From positions 62,001 through 126,000 of the forward strand of contig NZ_MUXT01000009.1 in assembly GCF_002014965.1 (NCBI RefSeq): a DNA stretch of 64,000 bases. Direction: 5' to 3'. Positions 1 to 64,000 of this stretch are shown piece after piece. Under the pieces are notes generated by a model. It was given only the letters and a program-made list of their open reading frames with translations, was not told the DNA's origin and searched no databases. This DNA is from Moraxella canis (GTDB taxonomy: Bacteria > Pseudomonadota > Gammaproteobacteria > Pseudomonadales > Moraxellaceae). A program made the position numbers and the translations under genes. Positions within the stretch are counted from its first letter, which is position 1; each line of letters begins with the position of its first letter.

Positions 1-735
1 TCCGCGTCTGGCTGCGATCACTGATGACACAAGCTCAGGTAAACTGGTGCCAATGGCGACAATGGTCAAGCCGATGATCAAATCAGATAAGCCCCATAGC
101 TTAGCAAGCTCAACTGCACCCCAGACGATGAGCCGTGAGCTGAGCACCAAGACAATCAAGCCAATGATCAGCTTGGCAAGAGATTTTGGGGTGCTGACGG
201 TATTTGGGTCGGGCAGCTCATCTTCGGCAAGTTCATAGGCGTGTTCATCACTGGCAAGAATGGCGCTCTCTGAAGCAGCAGCGGCATGACGCTTAGCATA
301 GATGATTTGCATGGCGATATTGGCTGCCAATATTAACAATAAGACCAGTGCATCAATTCGGCTCAAATGACCATCGATCATCAATCCTAAAGTGATGATG
401 GTGGCGCTAATCAGCCACACAAAGTCTGTTTTAAGCACTTGTTTTTGGATGACGATGGGGGCAATCAAAGCGGTCACGCCCAGCACCAATAAAATATTGG
501 CGATATTTGACCCAAAGGCATTACCCAAAGCAAGACCTGGGCTGCCAGCAAAGGCAGACAATGCCGAAACCACAATCTCGGGCGCTGAAGTACCCACTCC
601 GATGATGAGCGCACCGATGAGCATTTTTGGCATATGATATTTGGTTGCGATAGCGACCGCACCATCAATAAAAACGTCAGCGCTATAAATTAAGATAACC
701 AGTCCTACAATGACCGCTAAGATAGATAACAGCAT
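1..735 (-). CDS. Calcium/sodium antiporter, CaCA family (YrbG-like), 3' end cut off by window
   Basis: Inner-membrane cation exchanger, partial: 245 residues are visible and the C-terminal part lies beyond the window start (E. coli YrbG has about 325). The ATG at 735 begins MLLSILAVIVGLVILIYSAD. Both halves of the family's inverted-repeat architecture show: GTSAPEIVVS in the first alpha repeat and GTSLPELVSS in the second. The GTS-PE signature carries the acidic ion-coordinating residues in this family. Several strongly hydrophobic helices flank an acidic cytoplasmic loop (ASDEHAYELAEDELPDP). It starts 37 bp after pth with no terminator between, so it may be co-transcribed with pth. The family assignment is secure; the ion specificity is inferred. 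Confidence 0.88.
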   Translation of the reverse strand, partial: MLLSILAVIVGLVILIYSADVFIDGAVAIATKYHMPKMLIGALIIGVGTSAPEIVVSALSAFAGSPGLALGNAFGSNIANILLVLGVTALIAPIVIQKQVLKTDFVWLISATIITLGLMIDGHLSRIDALVLLLILAANIAMQIIYAKRHAAAASESAILASDEHAYELAEDELPDPNTVSTPKSLAKLIIGLIVLVLSSRLIVWGAVELAKLWGLSDLIIGLTIVAIGTSLPELVSSVIAARRG

Positions 736-772
736 AATACAATCTTTTGATAAAAACTAAAGTCAGTACAGA

Positions 773-1354
773 TCAGTTGGGAAGCTTAAAGCCGTTGATC
801 TGATTGCGCGCACGCTCCAGATCGCCAGACACAATCTCACCAAGTGACGACACAGCGCAATCGATGGCAGCATCAATGCTGATGCGCTCATCGGTAGGGG
901 GTTTACCAAGCACATAGCCGCTCACCTGCGATGAATGAGCAGGGCGACCGATACCGATGCGCAAGCGATGAAACTGAGCGCCAATGTGCGGCACGATGTC
1001 TTTTAAGCCATTGTGCCCACCATGACCGCCGCCAGTTTTAAGCTTAATACTGCCTGCAGGGATATCCAGCTCATCATGAGCGATCAAAATGCTGCCTGTA
1101 TCTATGCCATAAAACTTGGCAAAAGGTACCACGGACTGCCCCGAGCGATTCATAAAGGTTTCGGGTAGTAGCAATCTAACCTCTTGTCCGTGGATTAGTC
1201 CTCGTCCGACTCGACCATGAAATTTCTTATCAAAAGCCAAGCTGATGCCAAATTTATCGGCAAGCTGTTCAACAAACCAAAACCCTGCGTTATGCCGAGT
1301 GTGTTGATATTGTGCGCCCGGATTGCCAAGTCCGACAATGAGTTTGATGGTCAT
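773..1354 (-). CDS. pth: Peptidyl-tRNA hydrolase
   Basis: Cleaves the ester bond of peptidyl-tRNAs released by abortive translation, recycling tRNA in the cytoplasm. About 193 residues, normal for the family. The N-terminus MTIKLIVGLGNPG, the TRHNAG motif with the catalytic His, the HDELD motif with the catalytic Asp and the Gly/His-rich GGGHGGHNG segment are all present. I prefer the ATG at 1354 because MTIKLIVGL matches the family start. A TTG at 1360 is also in frame and sits closer to the AGGAG at about 1365-1369, so six extra bases are possible. It lies downstream of rplY, separated by a hairpin terminator, which suggests partial read-through or an own promoter. Confidence 0.97.
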   Translation of the reverse strand: MTIKLIVGLGNPGAQYQHTRHNAGFWFVEQLADKFGISLAFDKKFHGRVGRGLIHGQEVRLLLPETFMNRSGQSVVPFAKFYGIDTGSILIAHDELDIPAGSIKLKTGGGHGGHNGLKDIVPHIGAQFHRLRIGIGRPAHSSQVSGYVLGKPPTDERISIDAAIDCAVSSLGEIVSGDLERARNQINGFKLPN

Positions 1355-1402
1355 AGTCAATCGACTCCTGCTTTTTTGATCAATTTGGATGTTCTCATAA
1401 AT

Positions 1403-1433
1403 AAAAAACCAGTAAGCAAGTTACTGGTTTTTT
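1403..1433 (-). terminator. Intrinsic terminator between rplY and pth
   Basis: Perfect 7-bp stem CCAGTAA/TTACTGG (1409-1415 and 1421-1427) with loop GCAAG, flanked by A6 on one side and T6 on the other. It therefore has a T-tract on the minus strand after rplY. Its position inside a same-strand gene pair suggests attenuation of pth expression rather than full termination. Confidence 0.8.
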
Positions 1434-1452
1434 GAACGCTTAAGCAATCAGA

Positions 1453-2109
1453 TTACTCTTCGCTTGCTTCTTCTGGAGCCGCTTCTGCTTCGCTTGCTTC
1501 TTCTGCTGGTGTTTCGTCAGCAGTTTCAACCACAGCAGGCGCTTGCATGGTTACGATGGTGCGATTTAGGTCAGCTTCATCATGCATCACCAAAGTCACT
1601 TCGCTTGGCAGTTTGACATCACTTAGATGGATTGACTCACCGATTGCAAGATTGGCAACATCGATTTCGATGGCTTCTGGCAAGTTGCGTGGCAAGCAGT
1701 TGATTTCGATGTCGTTGACTAGCGTGGTTAGGATACCGCCAGCTTTTTTGCCTACTGAAGTTTCTTCGTTAACAACATGTACAGGGACATTGAAGTTCAT
1801 GGTTTGACCGCGAACGATGCGTTGAAAGTCAACATGTAGCGGGAAGCCTTTTGATGGATGACGCTGAAGCGCTTTGATGATCACTTCGTGCTCAGCACCG
1901 TCTAAGTTGATGGCGATAACGCTAGAGAAGAAGGCTTCATTAGACAAGGCTTTAACGATTTCGTTAGTTTTTACACAAATCGCGACAGGCTCATCATTAC
2001 CACCATAGATGATGGCTGGAACTAGATTTTCTTTACGCAGGCGGCGGCTCGCACCTTTGCCCTGCTGCGCTTCGGCGCGCGCGACACCATTCAGAGTAAA
2101 TTGGCTCAT
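1453..2109 (-). CDS. rplY: 50S ribosomal protein L25/general stress protein Ctc
   Basis: 5S-rRNA-binding protein of the large subunit, long (CTC) form. 218 residues: an N-terminal L25 domain (about residues 1-95, with the RLRKENLVPAIIYGG segment that contacts 5S rRNA) followed by the TL5/CTC C-terminal beta domain. It ends in a strongly acidic, repetitive Ala/Glu tail (about residues 195-218). E. coli L25 lacks the second domain; the long form is common in Moraxellaceae and many other bacteria. A consensus-like promoter and a structured leader precede it. Confidence 0.97.
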   Translation of the reverse strand: MSQFTLNGVARAEAQQGKGASRRLRKENLVPAIIYGGNDEPVAICVKTNEIVKALSNEAFFSSVIAINLDGAEHEVIIKALQRHPSKGFPLHVDFQRIVRGQTMNFNVPVHVVNEETSVGKKAGGILTTLVNDIEINCLPRNLPEAIEIDVANLAIGESIHLSDVKLPSEVTLVMHDEADLNRTIVTMQAPAVVETADETPAEEASEAEAAPEEASEE

Positions 2110-2140
2110 GAAAGATCCTTTTGGATAAGTAAATATTAGA

Positions 2141-2190
2141 CGAGCTTGCGACCAGCTCGCCGAGAGATGCCCAACTGGGCGTTTGGCATC
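2141..2190 (-). promoter_or_regulatory. Structured 5' leader of rplY
   Basis: The rplY leader (about 130 nt from the predicted start site) holds two adjacent inverted repeats: CGAGCT/AGCTCG at 2141-2146 and 2154-2159, and GATGCC/GGCATC at 2166-2171 and 2185-2190. They could form hairpins in the mRNA close to the start codon. Autoregulation by L25 is only an inference. Confidence 0.4.
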
Positions 2191-2242
2191 ACTGCTCAGC
2201 GATATATCGATGCGCTTGCAGTGAAGTCAAAATTAGCCCAAT

Positions 2243-2271
2243 ATTATACCCAAAAATTCCAAATTCACCAA
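2243..2271 (-). promoter_or_regulatory. Sigma-70 promoter of rplY
   Basis: On the minus strand: -35 TTGGTG (2266-2271), exactly 17-bp spacer, -10 TATAAT (2243-2248). Reads toward rplY. Confidence 0.75.
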
Positions 2272-2469
2272 GCTTTTTTAAGGGCTTTTTAAGCATAAAT
2301 CATAAAATTTTTTGCCAAATTGCTCAGGCGATGGGCATTCATTACCATTTGATGAATAAGTTTGAGTGGTGTTATGAATTTTCAAAGAGTCGGTTGGGCG
2401 GTTTAATTAAAATAAAATGAATAAAATATTGATGATAGGTTGCCAAAACATAAGCATTTGTTATTTTTA

Positions 2470-2478
2470 TGTTATAAT
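2470..2478 (+). promoter_or_regulatory. Extended -10 promoter of putP
   Basis: TGTTATAAT (TG-N-TATAAT) about 107 bp upstream of the putP start. No good -35 lies at 17 bp, as is usual for extended -10 promoters. The rest of the 476-bp rplY-putP interval is AT-rich with no coding signal seen. Confidence 0.5.
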
Positions 2479-2585
2479 GTGGATGTACATACACATTGTG
2501 TATGCATTTATTGATATTTGGAACACATACATTTTACCAAAGACTGATACCATGCTTTGTGCTGGTTATCAAAAGGAGTTTGACC

Positions 2586-4082
2586 ATGCAATCTGTAGAA
2601 ACAGGCGTATGGATTTCGCTGGCGATCTATTTTATTTTGATGATTGCTATCGGTATTTATGCTTATTTTAAACAAAGAAATGATATCGAAGGCTATATGC
2701 TCGGCGGGCGCAACTTAAGCCCTGCGGTGGCGGCGCTATCGGCTGGGGCATCTGATATGTCGGGCTGGCTTTTGCTGGGTTTGCCGGGATATATGTACGC
2801 TTCGGGCGTGGTGAGTATCTGGATTGCGCTGGGCTTGACGATCGGTGCGTGTGCCAACTATCTGATCGTCGCGCCGCGTTTGCGCGTCTATACCGAGCTT
2901 GCTGATAATGCGATCACTTTACCGGATTATTTTGCCAATCGTTTTCATGATAAATCGCACCTTTTGCGGATCATGTCGGCAGTTGTGATCATTTTATTTT
3001 TTACGGTCTATACGGCGGCAAGCTTGGTGGCTGGCGGTAAGCTGTTTGAAAGCTCACTAAATCTACCATACAGCTTGGGTCTGTGGGTGACGGCGGGCGT
3101 GGTTGTGGCGTATACGCTGTTTGGCGGCTTTTTGGCGGTGTCTTTGACCGACTTCGTTCAAGGGGTCATCATGTTGATCGCGATGCTGCTTGTGCCGGTG
3201 GTCGCCTTTAGTGAGATTGGCGGTGTGTCTGAGGCGATGACGATCGCAGCACAAGCCAATACCGAGGTCTTCAACTGGATGAATGGCGTCACTGTCATGG
3301 GTGTGATCTCCTTGATGGCATGGGGCTTTGGCTATTTTGGGCAGCCGCACATCATCGTGCGTTTTATGGCGATTCGCTCGGTCAAAGATGTGCCTGTGGC
3401 GACGGTCATTGGCATGGGCTGGATGATTCTAAGCTTGATCGGTGCTTTGATGGTGGGTCTCGCGGGTATTGCTTATGTCGCGCGTACAGGCATCGAGCTC
3501 AAAGACCCTGAAACCATCTTTTTGGTGTTCTCACAAGTGCTGTTCCATCCGCTGATTTCAGGCTTTTTGTTGGCAGCGATTTTGGCGGCGATCATGAGTA
3601 CCATCTCAAGTCAGCTGCTGGTGGTCTCAAGCTCATTGACACGCGATATCTATAAGCTATTTTTGGACAAAGAAGCTTCAGAGGCGCGCCAAGTCCTTAT
3701 CGGTCGCATCTCGGTGGTGCTGGTCGCTGTGGTCGCCATCTTGATAGCAGGCGACAGCAACAGCTCAGTGCTAAACTTGGTATCACATGCGTGGGCGGGC
3801 TTCGGTGCAGCGTTTGGTCCTTTGGTGATCTTGAGCCTGATGTGGAAGCGTATGAACCGAAATGGCGCTTTGGCAGGCATGATCGTGGGCGCCTTGACGG
3901 TGATTATATGGGTGTATGGCGGTTTTGAGATTGGTGGTCAGCCAGCCAATGACGCGATTTACTCCATTTTGCCGGGATTTGCGCTCAGTTTTATTACCAC
4001 GATTGTGGTCAGCTTGATGACAGCACCGCCACCGCCTTATATTGTCCAAAAGTTTGAGGACATGGAAAAAGGCTTAAAATAA
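2586..4082 (+). CDS. putP: Sodium/proline symporter
   Basis: Na+-coupled proline uptake across the inner membrane; SSS family (TC 2.A.21). With the ATG at 2586 the protein has 498 residues (E. coli PutP 502). This start is chosen because AAGGAG sits 7-8 bp upstream and MQSVETGVWISLAIYF aligns with PutP starts; the frame is open further upstream but without a good RBS. About 13 hydrophobic segments are visible. Family motifs include GYMLGGRNLSP near the N-terminus, GASDMSGWLLLGLPGY (TM2, Na+/proline site) and LAAILAAIMSTISSQLLVVSS (TM9). It stands alone between its own promoter and a terminator; no putA is adjacent. Confidence 0.96.
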   Translation: MQSVETGVWISLAIYFILMIAIGIYAYFKQRNDIEGYMLGGRNLSPAVAALSAGASDMSGWLLLGLPGYMYASGVVSIWIALGLTIGACANYLIVAPRLRVYTELADNAITLPDYFANRFHDKSHLLRIMSAVVIILFFTVYTAASLVAGGKLFESSLNLPYSLGLWVTAGVVVAYTLFGGFLAVSLTDFVQGVIMLIAMLLVPVVAFSEIGGVSEAMTIAAQANTEVFNWMNGVTVMGVISLMAWGFGYFGQPHIIVRFMAIRSVKDVPVATVIGMGWMILSLIGALMVGLAGIAYVARTGIELKDPETIFLVFSQVLFHPLISGFLLAAILAAIMSTISSQLLVVSSSLTRDIYKLFLDKEASEARQVLIGRISVVLVAVVAILIAGDSNSSVLNLVSHAWAGFGAAFGPLVILSLMWKRMNRNGALAGMIVGALTVIIWVYGGFEIGGQPANDAIYSILPGFALSFITTIVVSLMTAPPPPYIVQKFEDMEKGLK

Positions 4083-4103
4083 CCTGTGTAAGATTTTATT
4101 ATT

Positions 4104-4136
4104 AAAAACTGCTTGATAATCAAGCGGTTTTTTATT
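4104..4136 (+). terminator. Terminator of putP
   Basis: GCTTG/CAAGC stem extended by further pairs (arms around 4109-4117 and 4119-4127), preceded by AAAA and followed by T6. Confidence 0.75.
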
Positions 4137-4440
4137 TTCTCTGAATCGGCTGTTGCACAGACATTGAGATGACAAATGGTTCGTATTATTTTTTATTATG
4201 TTAAAATAAATAAAATAAATCATGGTCACAAGTCAGAATAACCACAATCATATTAAGGGTTTGAAAATTTCAAGAGGCTAATGAAACAAATTAATGTATA
4301 ATTACAAAAATTACACAGTTAAATGTAAATTGTAAGAATGAAAGGGTGGTAAGATTTCTTAAAAGTATTATAATATGCTAAATAATCCCCCTGTTTTTAG
4401 CACACCTGACAAATTATCATTTTCTTTTTAGTTTTCAAAT

Positions 4441-4473
4441 TATGACAGCTGCTATTATTGTGTCGCTGTCATA
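4441..4473 (+). promoter_or_regulatory. Candidate promoter/operator of the adhesin gene
   Basis: Perfect 8-bp inverted repeat TATGACAG (4441-4448) and CTGTCATA (4466-4473) with a 17-bp spacer. The spacer contains an extended -10-like TGCTATTAT (4450-4458). A repressor bound to both arms would cover the -10. The remainder of 4137-4521 is AT-rich and shows no gene, and no homopolymer tract of phase-variation type was seen. Confidence 0.4.
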
Positions 4474-4521
4474 GACTGCATTACAGCCAATCCAGCTGAA
4501 TTGAATTAGGATATTAAGACT

Positions 4522-7500
4522 ATGAACAAACTCTACCGCGTCATTTATAACCGCTCTACCCAAACTTTCCAAGCTGTCTGCGAATATGCTCGCGCACAAG
4601 GCAAAGGCAGTCAAACCGCTGTCGGCAGCGAAGGCTCATCTGATCACATCGAATCAGTGCAGGGTGCGTATGGACTGCTAAAATTCAGCTTAATCATGTC
4701 AGGTATCATACTGTCAAGCCATGCTGTGGCGGCTACTGGTAATCAGCATCCCATCACGAATAAAAACGCGAATTACTGTTATTATGATACAAACACCAAA
4801 TCTGTCGTGTGTGGTGATACTACTACCCAAACTCAAGGTCAAAATACTATCGCCATCGGCACTGGTGCCAAAGCCACTACAGACAATGCCATCGCCATCG
4901 GTACTGGTGCTAGCGCCACTTCAACCCATGCCATCGCCATCGGTACTGGTGCTAGCGCCACTTCAACCCATGCCATCGCCATCGGCAATAAAGCCACAAC
5001 CTCCTATGCTGGCACGGTCGTGATCGGTGATGGGGCTACGGTTAATAGACCAGGACCTGGTCATTGGGCTATGGATAATAGCGTGGTGATTGGTCGCAAT
5101 GCCACAGTCTTCACCGGAAAGGGTTCTACAGGTAATGGAGCGGATGGCCCTGCGATGGGCGGTGCCACTGCAGTCGGTCATGATGCCGAAACTTCCTACA
5201 GCGGTTCGGTGGCGTTGGGTGCTGCCAAAGCCAAAGCGATTAATAGCATCGCCATTGGTGCACAGAGTGGGAGACACCCTACGGAGCCTGGCCATCCATA
5301 TGGATTTTTTGGAGCTACCACAGAAGCCGATGGGTCTTTGGCACTTGGTAATGGCGCTCATGTCAAAACCAGTGCCAGTATCGGCGCTCAGGCCCTCGGG
5401 CGCGGTGCCATCGCTCAAGGTAGGGGTGCCCAAAGCTATGGTCAAAATGCGCAGGTGTACGGCAACTCATCTATCGCCATTGGCGGTGCTAGCGATCCTA
5501 GTACTGGGGGAGTTATCCCGCGTGGTGGTGCAGCTCAGGTGGGTGCCGAGAAAAACATGGCTAATAACGCCATCGCCATCGGCATCTCAGAAGTCGGTGG
5601 CGGTGCACATTACTCTGTCTCTGTCGGATCGCATAATACCATATCTGGCACCCTCTCCTCTGTCATGGGTAATAATAACCATGTCACTAGTGCGAACACC
5701 TATGTCTTAGGTAGTGGCATTAATACAACAGGTACGGGCAATCAACTCACTCGCTTGGGTAATACCGTTGCCAATTCAGTGTATTTGGGTGATGATAGTA
5801 CTGTTACCGCAGGTCGGGGCAGTGTTAATGACCAAGGTCAAGGCACCTTATTTAATGCCATAAAAGACAGCAATCAAGTCGGAGCCACCACCACGGCAGG
5901 TGCAACAGGGGTGGTCAATAATGCCACTGTCAATGGTCAGGTGTATGGCAACTTTGCAGGTGCGACAGCGGTAGGCGGCGTGTCTGTGGGGGCGTCAGGC
6001 TCTGAGCGCCGTATTCAAAACGTCGCTGCTGGTGAAATTTCATCAACTTCTACTGATGCCATCAATGGCAGTCAGCTGTATGCAACCAATGCCAAACTGG
6101 GCAATGTCGCTAACACTGTGGTGAATAACTTCGGAGGTAATGCTGATTTGAATCCAGATGGCAGTATTGCATACACTAATATCGGCAATACTGGCAAAGA
6201 CACCATTCACGATGCCATCCAAGCAGCCACTACAGTTGTGAAAGCAGGCACGAATGTTGTTGTTGATAAAGCAACCAACGGTGAGACAGGTCAAACAGAA
6301 TATACCGTCAATGCATGGGATACGACGGTATCGGCAGCTCCAGACAGTGTTGTAAGGGTGACACCGACCATTGATGATAACAATCGTACTCGTGCGTATG
6401 AAGTAACAGTAAATACTGATAGCAATACCATCAAAGTAGAAAATGGTCAGCTAACGGCTAATACCACCTCGCTGAATAATGTGAATGGTGCAGTTGATAC
6501 ACCTGCCAATACTGATGCACTGGCAACCGCAGGTGACATTGCCACAGCGATTAACAAATCAGGCTTTAACATCGTCGGTGCTGGTAATAATGCGGGTGAT
6601 GCTTTTGCCAACGAGCTGATCAACCCAGGCGATACGGTGACTTTACAAGCAGGTAAAAACCTGACTGTGGCTCAAACCAATGGGCAGTTTGTCTTTGCAA
6701 CAGCCAATGAGGTTGAGTTTGACCAAGTTGCGGTTGGTCCTTTGGTGATCAATAAAGACACAGGCATCAATGCAGGCAACACAGTCATCTCTAACGTTGC
6801 CGCAGGCAAAGAAGGCACAGATGCGGTGAACTTCAGTCAGTTGACCAAAGCACAAAATGCCGCGACCACCAAGGTGGCAGGCGACCAAGGTGTGCGCATT
6901 GAAAACACTAAGAATGACGATGGCTCAACCACCTATACCATCGCTGCTAAGACGGATAATGTCACCACCACTGTCAATGAGGCTGGCAACATTGCCGCCA
7001 TCACCAGCGCCATCACCACCAATGACGATGGTGTGGCAGAAGCCGCAAATGGCGACGCCTTGGTGACTGCACAAACTGTCAGCACTGCCATCAATCAATC
7101 TGGCTTTAAGTTGGCAGCTGGGGGTGTTGAGGGCAGTGAGCTGATCCGTGCTGGTGAGACAGCCACCTTCAACGCAGGTGATAACCTGACGGTCAGCCGT
7201 GAGGGTGGTACCATCACCTATCAAACCAAAAAAGACGTCACCTTCAATAACGTTCAGCTGGGTGATAACGGTCCTACCATCAGCAGCAATGCCGGCAACC
7301 TCACCTTGGCAAACACCGAAGGCACTCCTGTGAAGATCACTGGTCTTGCTGAGGGTACGGATGCCAATGATGCGGTGAACTTCAGTCAGTTGACCAAAGC
7401 ACAAAATGCCGCGACCACCAAGGTGGCAGGCGACCAAGGTGTGCGCATTGAAAACACTAAGAATGACGATGGCTCAACCACCTATACCATCGCTGCTAAG

Positions 7501-10152
7501 ACGGATAATGTCACCACCACTGTCAATGAGGCTGGCAACATTGCCGCCATCACCAGCGCCATCACCACCAATGACGATGGTGTAGCGAATGCAACCACTC
7601 CGGCATCTTTGGCAACCGCAGGTGACATTGCCACAGCGATTAACAAATCAGGCTTTAACATCGTCGGTGCTGGTAATAATGCGGGTGATGCTTTTGCCAA
7701 CGAGCTGATCAACCCAGGCGATACGGTGACTTTACAAGCAGGTAAAAACCTGACTGTGGCTCAAACCAATGGGCAGTTTGTCTTTGCAACAGCCAATGAG
7801 GTTGAGTTTGACCAAGTTGCGGTTGGTCCTTTGGTGATCAATAAAGACACAGGCATCAATGCAGGCAACACAGTCATCTCTAACGTTGCCGCAGGCAAAG
7901 AAGGCACAGATGCGGTGAACGTCAGTCAGCTGAGCAAAGCACAAGCTGCGGCGACCACCAAGGTAGAAGCTGGCAGCAATATTGTAGTCAAGACTCACAA
8001 GAATGCTGATGGCAGTACAAAATACACAGTTTCAACTGCTGACAATCTTACCGTGGATAGCATTACAGCTGGTGATACTGTCATGAATAAAGACGGCGTC
8101 AAAGTGGGTGATAAGGTCGCTTTAACTAATACCGGTCTGAAAGTCGGTGATGTATCAGTGTCTAGCACAGGTATTAATGCTGGCGGCAACAAGGTTACTG
8201 GCGTTGCTAAGGGCGATATTACACAAAATAGTACTGATGCGGTTAATGGTAGTCAGCTTTACGCAGTTCAGCAAGTAGCTAATGCTGCCAAAACGGAGAT
8301 TAAAGCAGGTGAAAACATTACCGTTCATAGCTCAACAGGTCAAAATAATCAAACTATTTATACCGTTAATGCTAAAGATACTTCTGCAAGCGTTACTGCT
8401 GGATCGGATGCTGTTACGGTGACCAAGTCTGCTTCTGCTAGAGTTGGTACTGCTGATGTCACTGATTATAAAGTCGACCTATCTCAAGCGACCAAAAACG
8501 ACATTGCCAAAGGGGTTGAAGCCAAAAATATCGTAGATAATAAAGGCTTAACCTTCAATGGTGATAGTGGTACTACTGGTATTAAGAAGCTTGGTGATAG
8601 TGTAGCGATTAAGGGTGATGATAATATTACCACGAAGGCAGATGCTAACGGTCTACAAGTGACATTAAATAAAGAGGTTGCAGTTGATACTGTCACTACC
8701 GGCAATACGGTAATCGGTAGCTCTGGTATCACCATTAAATCACCAACCCAAGATAATCCAAACAACACGGTTGCACTGACTCAATCGGGTCTAAACAATG
8801 GTGGTCAACGCATCACGAACGTTGCCCCAGGAGTGGATGCAACTGATGCGGTCAATGTCAATCAACTCAATGAAATTAAAAAAATTGTTACAGGTGGTAA
8901 TGCTGGCACAAACATAACCACTCAGCAAGCTATCACAGGCACTGCACCCCCAGGTATTGTCATTACTACTGTTACAAACCCTGATGGCTCAACCACTACC
9001 ACCACAGAAACCAACCAAACCGTTGTGGTGTCAACAGATAAAGGGGGTAAAGATTACTATCTCACCACCTATAATGTTGAGGGGCAAAATACCTACGTTA
9101 CCAATGATGTCATCCAAGCGATTGGTAAGATGAACGAGCAAGGCATTAAGTTCTTCCATACAAATGATGGCGAGGTAAAACCTGCTATTCAAGGAAGTAA
9201 TAATGTGGATTCTAGTGCATCAGGTAAATTTGCCACAGCGGTGGGCTATCAAACTGTTGCTGATGGCGATAATGCAGTGGCAATGGGTAACACTTATGTG
9301 TCTGATAAAAAGATAGAAGGGGCACAAGTTACCAAAATTGTAGATGGTAACGGCAAGAAACGATATGCCCAAGTTACCAAAGCAACGGGTAATAATGCGA
9401 TCGCCCTTGGAACAGGTTCGCAGGCATTGGCGGAAAACACAATCGCTATTGGTACAGGTAATGTGGTTACTGGTAAAAACTCAGGTGCCATCGGCGATCC
9501 AAGTATCGTAACTGGCAATAATAGCTACTCTTTGGGCAACAACAACACCGTTATCGCACATGATGCCTTTGTAGTTGGTAATGAAGTCAAGCAAACTTTG
9601 GCAAATTCGGTTGTTTTAGGTAGTCAATCTGCAGCTGTTGAAGTGAATACCGCTACCAAAAAACAAGGCACTTATACTTATGCGGGGATTAACGATGCTA
9701 ATGTATCAGGTGTTGAAGACGTTGTGGGTGTGGTGAGTGTTGGTGCAGAAGGTCAAACTCGCCAAATTCAAAACGTGGCGGCAGGTGTTGTTTCTGCCAA
9801 TAGTACAGATGCAATCAATGGCAGTCAGTTATATGACACTCATCAAGCCATCGGTCAGCTTGCCAACCAAACAGTGAGCTTGGGCAATCAGCTAAACAAC
9901 CGCATTAATGATGTGGCAGATGATGCCAATGCAGGTGTGTCATCAGCGATGGCAATGGCGGCCTTACCACAAGCCTATATCCCAGGTAAGTCGATGCTCA
10001 CAGGCGGTATCGCAAGTTATAATGGCGAAGGCGCTGTGGCTGTTGGTCTATCTAAGCTGTCTGATAATGGTCGCTGGGTGCTTAAGGTCTCTGGTACTGC
10101 CGATACTCAAGGTAATGCTGGTGGCGCAGTGGGCGCAGGCTTCCATTTCTAA
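4522..10152 (+). CDS. Trimeric autotransporter adhesin (YadA/Hag-like)
   Basis: Giant surface adhesin of the type Vc secretion family, 1876 residues. Residues 1-~71 form an extended ESPR signal peptide (MNKLYRVIYNRSTQTFQAV) ending in a hydrophobic stretch and an AVAA-type cleavage site. Residues ~110-430 are a YadA-like head with many AIAIG repeats. The stalk (~450-1740) alternates neck motifs of DAVN-SQL and DAINGSQLY type with coiled-coil/beta segments and large near-identical repeats. A second small head with AIALG/TIAIG repeats lies at about 1560-1660. The last ~95 residues are the YadA anchor, with a neck coil then strands ending GAVGAGFHF; the terminal Phe is typical. The function is predicted to be host or surface adhesion. 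It most resembles the large Moraxella Hag/MID class but the exact orthologue cannot be decided. The partner lipoprotein follows directly. Confidence 0.95.
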   Translation: MNKLYRVIYNRSTQTFQAVCEYARAQGKGSQTAVGSEGSSDHIESVQGAYGLLKFSLIMSGIILSSHAVAATGNQHPITNKNANYCYYDTNTKSVVCGDTTTQTQGQNTIAIGTGAKATTDNAIAIGTGASATSTHAIAIGTGASATSTHAIAIGNKATTSYAGTVVIGDGATVNRPGPGHWAMDNSVVIGRNATVFTGKGSTGNGADGPAMGGATAVGHDAETSYSGSVALGAAKAKAINSIAIGAQSGRHPTEPGHPYGFFGATTEADGSLALGNGAHVKTSASIGAQALGRGAIAQGRGAQSYGQNAQVYGNSSIAIGGASDPSTGGVIPRGGAAQVGAEKNMANNAIAIGISEVGGGAHYSVSVGSHNTISGTLSSVMGNNNHVTSANTYVLGSGINTTGTGNQLTRLGNTVANSVYLGDDSTVTAGRGSVNDQGQGTLFNAIKDSNQVGATTTAGATGVVNNATVNGQVYGNFAGATAVGGVSVGASGSERRIQNVAAGEISSTSTDAINGSQLYATNAKLGNVANTVVNNFGGNADLNPDGSIAYTNIGNTGKDTIHDAIQAATTVVKAGTNVVVDKATNGETGQTEYTVNAWDTTVSAAPDSVVRVTPTIDDNNRTRAYEVTVNTDSNTIKVENGQLTANTTSLNNVNGAVDTPANTDALATAGDIATAINKSGFNIVGAGNNAGDAFANELINPGDTVTLQAGKNLTVAQTNGQFVFATANEVEFDQVAVGPLVINKDTGINAGNTVISNVAAGKEGTDAVNFSQLTKAQNAATTKVAGDQGVRIENTKNDDGSTTYTIAAKTDNVTTTVNEAGNIAAITSAITTNDDGVAEAANGDALVTAQTVSTAINQSGFKLAAGGVEGSELIRAGETATFNAGDNLTVSREGGTITYQTKKDVTFNNVQLGDNGPTISSNAGNLTLANTEGTPVKITGLAEGTDANDAVNFSQLTKAQNAATTKVAGDQGVRIENTKNDDGSTTYTIAAKTDNVTTTVNEAGNIAAITSAITTNDDGVANATTPASLATAGDIATAINKSGFNIVGAGNNAGDAFANELINPGDTVTLQAGKNLTVAQTNGQFVFATANEVEFDQVAVGPLVINKDTGINAGNTVISNVAAGKEGTDAVNVSQLSKAQAAATTKVEAGSNIVVKTHKNADGSTKYTVSTADNLTVDSITAGDTVMNKDGVKVGDKVALTNTGLKVGDVSVSSTGINAGGNKVTGVAKGDITQNSTDAVNGSQLYAVQQVANAAKTEIKAGENITVHSSTGQNNQTIYTVNAKDTSASVTAGSDAVTVTKSASARVGTADVTDYKVDLSQATKNDIAKGVEAKNIVDNKGLTFNGDSGTTGIKKLGDSVAIKGDDNITTKADANGLQVTLNKEVAVDTVTTGNTVIGSSGITIKSPTQDNPNNTVALTQSGLNNGGQRITNVAPGVDATDAVNVNQLNEIKKIVTGGNAGTNITTQQAITGTAPPGIVITTVTNPDGSTTTTTETNQTVVVSTDKGGKDYYLTTYNVEGQNTYVTNDVIQAIGKMNEQGIKFFHTNDGEVKPAIQGSNNVDSSASGKFATAVGYQTVADGDNAVAMGNTYVSDKKIEGAQVTKIVDGNGKKRYAQVTKATGNNAIALGTGSQALAENTIAIGTGNVVTGKNSGAIGDPSIVTGNNSYSLGNNNTVIAHDAFVVGNEVKQTLANSVVLGSQSAAVEVNTATKKQGTYTYAGINDANVSGVEDVVGVVSVGAEGQTRQIQNVAAGVVSANSTDAINGSQLYDTHQAIGQLANQTVSLGNQLNNRINDVADDANAGVSSAMAMAALPQAYIPGKSMLTGGIASYNGEGAVAVGLSKLSDNGRWVLKVSGTADTQGNAGGAVGAGFHF
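4888..4986 (+). repeat. 42-bp tandem repeat in the adhesin head
   Basis: Two identical 42-bp units (4888-4929, 4930-4971) plus a partial third encode the 14-residue unit AIAIGTGASATSTH. The unit is a multiple of 3, so copy changes keep the frame and change only head length. Confidence 0.85.
6521..6831 (+). repeat. Adhesin stalk repeat A, copy 1 (311 bp)
   Basis: Identical over its full length to 7610-7920 (offset 1089 bp). It encodes the segment from the LATAGDIATAINKSG region to the GTDAVN neck motif. Its last 12 bp overlap repeat B. Confidence 0.93.
6820..7034 (+). repeat. Adhesin stalk repeat B, copy 1 (215 bp)
   Basis: Identical to 7369-7583 (offset 549 bp). It encodes FSQLTKAQNAATTKVAG and the following DGSTTYTIAA strand region. 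Beyond both ends the copies diverge abruptly. Confidence 0.93.
7369..7583 (+). repeat. Adhesin stalk repeat B, copy 2
   Basis: Second exact copy of the 215-bp block at 6820-7034. Confidence 0.93.
7610..7920 (+). repeat. Adhesin stalk repeat A, copy 2
   Basis: Second exact copy of the 311-bp block at 6521-6831. Together the order is A-B-unique-B-A, with all copies in direct orientation. Confidence 0.93.
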
Positions 10153-10233
10153 GAGCTTATTATGTCAGATCCTGTGTGATACTGGGTCTGACATTTTGTC
10201 AAATTTCATTCATTGAGTGATTTAGGATATATT

Positions 10234-11121
10234 ATGAAAAATGTAACTATTGGCGTAGCGGCATTAGCTGTATTAGCACTGACAGGGTGTATGGGTACAA
10301 AGCAGGTAAGCCAAAATATCTCAAATCAGGGTACCATCGCAGCCGAAGATATTTATTTTCCAGCGCTTGATAAAGCATGGCAAAAAGATGGTCAGTTTCC
10401 CAATCGCGAGAATTTGTCTAAAATTCGTCCAGGTATCGCCAAGGACGAGCTGTATCAGCTCATTGGTCGTCCGCATTTTAGCGAAGCGAACCGTGCTAGA
10501 GAATGGGACTATATTTTAAAGTTTTATCAAGCTGATGACAGTGTTAAAGTATGTCAGTATAAAGTTATTTTTGATGAAAGCTTCCGTGGTCAAGAATTTT
10601 ATTGGCTACCAGCCGACTGTGCTCAATATGCGCGTATGCCGACAGCAGGCGGTACTGTGATTGTTAATCAAACAGCGCCTGGAGCGCCGATCTTTAGTGA
10701 GCGGATCAATTTGTCAGCGGATGCGCTATTTAAGTTTGATAAGTATGAGCAAAAAGACATGCTGCCCGCAGGTCGTGCGCGCCTTGATGAGTTGGCAGTT
10801 CAGCTGATCGAATGGGAGCAGCGCGGAGATAGCCGCGTACACTTGGTTGGTCATACCGATCGACTGGGGTCTGACGACTATAATATGACATTGTCTCAAA
10901 GACGCGCCGAGACTGTGCGCCGTTATTTGATTGAACGTGGTGTTAATGCTGCGACCTTGACGGCTGCGGGAGCGGGTAAGCTTCAGCCATTGTCTGAAGT
11001 TCAGTGCAGCAATACTTTACCGCGCCCACAGCTGATTGAGTGCTTGCAGCCCAATCGCCGAGTTGAGGTGAATGTGACTGTTTATGCGCGCACAGCAGAG
11101 GGCGCTGAACAAATTCAGTAA
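10234..11121 (+). CDS. tpgA: Adhesin-associated OmpA-domain lipoprotein (TpgA-like)
   Basis: Predicted outer-membrane or periplasmic lipoprotein, 295 residues. The ATG at 10234 gives MKNVTIGVAALAVLALTGC with lipobox LTGC (Cys19); an upstream in-frame TTG is less likely. Residues ~60-125 form a BamE/SmpA-OmlA-like domain (IRPGIAKDELYQLIGRPHF). Residues ~158-285 form an OmpA/Pal peptidoglycan-binding domain (VHLVGHTDRLGSDDYN, SQRRAETVRRYL, NRRVEVNV), with the Cys pair 258/270 in the typical loop. In Acinetobacter sp. Tol 5, TpgA with this architecture binds both the adhesin AtaA and peptidoglycan. The gene starts 82 bp after the adhesin and ends at a strong terminator, so the two probably form one operon. 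Confidence 0.85.
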   Translation: MKNVTIGVAALAVLALTGCMGTKQVSQNISNQGTIAAEDIYFPALDKAWQKDGQFPNRENLSKIRPGIAKDELYQLIGRPHFSEANRAREWDYILKFYQADDSVKVCQYKVIFDESFRGQEFYWLPADCAQYARMPTAGGTVIVNQTAPGAPIFSERINLSADALFKFDKYEQKDMLPAGRARLDELAVQLIEWEQRGDSRVHLVGHTDRLGSDDYNMTLSQRRAETVRRYLIERGVNAATLTAAGAGKLQPLSEVQCSNTLPRPQLIECLQPNRRVEVNVTVYARTAEGAEQIQ

Positions 11122-11136
11122 ACCTAATACACTAAT

Positions 11137-11174
11137 AAAAACAAGGCTTTTGCTAATTAAGCCTTGTTTTTTTA
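11137..11174 (+). terminator. Terminator of the adhesin-tpgA unit
   Basis: 9-bp stem ACAAGGCTT/AAGCCTTGT (11141-11149, 11159-11167) followed by a T-tract. The tract also supplies the -35 of the next promoter. Confidence 0.88.
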
Positions 11175-11192
11175 TGAATATTCAAGTATAAT
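11164..11192 (+). promoter_or_regulatory. Promoter of rpsU
   Basis: -35 TTGTTT (11164-11169), 17-bp spacer, -10 TATAAT (11187-11192). The -35 lies inside the T-tract of the preceding terminator. It leaves a leader of about 150 nt before rpsU. Confidence 0.65.
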
Positions 11193-11350
11193 TTGCGCTG
11201 TTTTGTCTGCCTTGACAAGACAGACCATGTCACCAAAGGTGCATGGATTTATTTTTCCGATCTGAGCTGATGCCCGCCCCAAGACAGCGGCGCTATATAT
11301 CGAATAATACAGCCAGATTGATGCCACCCGTCTTGAATATGGAGTAACCT

Positions 11351-11566
11351 ATGCCTTCAGTAAAGGTAAAAGAGAACGAACCAGTTGATATCGCGATCCG
11401 TCGTTTTAAGCGTGCTTGTGAAAAAGCAGGCGTTCTAGCAGACGTCCGTAAAAAAGAATTCTTTGAGAAACCAACTCAAGAGCGTAAGCGTAAAAAAGCA
11501 GCTGCTGTTAAACGCTACAAGAAAAAAGTTTATCGTGAGCAAGTGCGTCATCAGCGTAAGTACTAA
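11351..11566 (+). CDS. rpsU: 30S ribosomal protein S21
   Basis: Small basic protein of the 30S subunit near the anti-Shine-Dalgarno region; 71 residues, the usual length. [20 protein letters not shown] is the family N-terminus and the C-terminus is Lys/Arg-rich. RBS GGAG lies 8 bp upstream of the ATG. It is not followed by dnaG-rpoD here (as in enterobacteria) but by a terminator and the convergent min operon. Confidence 0.98.
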
Positions 11567-11602
11567 TTATTGTACCGCTTGACCCGTAAGCTATAAAGAT
11601 TA

Positions 11603-11630
11603 AAACCCTAGAAAATTCTAGGGTTTTTAT
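11603..11630 (+). terminator. Terminator of rpsU
   Basis: 8-bp stem CCCTAGAA/TTCTAGGG (11606-11613, 11616-11623) with flanking A4 and T5. Confidence 0.85.
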
Positions 11631-11671
11631 TTGAGCGTTAAGCAAATCAAAGTAATTCATCTTAAGTCATA

Positions 11672-11709
11672 TAAAAAAACGCAAAGTGCTGGGCTTTGCG
11701 TTTTTATTT
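11672..11709 (-). terminator. Terminator of the min operon
   Basis: Stem ACGCAAAG/CTTTGCGT (11679-11686, 11694-11701) with A7 on the left and T5 on the right. It serves minE on the minus strand and can act on both strands. Confidence 0.85.
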
Positions 11710-11716
11710 ATTCAGA

Positions 11717-11995
11717 TTACTTCCGATCAGGTAAACTGATATTCATCTCAAGCACATCTAAGTTATCTTCGTGACGGTGATTGATATTCAGATCATCGAT
11801 ATTGACGCCATTAACATATTTATTAACGACAGCTAAGATTTCACGCTTCATCTGCTCGATGCGATCGGCGGTCAAGCGGTTGTTTAGGCGATCGTGGCTA
11901 GCGACAATGACTTTTAGGCGATCTTTGGCGATATCAGCACTGTTTGAGCTGCCTTGATTGCCAAATAGGGTGCTCCAAAATCCTTTTTTCATCAT
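11717..11995 (-). CDS. minE: Cell-division topological specificity factor MinE
   Basis: Stimulates MinD ATPase and drives pole-to-pole oscillation that keeps MinC away from mid-cell. 92 residues from the ATG at 11995. The N-terminal amphipathic membrane helix ([11 protein letters not shown]), the anti-MinCD segment ([14 protein letters not shown]) and the C-terminal dimerisation domain with a [13 protein letters not shown] ending are all visible. The start codon shares its A with the minD stop (TGATG), implying coupled translation; a second ATG follows directly. GGGGG upstream can serve as RBS. Confidence 0.96.
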
Positions 11996-12810
11996 CAACC
12001 CCCAAACAATCGTTCAAAGAAGCCTTTTTTCTTCACTTCTAAATGGCGCAGCGGTACATCTTCACCCAAGAAACGAGAAACGATGTCTTCATAGCATTGA
12101 CCCGCAGCTGAATCAGTAAAATGAATAACTGGCTGACCTTGGTTTGAAGCTTCCAAGACGGCATTGCTTTCTGGAATGATGCCAATGAGTGGCACGCGCA
12201 AAATTTCATCGGCGATGGTGTGATAGTCCATCATCTCGCCTTCAGCGGCGCGCTGCGGATTGTAGCGTGTGATCACCAAATGCTCGCGTACGCTGCCACC
12301 TTCTTCGACTTTTTTGGTGCGACTTTGAAGAATGCCGATGATACGATCCGAATCTCGCACAGAAGAGACTTCAGGATTTGTGACAATCAAAGCTTCATCA
12401 GCATGATACATGGCAAGCTGTGCACCACGCTCAATACCCGCAGGGCTATCACAGATAATGAAATCAAAATTCATGTCATCTGCCAGTTCTTTCATGACTT
12501 TAGCGACGCCTTCATCGGTCAGGGCGTCTTTGTCGCGCGTTTGCGATGCAGGCAAAATGTATAGATTTTCAAATTGTTTGTCTTTAACCAAAGCTTGTGC
12601 AAGTTTGGCGTTACCACTGATCACATCGACAAAGTCATAAACGATGCGATTTTCACAACCCATGATCAAATCAAGATTACGCAAGCCGACATCAAAATCA
12701 ATGATCACTGTTTTAAAGCCACGCTTGGCAAGACCTGCGCCAAATGATGCGCTGGTTGTGGTTTTGCCGACACCACCTTTACCTGAAGTTACTACAACAA
12801 TTTTTGCCAC
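11995..12810 (-). CDS. minD: Septum-site-determining ATPase MinD
   Basis: Membrane-cycling ParA/MinD-family ATPase that recruits MinC. 271 residues. The start is GTG at 12810 (AAGGAG 7 bp upstream) giving [18 protein letters not shown]. The deviant Walker A (KGGVGKTT), the switch I region ([15 protein letters not shown]), switch II ([10 protein letters not shown]) and a C-terminal membrane-targeting amphipathic helix ([11 protein letters not shown]) are all visible. It lies between minC and minE; a promoter-like sequence in the 155-bp minC-minD gap may give minDE extra expression. Confidence 0.97.
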
Positions 12811-12892
12811 AATGGCACTCCTTAAAATAAGATAAAGCAAATAGCGATGATAAAATCAGCGCACAAAATTTGCCCAAATATAACATATTCTT

Positions 12893-12921
12893 AGCATAGC
12901 ATATTTGGAAATGTTCATCAA
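12893..12921 (-). promoter_or_regulatory. Candidate minDE promoter
   Basis: Minus strand: -35 TTGATG (12916-12921), 17-bp spacer, -10 TATGCT (12893-12898) with an upstream TG giving an extended -10. It lies in the minC-minD gap. Confidence 0.45.
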
Positions 12922-12965
12922 TTCATGAGTGATCATTTAGATAAAATTATCCAAAAAATCCGTAT

Positions 12966-13760
12966 TTATAATTGATTGAGCAGGGTGAATACCAATCCTT
13001 TTTCTTCATCATAAGTAACCTGTACCGCCTGATCGATCATCTCGCTTGGGATAGCATCTCTTAGGCAATACGTGCCTGCGACCGACACCAAAGATGGGTT
13101 AAATTTTTGGCAAAAAATACGCGCATCTTTATCGCCTGTTGCACCAGCGACAAGCCGACCCAAGCCGCGCCCATAAATGTGTAAGCTATTGTCCGTGATC
13201 GCTTCTGCACCGTCATTGACGCCGCCAATCACCGTCAAATCACCGCCTAAGTGTTGTAAGCTTTGACCTGAACGCAGCATGTGCGTATGAATGCCACTGA
13301 CCAGTGAGCGCTGATTGTCTTGCGCGGTTGAAAGGGTAGATCCTTGCTGAGTGCTTGCAGCGGCAGCTGAGATCGGCTGGTCTGCGCCATGGTCGGGTGC
13401 TGATACTGCGCTGCTTTGATCAAGGTCGGTTTTGGGGCTTGATTTGTCTTCGGTATTTGGCAGTCGCTCAATGCGTTTACCATCAGCAGGAAAGATCGCC
13501 AAACGCAAATCGCGCGCTTGATCATCCAAAGGACCGCTTACCACACCAATGGGCTGCACATCCATCAGCCAAAGCATGTCAATCAATGCGTCAAGCTCAA
13601 GATCTACCGTGCTATCAATCACAATCGGTAAGCCGCTGGCAATGGGATTGTCACTGAGTACTTGCATCAACTCCTTTCGAATCTCAGTCAAATCATCGGT
13701 ATGGACTTTTAAGCGGCTAAATGTCAGCATCTTGCCAAATAAAGTGACAGCTTGAGTCAT
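12966..13760 (-). CDS. minC: Septum-site-determining protein MinC
   Basis: Inhibitor of FtsZ polymerisation. 264 residues from the ATG at 13760 (MTQAVTLFGKMLTFSRLKVH). The frame is open upstream but that part has no family similarity. The N-terminal domain (about 1-105) binds FtsZ. A Ser/Asp/Gln-rich linker (about 115-165) leads to the C-terminal right-handed beta helix (about 170-264), with RSGQSLQHLGGDLTVIGGVNDGAE, the GRLVAGA turn and the DARIFCQKFNPSLVSVAG MinD-binding face. First gene of the minCDE order. Confidence 0.95.
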   Translation of the reverse strand: MTQAVTLFGKMLTFSRLKVHTDDLTEIRKELMQVLSDNPIASGLPIVIDSTVDLELDALIDMLWLMDVQPIGVVSGPLDDQARDLRLAIFPADGKRIERLPNTEDKSSPKTDLDQSSAVSAPDHGADQPISAAAASTQQGSTLSTAQDNQRSLVSGIHTHMLRSGQSLQHLGGDLTVIGGVNDGAEAITDNSLHIYGRGLGRLVAGATGDKDARIFCQKFNPSLVSVAGTYCLRDAIPSEMIDQAVQVTYDEEKGLVFTLLNQL

Positions 13761-13836
13761 AAAATTGCGCCTTGATTGATGGGTGAATTGCTTGCCATTG
13801 TAGCACTTTTTGAATGACGAAAAAAGTGCACGAGCT

Positions 13837-14943
13837 TTAAATGGGCAGCTGCTGCTTATGCTTCCATTGCTGGGTCTTGACCTGATCTTCAAAGGAGTTT
13901 AGCACCTCATCGACAATCTCTGCGATCAAGGTTTGGACTTCAGGGCGAGAAGTATCGACTTGAGCCACGCCATGCGCCACCGATGACATCAGATAATCCA
14001 AAGTGCGGTCATCAAACAAATGCTGATTGATGGCAGTGGTGACATTCTCACCGATCTGTCTGCCGATAGTGTGGATTTGCGACTCTATCATACCGCCTGC
14101 GATGGGGATGAGTTTGAGATATTTACGAAGCTCAGGTGTGTCGTTGAGCGCTTTTTCTACCGCCTGCCCGATATCAATGGCAAGCTTTTCGCCCTGACTT
14201 GACAAAAGTGCCGACTGCAGTCTCGGCGTCAGCTCATGACGCAATAAGGTTAATAAGGCAAGCTCAATTTGTGCACGATTGCGCTCAATGGTTTGGTGGA
14301 CGACTTTACCACCGCCAGAGCCATCGCGAGCGATTTGGGCGCGAAAATTATCAATGGCTGTTAAAATCACTCGATCAGACAGCTCCTCAAGCAAAATATG
14401 ATAATAAAATTTGGCAGAGCCTACCCAGCGTCTGGGAATTACCTGAATGCCTAATCGATGCAGCCTACGAATGATGACCGCCGCACGCAGCAGCCGCAGC
14501 GCACGCAAATCTGGGAATACGCCCAAAACTTCATACCAATGCACAAACGGAAAGAAAAACCAGCGATAATAAGTTTTTTGATAAATTGCAAGTCCCCACC
14601 GTATCAGCAAATCGGTTGCCCAAAACAGCGTAAAAAATCCCCCAATGGCTGAGACTGTCAAATGATGATTGGTTTGATAGTCTGCCAAAGATGCTGAAAG
14701 ATTTAGCCAATTTGCCACGCTTATCGCAAAACCACCCATCAAGATGCTATCAATGCTGATGAGCATCAAGTCAATCAGCAACAGCATCAGCATCACAATA
14801 TCATAACCAAGCTTAAGGCGGCTTGGCGGTCGATCCTCTTGTTTTTGCGTGCCATAAAATGGGATGACATCTTCTGGCAAGTCCGCTTGTTGTGGGGCGC
14901 CAAATGCTTCAAATTCTTTGGGGGTGTTTGGGTGTGGTTTCAT
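13837..14943 (-). CDS. Membrane protein with voltage-sensor-like domain, no visible pore
   Basis: Function unknown, 368 residues. After a Pro-rich cytoplasmic start, hydrophobic segments lie at about 48-75 and 97-118, then FFFPFVHWYEVLGVFPDLR. This is followed by a helix with Arg about every third residue (LRALRLLRAAVIIRRLHRLG, ~148-168), the look of an S3-S4 voltage sensor of the VIC ion-channel superfamily. No P-loop or GYG selectivity motif follows. The remaining ~200 residues are soluble and helical (EELSDRVILTAIDNFRAQ, GEKLAIDIGQAVEKAL). It sits 76 bp upstream of minC on the same strand and may be co-transcribed. Homologues probably exist as conserved hypothetical proteins in Moraxellaceae. 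Confidence 0.6.
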   Translation of the reverse strand: MKPHPNTPKEFEAFGAPQQADLPEDVIPFYGTQKQEDRPPSRLKLGYDIVMLMLLLIDLMLISIDSILMGGFAISVANWLNLSASLADYQTNHHLTVSAIGGFFTLFWATDLLIRWGLAIYQKTYYRWFFFPFVHWYEVLGVFPDLRALRLLRAAVIIRRLHRLGIQVIPRRWVGSAKFYYHILLEELSDRVILTAIDNFRAQIARDGSGGGKVVHQTIERNRAQIELALLTLLRHELTPRLQSALLSSQGEKLAIDIGQAVEKALNDTPELRKYLKLIPIAGGMIESQIHTIGRQIGENVTTAINQHLFDDRTLDYLMSSVAHGVAQVDTSRPEVQTLIAEIVDEVLNSFEDQVKTQQWKHKQQLPI

Positions 14944-15092
14944 GGCTTTACCTAATCAATCGCATGGGCTGGCAGAAGGATGATGGGTGTATTTTATCCA
15001 AACTAAAGCCAAAAACCAACCAAAACACACGCCGTTTAAATTTTAATCTAGCATTTAAGTAGCCAATTGCATTTAATTCAAAGCCATAAACT

Positions 15093-15122
15093 AAGTCCAT
15101 CAAGATATGTTTTGATGGACTT
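15093..15122 (-). terminator. Hairpin downstream of the acyltransferase
   Basis: Perfect 11-bp stem AAGTCCATCAA/TTGATGGACTT (15093-15103, 15112-15122), 8-nt loop, 15 bp after the acyltransferase stop. The T-tract is weak, so termination may be partial. Confidence 0.5.
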
Positions 15123-15137
15123 GGATTTGCGGCTTGA

Positions 15138-16094
15138 TTAAGATTGATGAAATTCCGCCAATCGCTCGGCAATTTTTTGATCTTTGGCTTGCCAAATCTC
15201 ATCAAGCCACGCATAAAGCGCTTGCTTGACTGATTCATCGGTATCATATTCGCCATTTTTAAGAGCCGAGAGTAGCGCCTCATCTGGGCTGACAAATTCA
15301 ATATCCACTGACAGCCGAGACAGCTTACCTGACCAAAGATCGCTATATTCGGGTGCGCCGTCAGGATAGACCAAGGTCATGTCCAAAATGCCATCAATCT
15401 GACTGCCAAGGCTGGATAATGCCAGTGCAAAGCCGCCCGCTTTGGGCTTTAAAAGATGCTCATAAGGGGAATTTTGCTGGGCGTGCTTAGCGGCGGTGAA
15501 ACGCGTTCCTTCCAAATAATTGAGCAAGACAAAAGGTTTGTCTTTCAAGGATTGGCAGGCGCGCAAAGCTTCATCCAAATCACGGCGCGCCAAATCAGGA
15601 TTTTTGGCGATTTGTGCTTTGGTGTGGCGCTTCATCATGGGAAAGTCCAAGAAATAAAAGGTTTGACCCACGATCGGGATATAAATCAGCTCATGCTTGG
15701 CAAAAAAACGAGTAATCGGCAGCACGCCTTCGCTGACATATTGGATGATACTGGTATCCACCCATGAGCGATGATTGCAAATCAAGAGATATCTGCCGTT
15801 GGGATCAAGATTACTAGGTAAGTGAATGCGCCAATCTTTGGCAGGCAGTACCTTATCAATGAGCAAGTTATTGGTGTGAATCCAATGATTGGCGATCCCA
15901 ATGACTGTTTTATCCGCAGTTTTTGAGCCAGTCAGCATTTTTGCCAGCCCTGCCCCAAGCACAGGGGCGCCGAGTGCTAAACTGTTAGCGGCGATGGTGC
16001 CTGTGCTCGTCACCAATGATAGCTTTTGGGCAAGCTTTGGCTGCTTGGCATGAAGTTTTTCAAAAAAAGGCAGGGTTTTGCGTGACTTTGACAT
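15138..16094 (-). CDS. Lysophospholipid acyltransferase family protein (PlsC/YihG-like)
   Basis: Predicted 1-acyl-glycerol-phosphate acyltransferase at the inner membrane, 318 residues. The HX4D catalytic motif is NHRSWVD (His108-Asp113), the substrate motif FFAKHEL follows at about 131, and LEGTRFT carries the EGTR motif (195-198). An N-terminal hydrophobic stretch (TGTIAANSLALGAPVLGAGLA) may anchor it. The length and LEGTRFT form match the YihG group more than classical PlsC. The ATG at 16094 has no strong SD. Two palindromic elements lie just upstream. Confidence 0.85.
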   Translation of the reverse strand: MSKSRKTLPFFEKLHAKQPKLAQKLSLVTSTGTIAANSLALGAPVLGAGLAKMLTGSKTADKTVIGIANHWIHTNNLLIDKVLPAKDWRIHLPSNLDPNGRYLLICNHRSWVDTSIIQYVSEGVLPITRFFAKHELIYIPIVGQTFYFLDFPMMKRHTKAQIAKNPDLARRDLDEALRACQSLKDKPFVLLNYLEGTRFTAAKHAQQNSPYEHLLKPKAGGFALALSSLGSQIDGILDMTLVYPDGAPEYSDLWSGKLSRLSVDIEFVSPDEALLSALKNGEYDTDESVKQALYAWLDEIWQAKDQKIAERLAEFHQS

Positions 16095-16131
16095 GGTTCA
16101 CCTAACTCATCGCGATATTTATTACAAAATA

Positions 16132-16176
16132 TGTCATTTTAATTCAAATGACAGAAGTTTTGTACACAGTTGTACA
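16132..16176. promoter_or_regulatory. Palindromic elements upstream of the acyltransferase
   Basis: TGTCATTT (16132-16139) and AAATGACA (16146-16153) form a perfect inverted repeat with a 6-bp spacer. Next to it the 6-bp palindrome TGTACA occurs twice (16161-16166, 16171-16176). A weak minus-strand promoter (TTGAAT-17-TAATAA) overlaps the first element. They look like operator sites in the 476-bp interval 16095-16570; nothing else was recognised there except an AT-rich stretch leading to the next gene. Confidence 0.4.
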
Positions 16177-16570
16177 TTAATTGGCATAGTTTACCAAAAA
16201 CTGCTCAAAATAGGCAAAAAATTCGCTCATTTTGATGTTTTATTTGTATTTGACACCAAAAAATGCATTGAGATTGTAACAATTCATATCAAGATGGATA
16301 AATATGATAAAAATTGCTCGCTGTTGGCCGCAATTTTGGATCAATTTTAGGGGATTGGCGTGCATTTGCGGTAATTTTAAGTGAATTTAAGCAGGCTTGA
16401 TCACTATCAAAGCTCAATCAATAATAAAAAGCGCACATCCAGCCTACATTAGTCATACAATCAAGCAAGAAATTAGGTTCATAATGAGCTTAAGCAAGCA
16501 AAGCTTATGTGAAAACATATTAATTTTACTTACATGAAACAAGTCTAAGAGTAGGCGCAAGGAGTTCTCA

Positions 16571-17245
16571 ATGAAAATGAAGGCATTAGGTATTACGGTA
16601 TTGGCATCTAGCATGGCATTGGCAGGCTGTGCGAATACGGGTACTGCAGGCGGTGCTAATGGCACTGGGCCTGGCGGCGTGAATAAAGCCGTGATTGGCG
16701 CCGTGGCAGGTGCTCTGGGCGGCGCCGCTATCTCAAAAGCGACAGGCGGTGAAAAAACCGGTCGTGACGCTGCTATCGGTGCAGCGGTCGGTGCAGCGGC
16801 AGGTGCCTATATGGAGCGCCAAGCTAAGCAAATTGAGCAGCAAATGGAAGGCACAGGTGTGACTGTTACTCATGACACTAATACTGGTAACATCAATTTG
16901 ACCATGCCTGGTAACATTACCTTTGCTCATGATGATGCAACGCTTAATGGTGCGTTTTTGGGCAGCTTGAATCAGTTGGCAAACACGATGAAGCAGTACA
17001 ATCAGACGACCATCGTAGTTGCAGGTCATACTGATTCGACTGGTCAGGCAGCTTATAACCAAGCTTTATCTGAGCGCCGCGCTGCATCTGTGCGTAACTA
17101 CTTGGTCAGCCAAGGCGTGGCTGCTCATCGTATCCAAACCGTGGGTTATGGTATGCGTCAGCCAGTTGCCTCAAATGCGACTGACGCTGGACGCGCCCAA
17201 AACCGCCGTGTTGAATTGACCATTTTAACACCACAAAATATGTAA
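16571..17245 (+). CDS. OmpA-family lipoprotein with glycine zipper (YiaD-like)
   Basis: Predicted outer-membrane lipoprotein, 224 residues. The signal peptide ends at the LAGC lipobox (Cys20). Residues ~40-85 are a Gly/Ala-rich glycine-zipper segment (AVAGALGGAAISKA, AAIGAAVGAAAGAYMERQ). Residues ~105-222 are the OmpA-like domain with VVAGHTDSTGQAAYN, SERRAASVRNYLV and NRRVELTI, which should bind peptidoglycan. AAGGAG stands 7 bp upstream of the ATG. It is a single gene closed by a strong terminator. YiaD of E. coli has the same layout; the exact role is unknown. Confidence 0.9.
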   Translation: MKMKALGITVLASSMALAGCANTGTAGGANGTGPGGVNKAVIGAVAGALGGAAISKATGGEKTGRDAAIGAAVGAAAGAYMERQAKQIEQQMEGTGVTVTHDTNTGNINLTMPGNITFAHDDATLNGAFLGSLNQLANTMKQYNQTTIVVAGHTDSTGQAAYNQALSERRAASVRNYLVSQGVAAHRIQTVGYGMRQPVASNATDAGRAQNRRVELTILTPQNM

Positions 17246-17262
17246 AATTTTTAGATACTAAC

Positions 17263-17294
17263 AAAACCGCCGAAATATTTTTGGCGGTTTTTTA
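17263..17294 (+). terminator. Terminator of the YiaD-like gene
   Basis: AAACCGCC/GGCGGTTT stem (from 17264 and 17283) with preceding A-run and following T6; active in either direction between convergent genes. Confidence 0.88.
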
Positions 17295-17338
17295 TCGTAT
17301 ATTCACAAAGAGAATGTCTTGATGAATAGAGCCTTTAA

Positions 17339-17593
17339 TTATTGCATTGATGGGTTAGGCATTTCACCTTTTGGGTATTGAGCATTTTTAGCCTGAATTT
17401 TTTGCATTTCAACCAAAGCCGCATCTGCTTTAGTCTGCGCATCATAATTAGGACCTTCACCAATGGGATATTGCGTGGTTTCTATCTGAGAGAAGTTACT
17501 GTCTTTGTTCATCATCTTATCAGCGGTAGCGGTGACGGCATTGCAGCCCGATAACAAAATCATAGCAGCGATAGAAAGGACAGCGATTTTCAT
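17339..17593 (-). CDS. Small lipoprotein of unknown function
   Basis: 84 residues; no family recognised. The ATG at 17593 is preceded by GGAGG at 5 bp and gives MKIAVLSIAAMILLSGCNA, a lipoprotein signal with lipobox LSGC. The mature part is short, polar and has the partly repeated phrases QYPIGEGPN and QYPKGEMPN. Upstream in-frame codons lack a signal peptide and are discounted. It is convergent with the YiaD-like gene. Confidence 0.7.
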   Translation of the reverse strand: MKIAVLSIAAMILLSGCNAVTATADKMMNKDSNFSQIETTQYPIGEGPNYDAQTKADAALVEMQKIQAKNAQYPKGEMPNPSMQ

Positions 17594-17876
17594 AAAACCT
17601 CCATGGCGCTTGTTTGAGTGACTTGAATAATCAACGAAATCTATTTTATTAAAGGTAAATAAAGCTAGATTTGCATTATGATAGAGCAAAAGGGATTGTT
17701 GGGGTAGAGTTATTTTGTTATTAAAGTATTTTATTAATTGAATATTTTTTTTATCAGATTTTAAGGAGTTATGATATTATTATCATAATAAATTTGATAT
17801 CAATAAGTCTGAATGTGTGTTATTGAGATTTTTAAAAAAAATTGGTTTATAAAATTTCATTTCTAAGGGAGGAAGT

Positions 17877-18392
17877 ATGACAGCAAAATCTTTTAAGTCA
17901 GCACGATTTATTTTGCCCATGTGCTTGGGTCTTTGGCTAACTGCCTGCGGCAGCGATGATGCACCAAAAACCTCACCACCTGCTGCCAATGATCAAAGCG
18001 TATCAACAGCAACATCTGAGACTGATGCTACCCAGTCAGATAGTGCCAATACCATGACAAAAACGGAATCGGATATCCAAAGTGAGACCACCGAGTCAGC
18101 ATTGCCGACTGATGCGGCTCAAGATAATCCGGTGGTGACAGAGGCGTCTACTGAGGTAGGCAAGGCTCGCTATGAAAAATCTTGCAAGGTGTGCCACGAT
18201 GCAGGCTTGCTTGATGCGCCTAAATTAACTGCAAAAGCCGAATGGCAAAAGCGTTTAAGTGATAAGGGGCTTGAGACGCTGCAAATCCATTCTGCCAAAG
18301 GATTTAATAAAATGCCGGCGCAAGCTGTGGGAGAAGTGACAGAAGCTGAAGTGTATGCGGCGGTCAGATATATCCTTGATCAAGCTCAATAA
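17877..18392 (+). CDS. Lipoprotein cytochrome c (cytochrome c5-like)
   Basis: Probable membrane-tethered periplasmic electron carrier, 171 residues. The signal ends at LTAC (Cys24). A long Ser/Thr/Asp/Gln-rich linker follows (25-~92). The C-terminal domain (~93-171) is a small class I c-type cytochrome: haem-binding CKVCH (Cys103, Cys106, His107) and a likely axial Met in NKMPAQ (Met146). The GKARYEKSCKVCHDAGLLDAPK spacing is typical of cytochrome c5. RBS GGGAGG lies 4-5 bp upstream. The flexible linker suggests that the domain reaches across the periplasm. Confidence 0.88.
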   Translation: MTAKSFKSARFILPMCLGLWLTACGSDDAPKTSPPAANDQSVSTATSETDATQSDSANTMTKTESDIQSETTESALPTDAAQDNPVVTEASTEVGKARYEKSCKVCHDAGLLDAPKLTAKAEWQKRLSDKGLETLQIHSAKGFNKMPAQAVGEVTEAEVYAAVRYILDQAQ

Positions 18393-18400
18393 ACGCCAAT

Positions 18401-18433
18401 AAAAAAGCGCATCTATCAATGATGCGCTTTTTA
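18401..18433. terminator. Bidirectional terminator between the cytochrome gene and attL
   Basis: GCGCATC/GATGCGC stem (18407-18413, 18421-18427) with A6 on the left and T5 on the right. It ends the cytochrome gene. In the unoccupied chromosome it would also have been the terminator of tRNA-Pro, whose 3' end repeat starts 4 bp further on. Confidence 0.85.
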
Positions 18434-18436
18434 ATA

Positions 18437-18453
18437 TGGTCGGAATGATAGGA
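18437..18453. repeat. attL: 17-bp core repeat
   Basis: TGGTCGGAATGATAGGA, identical to 26323-26339. It is the displaced original 3' end of the tRNA-Pro gene (reverse complement TCCTATCATTCCGACCA). Confidence 0.9.
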
Positions 18454-18498
18454 ATAAAACAATTTTTATAACTCATTGAAAATAAATGATTAAAATAA

Positions 18499-18540
18499 GA
18501 TACCAAATAGCCGATACCAACAATGATACCAACAAATTAA
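18499..18540 (+). repeat. Left integrase arm-type sites
   Basis: GATACCAA motifs at 18499, 18513 and 18525. The segment 18513-18540 is a 28-bp exact match to 26189-26216 at the other end. This fits arm-binding sites for the integrase N-terminal domain. Confidence 0.7.
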
Positions 18541-18726
18541 AAAGTCACCCCTAAAAATCGCCATTTTTTCCCCTTTTTTACCTTTTCTTGATACTGCCCA
18601 AAACTTTTAATTTCGCGGTCGTAAAAATTTTTTTAAGGAGGCGGTGCTACAAGGCAATCTTTCTGAACTTTTTACCCACCCCATGCGCTCAGCTCACCAC
18701 ATCCCAAAGTAACCAACCTTATCCCA
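18541..18726. other. Non-coding left end of the element
   Basis: Pyrimidine-rich stretch, then a T-rich segment ending in an SD-like TAAGGAGG (18632-18640 area) followed by a GTG-initiated 22-codon frame whose start is too close to the SD to be convincing. No gene is called. A packaging (cos) site is conceivable but cannot be recognised. Confidence 0.4.
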
Positions 18727-18927
18727 TCATTTGCCTTGCTTAATGATTTGATAAATTGCTTGGCAAGATAAATTATATTCCTGTGATAGCTGATGGATAT
18801 TACCATCAGTGTAACACTCTCTGATTTGCTTGCTTTGCTTTGTTATGGCTGACTGGTCTGTCTTTGGGATATACCAAAGCAAGCCCCCACAGGTGCGCTT
18901 AAATTCACTGATGACGATTAAGGTATA
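18727..18927 (-). pseudogene. Mor-type transcription activator remnant (HTH)
   Basis: An open frame of 67 codons on the minus strand without ATG, GTG or upstream TTG start. It encodes RTCGGLLWYIPKTDQ, then a helix-turn-helix-like half GNIHQLSQEYNLSCQAIYQI ending IIKQGK-stop. This matches the C-terminal DNA-binding half of the Mor/Mor_C activator family (GG..YIPK, LA.EY.LS...IY.II). The N-terminal dimerisation half is absent and a stop sits at 18928-18930. It is either a truncated remnant or a frameshifted gene. It lies 3' of the replication gene near attL. Confidence 0.6.
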
Positions 18928-18931
18928 TCAA

Positions 18932-18971
18932 GTTATAGAAAGGTCATAGAAAAGTCATAGGATGGTTATAA
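18932..18971 (+). repeat. 11-bp iterons GT(T/C)ATAG
   Basis: Four copies at an exact 11-bp period: GTTATAG 18932, GTCATAG 18943, GTCATAG 18954, GTTATAA 18965, the first three linked by GAAAR. One helical turn spacing suggests cooperative protein binding on one DNA face. Confidence 0.65.
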
Positions 18972-19029
18972 GGTTGTTTTATTCTCTTACAATACTGCTC
19001 CGAAAAGTCGTAAGCTGTCGTATTTCCTA

Positions 19030-19143
19030 ATTATTATATATGACTGTAGTTGTATATACATATATGTATTTAAATATCAGCAAACAAATCTATACATTAT
19101 TATATATGACTGTAGTTGTATATACATATATGTATTTAAATAT
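19030..19143 (+). repeat. AT-rich 48-bp direct repeat, 66-bp period
   Basis: 19030-19077 and 19096-19143 are identical. Each copy has the 14-bp palindrome ATACATATATGTAT and is almost wholly A/T. Beside iterons, this resembles a DNA-unwinding element of a replication origin. Confidence 0.8.
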
Positions 19144-19203
19144 GAGTAAATCTATCTTTTTACCAATCGAAATTTAAAAATAAAATAAAAAACAGTGATT
19201 TTG

Positions 19204-19306
19204 GGGAAAGTGGGAAAGTGGCAGGCGATAAGCTTTGGTATATAAGGCTTTGCAAGTTTTCCCCCTATTGGGAAAGTGGGGGAAAGTGGGGAAAACTGGG
19301 GAAAGT
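19204..19306 (+). repeat. Left GGGAAAGT iteron array (candidate ori)
   Basis: GGGAAAGT at 19204 and 19212 (8-bp period). A 50-bp centre follows, containing GGTATATAAGGCTTTGCA and TTTTCCCCC. Copies then lie at 19270, 19280, 19289 (variant GGGAAAACT) and 19299, about 10 bp apart. It lies just 3' of the DUF3987 gene, where phage-inducible islands keep their origin. Confidence 0.75.
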
Positions 19307-19335
19307 ATCAAACCATCCCCAATTTGGCGCATCAG

Positions 19336-21333
19336 CTAAGGCAGTAAGATGGGATTAAAAAACACCGTCTTTGGTTGTCCTTGCACGACGATATAATAAT
19401 GACTTTCCAAGCTGTCGGTGGCGTTCTCCAAGATTTCCTTTTTCCTTAACTTTTTGGGCGTGATGGCGCTTTGCATATCGGCATAAAGTATGTAGCTCAT
19501 TTGATGCTTGGGTATATATTTGTCGGCAAACCATTCAAGCACAGTTTGAGCGTCTGACTTTTCATCATCTTTGCCATAGTTTATAAATTCTCTGACGGAG
19601 TGCCAAACCAGTTTAAATGCACCGTCCAAGTATTGACTACTTAGCTTGGTAGCACCATCATAAAAGGCAAGCAAGGTAGCAATTCGGCTGGCGTTCTCTG
19701 CCATACGGTTTGCCACTTCTTTAGCAGTCTTTAGCTCGCCTAGTATCTTACATTCTATGGATTGCTGAAAATTGGCTAAGTGCTGTTTTGCACCATCAGC
19801 AAAGGGCATATTAAACCGCCCCTTGTCATCAGTGGGTAGCTCGCCATCAGTAAACGGATTATGCCCTGTGGGTAATAAATCCTGCATCAAGTAGCTACAC
19901 CTTGCCCAATAGCCTTTTAATACGCTGTCGGCATATTCATCTTGGCTTAGCCTATCTTTACTGCTCCAATCACGAAAGCCCACTAAGGACGGCTCGGCAG
20001 TGAATAAAAAGCGTGCTAATAATCCTTGTTCTGCCATTAAACGATCTTTCAATACTGGTTCAAGGATTACACGCTGACCACTTAGGCAGAATGTCAATCT
20101 ACAGTCATACGCCACGCCCTTTATGGCGTTTTTGCTATGTATTGAGCGTTTGCGTCTGACCGCTCCGCCACTGTATAGGCTTGTGATATTGCCCATCGCA
20201 CTGCCTGCGGTATCTGATTTCATGGTATGACCACCAAAAAACTTCGCCGCCTCATCGGTTCGCCATACCAAATTATTAAGCTCTCCCATCACAAACCTAT
20301 CTAAAGCTGGCTCAATGGTGGCATCATCTAAGATAAAATCAGGATCGTTAGGCTCTGGATTTTCCATTAGCCATGTTGCACGATCTTTGGGCTTGATGCT
20401 GGCTAATTCTGCTTGCCATTGGTTTAGCTCGTGGCGATATGCTTTTTGAGCATTTTTTATGTGCTGATCGACGGCATGATATGCCAAATCTTGTAGTTTG
20501 GATTTACCGCCTCCGCTTTCGCCTTCGGTTAATAAAAATAAACTACTTGGCTTATAGGTGTTGCCCAATGGTGCATTTACCCTAGATTGTCCGATGGTGG
20601 ATAATACGCCCAAAACTGCCATACCTGCCCATGATAAAGGCGTTTGAGTGTAATACGCCAACATCTTCACCACATCGCTCAAAGGCTCGCCAAACGCTTC
20701 TACAGGATAGGGATTATCATAAGATTTGGCAGGCTCTAGCGGTATGGGCGTTCGCCATTGAATAAGGCTAACGCTCGCCACGCTGAAAAAATCGGCATCA
20801 AGTAAGGCGTTAGGCGTTTGGCTTGGTCTGCTGATCGATGCGTAAATATTGGCATTAACTTTATTGGCTAATTGGTCAATCAGATCATCTTTTTTATCTG
20901 CTGTACAATACACTTTCATTGGTTGGTAGTGACCAAAGGCGATCGCCAATAAGGGTAATTTGTCGGCAAATTTATCAGGCAAGGCGATGATGCAAGGATT
21001 TTCACCCTGCATCAGAATATGGCGATAGATGATCTCGCCATCGTCCACGCCTGCGATAACATGGTAGCTGGTAGCAGAATGTAGATCGCCAATGATGACG
21101 GCATGATTATCCCAAGCGCTCAAAGTATGATGATAAGCACGATCATAAATAAACGCATTGGCAAGCCTGCCTTTGGCATCGTGCATCAGCAGGCAGGGCG
21201 TTTGGTTGTACAATCTACCGTTTAGCTCGGCATTGATAACACGCCATTTGTCGCCTTTGTAGGTCTCTAGTGGGATGGCATCAGGTGGCAGGCGTGACAA
21301 ATCATTCAATAGTGCATAAATATCAATTTTCAT
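19336..21333 (-). CDS. DUF3987/YfjI-family replication ATPase (primase-helicase-like)
   Basis: Probable replication initiator of the element, 665 residues. Residues ~1-165 form a mixed alpha/beta domain (AIAFGHYQPMKVYCTADKKD is toprim-like, weak). Residues ~210-560 are the DUF3987 P-loop domain. Walker A is GESGGGKS (271-278), preceded by LFLLTE. A Walker-B-like VWRTDEAAKFFGG (Asp360-Glu361) and the family segments SGGAVRRKRSIHSKNA and LSGQRVILEPVLKDRLMAEQGLLARFLF follow. The C-terminus (~585-665) may be a small DNA-binding domain. Its ATG overlaps the previous stop (ATGA). Such proteins occur in prophages, P4-like satellites and islands; helicase/primase activity is inferred from context. 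Confidence 0.8.
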   Translation of the reverse strand: MKIDIYALLNDLSRLPPDAIPLETYKGDKWRVINAELNGRLYNQTPCLLMHDAKGRLANAFIYDRAYHHTLSAWDNHAVIIGDLHSATSYHVIAGVDDGEIIYRHILMQGENPCIIALPDKFADKLPLLAIAFGHYQPMKVYCTADKKDDLIDQLANKVNANIYASISRPSQTPNALLDADFFSVASVSLIQWRTPIPLEPAKSYDNPYPVEAFGEPLSDVVKMLAYYTQTPLSWAGMAVLGVLSTIGQSRVNAPLGNTYKPSSLFLLTEGESGGGKSKLQDLAYHAVDQHIKNAQKAYRHELNQWQAELASIKPKDRATWLMENPEPNDPDFILDDATIEPALDRFVMGELNNLVWRTDEAAKFFGGHTMKSDTAGSAMGNITSLYSGGAVRRKRSIHSKNAIKGVAYDCRLTFCLSGQRVILEPVLKDRLMAEQGLLARFLFTAEPSLVGFRDWSSKDRLSQDEYADSVLKGYWARCSYLMQDLLPTGHNPFTDGELPTDDKGRFNMPFADGAKQHLANFQQSIECKILGELKTAKEVANRMAENASRIATLLAFYDGATKLSSQYLDGAFKLVWHSVREFINYGKDDEKSDAQTVLEWFADKYIPKHQMSYILYADMQSAITPKKLRKKEILENATDSLESHYYIVVQGQPKTVFFNPILLP

Positions 21334-21533
21334 TCATCACCCCAAGTATCAAGATACCCTTTGAGTCTTAAAATGTCATGGTGCGGATAATCTATTTGTA
21401 ATTGCTCGGCAAAGACTTGGGCATCTGATTTGTCATCAAACATTCGATAAATGCCTAACGCTTGGCACTCAATCCCATAATTTACTTGTGGGGCGATTTG
21501 TTCTTGGCTGTTTAGCTCGTGATATTTTTTCAT
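21330..21533 (-). CDS. Hypothetical small protein of the replication block
   Basis: 67 residues, no family recognised. It is acidic, with two aromatic-rich segments (YGIECQALGIYRMFDD, IDYPHHDILRLKGYLD), no signal peptide and no membrane segment. It overlaps both neighbours by 4 nt (ATGA), so it is translated as part of the coupled block leading into the DUF3987 gene. That position is the main support for it being real. Confidence 0.6.
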   Translation of the reverse strand: MKKYHELNSQEQIAPQVNYGIECQALGIYRMFDDKSDAQVFAEQLQIDYPHHDILRLKGYLDTWGDE

Positions 21534-21760
21534 CTGAACGCCCCTTTTGAATATTCATCATCTAGCACCTTGTAGCCATCATTTAGATATTGGCAAGCAG
21601 TTTCTAGCTCTTTCCACATAACAAAAGTTAGCGATCTGATGCGCTCTATTTCTTGGGGATCGGTTTCACGCAAAATGCCAAAGATATTATTTAAATCTTC
21701 CATGATGATTTTTGCACCTTCAATGTTGGATAGTGCGCTGATTAATTTATCTTGTTTCAT
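21530..21760 (-). CDS. Hypothetical helical protein of the replication block
   Basis: 76 residues from the ATG at 21760 (MKQDKLISALSNIEGAKIIM), preceded by GGGGGTG as SD; an upstream in-frame Cys-rich extension is ignored. It is predicted to be all-helical (ALSNIEGAKIIMEDLNNIFGIL, SLTFVMWKELETACQYL). The general look is of small phage proteins with a DUF3077-like helical pair, but I cannot assign it. ATGA overlaps at both ends show translational coupling. Confidence 0.6.
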   Translation of the reverse strand: MKQDKLISALSNIEGAKIIMEDLNNIFGILRETDPQEIERIRSLTFVMWKELETACQYLNDGYKVLDDEYSKGAFR

Positions 21761-22233
21761 AGCGCACCCCCTGCAATAGCAAGCACAATCACAATGGCAG
21801 TACAAATAAAGCCAATGATAGAAAACGCCATGACAACGCCAATGGCAAAAGATTGGGCGGGGGATAATCTGGCAAGGGTAAATAGTAGATGGTTCATGCG
21901 TGGGTTTCCTGTTAATTTAGTTGGTATGGTCGCTAGAGTAGGGCGACGGCTCTCAACTACCGTTAACAGACGGCGGAACTTATTTCCCAAAAAGGGTATT
22001 GTATTAGGTTCTCTCAAGCCGTCATAACTGGTGATACTGTCCGTATCTTGTAATGACGATATATTTACACCTGTGGGGCTGTTATCGCTAACAGTAGGCG
22101 CAAAAATAGCCAAAGGATGACGGCTTGGCTGTACCGCTGTTAATTTAGTAGTGCGGTTATTTTGCCCTAGCCTGCCTATGAGTGCAAGTGATGAAAATTC
22201 ATGATATTGTCTTTGTTGTTTAATTTTGGTCAT
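21757..22233 (-). CDS. Hypothetical protein with C-terminal membrane helix, first gene of the coupled block
   Basis: 158 residues, function unknown. The first ~115 residues are low in complexity and Pro/Ser/Thr/Arg-rich (LTAVQPSRHPLAIFAPT, FRRLLTVVESRRPTL). The last ~35 form one membrane helix (FAIGVVMAFSIIGFICTAIVIVLAIAGGAL). AAGGA lies 9 bp upstream and its TGA overlaps the next ATG. The DNA contains several short inverted repeats (such as CTGTTA/TAACAG at 22080-22095), so an RNA function for part of this stretch is a real alternative. Confidence 0.45.
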   Translation of the reverse strand: MTKIKQQRQYHEFSSLALIGRLGQNNRTTKLTAVQPSRHPLAIFAPTVSDNSPTGVNISSLQDTDSITSYDGLREPNTIPFLGNKFRRLLTVVESRRPTLATIPTKLTGNPRMNHLLFTLARLSPAQSFAIGVVMAFSIIGFICTAIVIVLAIAGGAL

Positions 22234-22241
22234 GTTATAAT
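22213..22241 (+). promoter_or_regulatory. Plus-strand promoter inside the element
   Basis: -35 TTGTTG (22213-22218), exactly 17-bp spacer, -10 TATAAT (22236-22241), which also has an extended TG. It points against all genes of the element and lies over the start of the 21757-22233 gene. Confidence 0.6.
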
Positions 22242-22247
22242 GTCCTT

Positions 22248-22297
22248 GCTAGTAAGTTTTGCCCTGTCATCTGATGATGGGGCATTTTTTATGGCGT
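22248..22297 (+). ncRNA. Predicted ~50-nt antisense RNA
   Basis: From the promoter above, transcription would begin near 22248 and end at an intrinsic terminator. The terminator is a 12-bp hairpin (arms 22265-22276 and about 22278-22289, two wobble pairs) followed by T6. The RNA is complementary to the mRNA leader just upstream of the RBS of the coupled replication block. It fits an antisense copy-control RNA. Exact ends are estimates. Confidence 0.5.
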
Positions 22298-22364
22298 ATT
22301 GGACGATTTGGGCGGAATGTCTTAGCGGTGTTCCCAATCTGTTCCCAATCTGTTCCCAAACCGT

Positions 22365-22625
22365 TCATACTGATTTAACCCCATTCACGCCCATTTGATC
22401 TTTAAGGCTGGTGATGGCGATATAGTCACGATCTAGCCAATATTGAGCGCATCGCTTGCCATTGGGTAGCTCGATCAGTTTGGATTGAATTGGCTTGCCA
22501 TGCGTGTTTTTAAGCTCGTACACCCTAGCCGCTAACGAAAAACACCCAAACCGCTCTAAAGCCTCAAGTGGTGTTATCGTATTGCCTGCCATCAAATAAT
22601 CTAGGATTTGTTGGTTTTGGGTCAT
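22365..22625 (-). CDS. Winged-helix/HTH protein
   Basis: 86 residues from the ATG at 22625, overlapping the alpA stop by 4 nt (ATGA). MTQNQQILDYLMAGNTITPLEALERFGCFSLAARVYELK matches the small phage and island helix-turn-helix family in which TPLEAL...G...L.ARI.EL forms the recognition unit. The rest (PIQSKLIELPNGKRCAQYWL) is the wing. It probably binds DNA and may regulate the element together with AlpA. Confidence 0.75.
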   Translation of the reverse strand: MTQNQQILDYLMAGNTITPLEALERFGCFSLAARVYELKNTHGKPIQSKLIELPNGKRCAQYWLDRDYIAITSLKDQMGVNGVKSV

Positions 22626-22831
22626 TGGTTTTGCTCCCATGCGATCGGATCAGCAAGCCAAGCATGAATATCTTGGTTTCGCCAAGCGGTGCAATTTGTA
22701 CCAAATCTGATAGGTTGGGGAAACTCGCCACTTTTCACTTTTCGCCAAAGGGTAGATTTGCCAAAAGGTAAAAGCGGTAAAATGTCTTTAGCTCGGCTCA
22801 TGCCTTGAGCAGGTAGTGTAGGTTCTGTCAT
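22622..22831 (-). CDS. alpA: AlpA-family transcriptional regulator/excisionase-like
   Basis: 69 residues from the ATG at 22831 (GGGAG 7 bp upstream). It is a MerR-type HTH of the AlpA family: ILPLLPFGKSTLWRKVKSGEFPQPIRFG, then TAWRNQDIHAWL. In P4-like elements and phage-inducible islands, AlpA homologues activate int/excision or the satellite operon. Its place at the head of the replication operon fits a master-regulator role (inference). Confidence 0.88.
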   Translation of the reverse strand: MTEPTLPAQGMSRAKDILPLLPFGKSTLWRKVKSGEFPQPIRFGTNCTAWRNQDIHAWLADPIAWEQNQ

Positions 22832-22921
22832 GGTCTTACTCCCAAGGTGGTTAAAACTCTCCGCTATGCTGTCATGCGGTGCTTGGGTGTATGATAAGAG
22901 TTTGATAGCCACCCTAGGTAA

Positions 22922-22947
22922 GTGGGGTAAGCCAAAAAATACCCCAC
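22922..22947. promoter_or_regulatory. Inverted repeat upstream of alpA
   Basis: GTGGGGTA (22922-22929) and TACCCCAC (22940-22947), perfect 8-bp arms with a 10-bp loop, flanked by GGTA-rich sequence (GGGTAGGTAGGGTA at 22950-22963). Candidate operator for AlpA or an attenuator. Confidence 0.4.
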
Positions 22948-22991
22948 CTTGGGTAGGTAGGGTATATATAAATCAATTACTTACATAATGA

Positions 22992-23852
22992 CTATTGTTT
23001 AATTTCTTTAATGCGTTTTTTGCCAAAATCTTTTAATGGCGTGGCAATTTCTCTAATTCTGCTTTGCATCATCTGATAGCCATCATCATTTTTATGGTAA
23101 TTGGTGTTCTTGCTAATCCATTGATTGGCTAAGTTGGTATGGCTATCATCTTTTGGCTTGCCATTGGCATAAATATCAAGCCACAATCGCACGGCATGGG
23201 CAAGGTCGGGGGCGTGATATTCGTGTGCTGTATCTAACAGTAAATCAAATGCAGGCGTGGCATTGGCTTGTTGGTTGAGTTCGCTCTCAAGTTCTGCAAT
23301 GCGTGCTTGCAGGCGTGCATTGTCTGCCTGCAGGTCTGCTATCTGCTGTTGGCTGTCATCGTTTGCGGTCGTGGTGTTTTGCTGTCTTTGTAGGTCTAAA
23401 ATGCGTGTTTGTAAGCCTGCTATTATCTCACCTGCATTCATGGGGCTGTTGCTGTCATTCACGCCTGCCATGCTTGGTGATTGTTCCCCAAATGTCGGTA
23501 ATTCTGTTTTTTTCAAATAGTCGGTATAGGTTGGGTTGCTTGTTGTATCATGTTCAAGTTCATAAACATTCAATTCACCAGTAAAGCTATCAATGTAGCT
23601 TTGTAGCGTGTCCAAAGCGCTTTCAAATATCGTGCGTTCATCGTACACGCCTAGCCCTGTTTTGCTTTTAGGTGTGTAAATCGCTTTTCCATCTCTGCGA
23701 TAAACGGTTAAATCCTTATAGGTAGTTTGCAAATGTGCAGTCACCGCTTGTATATCGCTATCATGCGATATTGCCAATTCATTCACCCATTGCCAAACTG
23801 GTATATATTCACCATCTTTTTGTTTGATTAGTTCATCAAAAAATCCCATCAT
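22992..23852 (-). CDS. Hypothetical protein with central coiled coil
   Basis: 286 residues, no function assigned. The N-terminal ~90 residues are folded (MGFFDELIKQKDGEYIPVWQWVNELAIS, LTVYRRDGKAIYTPK). Residues ~145-200 form a coiled coil (IAGLQTRILDLQRQQ, IADLQADNARLQARIAELE). The C-terminal ~85 residues (AHAVRLWLDIYANGKPK, NYHKNDDGYQMMQSRIREIATP) resemble a domain seen in hypothetical proteins of phages and islands. Two consecutive ATGs start it after AAGGTG. It stands between vapBC and alpA. Confidence 0.6.
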   Translation of the reverse strand: MMGFFDELIKQKDGEYIPVWQWVNELAISHDSDIQAVTAHLQTTYKDLTVYRRDGKAIYTPKSKTGLGVYDERTIFESALDTLQSYIDSFTGELNVYELEHDTTSNPTYTDYLKKTELPTFGEQSPSMAGVNDSNSPMNAGEIIAGLQTRILDLQRQQNTTTANDDSQQQIADLQADNARLQARIAELESELNQQANATPAFDLLLDTAHEYHAPDLAHAVRLWLDIYANGKPKDDSHTNLANQWISKNTNYHKNDDGYQMMQSRIREIATPLKDFGKKRIKEIKQ

Positions 23853-23886
23853 GCACCTTATTAAATCAGCACCTTTAAAAATAAGA

Positions 23887-23950
23887 TAGCAGGCGTGGCG
23901 GTCTAAGGTGCAAAAATAACCGCTGTTCGGTAGCTACTCCTAGCCTGCTA
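23887..23950 (-). promoter_or_regulatory. Nested inverted repeats upstream of the coiled-coil gene
   Basis: TAGCAGGC (23887-23894) pairs with GCCTGCTA (23943-23950), and an inner GCGGT pairs with ACCGC. In the leader RNA this could fold into a long stem with internal loops. The role is unknown. Confidence 0.35.
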
Positions 23951-23994
23951 AAACTGTTTTATGGTTTTTATCCATTAATTTAGATAAGCCTTAA

Positions 23995-24372
23995 TCACGC
24001 CTGCGCCCAATTCTCCAAGCTCACCCCATACCGCTCAAAATCTTTGGTATTGTTGGTGACTAGGGTTAATTGATGGGCTTTGGCATGGCAAGCGATCAGC
24101 GTATCAAAACTGGCTTTATGGTTGGCGGTTTGCATATATTCACCAAAACATACGGCAGCTTTTTCATCAAACGGCAACACCTGAAGTAAGCCACGCAAAC
24201 GCTCAAACTCTGCTTTAGGCTCATATTTATCCAAGCCCCTTAATAATTCTGCCCATGTGATCGCACTCATACCAACTTCGCCCACATGACAACTGGCAAA
24301 ACGATCTAGCACGCTTTTTGGCTGGTGTTTTAAAAGATAAATACAAATATTAGTATCAAGCAGATATTTCAC
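23995..24372 (-). CDS. vapC: Type II toxin, PIN-domain ribonuclease VapC
   Basis: Mg2+-dependent endoribonuclease toxin, 125 residues. The acidic PIN residues are visible: Asp6 in YLLDTN, Glu42 in WAELLRGL, Asp90 in FDTLIACHA and Asp111 in TNNTKDF. It starts within the last codons of vapB (4-nt overlap), the usual coupling. VapC enzymes cut tRNAs or rRNA; the target here is unknown. In a mobile element it probably serves maintenance or defence. Confidence 0.93.
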   Translation of the reverse strand: MKYLLDTNICIYLLKHQPKSVLDRFASCHVGEVGMSAITWAELLRGLDKYEPKAEFERLRGLLQVLPFDEKAAVCFGEYMQTANHKASFDTLIACHAKAHQLTLVTNNTKDFERYGVSLENWAQA

Positions 24373-24605
24373 CAGTCACGCTCCACATCATCTAACTCCA
24401 TGCGCTCAAACTCATCACTCATCTTATCGCCCAAGGCTTTAAAAATCTGTGGCACTTCATCTAAGGTGGTGACGGGTCTAATAGTGATCACGCCATTTTC
24501 TTTGCTAAGAATTAATGGGGTATTGGCAGGATAGGCAAACTCTTTGGGCAATCTTACCGCTTGAGAATTGCCCGCCATGATCGGCTTGGTGTGTATGGTT
24601 GGCAT
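24369..24605 (-). CDS. vapB: Antitoxin VapB (AbrB-type)
   Basis: 78 residues. The N-terminal swapped-hairpin AbrB/SpoVT DNA-binding domain (KPIMAGNSQAVRLPKEF) is followed by an acidic C-terminal tail (DKMSDEFERMELDDVERDW) that should wrap VapC. First gene of the pair, with its own consensus promoter. A 10-bp palindrome just downstream of the -10 is a likely autoregulatory operator. Confidence 0.92.
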   Translation of the reverse strand: MPTIHTKPIMAGNSQAVRLPKEFAYPANTPLILSKENGVITIRPVTTLDEVPQIFKALGDKMSDEFERMELDDVERDW

Positions 24606-24630
24606 GATGATCCCCTAAGTCATGATTATT

Positions 24631-24668
24631 TGTAATTACATTATAAGGGCTTTTATCAAGCATAACAA
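24631..24668 (-). promoter_or_regulatory. vapBC promoter and operator
   Basis: Minus strand: -35 TTGTTA (24663-24668), 17-bp spacer, -10 TATAAT (24640-24645). The palindrome TGTAATTACA (24631-24640) covers the start region and is a likely VapBC operator. Confidence 0.7.
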
Positions 24669-24806
24669 GGTTTATCAAAAGGCTAGATCTGCCCAAGCAT
24701 TAGATGGCGTTGTCTAATTTAGATTTTGTCGATCTAAAGCGATCTAGTTCATAAATCAGCCTGTCAAAATGTAGCGGTGTAGCGGATTTTAAAAGGTGCT
24801 GGGCTA

Positions 24807-24910
24807 ACTTTCCCTTACTTTCCCCTACTTTCCCTTACTTTCCTAGCAGGGGGAAAGCTTGAAAAGCATTGGTATTAAAGGCTTTGCATGGGTTACTTTC
24901 CCACTTTCCC
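24807..24910 (-). repeat. Right GGGAAAGT iteron array, mirror image of the left array
   Basis: Read on plus: ACTTTCCC at 24807, 24817, 24827 and ACTTTCC at 24837 (10-bp period). A 51-bp centre contains GGTATTAAAGGCTTTGCA and GGGGGAAAG. ACTTTCCC then follows at 24895 and 24903 (8-bp period). The layout equals the left array reversed, while the GGTAT..AAGGCTTTGCA centre keeps the same plus-strand orientation. It fills most of the 331-bp vapB-int gap. Confidence 0.75.
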
Positions 24911-24936
24911 CATTTTCTAGGTTTTTATATTTATTT

Positions 24937-26157
24937 TTATGGCGATATTGCCTTGATCAGTGTTTCGATAGCGCCAATTTCCCCATCTACCAAATCGGCA
25001 TAATCTTGGATCATTTGCGCACGGTAGGGAATGTGTTTGGCGTGGTCATATGCTTGCGTTGTTGCGTTGCCTTTTTGGTGTGCAAGCTGTAGCTCAATCG
25101 CCTCATGTAGATATTGGCGTTCGTGTAGCGTGGTACTTGCCAATCCTCTAAAGCCGTGACCAGTCATTTTACCTTGCCAATTTAGACGCTTTAGCGCACT
25201 TGTTAAGACTGCTTCGCTGATCGGTGTTTTTGATACTGGATTGTAAAATACATATTCATCATTTAGCTCCATTGCCTTGATGGTCTGTAAAATCTGTATG
25301 ACTTGATCGGATAATGGGATAATGTGCGGTTTGCGCATTTTCATCCTCTCGGCAGGCACTCGCCAAAATTTGGCATCCCAATCTATTTCCTGCCATGTCA
25401 TAAAACGCATTTCTTTTGTGCGAACAAAGGTATAACAGATAAAGCGAAAGGCAAGCTTGGTAAGTGGTGTAATGTTGCTTTGCTCAATGTCGGCAAATAA
25501 GGCTTTTAGCTCGCTAAACTCAATGCGTGCAAAATGTTCTTTATGCTGTTTGCCGAGCTGTTTTTCTAATCCTGTATGTGGTGATATGCCTGTAAACTGG
25601 CTGTTATGCTGGGCGTGCTGATAGATCGATCCAATTTGGCGTATTGCTCGCCTTGCCATGTCATGACTGCCACGGCTTGCAATATTTTTGGCGATATTGA
25701 GAATGTCGGCAGGCGTGACGGCTTTTATATCAATATGTGCGATCTTTGGGGCTATGTCGTTAATATACGATCTATAATCTCTATTGTATGTGCCAATGGT
25801 GACGGTGTGCCTGCCTGCATTGGCTGGATTGTTCGGATCTCGTTTAGCGTGATAGTCATTAGCCACATCACCAAATAGCACCGCTGATGGCTTGGTGTGC
25901 TTTGGATCAATGCCTTGTTTGATTTTCTCTTTGATGGTTAGGGCGTGCAAGCGTGCCTGTTGTAGGCTGATACTTGGATATGTGCCAATGGTCATGCTTT
26001 GCTGTTTACCATGCCATCGGTAGGCAATCACCCAAGACTTAACGCCTGTATGTCTTACCCAAAGTTGTAAGCCGTTTCCATCCGTGTATTTATCTACTTT
26101 GCCATGTGTGCATTTGTTAGATGGCTTAAGTTTCTTTATTTGGGTATCGGTAAGCAT
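24937..26157 (-). CDS. int: Tyrosine recombinase/integrase (P4-type, DUF4102 N-terminus)
   Basis: Site-specific integrase of the element, 406 residues. The N-terminal DUF4102 arm-binding domain (MLTDTQIKKLKPSNKCTHGK, GLQLWVRHTGVKSWVIAYRW) is followed by the core-binding domain (~95-190). The catalytic domain has Arg246 (FVRTKEM), Lys276, His334 and Arg337 (GHGFRG), His360 (LAHQKG) and the nucleophile Tyr370 (TTQAYDH). All active-site residues are present, so it looks functional. The ATG at 26157 has AAGGGG upstream. It lies next to attR and the arm sites, as in other tRNA-targeting elements. Confidence 0.95.
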   Translation of the reverse strand: MLTDTQIKKLKPSNKCTHGKVDKYTDGNGLQLWVRHTGVKSWVIAYRWHGKQQSMTIGTYPSISLQQARLHALTIKEKIKQGIDPKHTKPSAVLFGDVANDYHAKRDPNNPANAGRHTVTIGTYNRDYRSYINDIAPKIAHIDIKAVTPADILNIAKNIASRGSHDMARRAIRQIGSIYQHAQHNSQFTGISPHTGLEKQLGKQHKEHFARIEFSELKALFADIEQSNITPLTKLAFRFICYTFVRTKEMRFMTWQEIDWDAKFWRVPAERMKMRKPHIIPLSDQVIQILQTIKAMELNDEYVFYNPVSKTPISEAVLTSALKRLNWQGKMTGHGFRGLASTTLHERQYLHEAIELQLAHQKGNATTQAYDHAKHIPYRAQMIQDYADLVDGEIGAIETLIKAISP

Positions 26158-26170
26158 TTTTTTACCCCTT

Positions 26171-26216
26171 GTTGGTATCGGTTTTTATGATACCAACAAT
26201 GATACCAACAAATTAA
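26171..26216 (+). repeat. Right integrase arm-type sites
   Basis: GTTGGTATC (26171-26179, inverted) and GATACCAAC at 26189 and 26201. The 28 bp 26189-26216 match 18513-18540 exactly. Confidence 0.7.
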
Positions 26217-26274
26217 TTGGATTTAAAGGGATTGAGTGCTACCACATAGGACAAGAAAAAAGACTTAAAGCATT

Positions 26275-26310
26275 GAAAATAAAAGGGTGTCGCACTGAAA
26301 TGGACACCCT
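26275..26310 (-). terminator. Terminator after tRNA-Pro, carried by the element
   Basis: AGGGTGTC/GACACCCT stem (26284-26291, 26303-26310). On the minus strand it is followed by TTTTATTTTC. It replaces the original tRNA terminator now left at 18401-18433. Confidence 0.65.
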
Positions 26311-26322
26311 GAAATTAATGTT

Positions 26323-26339
26323 TGGTCGGAATGATAGGA
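26323..26339. repeat. attR: 17-bp core repeat inside tRNA-Pro
   Basis: TGGTCGGAATGATAGGA, identical to 18437-18453. It covers the 3' side of the T stem, the acceptor strand and ACCA of the tRNA. Confidence 0.9.
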
Positions 26340-26399
26340 TTTGAACCTACGACCCCTTGCACCCCATGCAAGTGCGCTACCAAGCTGCGCTACATTCCG
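26323..26399 (-). tRNA. tRNA-Pro(GGG)
   Basis: 77 nt including the encoded CCA. Acceptor CGGAATG/CATTCCG, D arm with GCGC stem, anticodon stem CTTGC/GCAAG enclosing ATGGGGT (anticodon GGG), T loop TTCAAAT, discriminator A. The gene is intact; its 3' end is supplied by the integrated element. Confidence 0.96.
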
Positions 26400-26651
26400 A
26401 TGTGCCTATTGTAGCGGATTTTGTCGATTTGGCAAGTGGTTTTTTGAGTTTTAGGGTGGTGGTCTGTATTTAGATGTGGATGGGTTGTGTGCCATCAAAT
26501 TAAAAGTATGGCTCATTGAAATCATGAATTGATACAAATTAAATTTACATATTTTATACAATAAAAAATAATAATATAAGTTTACTGATGTAATTATTAT
26601 GATAATATAACATTCAAACAAACCCCGACAAGGTGATCGGACTAAATTAAC

Positions 26652-27914
26652 ATGGAGGCAATCATACGTTTCAAGAACATCGTATTGACATTAAGTATTG
26701 TTCTATCGTTTTGCAGCATTAGTCATGCTCGAGACTCTGTGTTGGATGAGTCATTGATCGAGGTTTATATTGCGGAGTTTGATATTAGTCGCGAAGAAGC
26801 TATTAGAAGATTAGATTTAATTAATCACAGCCAGTCAATTATCGATGAAATGCAAGCTAAATTTGGTGATGATATTGTATCCATTTATTTTGATAATGAA
26901 AGTGAGTTTCGGCTGGTGGTGAGAACTACTGCACAAGGTCGAGATTTGAAAGAGATGAGAGCTTTAGCTGGCACCAAAAATGAGTTGCCTGTATTAATCC
27001 TAAAGAACAATCCTAGAAATGCTCAAGCAATTACCAATATTATAAAAAATCAAAGTGCTAGGTTGGCCAAAAATATAGAGGGATTTTCTATGATGGGCTA
27101 TGATCCTGTTAAAGATAGAATCATTATCAGTATTTATGAGCCAAATGTTGATAAGCAAAATATGCTAAAGAACGATCAATCTATTAAAAAAATATCAGGA
27201 ATTGAGACTGAAATTGAATTTCTATCTCAACCGTTAGAGACTTTGAGTTTAAAAGGCGGGGCTCCAATTAACCAAAGAGTTCAAATCACTCCTAGTATAA
27301 CGCAATTAAATAATTGCACCTCTGCATTTCCAGCGATTTATAACGGACAAAATGGATTGCTTACAGCTGCTCATTGTGCTGATAAGACATTGCAGGAAAA
27401 GACCCCTATAATCTATAAAGGTTATGGGAATGATCCAAGAACTGATATGATCATCGCTTTTTATGATAAGAACGCAACCACTCATGATATTATGTTTATA
27501 ACTCCCAGAGATTCTACACAAGTCAGCAATCTATACTATGTTGATAGCGTTACACAGGAGCTTGTGAGAGAATATATCAATCCATCAGTTGGCATACCAG
27601 CATGCCAACATGGACAGACAACAGGAAAAAGCTGCGGTGTTATTTCACAAACTTACACGCATAATAATGCAAAAAATGCGTGTCCAGCAAGCTTAAAGGG
27701 AATGGCGTGTGAGCCTGCTTTTGCCGTAGTAAGAGGATCTAGCTTGCGTATTAAAGATGGTGATAGCGGAGGGGCGGTTTATTCAATTCGAGTTAATAAA
27801 AATCACCCTGTAGGGGTAACAAGCTCTGGTGCTGAGACAGAGCTAGGAGGTATTTTAGTATTTTCACCATTACATAACCTAAATTCAACAGGTATTAAAT
27901 TAAAAACATATTAA
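26652..27914 (+). CDS. Secreted trypsin-like serine protease with prodomain
   Basis: Predicted exported protease of the chymotrypsin (S1) clan, 420 residues. The signal peptide is about residues 1-26 (IVLTLSIVLSFCSISHA). Residues ~27-200 form a prodomain reminiscent of streptogrisin-type propeptides (IIDEMQAKFGDDIVSIYFDN). The catalytic domain has TAAHC (His241), probably Asp279 in HDIMFI, and GDSGGAV (Ser372). Six cysteines are placed to form 222-242, 318-328 and 344-353 disulphides. Codons are visibly more AT-rich than in neighbouring core genes, suggesting horizontal acquisition. It is outside the att repeats but directly beside the tRNA. The start has only a weak SD. The substrate is unknown. 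Confidence 0.85.
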   Translation: MEAIIRFKNIVLTLSIVLSFCSISHARDSVLDESLIEVYIAEFDISREEAIRRLDLINHSQSIIDEMQAKFGDDIVSIYFDNESEFRLVVRTTAQGRDLKEMRALAGTKNELPVLILKNNPRNAQAITNIIKNQSARLAKNIEGFSMMGYDPVKDRIIISIYEPNVDKQNMLKNDQSIKKISGIETEIEFLSQPLETLSLKGGAPINQRVQITPSITQLNNCTSAFPAIYNGQNGLLTAAHCADKTLQEKTPIIYKGYGNDPRTDMIIAFYDKNATTHDIMFITPRDSTQVSNLYYVDSVTQELVREYINPSVGIPACQHGQTTGKSCGVISQTYTHNNAKNACPASLKGMACEPAFAVVRGSSLRIKDGDSGGAVYSIRVNKNHPVGVTSSGAETELGGILVFSPLHNLNSTGIKLKTY

Positions 27915-27932
27915 TTTTTGGTTTTGTAAAGC

Positions 27933-27963
27933 TAAATCACCAAGTTCAAAACTTGGTGATTTA
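27933..27963. terminator. Bidirectional hairpin between protease gene and gatB
   Basis: 14-bp perfect stem (27933-27946 and 27950-27963) with a 3-nt loop, between convergent genes. The T-tract is short. Confidence 0.65.
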
Positions 27964-27979
27964 TGTTGAATAAAAGTCA

Positions 27980-29446
27980 CTATATCAACTTTTTCAACAG
28001 CTCATTCACCTGAGCAGGATTGGCTTTACCTTTACTTGCCTTCATCACTTGACCGACCAGACCATTGAAGGCTTTTTCTTTGCCGCCTTTGTATTCGTCC
28101 ACCATGGTTTGGTTATTGGCAAGAACTTCTTTAATGATGGCTTCAATCGCCCCTGTGTCGGTCTCTTGTTTGAGTCCATGTTCGCTAATAATCTCATCGG
28201 CGGATTTGTCGCTCTCCCACAATAGCCCAAAGACTTGCTTGGCGATTTTGCCGCTGATGGTGTTGTCATTGATGCGGCTAATCAGTCCTGCCAGACGCTC
28301 GGCACTGATGGGGGATTGACTGATAGAAAGCTCGGCTTTATTTAACGCCCCAGACAGCTCACCCATGACCCAGTTGGCTGCGGTTTTGGCATGATTTTGT
28401 CCTACGATATCGATGACTTGTAAAAAATAATCCGACAGCTCACGACTGCCATTGAGTACATTGGCATCATAGGTGGATAGACCTAATTCGCTGACAAAAC
28501 GCTCTTTACGGACACTTGGCAGCTCTGGCATGTCGGCTTTGACTTTTGCTAAGGTGTCATCAGAGATGACCACAGGCAACAAATCAGGGCAGGGAAAATA
28601 GCGGTAATCGTTGGCTTCTTCTTTGGTGCGCATGGCACGTGTTTCATCACGCTCAGGGTCGTAAAGCCTTGTGGCTTGGATAACTTTTCCGCCGTCTTCT
28701 ATCAGGTCAATTTGACGTTCAATCTCGGATTTAATCGCACGCTCAATAAAGCGAAACGAGTTTAGGTTTTTAAGTTCGCAGCGAGTGCCAAAGGGGGTGT
28801 TTGGCTTATGCACAGACACGTTGATGTCAGCACGAAACGAGCCTTCCGCCATAATCGCATCACTAATACCAAGCCACGTTACCAGTTCATGAATGGTCTT
28901 GACATAAGCGACCGCTTCGGCGACCGACCGCATGTCAGGCTCAGAGACAATCTCAATGAGCGGCGTGCCTGCACGGTTCAAATCCACGCCCGTCATGGCA
29001 GGCACAGCGTCATGTACCGACTTGCCAGCGTCTTCTTCTAGGTGGGCTCGTGTGATGCCGATACGCTTGGTGTATTCGTCCTTTTGTCCTGCATTGACCA
29101 ATATGTCAATATAGCCTTCGCCGACAATGGGGTTTGCCATTTGGCTGATTTGATAGCCTTTGGGCAAGTCGGGATAAAAGTAGTTTTTGCGGTCAAAGGT
29201 GTTGTATGTGCCAAGTTTGGCATTGACACCCATACCAAATTTCAAGGCACGCTCAATCACGCCTTCGTTTAAGACAGGCAACGCCCCAGGAAAGCCCAAA
29301 TCCACAATCGTGGCGGCGGTGTTGGGGGCTGCCCCAAAGGTGGTGGGAGCGTTTGAAAAAATCTTGGAGTTGGTGTTTAATTGGCAATGAATTTCAATGC
29401 CGATGACAACTTCATAACCGTCAATAAGGGGAGCTTGGTGGGTCAT
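27980..29446 (-). CDS. gatB: Asp-tRNA(Asn)/Glu-tRNA(Gln) amidotransferase subunit B
   Basis: tRNA-binding and kinase/transamidase subunit of GatCAB, which converts Glu-tRNA(Gln) and Asp-tRNA(Asn) to the amidated forms. 488 residues. Family landmarks are [52 protein letters not shown]-like [29 protein letters not shown] and the [15 protein letters not shown] helix. The C-terminal GatB/YqeY domain ends [12 protein letters not shown]. It is the last gene of the operon; unusually, hchA separates it from gatA. Confidence 0.98.
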
Positions 29447-29495
29447 AATGATTCCTGAATGTCACTGATTATTATTAAGTCTGAGCAATAGAGCA

Positions 29496-30347
29496 TTAGC
29501 TGTTGTCTTGATGCACAAAATCCAGCAGCGTTTTGGCGGATAATTTACCAAAGTCGTTGGCTGCCAAGGGGCTGGCTGCGGTGATGAGTTTTTGGTCAAT
29601 GTGGCAAGTTTTATCGGCAAAGTGATTGACAATGCGGACACCAAGAGCACTAAGCTTGCCAGCATAGTGCCATGGCATTTTGCCTGGTAGATAGCCGATG
29701 TGCGGCAACACCTTATCCATGCTGTCAGGAAAAGTGGCAATCTGATAGCCTTGATAAACAAACGGCTGCCTAAATAAATTGGTGGCAAGCAAGGCGGCAG
29801 GTCCATGACAAATCGCCAAGGTAAACTTGCCGCTGTCATGAGCGTCAAGCAGCAGTCTTGCCACGTTTGGATTGTCTGGCAGACCGAGCATTGCCCCATG
29901 CCCCCCTGGTAAAAACACCGCCACATAATCTGCCAGCGTGGTGATGCTATCTAGCGAGATTGGCGAGCTAAGCTTGGGCTGATAGGCGTCATACAGCTGC
30001 ATGACCGCCTTATCTTTGTGCGGCATTGCCCAAGTTTCTAGCTTGACTGCCTTGCCTGTGGGCGTGGCGATGTCAAACTCAAATCCGGCTTTTTGTAAGT
30101 GCAGCATCGGCACAAACAGCTCAACAGGGTGATTGCCCGTCAAAAACCGTTTGCCATTTTGCATGGTCATCTCGCCGTCTTCGGTGGCGATGATGAGAAT
30201 CTTTTTATCGCCTTGATAGGGATTGTCATAGACCGTGTGGTCATAATCGGTGGTCTTTGACGTTGCCAAAGCCAGCGACACGGGCGACGGCGAAAACGCA
30301 CCGCTAGGCGTTAGCGTGGGGGCGATACCAAGTTTGGATTTTAGCAT
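29496..30347 (-). CDS. hchA: HchA-type DJ-1/PfpI protein (Hsp31, glyoxalase III/deglycase)
   Basis: Glutathione-independent glyoxalase III and holding chaperone in E. coli; deglycase activity has been claimed and disputed. 283 residues, same length as E. coli HchA. Conserved segments are TGNHPVELFVPMLHL (Glu76), KLETWAMPHKD, FLPGGHGAMLGLP, AICHGPAALL (nucleophile Cys180, His181) and SPLAANDFGKL near the end. It is positioned 11 bp downstream of gatA and 49 bp upstream of gatB on the same strand, so it is probably co-transcribed with gatCAB. Substrate methylglyoxal is inferred from the family. Confidence 0.92.
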   Translation of the reverse strand: MLKSKLGIAPTLTPSGAFSPSPVSLALATSKTTDYDHTVYDNPYQGDKKILIIATEDGEMTMQNGKRFLTGNHPVELFVPMLHLQKAGFEFDIATPTGKAVKLETWAMPHKDKAVMQLYDAYQPKLSSPISLDSITTLADYVAVFLPGGHGAMLGLPDNPNVARLLLDAHDSGKFTLAICHGPAALLATNLFRQPFVYQGYQIATFPDSMDKVLPHIGYLPGKMPWHYAGKLSALGVRIVNHFADKTCHIDQKLITAASPLAANDFGKLSAKTLLDFVHQDNS

Positions 30348-30358
30348 GGGTGGCTCTC

Positions 30359-31852
30359 TTATGGGGCGTCAGTTTGGGCAAGGGGTGAGCTTGCCTGATG
30401 AAACTTAGTATTTGCCTGATAAATATGAGCTGTTTTTAAAAGCTCGCTTTCTGCCCAATGCTTACCAATCAGCTGTAAGCCCACAGGCAAACCCTGTGCC
30501 ATGCCGACTGGGTGCGACAGTGCCGGCAAGCCTGCTAAGTTGACGCCAATGGTATAGACATCACCCAAATAAATGGTGGCAGGGTCTAGGCTTTCGCCAA
30601 GCTTATAGGCAGGCGTGGGGGCGGTGGGACTTGCGATGATGTCGCATTTTTCAAAGGCTTTTTTGAAATCTTCCACAATCAGACGGCGTACCTTTTGGGC
30701 TTTGGTATAATAAGCGTCAAAATAGCCTGCTGATAGGGCATAAGTGCCCATGATGATGCGGCGTTGTACTTCTTCGCCAAAGCCTTCGGAGCGGCTGCGT
30801 GTGTATAAGTCGTGCAAGTCCTTGGGGCTATCGCAGCGATAGCCAAAGCGTACGCCGTCATAGCGAGATAAATTGGAGCTGGCTTCGGCAGGGGCGAGCA
30901 GATAATAAGTGGCAAGCGTGATTGTCGGGTCGGTCAAATCTATCTCCACGATGCTTGCACCAAGCTGTTGATAAGTGGCAAGGGCAGAGCGAATGGATTT
31001 TTCAACTTCACTGTCAAGCCCTGTGCCAAAATAGGCTTTGGGTACGCCCAGTTTTTTGCCGGCAAGTGGCTTGTCGCTGGCGATGTCGCATGCCAAAATG
31101 TCTGCCACAAGCGTGTCAGTGGGGCGGTTGATAGATGTGGCGTCTTTGTTGTCGTAGCCGCTCATCGGGTCAAGCAAATAAGCACAATCCAAGGCAGATT
31201 TACCAAAGGTGCCGGCTTGGTCTAGACTTGACGCATAAGCAATCATGCCATAGCGAGACACTCGCCCATAGGTGGGCTTGATGCCCGTTACCCCACAAAA
31301 ACTGGCAGGCTGACGGATTGAGCCGCCGGTGTCCGAGCCTGTCGCCACTGGCACAAAGCCTGCCGCCACTGCCGCCGCCGAACCGCCTGACGAACCGCCT
31401 GGCACACGCCCTAAGTCCCAAGGGTTATGCACTGCGCCAAAGTGTGAGCTTTCGTTGTCTGAGCCCATGGCAAACTCGTCCATATTAAGCTTACCAAGGC
31501 TGACAAATCCGCTGTTTGCGATGTTTTGTACCACGGTAGCATCATAAGGCGAGACAAAGTTATATAGCATTTTTGAGCCAGCGGTGGTCAATACGCCTTT
31601 GGTGCATAGGTTATCTTTGTGAGCCATTGGCACGCCCAAAAGCGGTCGGTTGTCGCCGTCTGCTCTTTGCTTGTCTGCAAGTTTGGCTTGGGCTAGGGCA
31701 TTCTCAAAATCTTTGGTGATAAAGCTGTTGATTTGTCCATCCAAGCTGTCAATGCGATTGATAAAATGCTCGGTCAGCTCTGTGCTCGAAAAAGACTGAT
31801 TTTTTAGCCCTTGAACCAGTTCATGAACCGATAACTGATGAAATTGTGTCAT
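30359..31852 (-). CDS. gatA: Asp-tRNA(Asn)/Glu-tRNA(Gln) amidotransferase subunit A
   Basis: Glutaminase subunit of GatCAB supplying ammonia for transamidation; amidase-signature enzyme, 497 residues. The Ser-cisSer-Lys triad is complete: Lys79 (AHKDN), Ser154 (PGGSSGGS) and Ser178 (DTGGSIRQP). The residue numbers equal those of characterised GatA enzymes. Presence of gatCAB implies that at least one of Gln-tRNA or Asn-tRNA is made indirectly in this organism. It is separated from gatC by an unrelated periplasmic-protein gene. Confidence 0.98.
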
Positions 31853-31889
31853 AAAAACCCTTTAATTAACTCATATTTAACAATAAAAA

Positions 31890-32492
31890 CTAAATCGTCC
31901 ATTCGTCGGTGATGATTGCCACCAAATAAGGGAGACCTTGATAGGTTTCAAAAACCAGTCGCACACACCGCCAATCCATGCCAGCGTAGGTCTCGCTGCC
32001 AGCAGAATAAAATTCCACAAATTCATGCTCAGGATAGACGTCTGCCAAGTTGTTTAGGCTGTTGCCCGTGCCATAAAATTCGTTTACGCCAACCTTTTCA
32101 AAACGTGTATCACGCACCACCCAGTTTGCCAGATAAGTTGGCAAACTTACGATATATAAGTCGCCTGTGCCGTCCTTTTCACCCCAAGTGAATTTGATTT
32201 TGGATTGGTTTAAATATTTGTCAAACTCAGCCTGACTAAATACCTTGTCTTTGTCAGGATTGACATAGGCATACATGCTAAATCGCACGCCCTTGGTGGG
32301 GTGGATGTGGGGCGTGATTTTGTCGTATTGCTGATATTGTAGTGCGTATTTGACAGCAAAAGCAGAATCAACAAAAGCAGGCAGATGCCCTGTTTGAATT
32401 GAAGATTTGGCAGGCGCCCCAAAGGCAGTGTTGCCGATCATCAAGCCAAAGCTAAGCAATACACTGATGGCGACAGATCTAAGTAGAACCAT
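31890..32492 (-). CDS. Periplasmic protein of unknown function in the gat operon
   Basis: 200 residues. The signal peptide is residues 1-~25 (VAISVLLSFGLMIGNTAFGA) with an AFGA-type cleavage site. The mature part (FAVKYALQYQQYDKITPHIHPTKGVRFSMYAYVNPDKDKVF) contains an alternating aromatic/polar pattern and ends in beta-rich segments (WRCVRLVFETYQGLPYLVAIITDEWTI). No family can be named with confidence. The gene begins 2 bp after the gatC stop and precedes gatA by 37 bp, so it is embedded in the operon. Confidence 0.75.
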   Translation of the reverse strand: MVLLRSVAISVLLSFGLMIGNTAFGAPAKSSIQTGHLPAFVDSAFAVKYALQYQQYDKITPHIHPTKGVRFSMYAYVNPDKDKVFSQAEFDKYLNQSKIKFTWGEKDGTGDLYIVSLPTYLANWVVRDTRFEKVGVNEFYGTGNSLNNLADVYPEHEFVEFYSAGSETYAGMDWRCVRLVFETYQGLPYLVAIITDEWTI

Positions 32493-32494
32493 GA

Positions 32495-32782
32495 TTACTC
32501 AATCACTTGAGGCACCAAATACAGCCCATCTTGGGCTTTGGGGGCGATTGCTTGATAAGCTTCTCGGTCAATGTCAGGATTTGGTACATCAGCACGCAAA
32601 TCGGTGCAGGCTTCGTGAATATTCGCCAAAGGCTTGATGTGGTCGGTATTCACGCTGTCTAAGACGTCCATCATGGCTAGGATTTTATCCAAATTGCCTG
32701 CATAGCTTTGTGCGGTTTGTTCATCAAGCGCAAGCCGTGATAAATTTGCACAGCCTAAAATATCTTCGGTGGTGATTGACAT
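32495..32782 (-). CDS. gatC: Asp-tRNA(Asn)/Glu-tRNA(Gln) amidotransferase subunit C
   Basis: Small GatA-GatB stapling subunit, 95 residues. The typical N-terminal helices (ILGCANLSRLALDEQTAQSYAGNLDKILAMMDVLDSV) and the PLANIHE and LRADVPNP motifs are visible. First gene of the gat operon, preceded by a recognisable promoter. Confidence 0.96.
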   Translation of the reverse strand: MSITTEDILGCANLSRLALDEQTAQSYAGNLDKILAMMDVLDSVNTDHIKPLANIHEACTDLRADVPNPDIDREAYQAIAPKAQDGLYLVPQVIE

Positions 32783-32966
32783 GAATACTCCTAAAAATCA
32801 CACAAATTCGCCCAAAATGATCAGCCAAAATCAAGCAAGTAAGCCACGCATTGATGGCTTGATGGCAGCTTATTTACCATCGTAGATGCCGCCAAAAGCT
32901 GATCACGCAGATTGAGTCTGATGTGTCTTATAAAATTAACTGCATAAAGCCTAATAAAATAGCCTA

Positions 32967-32995
32967 ATTGTACCATAGCTTGACACAGGCACAAA
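32967..32995 (-). promoter_or_regulatory. Promoter of the gat operon
   Basis: Minus strand: -35 TTTGTG (32990-32995), 17-bp spacer, -10 TACAAT (32967-32972). It lies in the 345-bp gatC-maf divergent interval. No gene was seen there; a plus-strand TTGACA (32980-32985) has no matching -10. Confidence 0.55.
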
Positions 32996-33127
32996 ACAAA
33001 CTTTCAAGTCTTCATGGTTTTTGCTCTTAAATATCTATCGGCGACTCTAAAACAGCGCAGCGAGCCATTTGACCAAGTAAGCCAAAAAGCGGATAATGCT
33101 TTTGTTATATGCTATCTTGAACTGATT

Positions 33128-33733
33128 ATGAATGATTTGCAAACCCTGCCCATTGTACTGGCATCCACATCACCAAGACGCCAAGAGCTGCTTTTGGCAG
33201 CGGGCGTTGAATTTATGATGCGCTCAGTTGAGATTGATGAGTCTTGGCAAATCAAAGAGACGCCAACAGACTATATCAATCGTATGGTGCTGACTAAGGC
33301 GCAGCAAGCAAGCCTGTATGGCGATTTGCCGAATAAGTGTCTTTTGATCACCGCAGATACCATTGGCGTGATTGGTGATATGGTGCTGACCAAGCCTAAA
33401 GATCGGGCAGATGCTTATCGTATGTGGCAGATGCTTTCAGAGACATCGCATGAGATTTGGACGGCGGTGTGTGTCAGCGTCATTGAGGCAGGTCAACTGA
33501 TTGATCAGGCAGTGATTTGTGAGTGCACCAAAGTCACCTTTGTTAAGCTGACTCAAGCGATGATGGCGGATTATTGGGCGACTGGTGAGCCGCAGGATAA
33601 GGCAGGTGCTTATGCCATTCAAGGGGGCGCGATGGCTTGGGTGCTGTCGATTGATGGCAGTTATACCAATGTTGTCGGGCTGCCATTGGCACAGACGCTT
33701 GCTTTGATTGATCAGATGCTAGCCAAGCAGTAA
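33128..33733 (+). CDS. maf: Maf-family nucleotide pyrophosphatase
   Basis: Hydrolyses non-canonical or excess nucleoside triphosphates (dTTP/UTP-type or methylated bases, depending on subgroup). 201 residues from the ATG at 33128: MNDLQTLPIVLASTSPRRQELL is the family N-terminus; the upstream in-frame extension has no similarity. Motifs STSPRR, the ADTIGV active-site segment, the KPKDRADA region and DKAGAYAIQGGA are conserved. It lies directly upstream of rng, the order also seen in E. coli (yhdE-rng), supporting a functional unit. Confidence 0.93.
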   Translation: MNDLQTLPIVLASTSPRRQELLLAAGVEFMMRSVEIDESWQIKETPTDYINRMVLTKAQQASLYGDLPNKCLLITADTIGVIGDMVLTKPKDRADAYRMWQMLSETSHEIWTAVCVSVIEAGQLIDQAVICECTKVTFVKLTQAMMADYWATGEPQDKAGAYAIQGGAMAWVLSIDGSYTNVVGLPLAQTLALIDQMLAKQ

Positions 33734-33916
33734 ACTAGCTTGCCATTTTATTAATTTATAACTCTATTTACTGCCAAGTCCAATTCAATGGATTGATATC
33801 AGAGTTGACTAAACCAAAAAGCTCATCCAAGGGGCGTTAAACTTGCACATTGAGTGAATATCGCTTACCATAAGCATAAGATAAAAATTGCTAAAATTAT
33901 AAATAAAGAGTAAATA

Positions 33917-35545
33917 ATGTCAGAAGAATTATTAATTAATTATACGCCCATGGAGTCGCGCGTGGCGGTGCTGACCGATGGCGTTACCAGTGAGATTTTA
34001 ATTGAACGCCATCAAAAACTTGGTTTGGTGGGCAATATTTATTTGGGTACTGTGGTGCGGGTTTTGCCGGGCATGCAGGCGGCATTTGTGGATATCGGAC
34101 AAGCCAGAACCGCATTTTTACATGCCAATGATATGCAAAAACCCAAGCGCAGCAGTGATGGCTTGGACGAAGTGCCACCAGCGCCGATTACGCAGCTTCG
34201 GATAGCGCATCACAGCACAGTTTCTCAAGATGAGCGCACCGAGCAACAAGGGCATAGCTCTGCCATCGATATCCAGACCCCTGCTTTACCCAAAAAAGCT
34301 GAGCCGCCAAAATCTGAATTGATCCAATACCGTCTTAGAGAAGGCGATAGAATTTTGGTGCAGGTCATCAAAGATGAACTGGGTACAAAAGGCGCGCGTC
34401 TGACGACCAACATCTCTTTGCCCTCGCGTTACTTGGTGTATTTGCCCACAAGTGATGAGTATGTGGGGGTGTCCATACGCATCGAAGAAAGCGAAGAGCG
34501 GACGCGATTAAAGGATATCTTGACCCAGCTCATGCAAGACGCCAACTTAAAAGGCGGACTCATCGCACGCACTGCCGCTGAGAAGATGAGCGAGCCTAAG
34601 CTTGAAGAAGACATTTATTATTTATTGCAGCTTTGGCAAACCATCATCGCCCGTCAAGCCGCAGCACGCCTGCATTCAAATAAACGCAGCGAGCTGATTT
34701 ACCAAGAGCTATCACTACCGCTTCGCTGTATCCGTGATTTGGTTAATGAAAAAACAACCAAAGTACTCATTGATAATGAGATGGTGTATCACGAAGTGGC
34801 GCATTTTGCCCAAGAATTCGTCCCTTTCATTGCGCCGATGGTGGCGCATTATGCAGGCGAGATTCCCTTATTTGATCTATATCGCGTCGAAGAAGATCTG
34901 CAAAATGCCCTAAAACGCCGTGTGGATCTTAAATCAGGCGGCTATTTGATCATTGATCAGACAGAAGCCATGACTACTATTGATGTCAATACAGGCTCTT
35001 ATGTTGGCGCGCGCTGCTTAGAAGATACGGTGTATAAGACCAATCTTGAAGCCACTCACGCCATCGCACGCCAAATTCGCCTGCGAAACCTTGGCGGTAT
35101 CATCATTCTTGACTTCATCGATATGTCCGAAGAAGAGCACAGAGCCGATGTGCTGACAAGCTTACAAGAGCAGCTGACCCACGACTATGCCAAAACCAAT
35201 ATCACCCAAGTCAGCGAGCTTGGCTTGGTGGAGATGACGCGTAAGCGCACCAGGGAGTCACTGCCGCAGCAGCTGTGTGAGCCTTGTCCTGTTTGTGATG
35301 GCAAGGGCTATATTAAGACCGCAGAAACAGTGTGTTTTGAAATTTTTCGTGAAATCATGCGCTATGGACGCACTTTTAATGCGCCCAAACAATTCACCGT
35401 CATCGCCCATGCAAGCGTCATCGATATGATGCTATCTAGCGAAGCGGGCACAGTAGCCGATTTAGAATATTTGATAGGCAAACCGATTCGTTTTGAGATT
35501 GAAAGTTTTTTTACGCCTGAGCAGTACAACATTGCGCTAGACTAA
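33917..35545 (+). CDS. rng: Ribonuclease G
   Basis: RNase E/G-family endoribonuclease maturing the 5' end of 16S rRNA and cutting some mRNAs. 542 residues (E. coli 489). The S1 domain is at the N-terminus (~35-170), the 5'-sensor follows, and the DNase-I-like catalytic core has Asp356 (DVNTG) and Asp399 (LDFIDM). Their 43-residue spacing equals that of RNase E Asp303/Asp346. The Zn-link CPVC is at Cys457/Cys460. An extra ~55-residue polar segment (about 75-132, including QDERTEQQGHSSAIDIQ) interrupts the S1 domain. No long RNase E-type C-terminal scaffold is present. Confidence 0.95.
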   Translation: MSEELLINYTPMESRVAVLTDGVTSEILIERHQKLGLVGNIYLGTVVRVLPGMQAAFVDIGQARTAFLHANDMQKPKRSSDGLDEVPPAPITQLRIAHHSTVSQDERTEQQGHSSAIDIQTPALPKKAEPPKSELIQYRLREGDRILVQVIKDELGTKGARLTTNISLPSRYLVYLPTSDEYVGVSIRIEESEERTRLKDILTQLMQDANLKGGLIARTAAEKMSEPKLEEDIYYLLQLWQTIIARQAAARLHSNKRSELIYQELSLPLRCIRDLVNEKTTKVLIDNEMVYHEVAHFAQEFVPFIAPMVAHYAGEIPLFDLYRVEEDLQNALKRRVDLKSGGYLIIDQTEAMTTIDVNTGSYVGARCLEDTVYKTNLEATHAIARQIRLRNLGGIIILDFIDMSEEEHRADVLTSLQEQLTHDYAKTNITQVSELGLVEMTRKRTRESLPQQLCEPCPVCDGKGYIKTAETVCFEIFREIMRYGRTFNAPKQFTVIAHASVIDMMLSSEAGTVADLEYLIGKPIRFEIESFFTPEQYNIALD

Positions 35546-35644
35546 AATTGGTCATTAATTTTGTGAGTTGATTTTTGGACTGCTAGAGACTCATTTATCA
35601 ATCCAAAATTTAAGAAATAATTAGCAAAAAATCTAATAAACGCC

Positions 35645-35672
35645 TTGCATTCACGAATTTTTCGTGTATAAT
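35645..35672 (+). promoter_or_regulatory. S10 operon promoter
   Basis: -35 TTGCAT (35645-35650), 16-bp spacer, -10 TATAAT (35667-35672). The spacer is itself a palindrome, CACGAA/TTCGTG (35652-35657, 35661-35666). Confidence 0.7.
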
Positions 35673-35951
35673 ATGCAAATCATTTGAACTGCGTTGCACT
35701 TTTTGTAAAGAATGCAAAAAGTTTACTTCAACAATGAACCTTGTTCAACACAAAGGAAGTACTAAGACAACGCCACAGCCGAAGCATCGTTTTTGGCACT
35801 ATTGAACAAACGCCCCTGCTACCTTGCCTTTTGCATATGGTGGGCAGGGATAGGATTATTTTGCTTTTCATAATTTGAAAGTGAATTTTAACGGTTTAAC
35901 TGACATCGTTTGATGGAAGTTTATAAAGCACTTAATTAGGAGCTTGTTGGC
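35673..35951 (+). promoter_or_regulatory. Long structured leader of the S10 operon
   Basis: About 275 nt without a gene. A hairpin CCCTGC (35814-35819) / GCAGGG (35844-35849), with further pairing CC/GG inside, lies mid-leader. In enterobacteria, L4 represses this operon through its leader. Whether this structure does the same is unknown. Confidence 0.4.
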
Positions 35952-36263
35952 ATGGCTAACCAGAGAATCCGTATCCGACTAAAATCGTTCGACCATCGTC
36001 TGATTGACCAGTCGGCACAAGAGATTGTCGATACTGCAAAGCGTACAGGTGCACAAGTTTGCGGTCCTGTACCGTTGCCGACTCGTATTGAGCGGTTCAA
36101 CGTATTGACATCACCACACGTCAACAAAGACGCTCGTGACCAGTACGAAATTCGCACCCATAAGCGCATGATCGACATCGTGCAACCAACAGACAAAACT
36201 GTTGATGCATTGATGAAGCTAGATCTGGCAGCTGGTGTTGATGTTCAGATCGCTTTGGGCTAA
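35952..36263 (+). CDS. rpsJ: 30S ribosomal protein S10
   Basis: Component of the 30S head and, with NusB, of transcription antitermination complexes. 103 residues. [20 protein letters not shown] and the extended loop [24 protein letters not shown] are canonical. AGGAG lies about 10 bp upstream. First gene of the 11-gene S10 operon. Confidence 0.99.
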
Positions 36264-36315
36264 TGAACATAAGTCTGGTTTGAACTATTAAACTATTAAT
36301 ATAAAGAGGTCTAAA

Positions 36316-36954
36316 ATGGCGATTGGTTTAGTCGGTAAAAAATGCGGCATGACCCGAGTCTTCACTGAAGCAGGCGTTTCTATCCCTGTAACAGTGGTTG
36401 AGGTTGATGCCAACCGCATCTCGCAAATCAAAACAGTAGACACCGATGGCTATAACGCAATCCAAATCACTACAGGTGAGCGTCGTGACAGCCGCGTGAC
36501 TGCTGCTCAAAAAGGACACTTCGCAAAAGCTGGCGTTGCTGCTGGTCGTGGTGTTTGGGAATTCCGTGCAGAAGAAAGCGATCTTGAAGGTCGTGAAATC
36601 GGCGGTAATATCCTAGCTGATATCTTTGAAGTTGGTCAGTTGGTAGATGTCACTGGTCAAAGCAAGGGTAAAGGTTTCCAAGGTGGTGTGAAGCGTCACA
36701 ACTTCCGCACTCAAGACGCAACTCACGGTAACTCTGTTTCTCACCGTGTATTGGGTTCTACAGGTCAAAACCAAACCCCAGGTCGCGTATTCAAAGGCAA
36801 AAAAATGCCAGGTCAAATGGGTAACAAACGAGTTACTGTTCAAGGCTTGGAAATTGTTTCTGTTGACGCCGAAAAAGGTGTACTAGTCATCAAAGGTGCT
36901 GTTCCAGGTGCTAATGGTGGTGACGTTATCGTACGTCCGTCAGTCAAAGCCTAG
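36316..36954 (+). CDS. rplC: 50S ribosomal protein L3
   Basis: Early-assembly 23S rRNA protein near the peptidyl transferase centre, 212 residues. [20 protein letters not shown] is the family start. The [15 protein letters not shown] loop contains the Gln that PrmB methylates in E. coli. RBS AAAGAGG upstream. Confidence 0.99.
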
Positions 36955-36968
36955 TAAAGGGGATTAAC

Positions 36969-37571
36969 GTGAATTTAAAAACTGTTACAGGTGCAGCGGT
37001 TGAACTATCAGAGATCACTTTTGGTCGTGAGTTCAACGAAGCCTTGGTACACCAAGTCGTAACTGCTTACCTAGCTGGTGCTCGTCAAGGCAGCCGCGCT
37101 CAAAAGACGCGTGCCGAGGTTTCTGGCGGTGGCAAAAAACCATGGCGTCAAAAAGGCACTGGTCGTGCACGTGCAGGCTCTATCCGTAGCCCTATCTGGG
37201 TTGGTGGTGGTCGTGCATTTGCTGCTAAGCCACAAGATTGGTCTCAAAAAGTAAACCGCAAGATGTATCGCGGCGCAATGCAATGCATTTTGGCGGAATT
37301 GGTTCGTCAAGAGCGTTTGGTTTTGGTTGATGACATCGCTGTATCAGCACCAAAAACTAAAGAGCTTATCGCTAAGCTGGCAGAACTGAATGCACCACGT
37401 GCATTGATCGTAACTCATGAAGTTGACGAAAACTTGTACTTGGCTGCACGCAATATCCCATATGTAAATGTATTGGGTACTCGTGAAGTTGATCCAGTAA
37501 GCTTGGTTTCTTTTGACAAAGTTATCATGACTGTTGAAGCAGCCAAACAATTTGAGGAGACACTTGCATGA
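36969..37571 (+). CDS. rplD: 50S ribosomal protein L4
   Basis: Lines the peptide exit tunnel and, in E. coli, represses its own operon. 200 residues with a GTG start ([22 protein letters not shown]). The tunnel loop [23 protein letters not shown] carries the positions altered in macrolide-resistant strains. No abnormal change is obvious here. It overlaps rplW by 4 nt (ATGA). Confidence 0.99.
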
Positions 37572-37897
37572 GCAACGCAAGACTATATCAGGTACTAAAA
37601 GCGCCTGTATTTTCAGAAAAATCTCAGCGTCTGGGCGACACTCTTGGTGTGCAAGTTTTCAAAGTTGATAGCACTGCAACCAAGCGCGAAATCAAACAAG
37701 CAGTTGAGCTAATGTTTGAAGGTGTTGAAGTTGTCAAAGTCAATACACTGAACACCAAAGGCAAAACTAAGCGTTTTGGCCGTGTTGTTGGTAAGCGTTC
37801 TGATGTGAAAAAAGCGTATGTAACCTTAAAAGCTGGTTCAGACGTACAAATCGGTGCTGGTGAAGAAGCCACTGGCGAAACAGCGACTAACGAATAA
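37568..37897 (+). CDS. rplW: 50S ribosomal protein L23
   Basis: Exit-tunnel rim protein and docking site for SRP and trigger factor. 109 residues, with a slightly long acidic C-terminal extension ([15 protein letters not shown]). The core [11 protein letters not shown] and [15 protein letters not shown] are typical. The ATGA overlap with rplD indicates coupled translation. Confidence 0.98.
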
Positions 37898-37907
37898 GGA
37901 ATAAAAA

Positions 37908-38735
37908 ATGCCTATCGTAAAAGCAAAACCTACATCACCAGGTCGCCGCTTTGTTGAAAAAGTAGTGCATCCACACCTTTATAAAGGTCGTCCATATGCA
38001 CCGCTTGTCGAATCAAAAGCTAAAACTGGTGGTCGTAACAATAATGGTCGTATTACCACTCGCCACATCGGTGGTGGTCATAAGCAGCATTATCGTCTGA
38101 TTGACTTTAAGCGTAATAAAGATGGTATCCCAGCTGTAGTTGAGCGTATTGAATACGATCCAAACCGTACTGCACACATTGCTCTACTTAAGTATGCTGA
38201 TGGTGAGCGTCGCTACATCATCGCACCAAAAAAATTGAGCGTTGGCGATCAAGTACAATCAGGTGAAGCAGCTCCAATCCGTCCAGGTAACTGCTTGCCA
38301 CTTAAAAATATCCCTGTTGGTACAGTGATTCATAACATTGAACTTAAAATCGGTAAGGGCGCTCAAATTGCTCGTTCTGCTGGTGCAGCGGTTCAATTAT
38401 TGGGGCGTGATGGCGCATATGTTATCGTACGTTTGCGTTCAGGTGAAACTCGTCGTATCCATGCGAATTGCCGTGCGGTTATTGGTGAAGTTTCTAACAC
38501 TGAAAACAACCTAAAATCACTGGGTAAAGCAGGTGCAGCACGCTGGCGTGGTGTTCGTCCTACCGTTCGTGGTACAGCGATGAACCCGATTGACCACCCA
38601 CACGGTGGTGGTGAAGGCCGTAACTTCGGTAAGCACCCAACCAGCCCATGGGGTCAGAAAGCGAAGGGTCTTAAGACTCGTTCTAACAAGCGTACTGACA
38701 GTATGATCATCCGTCGCCGTCGTGCCAAGAAATAA
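37908..38735 (+). CDS. rplB: 50S ribosomal protein L2
   Basis: Universal 23S rRNA protein needed for subunit joining and peptidyl transfer, 275 residues. The C-terminal [15 protein letters not shown] motif contains the conserved His close to the catalytic centre. RBS AAGGAATAAAA upstream. Confidence 0.99.
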
Positions 38736-38747
38736 AGGAAAAGTTTC

Positions 38748-39023
38748 ATGCCTCGTTCATTGAAAAAAGGTCCATTTATCGATGCGCATTTGTTTGCCAA
38801 GGTTGAAAATGCTCTAGAAAGCAATAACCGCAAACCGATCAAAACTTGGTCACGTCGCTCGATGATTCTACCTCAAATGGTAGGTCTAACCATCTCAGTT
38901 CATAACGGTCGCACTCATGTGCCAGTTATCGTTAACGAACAAATGGTTGGTCATAAACTAGGTGAATTCGCCCCGACCCGTTCTTATCGTGGTCACGGCG
39001 TTGATAAGAAATCTAAGAGATAA
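38748..39023 (+). CDS. rpsS: 30S ribosomal protein S19
   Basis: 30S head protein contacting S13 and A-site tRNA, 91 residues. [15 protein letters not shown] and [15 protein letters not shown] are diagnostic. RBS AAGGAAA. Confidence 0.99.
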
Positions 39024-39032
39024 GGTGCTACC

Positions 39033-39362
39033 ATGGAAGTAACTGCAAAATTACGTGGTGCCGCCATTTCGGCACAGAAAGTAAGATTGGTTGCGGACGA
39101 AGTTCGTGGTAAGCCAATTGAGCGCGCTTTAGACATTTTAACTTTTAGCAACAAAAAAGGTGCTAAATTAGTTAAGAAATGCCTAGATTCAGCAATTGCT
39201 AATGCTGAGCATAACAATGGTTTGGACATCGATAAACTACGTGTTACAACTATTTATGTTGATGAAGGTATCACTTTGAAGCGTATTATGCCCCGTGCCA
39301 AGGGTCGTGCTGATCGTATCAGCAAGCGCACTTGTCATATCACTGTTAAAGTAGGGGAATAA
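39033..39362 (+). CDS. rplV: 50S ribosomal protein L22
   Basis: 23S rRNA protein whose beta-hairpin reaches into the exit tunnel ([17 protein letters not shown]), 109 residues. The core [23 protein letters not shown] is typical. It starts 9 bp after rpsS. Confidence 0.99.
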
Positions 39363-39364
39363 TC

Positions 39365-40087
39365 ATGGGTCAAAAAGTACATCCAATTGGTATCCGTCTA
39401 GGCGTCATCAAAAAGCACAATGCTAACTGGTATGCAAGTCCAAAGCAGTATTCAGAATACTTGCTTAACGACTTCCAAGTTCGTGCTTTTCTACGTAAAA
39501 AACTAGAAGGTGCAATGGTAAGTCATATCAACATCGAGCGTCCGACTGGTGCTGCAAAAATCACCATTCACAGTGCACGCCCTGGTGTTATCATTGGCAA
39601 AAAAGGCGAAGACATCGAAAGCCTACAAAAAGAACTGACTAAGCTAATGGGCGTTCCTGCTCAAGTTAACATCCAAGAGATTACTTCTCCAGATTTGGAT
39701 GCTCGCTTGGTTGCTGAAGGTATCGCAAGCCAGCTTGAGCGCCGTGTGATGTTCCGCCGTGCGATGAAGCGCGCTGTTCAAAACAGCATGCGTTCAGGTG
39801 CACAAGGTATTAAAGTTGAGCTTTCTGGTCGTTTAGGCGGTGCTGAGATTGCTCGTACAGAGTGGTACCGTGAAGGTCGTGTACCTTTGCATACCTTACG
39901 TGCTGACATTGATTATGCATCAGTTCGTGCAGAAACCACTTATGGTACAATCGGTGTTAAAGTTTGGATTTTCCGTGGTGAAATCCTAGATGGTATGAAT
40001 AGTGCTTACAACCCAGTTGTTGAAGACAAAGCACGCGCACCAAAACGCCGTGGCCGTTCTAATCGCCGCAACACAGACAGAGGTTAA
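39365..40087 (+). CDS. rpsC: 30S ribosomal protein S3
   Basis: mRNA entry-channel protein with helicase function, 240 residues. The type II KH domain shows [16 protein letters not shown]. The [24 protein letters not shown]-terminal domain and a basic tail ([14 protein letters not shown]) follow. Two bases separate it from rplV. Confidence 0.99.
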
Positions 40088-40090
40088 GCT

Positions 40091-40504
40091 ATGTTACAAC
40101 CAAAACGTACCAAGTTTCGCAAAATGCACAAAGGGCGTAACACTGGACTTGCCCAGCGTGGTAACACAGTTGCTTTTGGTGAAATTGGTCTAAAATCTAT
40201 CGGTCGTGGTCGTATGACTGCACGCCAAATTGAAGCTGCGCGTCGTACAATCACTCGTCGCATTAAGCGTGGTGGTAAAATCTGGATCCGTGTATTCCCA
40301 GACAAACCAATTACCGAAAAACCATTGGAAGTTCGTATGGGTAAAGGTAAAGGTCCTGTAGAGTACTGGGTGGCAGAAATCAAACCAGGCAAAATGCTTT
40401 ATGAAATCCAAGGTGTTAGTGAAGAGCTAGCCCGTGAAGCACTTACGCTAGCGGCTGCTAAGCTTCCATTCAAGACTACCATTGTTAAACGGACGGTAAT
40501 GTAA
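40091..40504 (+). CDS. rplP: 50S ribosomal protein L16
   Basis: Binds near the A-site tRNA elbow, 137 residues. [17 protein letters not shown] start and the [17 protein letters not shown] segment are typical. Its stop overlaps the rpmC start by one base (TAATG). Confidence 0.99.
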
Positions 40505-40701
40505 TGAAAACCAACGAATTACGCGAAAAATCTGTAGATGAGTTGGCTCAATTGCTTGACGAAAAGCAACTTGATGCGTTCCGTCTGCGTATGGCTAAAG
40601 CCACGGGTCAGTTAGCTAATACTCACGAAATCAAAAACAATCGTCGTACGATTGCTAAGATTTTGACTTTGATTAATGAAAAACAAAGAGGTGATGCATG
40701 A
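40504..40701 (+). CDS. rpmC: 50S ribosomal protein L29
   Basis: Helical hairpin protein at the tunnel exit, 65 residues ([40 protein letters not shown]). Overlaps rplP by 1 nt and rpsQ by 4 nt. Confidence 0.98.
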
Positions 40702-40970
40702 GCGATAACACCCAAACCCAAGAAGTTGGCGTTGTAACTGGTAAAGTCGTCAGCAACAAGATGGATAAATCTATCGTTGTGTTGGTCGAGCGCCAAATCC
40801 GTCACCCAATGTATGGCAAGCAAGTTCGTCGCTCTACTAAAATTAAAGCGCATGACGAAAACAACGTTTGCCAAGAAGGTGATATCGTACGCATCAAAGA
40901 AACTCGTCCATTTTCAAAGACCAAAACTTGGGCTTTGGTGGATGTAGTTGAAACTGCTGTAAAAATTTAA
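40698..40970 (+). CDS. rpsQ: 30S ribosomal protein S17
   Basis: 16S rRNA-binding OB-fold protein, 90 residues. [27 protein letters not shown] and [16 protein letters not shown] are conserved. Last gene before an internal promoter region; 112 bp separate it from rplN. Confidence 0.98.
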
Positions 40971-40975
40971 GACAT

Positions 40976-41004
40976 TTGCATTAAAAGTCATTTGAGAGTA
41001 TAAT
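40976..41004 (+). promoter_or_regulatory. Internal promoter ahead of rplN (spc section)
   Basis: -35 TTGCAT (40976-40981), 17-bp spacer, -10 TATAAT (40999-41004). AAAAGTCATTTG (40983-40994) in the spacer is the perfect inverse of CAAATGACTTTT (41042-41053). A further CCGC/GCGG hairpin lies at 41027-41041. The 12-bp repeat could pair in DNA or, if transcription starts upstream, in RNA. Confidence 0.7.
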
Positions 41005-41082
41005 ATATGTCTTTTTAGATGTATATCCGCTACTTTTGCGGCAAATGACTTTTATTGCTTTATTTATTATTGGAGTAATGCG

Positions 41083-41451
41083 ATGATTCAGACTGAAACA
41101 ATGCTGGAAGTTGCAGATAACAGTGGTGCAAGACGCGTTCAGTGCATTAAAGTACTGGGTGGCTCACATCGTCGTTATGCATCTGTTGGCGACATCATCA
41201 AAGTAACAGTAAAAGAAGCCATTCCTCGCGGCCGTGTTAAAAAAGGCGACGTGATGAATGCAGTAGTTGTACGTACCAAAAAAGGCGTTCGTCGCCCAGA
41301 TGGTTCAGTGCTACGTTTTGACGACAATGCTGCGGTATTGTTGAATAATAACAAAGCACCAATCGCAACACGTATTTTTGGACCTGTTACTCGTGAACTG
41401 CGTGGTGAACAATTCATGAAGATTGTTTCACTTGCACCAGAAGTACTGTAA
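41083..41451 (+). CDS. rplN: 50S ribosomal protein L14
   Basis: Intersubunit-bridge protein and RsfS target, 122 residues. [19 protein letters not shown] and [20 protein letters not shown] are canonical. RBS TTGGAG upstream. First gene after the internal promoter. Confidence 0.99.
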
Positions 41452-41468
41452 TTGTTTAGAGGCTTATT

Positions 41469-41786
41469 ATGGCAAAGTTACGTAAAGGCGACACCGTGGT
41501 TGTGATTGCTGGCAAAGATAAAGGCAAGCAAGGCACAATTTTGGCGGTGAAAGCAGACCGTGTAAAAGTTGAAGGCATTAACATTGTAACTAAACACCAA
41601 AAACCTAATCAAATGTTAGGCAAAGAAGGTGGTATCGTTAAGCAAGAAGCTTTTCTACATATTTCAAATGTTGCGATTTATAACGCAAACACCCAAAAAG
41701 CAGATCGTATTGCTTACCAAGTGAACGCAGAAGGCAAAAAAGAGCGCATCTATCGTTCAACTGGTGAAGTAGTGGCGACTGCATAA
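41469..41786 (+). CDS. rplX: 50S ribosomal protein L24
   Basis: Assembly-initiating KOW-domain protein, 105 residues (RKGDTVVVIAGKDKGKQGTI). AGGCTTATT upstream is a weak SD; translation is probably helped by coupling to rplN (17 bp gap). Confidence 0.98.
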   Translation: MAKLRKGDTVVVIAGKDKGKQGTILAVKADRVKVEGINIVTKHQKPNQMLGKEGGIVKQEAFLHISNVAIYNANTQKADRIAYQVNAEGKKERIYRSTGEVVATA

Positions 41787-41806
41787 GAGACTAAGGGTAA
41801 ATAGTA

Positions 41807-42343
41807 ATGGCAAGATTAAAATCATTATACAATGACAAGCTAAAGCAGCAAATCAAAGAAGAGCTAGGCTTAGAGAATGTCATGCAAGTGCCAAAGATCA
41901 CTAAAATCACGCTAAATATGGGCGTAGGTGGTGCGGCACAGGATAAAAAATTACTTGAAGGTGCTTTGGCAGATATGACCGCAATCGCTGGTCAAAAACC
42001 TGTGGTTACCAAAGCGCGTAAATCAGTTGCAGGCTTCAAGATTCGTGAAGAGTGGCCGATTGGCTGTAAAGTCACACTACGTGGCGAGCAAATGTACGAA
42101 TTCCTAGATCGCTTAGTTGCCATTGCAATTCCGCGTATCCGTGACTTCCGTGGTTTTTCAGCAAAAGCATTTGATGGTCGTGGTAACTATTCATTAGGCA
42201 TCAAAGAGCAGATCGTTTTCCCTGAAGTAGACTTTGATAAAATCGATCGTATTCGCGGTTTGGACGTGACTATCACAACCACTGCAGCAAATGATGATCA
42301 AGGTCGTGCATTGCTAAAAGCATTTGGCTTCCCATTCAGATAA
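41807..42343 (+). CDS. rplE: 50S ribosomal protein L5
   Basis: 5S rRNA-binding protein contacting P-site tRNA, 178 residues. [29 protein letters not shown] and [14 protein letters not shown] are conserved. In E. coli the region around rplX-rplE binds regulatory S8; no clear S8 site was identified here by eye. Confidence 0.98.
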
Positions 42344-42354
42344 GGTAAAACGTT

Positions 42355-42660
42355 ATGGCTAAAAAAAGCATGATTAATCGCGAACTTAAACGCGAAAAAA
42401 CTGTTGCTAAGTATGCTGAAAAGCGTGCTCAGCTAAAAGCTATCATTAGCGATACCAATGCTAGCGAAGAAGAGCGCTTAGATGCAATGTTAGCATTGCA
42501 AGCGCTACCACGTAACGCATCTCCAGTGCGTCTACGTAACCGTTGTGGCGTCACTGGTCGTCCTCACGGTTATTTCCGTAAATTTGGTCTTTCACGCAAC
42601 ATGTTGCGTTTACATGTAATGCAAGGCGATGTGCCTGGCGTTCGCAAAGCTAGCTGGTAA
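42355..42660 (+). CDS. rpsN: 30S ribosomal protein S14 (zinc-independent form)
   Basis: 30S head protein, 101 residues: the long form without the paired CXXC zinc ligands (only one Cys, in RNRCGVTG). [18 protein letters not shown] is diagnostic. It starts 11 bp after rplE. Confidence 0.98.
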
Positions 42661-42674
42661 TAAGGAGTTACGCT

Positions 42675-43073
42675 ATGAGTATGCAAGATCCAGTTGCCGA
42701 CATGCTAACTCGCATTCGCAACGCACAAGCAAGAAACAAACCATCTGTACAGATGCCAGCTTCTAAATTACGTAAATCAATTGCTGATTTATTAGTGGCC
42801 GAAGGCTATCTTACTTCTGCTGAAGTAAGCGAAGCTGAAAATGGCAAAAAAGTCCTGGATATTGAATTAAAATATTATCAAGGCAAAGGTGTTATTGAGC
42901 AGCTAAAGCGCTATAGCCGCCCAGGTTTGCGTCAATATCGCGGTAAAGATGAACTGCCAAGCGTTCAAAAAGGCCTTGGTGTTGCCATCATCTCAACCAG
43001 TCGTGGAATCATGAGTGATCGTGCGGCACGTGAAGCTGGTATTGGTGGTGAAGTAATCGCATTGGTTGCATAA
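42675..43073 (+). CDS. rpsH: 30S ribosomal protein S8
   Basis: Central-domain 16S rRNA protein and, in E. coli, the repressor of the spc operon. 132 residues; [18 protein letters not shown] and the C-terminal [20 protein letters not shown] are canonical. AAGGAG upstream. A 152-bp gap with an attenuator-like hairpin follows. Confidence 0.98.
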
Positions 43074-43140
43074 GCAACTTAAAGCAATTACTTACAAAAA
43101 TCTAGAAAATTTAGGTTTACACCTAAATGTAGATATGTTA

Positions 43141-43173
43141 AACTAGCGGGCTTTAATGCCTGTTAGTTTTTTT
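43141..43173 (+). terminator. Attenuator-like hairpin between rpsH and rplF
   Basis: 11-bp stem (43141-43151 with 43158-43168, two wobble pairs), 6-nt loop and T7 tail: a complete intrinsic-terminator form inside the spc operon. It is preceded by another perfect hairpin ATTTAGGT/ACCTAAAT (43109-43116, 43121-43128). Either partial attenuation or a transcription break with re-initiation before rplF. Confidence 0.65.
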
Positions 43174-43225
43174 ATGGCTACCATTAATCTTATGGTGGTT
43201 TAGTTTTCATTTGAAGGAAATTCCT

Positions 43226-43759
43226 ATGTCTCGTGTGGCTAAAGCCCCAGTAGCGCTACCAAATGGTACCAGCGTTACTTTGAACGATCGGCAGGTTGAA
43301 GTCAAAGGTAAGAATGGCACTTTATCTTTGAGCCTGCATGAATTGGTCGAGCTAAAACAAGAAGATGGTGTTGTTACACTATCTCCAGTTGCAGACACTA
43401 AAGAAGCGTGGATGCATACTGGTACAGTACGTGCTCTATTGAACAATATGGTTAAAGGCGTGAGCGAAGGTTTTGAGCGTCGCTTACAGCTGATTGGTGT
43501 TGGTTATCGTGCACAAGTTGCGGGTAACAAAGTAAACCTAAGTTTAGGTTTTTCTCACCCAATCGAATACACGCTACCTGAAGGTGTAACTGCTGAAAGC
43601 CCAAGCCAAACTGAAATTGTGCTGAAGTCAAGTGATAAACAAAAGCTTGGTCAAGCAGCTGCTAAAATTCGTAGCTTCCGTCCACCAGAGCCTTATAAAG
43701 GTAAGGGTGTTCGTTATAGCGATGAAGTTGTTCTTCGTAAAGAAGCTAAGAAAAAATAA
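43226..43759 (+). CDS. rplF: 50S ribosomal protein L6
   Basis: Binds the sarcin-ricin and L7/L12 stalk base region, 177 residues from the ATG at 43226 ([14 protein letters not shown]). The few in-frame codons upstream do not match the family. AAGGAAATTCCT precedes it. The second domain ends [13 protein letters not shown]. Confidence 0.98.
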
Positions 43760-43770
43760 GGTGAGCCATA

Positions 43771-44121
43771 ATGTTCGATAAAAAATCAGCTCGTCTTCGT
43801 CGAGCGAAAAAAACTCGTGCACATATCCGTCATTTGGGCGTTGACCGTTTGACAGTAACCCGCACTCCTCGTCATATTTATGCACAAATCATCTCGCCAA
43901 CTGGTGGTGTGGTTGTTGCTCAGGCATCTACTTTGGATGCAACTTTGCGCACAGGTGCAACAGGTAATGTGGAAGCAGCTAAAGCTGTAGGCGCTTTGAT
44001 TGCAGAGCGTGCAAAAGCTGCTGGTATCACCAAAGTTGCATTCGATCGTAGTGGTTTTAAATATCATGGCCGCGTAAAAGCACTTGCTGATGCTGCTCGC
44101 GAAAACGGATTGGAGTTCTAA
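43771..44121 (+). CDS. rplR: 50S ribosomal protein L18
   Basis: 5S rRNA-binding protein, 116 residues. [31 protein letters not shown] and [26 protein letters not shown] are conserved. AAGGTGAGCC upstream. Confidence 0.98.
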
Positions 44122-44123
44122 TC

Positions 44124-44621
44124 ATGGCAAAAGTTGAACAAACTGACGGTTTGGTAGAAAAATTAGTTGCCGTTGACCGTGTAGCAAAAGTTGTTAAAGG
44201 TGGTCGAATTTTTTCTTTCACCGCATTGACTGTTGTTGGTGATGGTAACGGCCGTGTTGGTTTTGGACGTGGTAAGGCTCGTGAAGTGCCTGCAGCCATC
44301 CAAAAAGCCCTAGAAGCAGCTAAACGTAATATGATTACTGTAGATTTAGCTGGTCACACACTGCAGCACCCAATCAATGCTCGTCACGGCGCATCAAAAG
44401 TTTACATGCAGCCAGCTTCTGAAGGTACAGGCGTTATTGCTGGTGGTGCAATGCGTGCCGTACTTGAAGTTGCAGGTGTACAAAACGTATTGGCAAAATG
44501 CTATGGTTCAACCAATGCAGCCAACGTTGTACAAGCAACTTTTAAAGGTTTACGTGATATGACATCGCCAGAGCAAGTTGCTGCAAAACGTGGCAAATCT
44601 GTCGAAGAAATTTTGGGCTAA
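44124..44621 (+). CDS. rpsE: 30S ribosomal protein S5
   Basis: Decoding-fidelity and mRNA-entry protein, 165 residues. The spectinomycin-associated loop region [31 protein letters not shown] is intact. It starts two bases after the rplR stop. Confidence 0.98.
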
Positions 44622-44638
44622 GAAATAGGTGAGTTACG

Positions 44639-44818
44639 ATGAAAAAAATGAAAGTTACTCAAGTAAAGTCGAGTGCCCATCGTTTAGCAAGTCATAAAGC
44701 TTGTTTGAAAGGTTTGGGACTTCGTCGCATCGGTCATACTGTTGAAGTTGAGGACACTCCATCAACTCGTGGTATGGTAAATCGTGTGATCTACATGGTT
44801 AAAGTGGAGGAAGCGTAA
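44639..44818 (+). CDS. rpmD: 50S ribosomal protein L30
   Basis: Small 23S rRNA protein, 59 residues, short enough to be overlooked. It starts [20 protein letters not shown] and contains [31 protein letters not shown] upstream. Its TAA overlaps the rplO ATG by one base. Confidence 0.97.
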
Positions 44819-45258
44819 TGGGTCTTAAACTGAATGAATTATCACCAGCGCTAGGTGCTAAGAAAAAAGCATTCCGTCGTGGTCGTGGTATCGGCTCAGG
44901 CTTGGGCAAAACTGGTGGTCGTGGTATTAAAGGTCAAACATCGCGTTCAGGCTCAAGCATTCCTGCAGGTTTTGAAGGCGGTCAAATGCCTATTTATCGT
45001 CGTTTGCCTAAATTTGGTTTTACTTCGAAGATGGCTATGACTACTGCTGAAGTTCGTCTATCTGAACTGAATAAGATTGATGGCGATGTTGTGAGTCTAG
45101 ATACTCTAAAAGCTGCGAACATCATTCGTGGTGACATGAAACGTGCACGCATTATTTTGTCTGGCGAAGTGAGCCGTGCATTGACCTTTAAAGGCGTAAA
45201 AGTTACAAAAGGTGCAAAACAAGCGATCGAAGCTGCCGGTGGTAGCGTCGAGGAGTAA
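44818..45258 (+). CDS. rplO: 50S ribosomal protein L15
   Basis: Late-assembly 23S rRNA protein, 146 residues. [20 protein letters not shown], the Gly/Arg-rich [20 protein letters not shown] and [18 protein letters not shown] are canonical. GGAGGAAGC upstream inside rpmD. Confidence 0.98.
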
Positions 45259-45261
45259 TCT

Positions 45262-46587
45262 ATGTCAAGGCAGTCAGCATCTCGTTCTAGCATTCCATTA
45301 AACCCTTTTACTTTCATAAGAAAGTATGATGAGTTATGGACGCGCATGCTCTTTTTATTCGGGGCGCTGATTGTTTATCGACTTGGTTCGCATATACCTG
45401 TTCCCGGCATGAACCCTGTTAGCTTGGCTAACTTTTTCCAGAGCAATAGCAATACCTTTTTAGGTATGTTTAATATGTTTTCTGGAGGGTCATTGGAGCG
45501 TATGTCTATTATGGCATTAGGCATTATGCCTTATATTTCTGCTTCGATTGTTGTGCAGATGATGTCTGCCATCGTACCTTCTCTTGAAGCCTTAAAAAAA
45601 GAAGGTGAGTCTGGACGCAGAACGTTAAATAAATATACGCGCCAAGGAACTTTAGCGCTTGCCTTTGTGCAAGCGGTTGGTATGTCTACTGGTTTAATCG
45701 CAGGTGGGTTGACACTGACAACCGGTTTGAGTTTTTATATTCCGGCAGTGACTTCTTTGGTGGCAGGCTCAATGTTCCTGATGTGGCTTGGTGAGCAAAT
45801 TACTGAGCGAGGTGTGGGCAATGGTATTTCTATGCTTATTTTAGCAAGTATCATAGCTAGCGCACCAGGTATGATTTCACAGGCTTTCAGTCAAAATTTA
45901 AACTTGATTGTTATGCTTTTGTTTGCCGTATTAGGTATTGCAGTGACAGCAGCTATTGTTTTTATTGAGCGTGCACAGCGCCGTGTACCGGTGAATTATG
46001 CTCAAAAACAGCAGTTGGGGCGTAAAATTTACGCACAGCAGCAGTCGCATTTGCCATTAAAAATTAATATGGCTGGCGTAATTCCAGCAATTTTTGCAAG
46101 CTCGCTACTGCTGCTTCCAGCCAGTTTGGGTCAATGGACTACAGTCAGCGAAAACCCAACACTGACCCAAGAGATTATTCAAAATATCACTTTGGTACTT
46201 CAGCCTGGACAGCCTTTATACTTGCTACTGTTTGGGGTGATGATCATATTTTTCTGTTATTTCTATACGGCATTGATGTTTAATCCTAAAGAGGTTGCAG
46301 AAAATTTGAAGCGAAGCGGTGCTTACATTCCAGGAATTCGACCAGGTCAGCAAACCAAGCGATACTTAGATTTTGTTTTAAACCGCCTGACTTTTATTGG
46401 TGCAATGTACATGACAATCATCTGTTTGATGCCGATGATCATCCAGTCTGCATTTAATGTACCTATTCCATTAGGCGGGGCATCTTTATTGATTATGGTA
46501 GTTGTTTTGATGGACTTTATTGCTCAATTACAAGCGCATCTAATGACGCATCAATACCATGATCAGACAATCATTAAATCGTCATAA
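45262..46587 (+). CDS. secY: Protein translocase channel subunit SecY
   Basis: Core of the SecYEG inner-membrane channel, 441 residues with ten hydrophobic helices. Landmarks are FGALIVYRLGSHIPVPGMNP (TM1), GGSLERMSIMALGIMPYISASI (plug/TM2), GNGISMLI, the cytoplasmic RAQRRVPVNYA loop and RPGQQTKRYLDFVLNRLT (C5 loop contacting SecA and the ribosome). AGGAGTAATCT upstream; three bases after rplO. Confidence 0.98.
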   Translation: MSRQSASRSSIPLNPFTFIRKYDELWTRMLFLFGALIVYRLGSHIPVPGMNPVSLANFFQSNSNTFLGMFNMFSGGSLERMSIMALGIMPYISASIVVQMMSAIVPSLEALKKEGESGRRTLNKYTRQGTLALAFVQAVGMSTGLIAGGLTLTTGLSFYIPAVTSLVAGSMFLMWLGEQITERGVGNGISMLILASIIASAPGMISQAFSQNLNLIVMLLFAVLGIAVTAAIVFIERAQRRVPVNYAQKQQLGRKIYAQQQSHLPLKINMAGVIPAIFASSLLLLPASLGQWTTVSENPTLTQEIIQNITLVLQPGQPLYLLLFGVMIIFFCYFYTALMFNPKEVAENLKRSGAYIPGIRPGQQTKRYLDFVLNRLTFIGAMYMTIICLMPMIIQSAFNVPIPLGGASLLIMVVVLMDFIAQLQAHLMTHQYHDQTIIKSS

Positions 46588-46612
46588 TTGTACGATTCTT
46601 TAGGAGCGTGAC

Positions 46613-46729
46613 ATGAAAGTTCAAGCATCTGTTAAAAAAATCTGTGGCAGCTGTAAAATTGTGCGTCGCAAAGGTAAAGTACTTGTAATTTGCAGTGCAG
46701 AGCCACGCCACAAACAACGTCAAGGTTAA
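46613..46729 (+). CDS. rpmJ: 50S ribosomal protein L36 (zinc form)
   Basis: 38 residues, too short for many gene finders: [20 protein letters not shown], then [17 protein letters not shown]. The zinc ligands Cys11, Cys14, Cys27 and His33 are present. RBS TAGGAG 8 bp upstream. It lies between secY and rpsM as usual. Confidence 0.97.
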
Positions 46730-46756
46730 TTTACAAATTAATACTTGATTTATCAT

Positions 46757-46778
46757 AGCGGATAATGTATTATCCGCT
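46757..46778 (+). promoter_or_regulatory. Hairpin between rpmJ and rpsM
   Basis: Perfect 9-bp stem AGCGGATAA/TTATCCGCT with loop TGTA in the 129-bp gap before the alpha section. No T-tract follows, so it is more likely a regulatory fold or processing site than a terminator. No convincing promoter was found in this gap. Confidence 0.4.
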
Positions 46779-46858
46779 TCTTGCCATGCTATCATTTAGT
46801 CAGATAGCGGTTAAACTTAGCAAATACAAATCGTATTTGTGCTAATGGAGAGAAATCA

Positions 46859-47215
46859 ATGGCTCGTATTGCCGGTGTAAATATTCCGGACAACAAACAT
46901 GCTGTGATTTCGCTAACTTACATTTTTGGTATCGGTCGTACAACTGCTAAGCAAATTCTTGCTGCTGTTGGTATCGATGAAACTACCAAAATTGGTTCGT
47001 TAGATGATTCACAACTGGATGCTGTTCGTGCAGAAGTTGCAAACTACACAGTAGAAGGTGATCTTCGTCGTGAAGTTTCAATGAATATCAAACGTTTGGT
47101 CGATCTTGGTTGCTATCGCGGTCTTCGTCATCGTCGTGGTCTACCAGTTAATGGTCAACGTACTAAAACAAACGCGCGTACCCGCAAAGGTCCACGCAAA
47201 GCAATTAAAAAGTAA
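46859..47215 (+). CDS. rpsM: 30S ribosomal protein S13
   Basis: 30S head protein forming bridges to the 50S subunit, 118 residues. [20 protein letters not shown], the [11 protein letters not shown] helix-hairpin-helix and the basic tail [16 protein letters not shown] are canonical. GGAGAG upstream. First gene of the alpha section. Confidence 0.99.
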
Positions 47216-47235
47216 CTAACTTAGGAAGCTAAAAG

Positions 47236-47628
47236 ATGGCAAAAGACACTCGTAGCCGCAAAAAAGTGGCTCGTCGTTCGGTATCTGAAGGTATCGCCCA
47301 TATTCATGCGTCTTTTAATAACACCATTGTAACGATTACTGATCGTCAAGGTAATGCATTGGCTTGGGCCACTTCTGGTGGACAAGGCTTCCGCGGTTCA
47401 CGCAAATCTACACCATTTGCAGCTCAGGTTGCAGCTGAGGTTGCAGGTAAAACTGCTCAAGAAACTTATGGTGTTAAGAATGTTGATGTCTTGGTAAAAG
47501 GTCCAGGACCAGGTCGTGAGTCTGCGGTTCGTGCATTAGGTGCATTGGGTTATAAAATTAACAGCATCAGCGATGTCACCCCAATTCCACACAACGGCTG
47601 CCGCCCACCTAAGAAGCGCCGCGTTTAA
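47236..47628 (+). CDS. rpsK: 30S ribosomal protein S11
   Basis: 30S platform protein, 130 residues. [34 protein letters not shown] and the terminal [16 protein letters not shown] are diagnostic. Confidence 0.99.
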
Positions 47629-47640
47629 GGAGATAGACTT

Positions 47641-48282
47641 ATGGCCCGTTATATTGGTCCAAAATTAAAACTATCACGTCGTGAAGGTACTGATTTACAA
47701 CTAAAATCAGGTGTTAAGCCTTTTGATGTGAAGACAAAAAAAGCAGGTCGTGTACCTGGTCAGCATGGCAATAGCCAAAATAAAACTTCTGAATACGCAT
47801 CGCAGCTTCGTGAAAAGCAAAAAGTTAAGCGCATGTACGGTGTATTAGAGCGTCAATTCTCTAATTATTATAAAGAAGCTGCACGTGAGCGTGGTGCTAC
47901 AGGTGAAAACTTGTTGGTAACTCTTGAGCGTCGCCTTGATAACGTTGTTTATCGTATGGGCTTTGGTGCAACTCGTGCAGAAGCGCGTCAGTTGGTTAGC
48001 CATCGTGCAATCATGCTGAAAAAAGCTGGTCGTGATGAATTTGTTCGTGTGAACATTCCTTCAATCCAAGTTCAAGACGGTGATGTGATTGCTGTACATG
48101 AAAAATCAAAAGAACAACTTCGCATCAAGAACGCAGTTGAGCTTGCGACACAACGTGGCATTCCTGCATGGTTAGAAGTTGATCACAGCAAACTACAAGG
48201 TACTTTCAAGTCTGCGCCAGAGCGTAGCGATCTACCAGCTGAAATTAACGAAAGCTTGATCGTTGAGCTATATTCTAAATAA
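47641..48282 (+). CDS. rpsD: 30S ribosomal protein S4
   Basis: Nucleates 30S assembly and, in E. coli, represses the alpha operon. 213 residues. The zinc-free N-terminus starts [19 protein letters not shown]. The S4 RNA-binding domain ([30 protein letters not shown]) follows. AAGGAGATAGACTT upstream. Confidence 0.98.
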
Positions 48283-48306
48283 TCCGAATTAAATCGAGGT
48301 GACACT

Positions 48307-49311
48307 ATGACAAATGCAACTGAGTTTCTAACACCGAGCGCGATCAACGTCGATACGGTCAATGAAACGACTGCAAAGGTCACGCTCGAGCCGTTAGAAC
48401 GCGGTTTTGGGCATACGCTAGGTAATGCTCTGCGCCGCATTCTACTTTCTTCGTTATCAGGTGCTGCAGTTGTAGAAGCTGAGATTGAAGGTGTTGATCA
48501 TGAGTATTCAACACTAGAAGGCTTACAAGAAGATGTACTCGATCTTCTTTTAAATCTAAAGTCTTTGGCAATCATTCTGCATGACCAAAATGAAGCCTAT
48601 TTGACTTTGGATAAACAGGGTGCAGGTGTTGTTACTGCTGCCGATCTTGAGTTACCGCACAATGTCGAAATTGCCAATCCTGATTTGGTGCTTGGTACAT
48701 TGAGTGAGCGTGGTCATCTGAAGATGCGCCTACGTGTGGTGACAGGTCGTGGCTATGAGCCTGCTAATCAACGTCGTGAAGATGCTAATTCTAAAATTAT
48801 TGGTCGTTTAAAGCTTGACGCAAGCTTTAGCCCAATCATTAGAGTGGCTTACGATGTTGAAAATGCTCGTGTTGAACAGCGTACAGATCTTGATAAATTG
48901 ATTATCGAGCTTGAGACCAACGGCACGATCGACCCAGAAGAAGCTATTCGCAAAGCTGCAACGATTCTACAACAGCAAATCGCTATTTTTGTAGATCTTG
49001 AAGCTGAAGAAGCGCCTGAGCCTATCAAAGAAAAAGAAGAGATTGACCCTGTGCTATTGCGCCCAGTGGATGATCTTGAGTTAACGGTTCGTTCGGCAAA
49101 TTGCTTGAAAGCTGAAAATATTTATTACATCGGTGATTTGGTACAACGCTCAGAAACTGAGTTGTTGAAAACACCAAATCTTGGTAAGAAATCATTGACT
49201 GAGATTAAAGATGTGCTTGCATCTAAAAATCTTGAACTTGGCATGCGTTTAGATAACTGGCCGCCAAGTGATCTACGTGTTGATGATCGTTTTTCTTATC
49301 GCAGCCGCTAA
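48307..49311 (+). CDS. rpoA: DNA-directed RNA polymerase subunit alpha
   Basis: Assembly platform of RNA polymerase, 334 residues. The N-terminal domain (about 1-235) has [23 protein letters not shown]. The C-terminal domain (about 250-330) binds UP elements and activators through [20 protein letters not shown] and [27 protein letters not shown] upstream. Confidence 0.99.
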
Positions 49312-49329
49312 TTTAAAGGATACTTGACC

Positions 49330-49689
49330 ATGCGACATCGTAAAAGCGGAGTCAAGCTGGGTCGCACCAGCAGCCATCGTAAGGCTATGTTCCAAAACAT
49401 GACAAACTCATTGTTCGAGCATGAGCTAATTAAAACTACTTTGCCAAAAGCAAAAGAGCTTCGCCGTGTGGCAGAGCCTTTGATTACTTTGGCAAAAGAA
49501 GACAGCGTTGCCAATCGCCGTCTAGCGTTCAGCCGTATGCGTAATAAAGATATGGTTGGTAAATTGTTTAACGAGCTTGGCCCTCGCTATCAAACTCGTC
49601 CAGGCGGATATCTACGCATTATCAAATGTGGTTTCCGTGATGGCGATAATGCACCAATGGCATATGTAGAGCTTGTAGACCGCCCATAA
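49330..49689 (+). CDS. rplQ: 50S ribosomal protein L17
   Basis: Last gene of the cluster, 119 residues from the ATG at 49330 ([20 protein letters not shown]). An in-frame TTG two codons earlier is not needed. AAAGGA lies about 11 bp upstream. [20 protein letters not shown] is conserved. Confidence 0.98.
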
Positions 49690-49711
49690 TGGGAATTCTA
49701 ATTCTTTATCT

Positions 49712-49748
49712 AAAACCCTGATGACACCATCAGGGTTTTGTTTTTTTT
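49712..49748 (+). terminator. Terminator of the S10-spc-alpha cluster
   Basis: 12-bp stem AAAACCCTGATG/CATCAGGGTTTT (49712-49723, 49728-49739) followed by G and T8. Confidence 0.92.
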
Positions 49749-49787
49749 GATGAATTTTATGATTTTATTTTCTTTGACCTGATCATT

Positions 49788-50351
49788 CTAATCATCTAAC
49801 AATGAAATGAGTGGCGATGTTTTTATCGGCATCTCTCCTGCGTGTATAAACCCATCTACCAAATTTTCCATCGTCATTTCAAGTTCATAGCTGCTTTCGT
49901 ATTCCAATTTTTCACCGTTCACATAAATGGGCATGCTGATAAAAGGCGCATTGAGTATTTCTATCAAACCTAAAGTGATTGGCGTGTGAGCGATATTGAC
50001 GCAAATGGTTTTATCATTTGGATGGGTAAATTTCTTTGGCAACGCTTTGGTTGGACTTAATAAAAAGTGAGCTGTTTTGTCATCAGTGTTTTTTAAAATA
50101 CGATGAGCAAAATCGCTGACTGTGGCAAAGGTTGATATCTCGCTGATATTGCGGCAAATCAAACAAAATTCAGGTTCATTTTGACTTAGACGGAGTGCTT
50201 GAGTAAGAGATTGTTTGGCATCCAGACTGAGCGCCAAGCGGTAGCCAGTCGGGTCAGGATAGACGATTAACTGATCGCTTTTTATTAGATCGGCAGCCTG
50301 AGTTAATAAGCGCATTTGGGGATTGTCAGGATGGATGTAGAATTTTTCCAT
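49788..50351 (-). CDS. YciO-like protein of the Sua5/YrdC superfamily
   Basis: 187 residues. The N-terminal pattern (FYIHPDNPQMRLLTQAADLIKSDQLIVYPDPTGYRLALSLD) matches YciO/Sua5-type L-threonylcarbamoyl-AMP synthase-like proteins, where YPTDSGYAL binds nucleotide. Here the motif reads YPDPTGYRL and the KR-x-P core that follows in active enzymes is missing. It is therefore a divergent YciO-type paralogue rather than the essential TsaC. It lies 9 bp downstream of epmC on the same strand, so probably one operon. Whether it still acts on tRNA is unknown. Confidence 0.65.
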   Translation of the reverse strand: MEKFYIHPDNPQMRLLTQAADLIKSDQLIVYPDPTGYRLALSLDAKQSLTQALRLSQNEPEFCLICRNISEISTFATVSDFAHRILKNTDDKTAHFLLSPTKALPKKFTHPNDKTICVNIAHTPITLGLIEILNAPFISMPIYVNGEKLEYESSYELEMTMENLVDGFIHAGEMPIKTSPLISLLDD

Positions 50352-50360
50352 TGGGTTACC

Positions 50361-51101
50361 TTATCTGATCGAAGTGTGATAGTTTGGATGGCTTAACGCC
50401 AAAAAGATCCATAATAAAACTTGAGCATCTGATGGCAGGGTCTGCGGTTTTGATAAATAAAGCTGGGCTTGATCAAGCACATCTTTGGCAAAAGTACTTT
50501 TTGAAGTATCAAAATCGGCATTCAAATTGTCTTGTGAGACATAAAAATATCGACCACAAGCCAATGTCAGCAACGCTTCAACGGCTTGAGGCTTGATTTC
50601 TACTTGCTCAAACAAAGCTTGCGTATGTTCATTTCTGCCATCAGATTCATACCAATACCCAAAATCATTGAGCTTACGGCGGTTTTTACCGGCGATACAC
50701 CAATGACTGATCTCATGTAGCGCACTTTGAAAAAAACCATGCGCAAATTCGATGCGGGCAGGGCGCTGATCGTCACTGGGAAAATATTCAGGCTCGCCAC
50801 TGCCACGTACAAGCGTCGTAGGCATCTGCTCAAGATGGGGGTTGTCAAAGAGCAAGTTAAATAACTCAATCAGCCAGTCTGTCAAAAGCTGTTCATGTGT
50901 TGTGTCATCTTTAATGGCTTGCCACTTTTTAGAGAGATTTTGCCATGCTTGAGCACTGAGTTGAGCAGTTGCCTCATTGAGCTTTGAGATGGGATTTTGA
51001 TGAAAATCTCGCCAAAGCTGCTGAATTTTTTGTGCGTGCTCAGCTGAACTTGCAGTTTGACATCGCTCAAAATCAGGAGAGAGTTGGTTGAAATTTATCA
51101 T
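50361..51101 (-). CDS. epmC: Elongation factor P hydroxylase
   Basis: Hydroxylates the beta-lysylated lysine of EF-P, the last step of that modification in E. coli. 246 residues. The conserved core spans about residues 78-240: LVRGSGEPEYFPSDDQRPARIEFAHGFFQSALHEISHW with the metal-binding HEISHW, then CIAGKNRRKLNDFGYWYESDGR and FEQVEIKPQAVE. The N-terminal ~70 residues (a helical segment with Gln/Ala-rich helices) are absent from the 182-residue E. coli protein. epmA/epmB are not in this window. Confidence 0.9.
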   Translation of the reverse strand: MINFNQLSPDFERCQTASSAEHAQKIQQLWRDFHQNPISKLNEATAQLSAQAWQNLSKKWQAIKDDTTHEQLLTDWLIELFNLLFDNPHLEQMPTTLVRGSGEPEYFPSDDQRPARIEFAHGFFQSALHEISHWCIAGKNRRKLNDFGYWYESDGRNEHTQALFEQVEIKPQAVEALLTLACGRYFYVSQDNLNADFDTSKSTFAKDVLDQAQLYLSKPQTLPSDAQVLLWIFLALSHPNYHTSIR

Positions 51102-51240
51102 AAATTAGGGGTTTTAAAATTTTGACTATTATAATGTATTTTTCATCAATTCTGAAACTTGGGATTTTTAAAAGTTGCTTTTGTCTGATGGTGATTTATG
51201 CGATAATGACAGTGACTTTTCTATGATGTAAGCTAAAATT

Positions 51241-51780
51241 ATGACAACCAACAAATACCCTGAAAATCAAAGCTTGCCTGCAAATATCATGCTAGAAAAA
51301 TGGGCGGATATCGGATTTGAATGGCAGGGCAATGTATCGACTGCCGAGATGGCGCGCCTGAAGGAGCAAACAGTTGCTGACTCCACCTTGCAGGTTATTT
51401 TTCGTTTGGTTAAGCAAGAAGGCATTGTTTGGCTCAATTATCAAGTGACAGGACAGGTTCAGGTTGCTTGTCAAAGATGTTTAGATCCGCTTGATGTCGA
51501 TGTCTCAGGTGTGCATCACTTGGCGCTTTTGGAATCTGATGAGGCTGTAGGGCGGATCGGCGATGCCGAATATATTTTAATGGAGGAGCTTGGCACAGGA
51601 GCGACTCGAAAGCTACCCATTAAAGACATTTTAGAAGATGAGCTGCTGCTTATGTTGCCGCTGTCGCCTAAGCACGATGATTGTGATATGCCCGTTGACA
51701 TGGCTGACGAAGAAGAGATCGTAAAGGAACAGGAAAATCCTTTTGCAGCACTAGCACAATTAAAAGGAAAACTGTCTTAA
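51241..51780 (+). CDS. yceD: YceD (DUF177) 23S rRNA accumulation protein
   Basis: Conserved gamma-proteobacterial protein needed for normal 23S rRNA levels in E. coli; mechanism unknown. 179 residues. The core VTGQVQVACQRCLDPLDVDVSG has the CXXC typical of the family, and the acidic C-terminal half (PIKDILEDELLLMLPLSPKHDDCDMP) is conserved. It lies upstream of rpmF, the usual order; 237 bp with an rpmF promoter separate them. Confidence 0.92.
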   Translation: MTTNKYPENQSLPANIMLEKWADIGFEWQGNVSTAEMARLKEQTVADSTLQVIFRLVKQEGIVWLNYQVTGQVQVACQRCLDPLDVDVSGVHHLALLESDEAVGRIGDAEYILMEELGTGATRKLPIKDILEDELLLMLPLSPKHDDCDMPVDMADEEEIVKEQENPFAALAQLKGKLS

Positions 51781-51856
51781 TGTGAGGTGCTTTTGATAAA
51801 ATTTGGCAAAAAATGCGGATTTTATCAAAAGAATTGTAAATTTATGCGATTAGGCT

Positions 51857-51885
51857 TTGAAATTCACAAGTTTTTTGAGTATAAT
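51857..51885 (+). promoter_or_regulatory. Promoter of rpmF
   Basis: -35 TTGAAA (51857-51862), 17-bp spacer, -10 TATAAT (51880-51885). Leader of about 125 nt to rpmF. Confidence 0.75.
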
Positions 51886-52017
51886 ACAGCGTTTATTGTG
51901 CACGGGTCTATGATGGACGGCGATTGATGCTAAATCGCATTGACACAAATTGACAAAGACGCACGAACCATTTTTCTTTATGGGCAGTTTTTGCCTGACT
52001 GATTATTAGGAGCTATC

Positions 52018-52200
52018 ATGGCAGTTCAACAAAACCGCAAGAGCCGCTCACGCCGTGACATGCGTCGTTCACACGACCATATCGCTATCCCTGAGCTAAG
52101 CATCGATTCAACGACTGGTGAAAAACATCTTCGCCACCACGCGACCAAAGACGGTTTTTACCGTGGTCGTCAGCTATTCAAGGTAAGCCAAGATAGCTAA
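52018..52200 (+). CDS. rpmF: 50S ribosomal protein L32
   Basis: 60 residues: [20 protein letters not shown] start and [15 protein letters not shown] near the end. The Cys zinc ligands of some L32 proteins are absent (zinc-free form). AGGAG 8 bp upstream. It is followed by a terminator rather than by plsX-fabH, which are missing from this locus. Confidence 0.98.
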
Positions 52201-52216
52201 ACACTAGTTAATAGTG

Positions 52217-52256
52217 AAAAAACCAAGCCAAGTTTCCGAATGGGCTTGGTTTTTTG
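52217..52256 (+). terminator. Terminator of rpmF
   Basis: AACCAAGCC/GGCTTGGTT stem (52221-52229, 52243-52251) with flanking A-run and T6. Confidence 0.88.
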
Positions 52257-52404
52257 TTGCCAAAAATTTTATTACATTCATTATTTTGGGTAAACAATTG
52301 TTTATTTTTATGGTAAAATTGGCAAACTTCACGCCAATCTTTTTGGTATTTCACAGATTTAATGCGGCATCAGTCATGCCGTTAATGCAAAAAACAGGTG
52401 AATT

Positions 52405-53361
52405 ATGACAGAAGCCAACACCAGTGTTAAGCGTTTGGCGGTGGTTTTTCCCGGTCAAGGCTCTCAAACTGTCGGTATGATGAATGAGCTTAGCGAAGCT
52501 TATGATGTCGTGCGTGCGACATTTGATGAAGCAAGTGATGCGCTAGGCTTTGATCTTTGGGCGATTACTCAGGATGAAGATCGCTTGAATAAGACCGAAT
52601 ATACACAGCCTGCTTTGTTGACTTCCAGCATTGCCATCTGGCGAATCATTCAGCCTATGCTATCGAACAGATCTTTGGAGCCTATGTATTTGGCTGGGCA
52701 TTCTTTGGGTGAGTACAGTGCATTGGTGGCAGCTGGCGTATTAAGCCTTGCTGATGCAGTCAAATTGGTACACGAGCGCGGCAAATTGATGACAGAAGCT
52801 GTTCAGGGCATGGATACTCAAATGGCTGCAGTGCTGGGCTTGGATGATGAGCAGGTCGAAAGCCTTTGTGAAGAGGTGAGCGGTTCGGCGGGTACAGTCA
52901 ATGCTGCCAATTTTAACAGCCCAGGTCAGGTGGTCGTGGCAGGGACAACCGTTGGGGTGGCTGGCGTTTTATCCGCAGTTGAGGCACTTGGCAAAAAAGC
53001 AGTGCCACTAAAAGTTTCAGTGCCTTCGCACTGCGCCTTGATGAATCCTGCCAGCGATGCATTGGCAGCGCTACTCAACCAAACAGAGTTTGGCGAGGCA
53101 GATATTCCTGTCATTCAAAATCGCCATGCCAAAATTCATAAAGAAACGTTAGACATTAAATCTGCGTTGATCGAACAGCTGTCCATGCCTGTTCAGTGGT
53201 CCAAAACCATGCAAAAATTGGCTGAGCGTGATATTGATTTGATCATTGAGTGCGGTCCTGGTAATGTTCTGTCGAATTTGGCCAAACGACAAAAGACACC
53301 GATCACCGCTATGGCAACAGATAAATTGGTGCGCCTTGAAAAACTGGAGAATTTGGCATGA
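52405..53361 (+). CDS. fabD: Malonyl-CoA:ACP transacylase
   Basis: Loads malonate from CoA onto ACP for fatty-acid synthesis, cytoplasmic. 318 residues. AVVFPGQGSQTVGMM, the nucleophile Ser100 in GHSLGEYSAL, and the catalytic His region VPSHCALM are present. Ends 4 nt inside the fabG start (ATGA), so the two are coupled. An extended -10-like TGGTAAAAT (about 52312-52320) may be its promoter. Confidence 0.97.
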   Translation: MTEANTSVKRLAVVFPGQGSQTVGMMNELSEAYDVVRATFDEASDALGFDLWAITQDEDRLNKTEYTQPALLTSSIAIWRIIQPMLSNRSLEPMYLAGHSLGEYSALVAAGVLSLADAVKLVHERGKLMTEAVQGMDTQMAAVLGLDDEQVESLCEEVSGSAGTVNAANFNSPGQVVVAGTTVGVAGVLSAVEALGKKAVPLKVSVPSHCALMNPASDALAALLNQTEFGEADIPVIQNRHAKIHKETLDIKSALIEQLSMPVQWSKTMQKLAERDIDLIIECGPGNVLSNLAKRQKTPITAMATDKLVRLEKLENLA

Positions 53362-54086
53362 GTAGAAAGATTATATTGGTTACTGGAGCAAGTCGCGGTA
53401 TTGGCAAGGCGATCGCCAAGCGCTTCGCCAAAGAAGGTCATTTTGTCATTGGTACAGCCACCAGCGAAAAAGGCGCTGAAGCCATCAGTGAGTACTTGAG
53501 CGAATCAGGCGGTATTGGGCGCGTGCTCGATGTGTGTAGCAATGAAGATGTTGACAAGCTGTTCGAAGAAATTGATAGCGTCTATGGCGGTATCAATGTA
53601 CTGGTGAATAACGCTGGCATTACCAAAGATGGCTTGCTGATGCGTATGAAAGATGAAGATTGGGCGAGCGTGATTGACACCAATCTAACTTCTGTTTATC
53701 GCATGAGCCGCCGAGCAGTACGCGGTATGATGAAAGCGCGCCAAGGTCGGATTATTAATATTACCTCGGTCGTAGGACAGATGGGTAATGCAGGTCAAAC
53801 AAACTATGCTGCCACCAAAGCGGGCGTAGAAGGCTTTAGCCGTGCGCTGGCTCGTGAGATCGGCTCTCGTGGCGTGACGGTGAATTGTGTGGCACCAGGA
53901 TTTGTTGAAACAGACATGACCGAAGAGCTTGATGAGCGTCTCATCAGCTCTATGCTGGATGCGGTTCCGATGGGGCGTATGGCTCAGCCTGAAGAAGTCG
54001 CAGCGGCGGTGTCATTCTTAGCCAGTGATGATGCCAGCTATATTACAGGTGCGGTCTTGGCGGTCAATGGTGGCATGTACATGTAG
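53358..54086 (+). CDS. fabG: 3-oxoacyl-ACP reductase
   Basis: NADPH-dependent short-chain dehydrogenase of fatty-acid elongation, 242 residues. The cofactor motif TGASRGIGKA (9-18), NNAG and the catalytic Ser137, Tyr150, Lys154 (TNYAATKAG) are complete, and the C-terminal ITGAVLAVNGGMYM is typical. Overlaps fabD by 4 nt; acpP follows after 188 bp with its own promoter. Confidence 0.97.
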   Translation: MSRKIILVTGASRGIGKAIAKRFAKEGHFVIGTATSEKGAEAISEYLSESGGIGRVLDVCSNEDVDKLFEEIDSVYGGINVLVNNAGITKDGLLMRMKDEDWASVIDTNLTSVYRMSRRAVRGMMKARQGRIINITSVVGQMGNAGQTNYAATKAGVEGFSRALAREIGSRGVTVNCVAPGFVETDMTEELDERLISSMLDAVPMGRMAQPEEVAAAVSFLASDDASYITGAVLAVNGGMYM

Positions 54087-54176
54087 ATGCACGGATTCTG
54101 TCAGTGAGTAATTCATTGACAGAATGTGCATTTGCCGTTATCATGATAAAAAGTGAACATATGTACCCATAAATGC

Positions 54177-54205
54177 TTGCACTTTTTCAGCAAATGCATT
54201 ATGAT
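54177..54205 (+). promoter_or_regulatory. Promoter of acpP
   Basis: -35 TTGCAC (54177-54182), 17-bp spacer, -10 TATGAT (54200-54205). Confidence 0.65.
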
Positions 54206-54274
54206 ACTTGTTAAGTTTCATCCCAACCGATGTAGCGCGGTGCTACACAGTTAATCATTATAAAGGAAATCACC

Positions 54275-54511
54275 ATGAGCGATATCGAAGCTAAAGTAAA
54301 AGACGCAGTAGCAGAACAGCTTGGTCTAAGCGTTGAAGAAATTAAAAATGAAGCATCTTTTATGGATGACTTGGGCGCCGACTCTTTGGATTTGGTTGAG
54401 TTGGTTATGGCATTTGAAAGCAGCTTTGGCATCACCATTCCTGATGAAGATTCAGCCGAGCTGACCACGGTTCAAAAAGCCATCGACTATGTTTCTGCCA
54501 AGGTTGCCTAA
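54275..54511 (+). CDS. acpP: Acyl carrier protein
   Basis: Carries acyl chains on a 4'-phosphopantetheine arm. 78 residues, acidic; the prosthetic-group Ser37 lies in [31 protein letters not shown] upstream. A strong promoter and terminator of its own fit the high demand for ACP. Confidence 0.98.
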
Positions 54512-54555
54512 CCAAAGGCACGCTAAGTCTGACAGCAGATGATAGCTTATCTCCG

Positions 54556-54588
54556 AAGATCACTTCTATTTGAAGTGATCTTTTTTTT
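54556..54588 (+). terminator. Terminator of acpP
   Basis: AGATCACTTC/GAAGTGATCT stem (from 54557 and 54572) with T8. Confidence 0.9.
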
Positions 54589-54742
54589 CTTAAGAAAATA
54601 TTTGGTAGGCTAATTCTACACATTGTAACGCTTTTACTGTCAAATCTCACTATGAAGTTTACTTGCTGTGCCTTAAGATAAACTTATGCACAATAATTTG
54701 TGCGTAGTGAAAGTCATAAAATTTACAACCAAGGAGAATGTC

Positions 54743-55237
54743 ATGGGTGTTTTTAGTTTTGCAAAAGATATCGGTGATAAATTATTTAATCGCAATAAAA
54801 AACAAGAAGTCGATCAGCCGAACGCTGCCCCAGCCGCAGCGCTTGCTGAGCCAACTGCTCAAGAGATTGCCAATTTGCTATTGGCTCGTATCCAAGCCCA
54901 AAATGTGAACATCAGTGGCTTAAAAGTCAATTATAATGCCGATACAGATACCGCCACGCTCTCTGGGACTGCCAAGACTCAAGCGGATCGCGAAAGAGCG
55001 CGCCTAGCGGTGGGTAACGTGCAGCATGTCGAGACGGTCGTTGATGACATCGAAGTGGAATCAGCTGAACCTGAATCACGGTTTTATACTGTCAAATCAG
55101 GTGACAGCTTGTCAAAAATTGCTAAGGAAATGTATGGCAATGCCAATGATTATATGAAGATTTTTGATGCAAATAAACCAATGCTATCACATCCTGATAA
55201 GATTTATCCAGGTCAAGTACTTCGCATTCCACAATAA
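54743..55237 (+). CDS. kbp: BON-LysM potassium-binding protein
   Basis: 164 residues from the ATG at 54743 (AAGGAG 7 bp upstream; MGVFSFAKDIGDKLFN). A BON domain (~50-110: ANLLLARIQAQNVNISGLKVNYN, TATLSGTAKTQADRERARLAVGN) is followed by a LysM domain (~115-163: FYTVKSGDSLSKIAKEMYGN, IYPGQVLRIP). This is the Kbp/YgaU architecture; E. coli Kbp is a cytoplasmic K+ sensor without signal peptide, and none is seen here. Single gene closed by a bidirectional hairpin. Confidence 0.92.
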   Translation: MGVFSFAKDIGDKLFNRNKKQEVDQPNAAPAAALAEPTAQEIANLLLARIQAQNVNISGLKVNYNADTDTATLSGTAKTQADRERARLAVGNVQHVETVVDDIEVESAEPESRFYTVKSGDSLSKIAKEMYGNANDYMKIFDANKPMLSHPDKIYPGQVLRIPQ

Positions 55238-55320
55238 CTGATGCTTCATGTGCTATGAATGACGAGCTTTTAATGTAATTTTTAATTAAGTGATGTCTTA
55301 AAAGCCCATCGAATAATCGC

Positions 55321-55357
55321 AAAAATTCCAAGTGTCAAATGGATACTTGGAATTTTT
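55321..55357. terminator. Bidirectional terminator between kbp and queG
   Basis: 13-bp stem (55321-55333, 55345-55357) with A5 and T5 ends, between convergent genes. Confidence 0.8.
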
Positions 55358-55399
55358 ATTGGTATTTGAACAAAGTGTCATAGTCGATATGCTCAAATT

Positions 55400-56554
55400 T
55401 TATCCGTCCTGTCCGCTGAGCTCGCTGATCGCCCAATTAATATGCTCATCAAGCATTCTATCCATACCCAGTCGTGATTTTAGCGCATGAATTATTCTGT
55501 CCGATTTTATACCTGTGGCTTGGCAATTCCCCAACGCGATGGCGGTATTTCTTAAAAGATGTAAATACCCTGTGCGGCGCAAGGGAGAACCTTCGGTTTT
55601 GGCTAAAAAATCATCTTCGCTCCACGCCCATACTTCGGTGAGTTCAATGTCATCAAGCCCGTGGCGCGGCGCGTAATCACTGACTGTGGAGAGTTTGGCA
55701 TAGCGATTCCAAGGGCAGATTAACTGACAATCATCACAGCCAAAAATACGATTGCCGATGGCTTTTCTGTATTTGATATCAATACTGCCTTTGTGCTCAA
55801 TGGTCAGATAAGAGATGCAGGCAGCAGCATCTAAAGTGTATGGCGCAATGATGGCACGCGTTGGGCAAATATCCATGCAGGCTTGGCAGCTGCCGCAGTG
55901 TGCCTTGACGGCATGGGTTTCATCATCACCCACAAGATCAAGACTGATGAATAATTCGCCCAAATTAAAAAAAGAGCCCGCTTGGCGATTGATTAATAAA
56001 GTGTGCTTGCCCGTCCATCCCAGTCCTGCTGCATCAGCAATAGGGCGCTCAAAGATGGGCGCTGAATCACTGAACGGGCGAAACACGAAAGGCTTATCGG
56101 CGCCAATGCTCAGATGTTGCCACTGGGGCAGCTCATTTTCGATGGCTTTGGCAAGTTTTTTGAGCTGCTGGCGCACGGTTTTGTGGTAGTCTCTTCCGCG
56201 AGCGTAGCGTGCGATGATGGCATGATTTGGGCGCGTATTATCCATGACGCTGCGAGGCTTGGGTAGATCATGTAGATAATCCATTCGCACTGTGATGATG
56301 GTTTTGGCGCCATCAACGAGCAGGGCAGGGTTTGCGCGCTTGTCGTGATTGTCATGCATAAAGTCAAGGGTGCCATTAAGCCCTTGATCTAGCCATGCCT
56401 TGAGTGCCTGTGTCTGCTTGGCAAACAAAGGGTGATGAACGCTTAAAAACCCACAGTCGCTAAAGCCAAATTCTGCTGCTTTGGCACAGATCCAATCCTT
56501 AACACCGTCTTTGTCGATCGGTTGTACACAAACTGCCGGAATGCGCTTAGTCAT
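55400..56554 (-). CDS. queG: Epoxyqueuosine reductase
   Basis: Cobalamin- and [4Fe-4S]-dependent enzyme for the last step of queuosine synthesis in tRNA. 384 residues from the ATG at 56554 (a GTG at 56566 in the same frame is possible). The N-terminal B12 domain shows RYARGRDYHKTVR, FRPFSDSAPIFERPIA and GLGWTGKHTLLIN. The two Fe-S motifs are CGSCQACMDICP and CDDCQLICPWN. The C-terminal HEAT-like part includes GSPLRRTGYLHLLRN. It overlaps the preceding small gene by 8 nt. Confidence 0.96.
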   Translation of the reverse strand: MTKRIPAVCVQPIDKDGVKDWICAKAAEFGFSDCGFLSVHHPLFAKQTQALKAWLDQGLNGTLDFMHDNHDKRANPALLVDGAKTIITVRMDYLHDLPKPRSVMDNTRPNHAIIARYARGRDYHKTVRQQLKKLAKAIENELPQWQHLSIGADKPFVFRPFSDSAPIFERPIADAAGLGWTGKHTLLINRQAGSFFNLGELFISLDLVGDDETHAVKAHCGSCQACMDICPTRAIIAPYTLDAAACISYLTIEHKGSIDIKYRKAIGNRIFGCDDCQLICPWNRYAKLSTVSDYAPRHGLDDIELTEVWAWSEDDFLAKTEGSPLRRTGYLHLLRNTAIALGNCQATGIKSDRIIHALKSRLGMDRMLDEHINWAISELSGQDG

Positions 56555-56963
56555 GACAATGATCACTGATGGCGGCTTGGATATGGTGAATTTTTTGTTG
56601 GATCAGATCGGGGGTGAGCTTGGTTTGTTGACCGCTCTCGCCAAGTTCGTATATCTCGCCCCCTGACTGTAAGGTGCTAAGATTGGTTTTTAGATAATGG
56701 CAGGCTTGCGCATTGTGATGATTTTTTGGGGCACTTAAATAATGTACTTTGATGGCTGAAGATGGCTTACCAATGGGCGCTGTCTGACTAAAAACTGGCT
56801 CCCCAAATACCCCGACACTTTGAAAAATCATGGCGCTGTGAGCATGGCTGACACAGATGAGCCCCAGACCCAAAGCGGCTTGGCACACGGTAGTTTTAGC
56901 TGTTTTTGTTGCTCGATCAGTCACATATACCACCCAAATCATAAACTGGCTGTATTGTATCAT
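56547..56963 (-). CDS. Hypothetical small protein overlapping queG
   Basis: Up to 138 residues, unknown. A second possible start is at 56942. The N-terminal region carries one hydrophobic stretch (VCQAALGLGLICVSHAHSAMIF) that could be a signal anchor. The rest is polar (KNHHNAQACHYLKTNLSTLQSGGEIYELG, TPDLIQQKIHHIQAAISDH). Codon use looks like that of its neighbours, and the 8-nt overlap with queG suggests that both are translated from one mRNA. No family is recognised, so the call is tentative. Confidence 0.5.
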   Translation of the reverse strand: MIQYSQFMIWVVYVTDRATKTAKTTVCQAALGLGLICVSHAHSAMIFQSVGVFGEPVFSQTAPIGKPSSAIKVHYLSAPKNHHNAQACHYLKTNLSTLQSGGEIYELGESGQQTKLTPDLIQQKIHHIQAAISDHCHD

Positions 56964-57087
56964 TAGGTTGGTGCCAAATTACAGCCATTTCATCGAATTT
57001 GGGGCAGATAATATTCAAAGAGCTATAAAATGACAATTATAGCGCCAATGGATTTGATAAAATTTTTTAAAAAGCTCTAAAAACAGG

Positions 57088-57116
57088 TTGGCAAGGTGAA
57101 AGTTTTCAGGTAAGAT
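57088..57116 (+). promoter_or_regulatory. Promoter of the ilv operon
   Basis: -35 TTGGCA (57088-57093), 17-bp spacer, -10 TAAGAT (57111-57116). It leaves a ~300-nt leader before ilvI. The leader has no clear branched-chain-rich leader peptide or terminator hairpin, though a 60-codon TTG-started frame (57244-57426) runs into the ilvI start. Interval 56964-57422 otherwise shows nothing. Confidence 0.5.
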
Positions 57117-57422
57117 AAGTGGCATTATTTTGATGGCGCTTATCGGAGATTTTGATCGGTGTCATCTGAAGTCGGCGTAGCTATTTATCAGGTGCTGCGT
57201 TTGTGCATTTGGTGCCATTGGATTACCGTTTGATGACGCACGGTTGCACATTGCAATAGGACTTACCGGTCTGCAAGACGCAAGAAATTTCCCTCTGCTG
57301 TTTTGGATTTTTCCAAGTCATCTTGTTGTAAGTTCATCTGCGTATGGCAGCCTATTGCCTGATATGAATCAATCACACGCTTTTCGTCTGAATATTGTCA
57401 CTATGACAAAAGGATGTAACTT

Positions 57423-59258
57423 ATGACGCAAACTACCCAATCCCCGAATATGACGGGACACACTCAAACCAAAGATGCTGCGGCGCACTTTCGCGAACTC
57501 CAAGATATCATCGCACGCGGTGAAACAGCCATGATGTCAGGCGCTGAGATGCTTGTTCAAGCATTGATTGACGAAGGTGTGGAGTATATTTTTGGTTATC
57601 CAGGCGGTGCGGTACTGCACATTTATGACGCCTTATTTAAGCAAGATAAAATCGAGCATGTACTGGTCAGACATGAGCAAGCTGCAGGGCATATGGCTGA
57701 TGCATACAGCCGCACAACGGGCAAGACAGGCGTTGTTTTGGCGACCTCAGGTCCAGGTGCCACCAACACTGTGACAGCCATTGCAACTGCTTATATGGAC
57801 TCGATTCCAATGGTCGTATTGGCAGGTCAGGTGCCATCTAGCTTGATTGGCGATGACGCCTTCCAAGAATGTGATATGGTGGGTATCTCACGTCCGATCG
57901 TTAAGCACAGTTTCCAAGTTCGCAATGCCGAAGAGATTCCTGAAATTATCAAAAAAGCGTTTTATATTGCAGGCTCTGGTCGCCCTGGTCCTGTTGTGGT
58001 TGATATTCCAAAAGACATGACCAATCCAAGCGATAAATTTGCTTATGTCATGCCGCAGACAGTCAATATCAGATCTTATCAGCCAACCAATAAAGGGCAT
58101 GGCGGACAAATCAAAAAAGCCATCGAAACGCTACTATCAGCCAAGCGTCCTGTACTTTATTCAGGTGGCGGGGTGGTGCTTGGTAATGCCAGTGAAGAGT
58201 TGCGCCAATTAGCCGATTTACTCAAGCTGCCAGTAACAAATACCTTGATGGGGCTGGGTGCTTATCCAGGCTCAGGGGAGCAGTTCATTGGTATGCTTGG
58301 TATGCACGGCACATATGAAGCCAATATGACCATGCATCATGCCGATGTGATCTTGGCGGTAGGTGCGCGTTTTGATGACCGCGTTACCAATAATGTCAAA
58401 AAATTCTGCCCAAATGCTACGATCATTCACATTGATGTCGATCCAGCCAGCATCTCAAAGACCATCACCGCACACATTCCGATTGTTGGCGATGTGAAGC
58501 TGGTGCTCAATGAAATGCTTGCATTGCTATCAGAGACTGATAAGCGCATTGATGAACACGCACTCAATGACTGGTGGCAACAAATCAACGAATGGCGCAA
58601 ACGCCACGGTTTACGCTATGGCGAAGATGATATGACTGCCGAAACGCACGCGATCAAGCCTCAGCATGTGGTTGAGACGCTGTATAAGCTGACCAATGGC
58701 GAAGCAATCATCACCTCCGACGTCGGTCAGCATCAGATGTTTGCCGCGCTGTATTATAAGTATGATGAGCCGCGTCAATGGCTAAACTCAGGTGGCTTGG
58801 GCACGATGGGTGTGGGTTTGCCATACGCCATGGCAGCAAAATTAGCCCGCCCTGAAAAGACGGTGGTGTGTATCACTGGTGAAGGTTCAATCCAAATGAA
58901 CATCCAAGAGCTGTCCACGTGCCTTCAGTATAATTTGCCAGTTAAAATTTTAAATCTCAATAACGCTCAGCTTGGCATGGTTAAACAGTGGCAGGATATG
59001 CTTTATGAAGGTCGCCATGCTCAATCATATATGAAATCTTTACCTGATTTTGTCAAATTGGCAGAAAGCTATGGTCATAAGGGCGTAAAAATCACCAACC
59101 CAGCCACCATGGAAGCAGAGTTGGCAGCGGCATTGGCATTAGAAGACCAATTGGTATTCATTGATGTCTATGTGGATAAAGGTGAGCATGTTTATCCGAT
59201 GCAAGTTGCCGGACAATCAATGCGCGATATGTGGTTATCAAAAGGGGAGCGTACCTAA
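57423..59258 (+). CDS. ilvI: Acetolactate synthase large subunit
   Basis: ThDP- and FAD-dependent first common enzyme of valine, leucine and isoleucine synthesis. 611 residues. The N-terminal ThDP domain has [20 protein letters not shown] with the catalytic Glu85 ([15 protein letters not shown]). The central FAD domain shows [11 protein letters not shown], and the C-terminal domain the GDG-type [12 protein letters not shown] and [12 protein letters not shown]. About 35 residues precede the usual start ([15 protein letters not shown]); AAAGGATG is well placed for the ATG at 57423. The stop overlaps ilvH (TAATG). Confidence 0.97.
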
Positions 59259-59773
59259 TGCCAAATCAAGTACATAAACATCTGATTTCTGTCTTAATGG
59301 AAAACGAAGCAGGTTCGCTGTCTCGTGTTGTGGGTTTATTTTCTCAGCGTGGCTATAATATTGATACGCTGAATGTGGCAGCAACAGACGACCCAACGAT
59401 CTCGCGTCTGACTTTGACGACCACCACCACGAATGACAAAATCGAACAAATCACCAAACAGCTACATAAGCTGATTGAAGTGGTGAAAGTTCAAAATTTG
59501 TCTGAGCTTTCAGGCGGAAATCATGTTGAGCGTGAGCTGATGCTCATCAAGGTACGTGCGACAGGCTCGTATCGCGAAGAAGTCAAGCGTAATGCTGATA
59601 TCTTCCGCGCCCAGATTGTCGATGTCAGCGCCAATTTATACACGATTTTGATCACAGGCGATGCAGGCAAATTAGATGGGTTTATTGATGTGATCGGTCG
59701 CGACCGTATTTTGGAAGTGGTACGCTCAGGCGTGATTGGTATTGCGCGTGGTGAGAAGACTTTGGCGGTTTAA
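59258..59773 (+). CDS. ilvH: Acetolactate synthase regulatory subunit
   Basis: Activates the catalytic subunit and confers valine feedback inhibition. 171 residues from the ATG at 59258. The N-terminal ACT domain has HKHLISVLMENEAGSLSRVVGLFSQRGYNIDTL with the valine-site residues; the second ACT-like domain contains ELMLIKVRATGSYREE. The start shares one base with the ilvI stop. GGGGAGC lies 6 bp upstream. Confidence 0.97.
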   Translation: MPNQVHKHLISVLMENEAGSLSRVVGLFSQRGYNIDTLNVAATDDPTISRLTLTTTTTNDKIEQITKQLHKLIEVVKVQNLSELSGGNHVERELMLIKVRATGSYREEVKRNADIFRAQIVDVSANLYTILITGDAGKLDGFIDVIGRDRILEVVRSGVIGIARGEKTLAV

Positions 59774-59799
59774 TCCATTGATACATGACAGGGATTAAC

Positions 59800-60300
59800 A
59801 TGAAAAAAGAAGCGATTTTATCATTGGTCGGTTTGGCTGGTGCTATAGCATTGTCAAATCATGCTATGGCTATGGCTAGTCAATCATTAGAAGAGGGCAC
59901 TTGCTATGTCTTTAAGCAGGGTAAACTTGCTTCTAAAGAACAGTGTGAAATCTTCTCTGAGCAAGGCGGTAACTCAAATTTTCCTTCTTATGGCTATGAG
60001 AATTATAGCGTCAAAATGCCCAAAGCAGGTGTGTTTCATGTGGTAAATAGTATTAATTGCCATAGCGCCAAGCAGTGTACAAGCAAACACACGTTAAATA
60101 AGAAAAAAGCCGTCTCTCAATATCGTAAAAACACCAAAGGCTATCAAGTCGTTTCGGCAAAACAAGCTGAAAATCTGTCTTATGAAGCTCAAGAAAGCTT
60201 GTTAAGATGTGATAAAACAACCGATGGTAAACTTGAGCTTTGTACTGCCAACAAAGAAATGGTAGAGTACGGAGCTGAAGCACCAAGATGGGCTGAATGA
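59800..60300 (+). CDS. Secreted protein of unknown function within the ilv cluster
   Basis: 166 residues from the ATG at 59800. The signal peptide is residues 1-~26 (ILSLVGLAGAIALSNHAMAMA). The mature part has five cysteines (CYVFKQGKLASKEQCEIFSEQGG, SINCHSAKQC, LLRCDKTTDGKLELC), pointing to an oxidised periplasmic or exported fold. No family is recognised. It lies 26 bp after ilvH and 54 bp before ilvC on the same strand without a terminator, so it is probably co-transcribed. Confidence 0.75.
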   Translation: MKKEAILSLVGLAGAIALSNHAMAMASQSLEEGTCYVFKQGKLASKEQCEIFSEQGGNSNFPSYGYENYSVKMPKAGVFHVVNSINCHSAKQCTSKHTLNKKKAVSQYRKNTKGYQVVSAKQAENLSYEAQESLLRCDKTTDGKLELCTANKEMVEYGAEAPRWAE

Positions 60301-60318
60301 TTAGCCAACAGATTTTAA

Positions 60319-61377
<1,059 letters not shown>

Positions 61378-61400
61378 TTGATTTGTTTGGATCAATTTGT

Positions 61401-61432
61401 AAAACAGCTGCCTGATTGGCAGCTGTTTTTTT
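61401..61432 (+). terminator. Terminator of the ilv operon
   Basis: AAACAGCTGCC/GGCAGCTGTTT stem with 5-nt loop and T7. Confidence 0.92.
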
Positions 61433-61459
61433 GAAATTATCATATGAAACCGCTATAAT
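61431..61459 (+). promoter_or_regulatory. Promoter overlapping the ilvC terminator tail
   Basis: -35 TTGAAA (61431-61436), 17-bp spacer, -10 TATAAT (61454-61459). The first bases of the -35 are the last T residues of the ilv terminator. Confidence 0.75.
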
Positions 61460-61489
61460 GAATGCTGTTTTAATCGTGATAAGTCTTTT

Positions 61490-61900
61490 ATGCCTGAGTT
61501 TTCTTTAGAAGTTGTATTTGTCGCACTCAGTTTAATCATTGCCATTTTTGTGATGATTGAATCGACATTGCTTGAGCGTAACGGCGGTAAACTGCTCCTT
61601 AACAATGGTGCATTTATGCTCATCAGCCTATCGACTTCAGCATGGATGGTGGCGGCGTTTTTGGCTTGGTATTTTTTGGATCTTAGGGGTTTAAGCTTGG
61701 TGGTGGCGATGGTGTATCCACTGTATGGGTTTTTGGGCTTGGTGTATTCAGCGATGCTGATGCGTGGCATTGAAGTCGATGATCCTGCCGAAGTGGCATT
61801 ACCCAAAAAATACTTAAGTTTTTGTAAATCCTTTGGTTTGGTCTACAGCGTCTTGTGCTTAGCTGCTTTGCTTGAAAGCATCGGATTGATTCAGCTGTAA
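61490..61900 (+). CDS. Small four-helix inner-membrane protein
   Basis: 136 residues, function unknown. Four hydrophobic segments are visible: 6-22 (LEVVFVALSLIIAIFVM), about 40-63 (GAFMLISLSTSAWMVAAFLAWYFL), about 66-90 (LSLVVAMVYPLYGFLGLVYSAM) and 113-133 (FGLVYSVLCLAALLESIG). A short charged loop (RGIEVDDPAEVALPKKYL) precedes the last one. It has its own good promoter and a leader of about 25 nt with a weak SD. Not assigned to a family. Confidence 0.75.
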   Translation: MPEFSLEVVFVALSLIIAIFVMIESTLLERNGGKLLLNNGAFMLISLSTSAWMVAAFLAWYFLDLRGLSLVVAMVYPLYGFLGLVYSAMLMRGIEVDDPAEVALPKKYLSFCKSFGLVYSVLCLAALLESIGLIQL

Positions 61901-61968
61901 TCTGATGATAAATATTGCCTGATCAGTCATAAATGAGTGAAAATAATTCACCTTTTTTTATCAATGTT

Positions 61969-61977
61969 TGTTATAAT
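61969..61977 (+). promoter_or_regulatory. Extended -10 promoter and long leader of the cold-shock gene
   Basis: TGTTATAAT, with no consensus -35. It leaves a ~230-nt 5' leader (61984-62212), the length typical of temperature-responsive csp leaders. No reading frame of note lies in the leader. Confidence 0.55.
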
Positions 61978-62212
61978 GATTCCCATGGTATTTATGTACC
62001 CAAAGCTGGCTAATATTAGCCGCTTTCCCAACTGCAGATAGACGCAGTGGTATCAAGCATTCTTTAGGCAAGACCAGTAAGTTTCTTATTTGGAAGATTG
62101 AATGAAGATGGGGCAACCCGCCTGTTATCCCGATCGTTTTTGTATGTTTTATTGCATGAATAGCATAAGTTGCGTTTTTACGCTTTTCATTCATCCAAAT
62201 TAGGAAATTGTT

Positions 62213-62425
62213 ATGTCACAGAAAGTTCTTGGCACTGTAAAATGGTTCAACGAATCAAAAGGTTTTGGTTTTATCGCTCAAGATAATGGCGGTCAAGATG
62301 TATTTGCCCATTATAGCGCGATCACTGGCTCAGGTTTCAAAACCCTGGCAGAAGGTCAAAAAGTTGCTTTCATCTTAGGCGAAGGCAAAAAAGGCCCACA
62401 AGCTGAAGAAATCGAAAAAGTTTAA
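62213..62425 (+). CDS. Cold-shock protein (CspA family)
   Basis: Single-stranded nucleic-acid chaperone, 70 residues. [20 protein letters not shown] contains RNP1 (KGFGFI) and DVFAHYSAI contains RNP2. The rest is [34 protein letters not shown] is the SD region. Which CspA paralogue it is cannot be decided. The long leader suggests post-transcriptional control by temperature. Confidence 0.96.
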
Positions 62426-62440
62426 TCGATCGATTTTATC

Positions 62441-62480
62441 AAAATACCGCTACTCATACAGTTGAGAGCGGTATTTTTTT
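62441..62480 (+). terminator. Terminator of the cold-shock gene
   Basis: 11-bp stem AAAATACCGCT/AGCGGTATTTT (62441-62451, 62467-62477) extended by CTC/GAG, with T8. Confidence 0.9.
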
Positions 62481-62496
62481 TATGCTTGTTAGTTTT

Positions 62497-62505
62497 TGCT
62501 ATAAT
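62497..62505 (+). promoter_or_regulatory. Extended -10 promoter of the last gene
   Basis: TGCTATAAT (TG-N-TATAAT) 33 bp upstream of the start codon; -35-like TTTTTA at 17 bp falls in the preceding T-rich sequence. Confidence 0.6.
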
Positions 62506-62537
62506 AAATCTTGATCAATTGATTTTGGGGATGGGGT

Positions 62538-64000
62538 ATGGCGCAGCTCAATTCATGGCGACACTCTCAAAGACCGTCTCAGTCCTCCTTTGATAGCTTA
62601 TCGCAAGCACTGGTATCGGCTCAGATGCTTGGTGCCTTTAAGCTCTTTGGTGCGGCTTTGGTGGTGGCATCAGTGGTGTATTTGTTTGGGGCGAATTGGT
62701 TATTATTGCCAAATATCATTAAGCTTGCCATGGCGCCAGTGTTGATGCTGCTATTGGCGCTGATCAGCTTGCGCACAAGCGGCTTATGGATGAGTGTGCT
62801 GCATACTGCTACAGGCGTGATGAGCGGCTTATCACTTGCTGCAGTGGGTCAAGTCTATCAGACAGGCGCTGACAGCTTTTGGTTATTTGTGATTTGGTCT
62901 ATCCTACTTGTGCCTTGGCTGTACCGTAAAAACTTGGGCGTCTATTTGCTATTATCAGCCGTATCACAGATAGCACTTTGGTTATATTTTGATCAAAGTA
63001 ACCATCAAGTTCATACTTTAGCGCTGTCATCGGCAGCACTTTTTATCATTCAATATGTGCTTTTCGGTCGTGATAAGGCGTCATTATGGGTGATGAGCAT
63101 TGGACTGGTTGGCTTGTCCTTATTTGCTGCACTAAACTTTCATCATCAAGACACATGGGGGCTGCAGCTGCTTTGGCTTTTCATTGCCATGGCGCCTTTG
63201 GGTGTGTTCGTGCTCTCAAAGCGGCAGGTGCTATTGATGGCAACTGTTTTGACGGGCGTTACAACCAGCCTGTTTATATTGGTTTTGGCGTATTTTAATG
63301 TGCGCAGCTTTTGGGTGTATGCATTGGCTGCACAGCTGTGGTTTGGGCTATGTGCTTGGGGGCTGTATCGCTATGTTGGGACGCATAAGAATAAGTACGC
63401 AATGCACATACCACTGCTTGCCATTGGGGGCTGGTTATCGTGTTTGTTTGTCATTTTTGGATTAGTAACTTGGGTTGATGATACCTATGCTCTATGGGGC
63501 GCTTTGGCGACCATCGTGGGCTTGGGGGTGTTATGGCGTGGCACGGTGGCTTATTTTCGTCATTTGGGCTACTCGTCCGTGATGATTGGGATGGGTCTGA
63601 TTGCGCTTGGATTATCTGAATCCTTTGAATTGAGCGCCTTAGGAATATTAAGCTTGGTTTGGCTACCCATCCTAGGCGTGTTGTATCGCTTGCGTGTGCA
63701 TTGGCTGTATTTGCTGCTGCATATCTTGGGGTGGTATGGCGCACTCATGGGCTATGCGCTGTATCTGGATACGATGAGATCCAGTGATCTATACGGGTCT
63801 TGGGGTGTTTGGTCGGCAATGGTGTACGGCTTGGGATTAATGGGATGCGTCTTATTGATGCGTGAAGGCGTGTATTGGCGCACGGTGAGCGGCTTTATCT
63901 TGTCGATCGCGGTGGGGTTTGGTGTGATGACCACATTACCCATTGGCATACCACCGTTTTGGTCGGCGCTGGGTCTGTTAGCGATCTTGGGTGCTTTATT
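62538..64000 (+). CDS. Multi-pass membrane protein, DUF2157/DUF4401-like, 3' end cut off
   Basis: The open frame runs from the ATG at 62538 (GGGGATGGGGT upstream) to the window end without a stop: 487 codons visible, C-terminus missing. MAQLNSWRHSQRPSQSSFDS is followed by about 14 hydrophobic helices. The early segment (VASVVYLFGANWLLLPNIIKLAMAPVLMLLLA, then GLSLAAVGQVYQTGADSFWLF) has the GQ.YQTGAD motif that marks the DUF2157 family of predicted membrane proteins; the later half resembles DUF4401. The function is unknown in the family as far as I know. Codon use matches the core genome. Confidence 0.82.
   Translation, partial: MAQLNSWRHSQRPSQSSFDSLSQALVSAQMLGAFKLFGAALVVASVVYLFGANWLLLPNIIKLAMAPVLMLLLALISLRTSGLWMSVLHTATGVMSGLSLAAVGQVYQTGADSFWLFVIWSILLVPWLYRKNLGVYLLLSAVSQIALWLYFDQSNHQVHTLALSSAALFIIQYVLFGRDKASLWVMSIGLVGLSLFAALNFHHQDTWGLQLLWLFIAMAPLGVFVLSKRQVLLMATVLTGVTTSLFILVLAYFNVRSFWVYALAAQLWFGLCAWGLYRYVGTHKNKYAMHIPLLAIGGWLSCLFVIFGLVTWVDDTYALWGALATIVGLGVLWRGTVAYFRHLGYSSVMIGMGLIALGLSESFELSALGILSLVWLPILGVLYRLRVHWLYLLLHILGWYGALMGYALYLDTMRSSDLYGSWGVWSAMVYGLGLMGCVLLMREGVYWRTVSGFILSIAVGFGVMTTLPIGIPPFWSALGLLAILGAL

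Follow-up and report, generated by a model that had tools for sequence, protein, structure and literature searches.

The compact, integrase-bearing block of genes next to a proline tRNA gene in this 64,000-nucleotide stretch of Moraxella canis DNA (the window) raised the question of whether it is a phage satellite, a phage-independent island or a remnant. The preliminary description had proposed a satellite or mini-island, possibly of an undescribed kind. This proposal is supported, and a cos-like segment now ties the element to a phage group. The element is most likely a minimal cos-type phage satellite, as judged at the sequence level from its exact tRNA-Pro boundaries, the full-length genes for an integrase, AlpA and a helicase, inverted iterons, cos-like homology and an RNA loop matching two sites.

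Boundaries and gene content

The intact element (18437-26339; 7,886 bp) is integrated at a tRNA-Pro(GGG) gene (26323..26399, minus strand), the intactness of which was confirmed by ARAGORN, and has exact 17-bp ends, as had been described. The end repeat, TGGTCGGAATGATAGGA, is present at 18437-18453 (attR core) and at 26323-26339 (attL core), where it makes up the tRNA 3' end (positions 61-77 of the gene), and these were its only two places on the plus strand of the whole 64 kb. Inside both element ends lie exact copies of a 28-bp repeat (family D10; 18513..18540 and 26189..26216), which are putative arm-type integrase sites. Empty tRNA-Pro sites were present in two related genomes, G001 and G005, with 0.2-0.3 kb and no element between the flanking-gene homologue and tRNA-Pro; therefore, the 17-bp repeat is not due to chance, a possibility that the preliminary description had seen as fatal to its reading. 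Among the 19 full-length flanking-gene homologue loci scanned, 17 (L036-L052) had no tRNA within the stretch covered, which limits conservation of the neighbourhood itself to G001 and G005. End repeats were not found, within the stretch covered, for 11 of 16 tRNA-linked loci. With its tRNA-Pro site, its own integrase gene and the empty sites, the element shows the site-specific integration that defines satellites.

Every ORF assigned to the element lies on the minus strand, in agreement with the preliminary description, and the AlpA, DUF3987 and VapBC genes named there each scored above the Pfam cut-off. The tyrosine integrase (24937..26157; 406 aa) has Pfam arm-binding and catalytic domains, and its active site, previously called complete, includes R246, H334/R337, H360 and Y370 at the positions of the active-site motif. 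It is accompanied by a MazE-type VapB antitoxin (24369..24605), a PIN-type VapC toxin (23995..24372), a 286-aa coiled-coil protein (22992..23852) whose C-terminal part is common to other elements, the AlpA regulator/excisionase (22622..22912; Pfam 29.5 bits, phrog_66) and a 91-aa winged-helix HTH_39 protein (22365..22640; Pfam 39.2 bits). A 46-aa ORF that is hydrophobic in its C-terminal half (21757..21897) is the first gene past the sRNA described below; it had no family match in profile searches and presumably occupies the position of P4 kil. It is followed by two ORFs with no assigned function, of 91 aa (21530..21805; one weak relative in L068) and 67 aa (21330..21533; kept in some relatives), and by a DUF3987 helicase-like protein of 665 aa (19336..21333; Pfam 145.9 bits), whose AF2 model (pLDDT 81.9) matched MCM weakly in Foldseek (TM about 0.3, rmsd above 15). 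The last ORF (18727..18882; 51 aa, TTG start), read from a stop-to-stop frame, corresponds to the C-terminal half of a Mor/late-activator HTH (Pfam Mor 38.2 bits; phrog_532) and is possibly degenerate.

As previously claimed and as expected of a satellite, no virion, lysis or terminase family was matched at E <= 0.001 by the 10 element proteins scanned (Pfam, PHROG). A few weak lines carry no weight: the coiled-coil ORF gave a Pfam scaffold line at E 0.011, one for adsorption at 0.0089, two for spanin at 0.012 and 0.015 and one for tail fibre at 0.21, the integrase one for tail (0.18) and DUF3987 one for terminase (0.35). Defence cargo was rejected, the single PADLOC match at E <= 0.01 being a weak HEC-07 line (E 0.0052) for the coiled-coil ORF.

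The cos-like segment, iterons and relatives

At the distal end of the element, 86-121 bp are 80-90% identical with 22 Mcat phage records, all from Moraxella (E down to 6e-24). This segment (18562..18682, minus strand; best part 18597-18682) is homologous to the gap between HNH and terS of Mcat11 and Mcat13, the two of the 22 matching records in which the placement was examined closely, and it is a candidate cos site. The match fills the gap in Mcat13, which is the expected cos position, and the same order is found in Mcat11. At the prophage-type places of relatives (L156-L161), HNH and terS flanked the segment in six of six cases, with terL beyond in five. The element has no HNH, terS or terL, and no terS match was found in the window; terS, capsid or interference genes such as ppi or rpp are marks of Gram-negative PICI. 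As a candidate packaging signal of a helper phage, the segment shows strong homology to the presumed cos region of Moraxella phages; the terms 'cos site' and 'cohesive' are absent from PMC4619438.

Of 12 DUF3987-bearing sequences tested, seven carried a cos-like segment at E < 1e-5, and in none of the seven were HNH, terS or terL of Mcat13 or Mcat1 type found by tblastn; there was no match at this threshold in L066, L073, L079, L081 and L145. In a tRNA-Arg lineage the segment is that of Mcat1-6, and L070 has two different segments. L145, the one locus obtained with the DUF3987 profile among viral contigs, had no match at E <= 0.01 in the cos test and a 25-nt partial match in another comparison. 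The integrase had no match among viral contigs, and the first DUF3987 scan of genome contigs gave none. Plasmid kinship was rejected: among the matches listed (20 of 167 records), only the tRNA was covered.

An iteron-like cluster, GGGAAAGT(G) with about 10-bp spacing (19203..19312), recurs inverted as ACTTTCCC at 24807..24916, which suggests a replication function. Inverted iteron pairs were found in five of 22 sequences and in none of 200 shuffles of the Moraxella element.

The same features might belong to an integrative island independent of phages, with its own replication and VapBC stabilization, in which the cos-like segment would be a carry-over from an old prophage recombination. No capsid, terminase or size-redirecting gene was found, a sister copy (L078) is decayed and the Mor-like ORF may be so, all of which would suit such an island. 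However, the segment lies in the gap between HNH and terS, with no piece of these two genes detectable, and in the seven related sequences it recurs as two types, paralleling two phage groups, which makes this explanation unlikely. Decay of a former satellite to an element immobile today is improbable, albeit there is no direct sign of movement in the source genome and the remnant L078 in G001 has a truncated integrase (residues 1-145 only) beside VapBC genes that are 95-96% identical. Against decay stand the exact 17-bp and 28-bp end repeats, the full length of integrase, AlpA and DUF3987, an sRNA-Xcc1 above cut-off with both of its sites matching, and a DUF3987 protein cluster (P0001) that is 98% identical on two contigs. 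The reading as a minimal cos-type satellite is hence preferred.

The sRNA-Xcc1 leader and a proposed mechanism

Between alpA and DUF3987 lies a member of the Rfam family sRNA-Xcc1 (RF02221; 21937..22023, minus strand), which reached 53.3 bits against a gathering cut-off of 53. The variable 8-nt loop of this RNA (apical hairpin 21960-21972) is complementary to the word TTAACAG at two minus-strand sites, seqA upstream (22137..22143) and seqC downstream (21909..21915), the latter fused to the Shine-Dalgarno of the 46-aa ORF. Just past seqA there is a terminator-like hairpin with a T-run (22100..22126, minus strand), and upstream of the leader are three 11-bp direct repeats TGTTCCCAATC (family D8; 22329..22366), a possible operator. 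A second RNA, resembling int-alpA (RF02996; 23872..23950, minus strand), remained below the cut-off (28.4 bits against 35.8; E 0.0033) despite its place between int and alpA. The preliminary description mentioned neither these two RNAs nor the cos-like segment and the paired iterons.

Loop and sites co-varied across loci. With at least 6 nt required at each site, 17 of 22 RNAs in the first sample matched at both, compared to a mean of 1.25 and a maximum of 5 in 2000 permutations of loops among loci; for eight of the 33 RNAs of this sample, the loop rule used gave no 8-nt loop. In the second sample nine of 19 RNAs matched at both sites (permuted-loop mean 0.62, maximum 5) and ten had no two-site match. 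The name-giving Xanthomonas sRNA-Xcc1 was outside the loop/site sample. A T-run followed 23-31 nt past seqA in 28 of 30 rows, as a raw count. The genes that directly follow such RNAs included antirepressor families and SymE; a SymE profile scan of genome contigs gave seven Thiosymbion/Thiobius loci and no Xanthomonas. Three tandem modules with different loops were present in L069, and an island of Xylella has five copies of sRNA-Xcc1. No sRNA-Xcc1 was listed in L073, although DUF3987 is present there. It is very improbable that the RNA acts here in trans on host (virulence) genes, the view expressed for Xanthomonas and Xylella in the available text of PMC12444791 and PMC12189769, with the loop matches a side effect of repeated sequence, given that loop and both sites co-vary per element, that shuffling of loops among loci abolishes the matches and that antirepressors, SymE or a replication operon often follow these RNAs. 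Since its layout is that of P4 CI and P1 C4 RNA, sRNA-Xcc1 is probably an antisense immunity RNA which silences the element's own replication genes through a short element-specific code.

In the quiet state, one leader transcript would start upstream of seqA; the loop of the processed sRNA-Xcc1 would pair with seqA, favouring termination at the adjoining hairpin, while its pairing with seqC would mask the first gene's Shine-Dalgarno. In this way the replication operon (46-aa ORF, two small ORFs and DUF3987) would be kept silent, as would any incoming element that has an identical loop code. On action of a helper phage, AlpA and the integrase would excise the element, DUF3987 would open the iteron origin and the helper HNH-terminase would recognize the common cos, bringing element DNA into helper heads. 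The packaged form would probably be a concatemer: five times 7,886 bp gives 39.4 kb, a size multiple close to the length of the Mcat22 (40.4 kb) and Mcat25 (41.3 kb) records.

Silencing of helper terS by the satellite RNA was considered and rejected. The target word lies within the terS ribosome-binding site of Mcat25 and Mcat22, but by duplex energy terS ranked 8th of 51 Mcat25 start regions and the element's own RNA 3rd of 33 RNA probes against that terS, and the match was therefore treated as coincidence. No sRNA-Xcc1 at gathering score was found in the three candidate helpers (Mcat1, Mcat22 and Mcat25); at prophage-type places in G014, G030 and G005 one lies about 1.6, 10 and 19 kb, respectively, from the cos-like segment on the same contig.

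The element and the Mcat phages form a candidate pair of satellite and helper in Moraxella, in which homology of the packaging site points to the helper group. A full-text literature search found no report of P4-like satellites in Moraxella, and the one paper found for phage satellites together with Moraxella mentions Moraxella bovis solely on account of its defence systems. The sRNA-Xcc1 family was first described in 2010 and has since been viewed as virulence-linked; the function proposed here is that mobile genes silence themselves through a short code in the loop. If true, the loop sequence alone would predict which elements exclude each other. It is a tentative, rather doubtful extension that the antisense immunity RNAs of the sRNA-Xcc1 type form a barcode family common to satellites, helper-type prophages and SymE toxin cassettes. 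Because each module has its own code, an element with tandem modules, as in L069, could then resist several rivals, and a satellite with two different cos-like segments, as in L070, could make use of more than one helper group.

Comparison with known systems

The name-giving Xanthomonas RNA belongs to the same Rfam family, but the available text of PMC2996969 presents it as an sRNA for which numerous host targets are predicted; a self-targeting role was not found in the accessible portions of the literature on sRNA-Xcc1. The C4 RNA of P1/P7 and the C4-like Group 1 sRNAs of Acinetobacter baumannii are, according to the available parts of PMC12197685 and PMC5320573, likewise small structured RNAs beside antirepressor genes, with a variable target-specific loop (7-11 nt in the C4-type paper) that pairs over a ribosome-binding site. 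In contrast, the present RNA falls into RF02221, C4 not being among its listed matches at E <= 1, and precedes a satellite replication operon. It has in common with P4 CI and C4 that its loop can pair with a site on either side of it in what is presumably a single transcript.

The closest known systems are PICMI and P4, and the element departs from each in a defining property. With P4 it has in common int, alpA, a probable antisense RNA between two complementary leader sites of the replication operon, a helicase gene and a putative cos (PMC8628076, and PMC4825925 for CI RNA, both as far as their available text goes), but it has sRNA-Xcc1 in place of CI, and its helicase is of the DUF3987 type. 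P4-like elements are defined in the available text of PMC8628076 by psu, delta, epsilon and alpha with int, alpA and sid. Integrase and AlpA are present. Membership was rejected, as none of the 10 element proteins scanned matched psu, delta, epsilon or alpha in Pfam at E <= 1. The comparison with P4 in the preliminary description holds for the layout, with int and alpA, an antisense-type RNA, a replication helicase, paired iterons and a putative cos, and fails for the gene family.

PICMI, the phage-inducible chromosomal minimalist islands of Vibrionaceae, are known here from the available text of PMC10803314, where activation is switched on by AlpA and packaging as a concatemer was demonstrated. 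Like them, the element is small, has int, alpA and a DUF3987-type 'prim' (the co-located DUF3987/DUF5906 primase of the PICMI definition) and lacks capsid-remodelling genes. Unlike them, it is integrated at tRNA-Pro(GGG) and not next to fis, a site that is optional in the broad PICMI model and mandatory in the Vibrionaceae model; its cos-like segment is common with prophage-type phages, whereas PICMI have headful-type ends and virulent helpers; and it has an sRNA-Xcc1 leader and paired iterons, whereas the available text on PICMI does not use 'sRNA' and has 'small RNA' once. By gene content PICMI are closer than P4, and elements of the present kind may be among the 135 PICMI listed with PMC10803314.

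Integration site and relatives of the element

The preliminary description had proposed a compact satellite-like element in tRNA-Pro, and the parts on which it relied, the 17-bp repeat, the tRNA, the integrase, AlpA, DUF3987 and VapBC, were all borne out by reanalysis of the window. The 17-bp repeats, which correspond to positions 61–77 of tRNA-Pro, delimit an element of 7,886 bp. Another perfect repeat, 28 bp long, had one copy inside each element end and likely represents the integrase arm sites. An element-free arrangement was found in the related genomes G001 and G005, where the distance from the homologue of the left-flank gene (window 17877–18392) to an intact tRNA-Pro was 0.2–0.3 kb; at the other 17 of 19 loci with such a homologue the tRNA was absent from the available stretch. 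Protein and phage matches point to Moraxella as the genus. Outside the element, a large ORF (4522–10152, 1876 aa) resembled by eye a trimeric autotransporter adhesin.

Integrase relatives (E ≤ 1e-60) were present in 18 of 96 genomes, with a tRNA (Pro, Val, Arg, Met or Ser) nearby in 17 of 21 integrase loci, and DUF3987 relatives (E ≤ 1e-15) in 9 of 57 genomes. Six related loci (L066, L069, L074, L075, L076 and L077) retained, wholly or partially, the gene order int – (cargo) – alpA – HTH_39 – leader – small ORFs – DUF3987. The cargo slot behind int was occupied by VapBC in the window element versus a TacA/acetyltransferase pair in L069, in which a CHC2 zinc-finger gene also preceded DUF3987. 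End repeats were detected in 5 of 16 tRNA-linked loci (window, L069, L076, L077 and L081); L069, L076 and L077, located at tRNA-Arg, had 16-bp repeats and were 11.5–12.7 kb long. Locus L078 at tRNA-Val is a decayed sister of the window element with VapBC 95–96% identical. Anatomy together with packaging-site homology argues strongly that the element is a satellite; its mobility, helper identity and concatemer size we infer.

The cos-like segment

In HK97-like phages, cos is located in the gap between the HNH and terS genes. The element matched 426 of 50,697 phage records (blastn), and the best 20 of these were all Moraxella phages, 19 of them matching at its distal end. The remaining one, Mcat24, matched window 24809–24937 at its positions 11428–11557 (74%, E 5e-9); this stretch adjoins the integrase-side iterons, and its Mcat24 counterpart sits in the tail-gene region. 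The distal stretch 18562–18690 alone retrieved 22 records, all from Moraxella phages (named Mcat10 to Mcat32), with 80–90% identity. Gene context was examined in detail for two of them: in Mcat13 the matched stretch was the whole gap between the HNH gene and the Terminase_4 small subunit, beyond which lie terL and portal, and Mcat11 had the same HNH-gap-terS order (tblastn). A search of 57 relatives located the segment at 7 places in 5 genomes, of which six (L156–L161) had it flanked by HNH and terS, with terL present in five of the six, and the seventh (L162) was the satellite-type contig G016:C6. At its distal end L069 matched 6 records (73–74%): Mcat1, in the HNH-terS gap, and Mcat2-6, in comparable stretches; genes were checked in Mcat1. 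Clade 1 terminases are described as unlike those of clades 2–4 (PMC4619438). Mcat1-6 would belong to clade 1.

Reciprocally, ten HNH-terS-type gaps searched against 22 sequences (E < 1e-5) matched the window, L069, L070, L071, L072, L076 and L077, within the 64 kb of the window solely at 18597–18682; shuffled gaps gave 3 matches at E ≤ 0.01 over 20 rounds. The segment was thus present in 7 of the 12 DUF3987-bearing sequences among the 22 (window, L066, L069–L073, L076, L077, L079, L081 and L145), the shorter DUF3987 loci L029, L032 and L033 being left out of this search. The satellite-type contig L070 carried two segments (194–276 and 523–585), one of each phage-group type, and one of them shared 83% identity with G016:C58, a prophage-type gap in the genome to which L070 itself belongs. 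The HNH, terS and terL of Mcat13 and Mcat1, searched alongside by tblastn, were not found in these sequences except for terS in L081 (3738–4163), an own gene with 47% identity to Mcat13 terS in an element of another family.

Next to the cos-like segment lies half of a late activator of the Mor type (18727–18882), possibly a helper-derived remnant or a switch. In the phages, a Pseudomonadales-1 RNA (RF03046) was located shortly past the terS/cos region (L166:25235–25395 in Mcat25; L168:24444–24604 in Mcat22).

sRNA-Xcc1 and its matching sites

Rfam placed sRNA-Xcc1 at 21937–22023 on the minus strand (53.3 bits versus a cut-off of 53). It was also above cut-off in L066, L070 and L072, reached 52.8 and 50.8 bits in L071 and L075, respectively, and was not among the Rfam matches listed for L073. 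The tRNA-Arg satellite L069 had three tandem modules (9339–10378) with all loops different, one of the three above cut-off. Among 96 relatives, 21 had the RNA at E ≤ 0.001 (15 above cut-off), and a class-wide search (E ≤ 1e-8) gave 19 RNAs in 10 of 369 genomes. A sub-threshold match to the int-alpA RNA, with the outer stem largely intact, lies between int and alpA (23872–23950), and a similar one is present at L066:7778–7858 (28.1 bits).

The 3' hairpin carries a variable 8-nt loop, which in the window RNA is TCTGTTAA, and TTAACAG occurs twice around this RNA, 120 nt upstream (22137–22143) and 21 nt downstream (21909–21915). The loop rule was applied to the window RNA and to those at 32 of the 42 places in the 96-genome survey, 33 in all. 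It recovered 25 loops, and removal of 3 near-duplicates left 22 RNAs with 20 distinct loops. The loop matched each of the two sites over at least 6 nt in 17 of the 22 (permuted-loop mean 1.25) and over at least 7 nt in 14 (mean 0.81), while permuted loops reached at most 5 in 2000 rounds at both thresholds. Among the eight loop-less rows, L086, L105, L088, L090, L106 and L107 had two-site matches of at least 6 nt under a looser, earlier rule (the L107 loop being doubtful), which gave nothing for L102 and L112. The class-wide sample, with a somewhat wider loop rule, had two-site matches in 9 of 19 (permuted mean 0.62, maximum 5). In 28 of 30 rows, a raw count including near-duplicates, the upstream site was followed 23–31 nt later by four or more consecutive T. 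Antisense self-silencing by sRNA-Xcc1 is strongly supported as to the loop code, and we infer it as to the mechanism. Three 11-bp repeats directly behind the HTH_39 gene (22329–22366) could serve as an operator for the leader promoter.

An ORF started 26–50 nt past the RNA in 46 of 52 cases, under a rule favoring starts behind a Shine-Dalgarno. Among 46 such first genes, Pfam matches were to SymE (6), KilA-N (4), AntA (3), Phage_pRha (3), Bro-N (3) and P22_AR_N (2), whereby one gene may count twice and L095, L129, L133, L139 and L140 were left out. In the window element the first gene was a 46-aa ORF, and the 158-aa ORF called initially is therefore probably the leader plus this gene. The RNA lay directly 5' of SymE toxin genes in L126, L128, L136, L137, L141 and L144, and the two-site match in four of these six suggests that it may act there as an RNA antitoxin.

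According to the available passages of the literature, sRNA-Xcc1 is considered virulence-linked (PMC12444791, PMC12189769) or an sRNA with predicted host targets (PMC2996969), precedes symE in integron cassettes (PMC12444791) and has five copies in one Xylella island (PMC12189769). No statement of a self-targeting role was found in those passages. Among the papers listed as naming two of four subjects, the RNA itself, C4 antisense, antirepressors or phage P4, only PMC12189769 included the RNA. Among other antisense RNAs, the P4 CI RNA pairs with upstream seqA and downstream seqC, leading to termination (PMC4825925), C4 RNA covers the ant ribosome-binding site (PMC12197685), and the variable part of C4-like sRNAs is the target loop (PMC5320573).

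The replication region

The predicted structure of the DUF3987 protein (67-row alignment, pLDDT 81.9, pTM 0.63) had MCM chains as best structural matches (E 2.4e-6). Because TM was about 0.3 and the rmsd large, the protein is claimed here as a putative AAA+ helicase of the broad MCM kind and nothing narrower.

Inverted pairs of 8-mer clusters were found in 5 of the 22 sequences (window, L069, L071, L076 and L077) and not in the other 17, many of which were without one of the two regions; shuffles of the window element gave such a pair in 0 of 200. One cluster lies behind DUF3987. In the window, L069, L076 and L077 the second is close to int; in L071 the second is located at 16.4 kb, distant from the sole integrase match there. 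Two 62-nt AT-rich tandem copies (19030–19157, 92% identical) adjoin the iterons. The satellite phage P4 has ori and crr iterons, and by analogy the inverted cluster pair of the window element resembles these.
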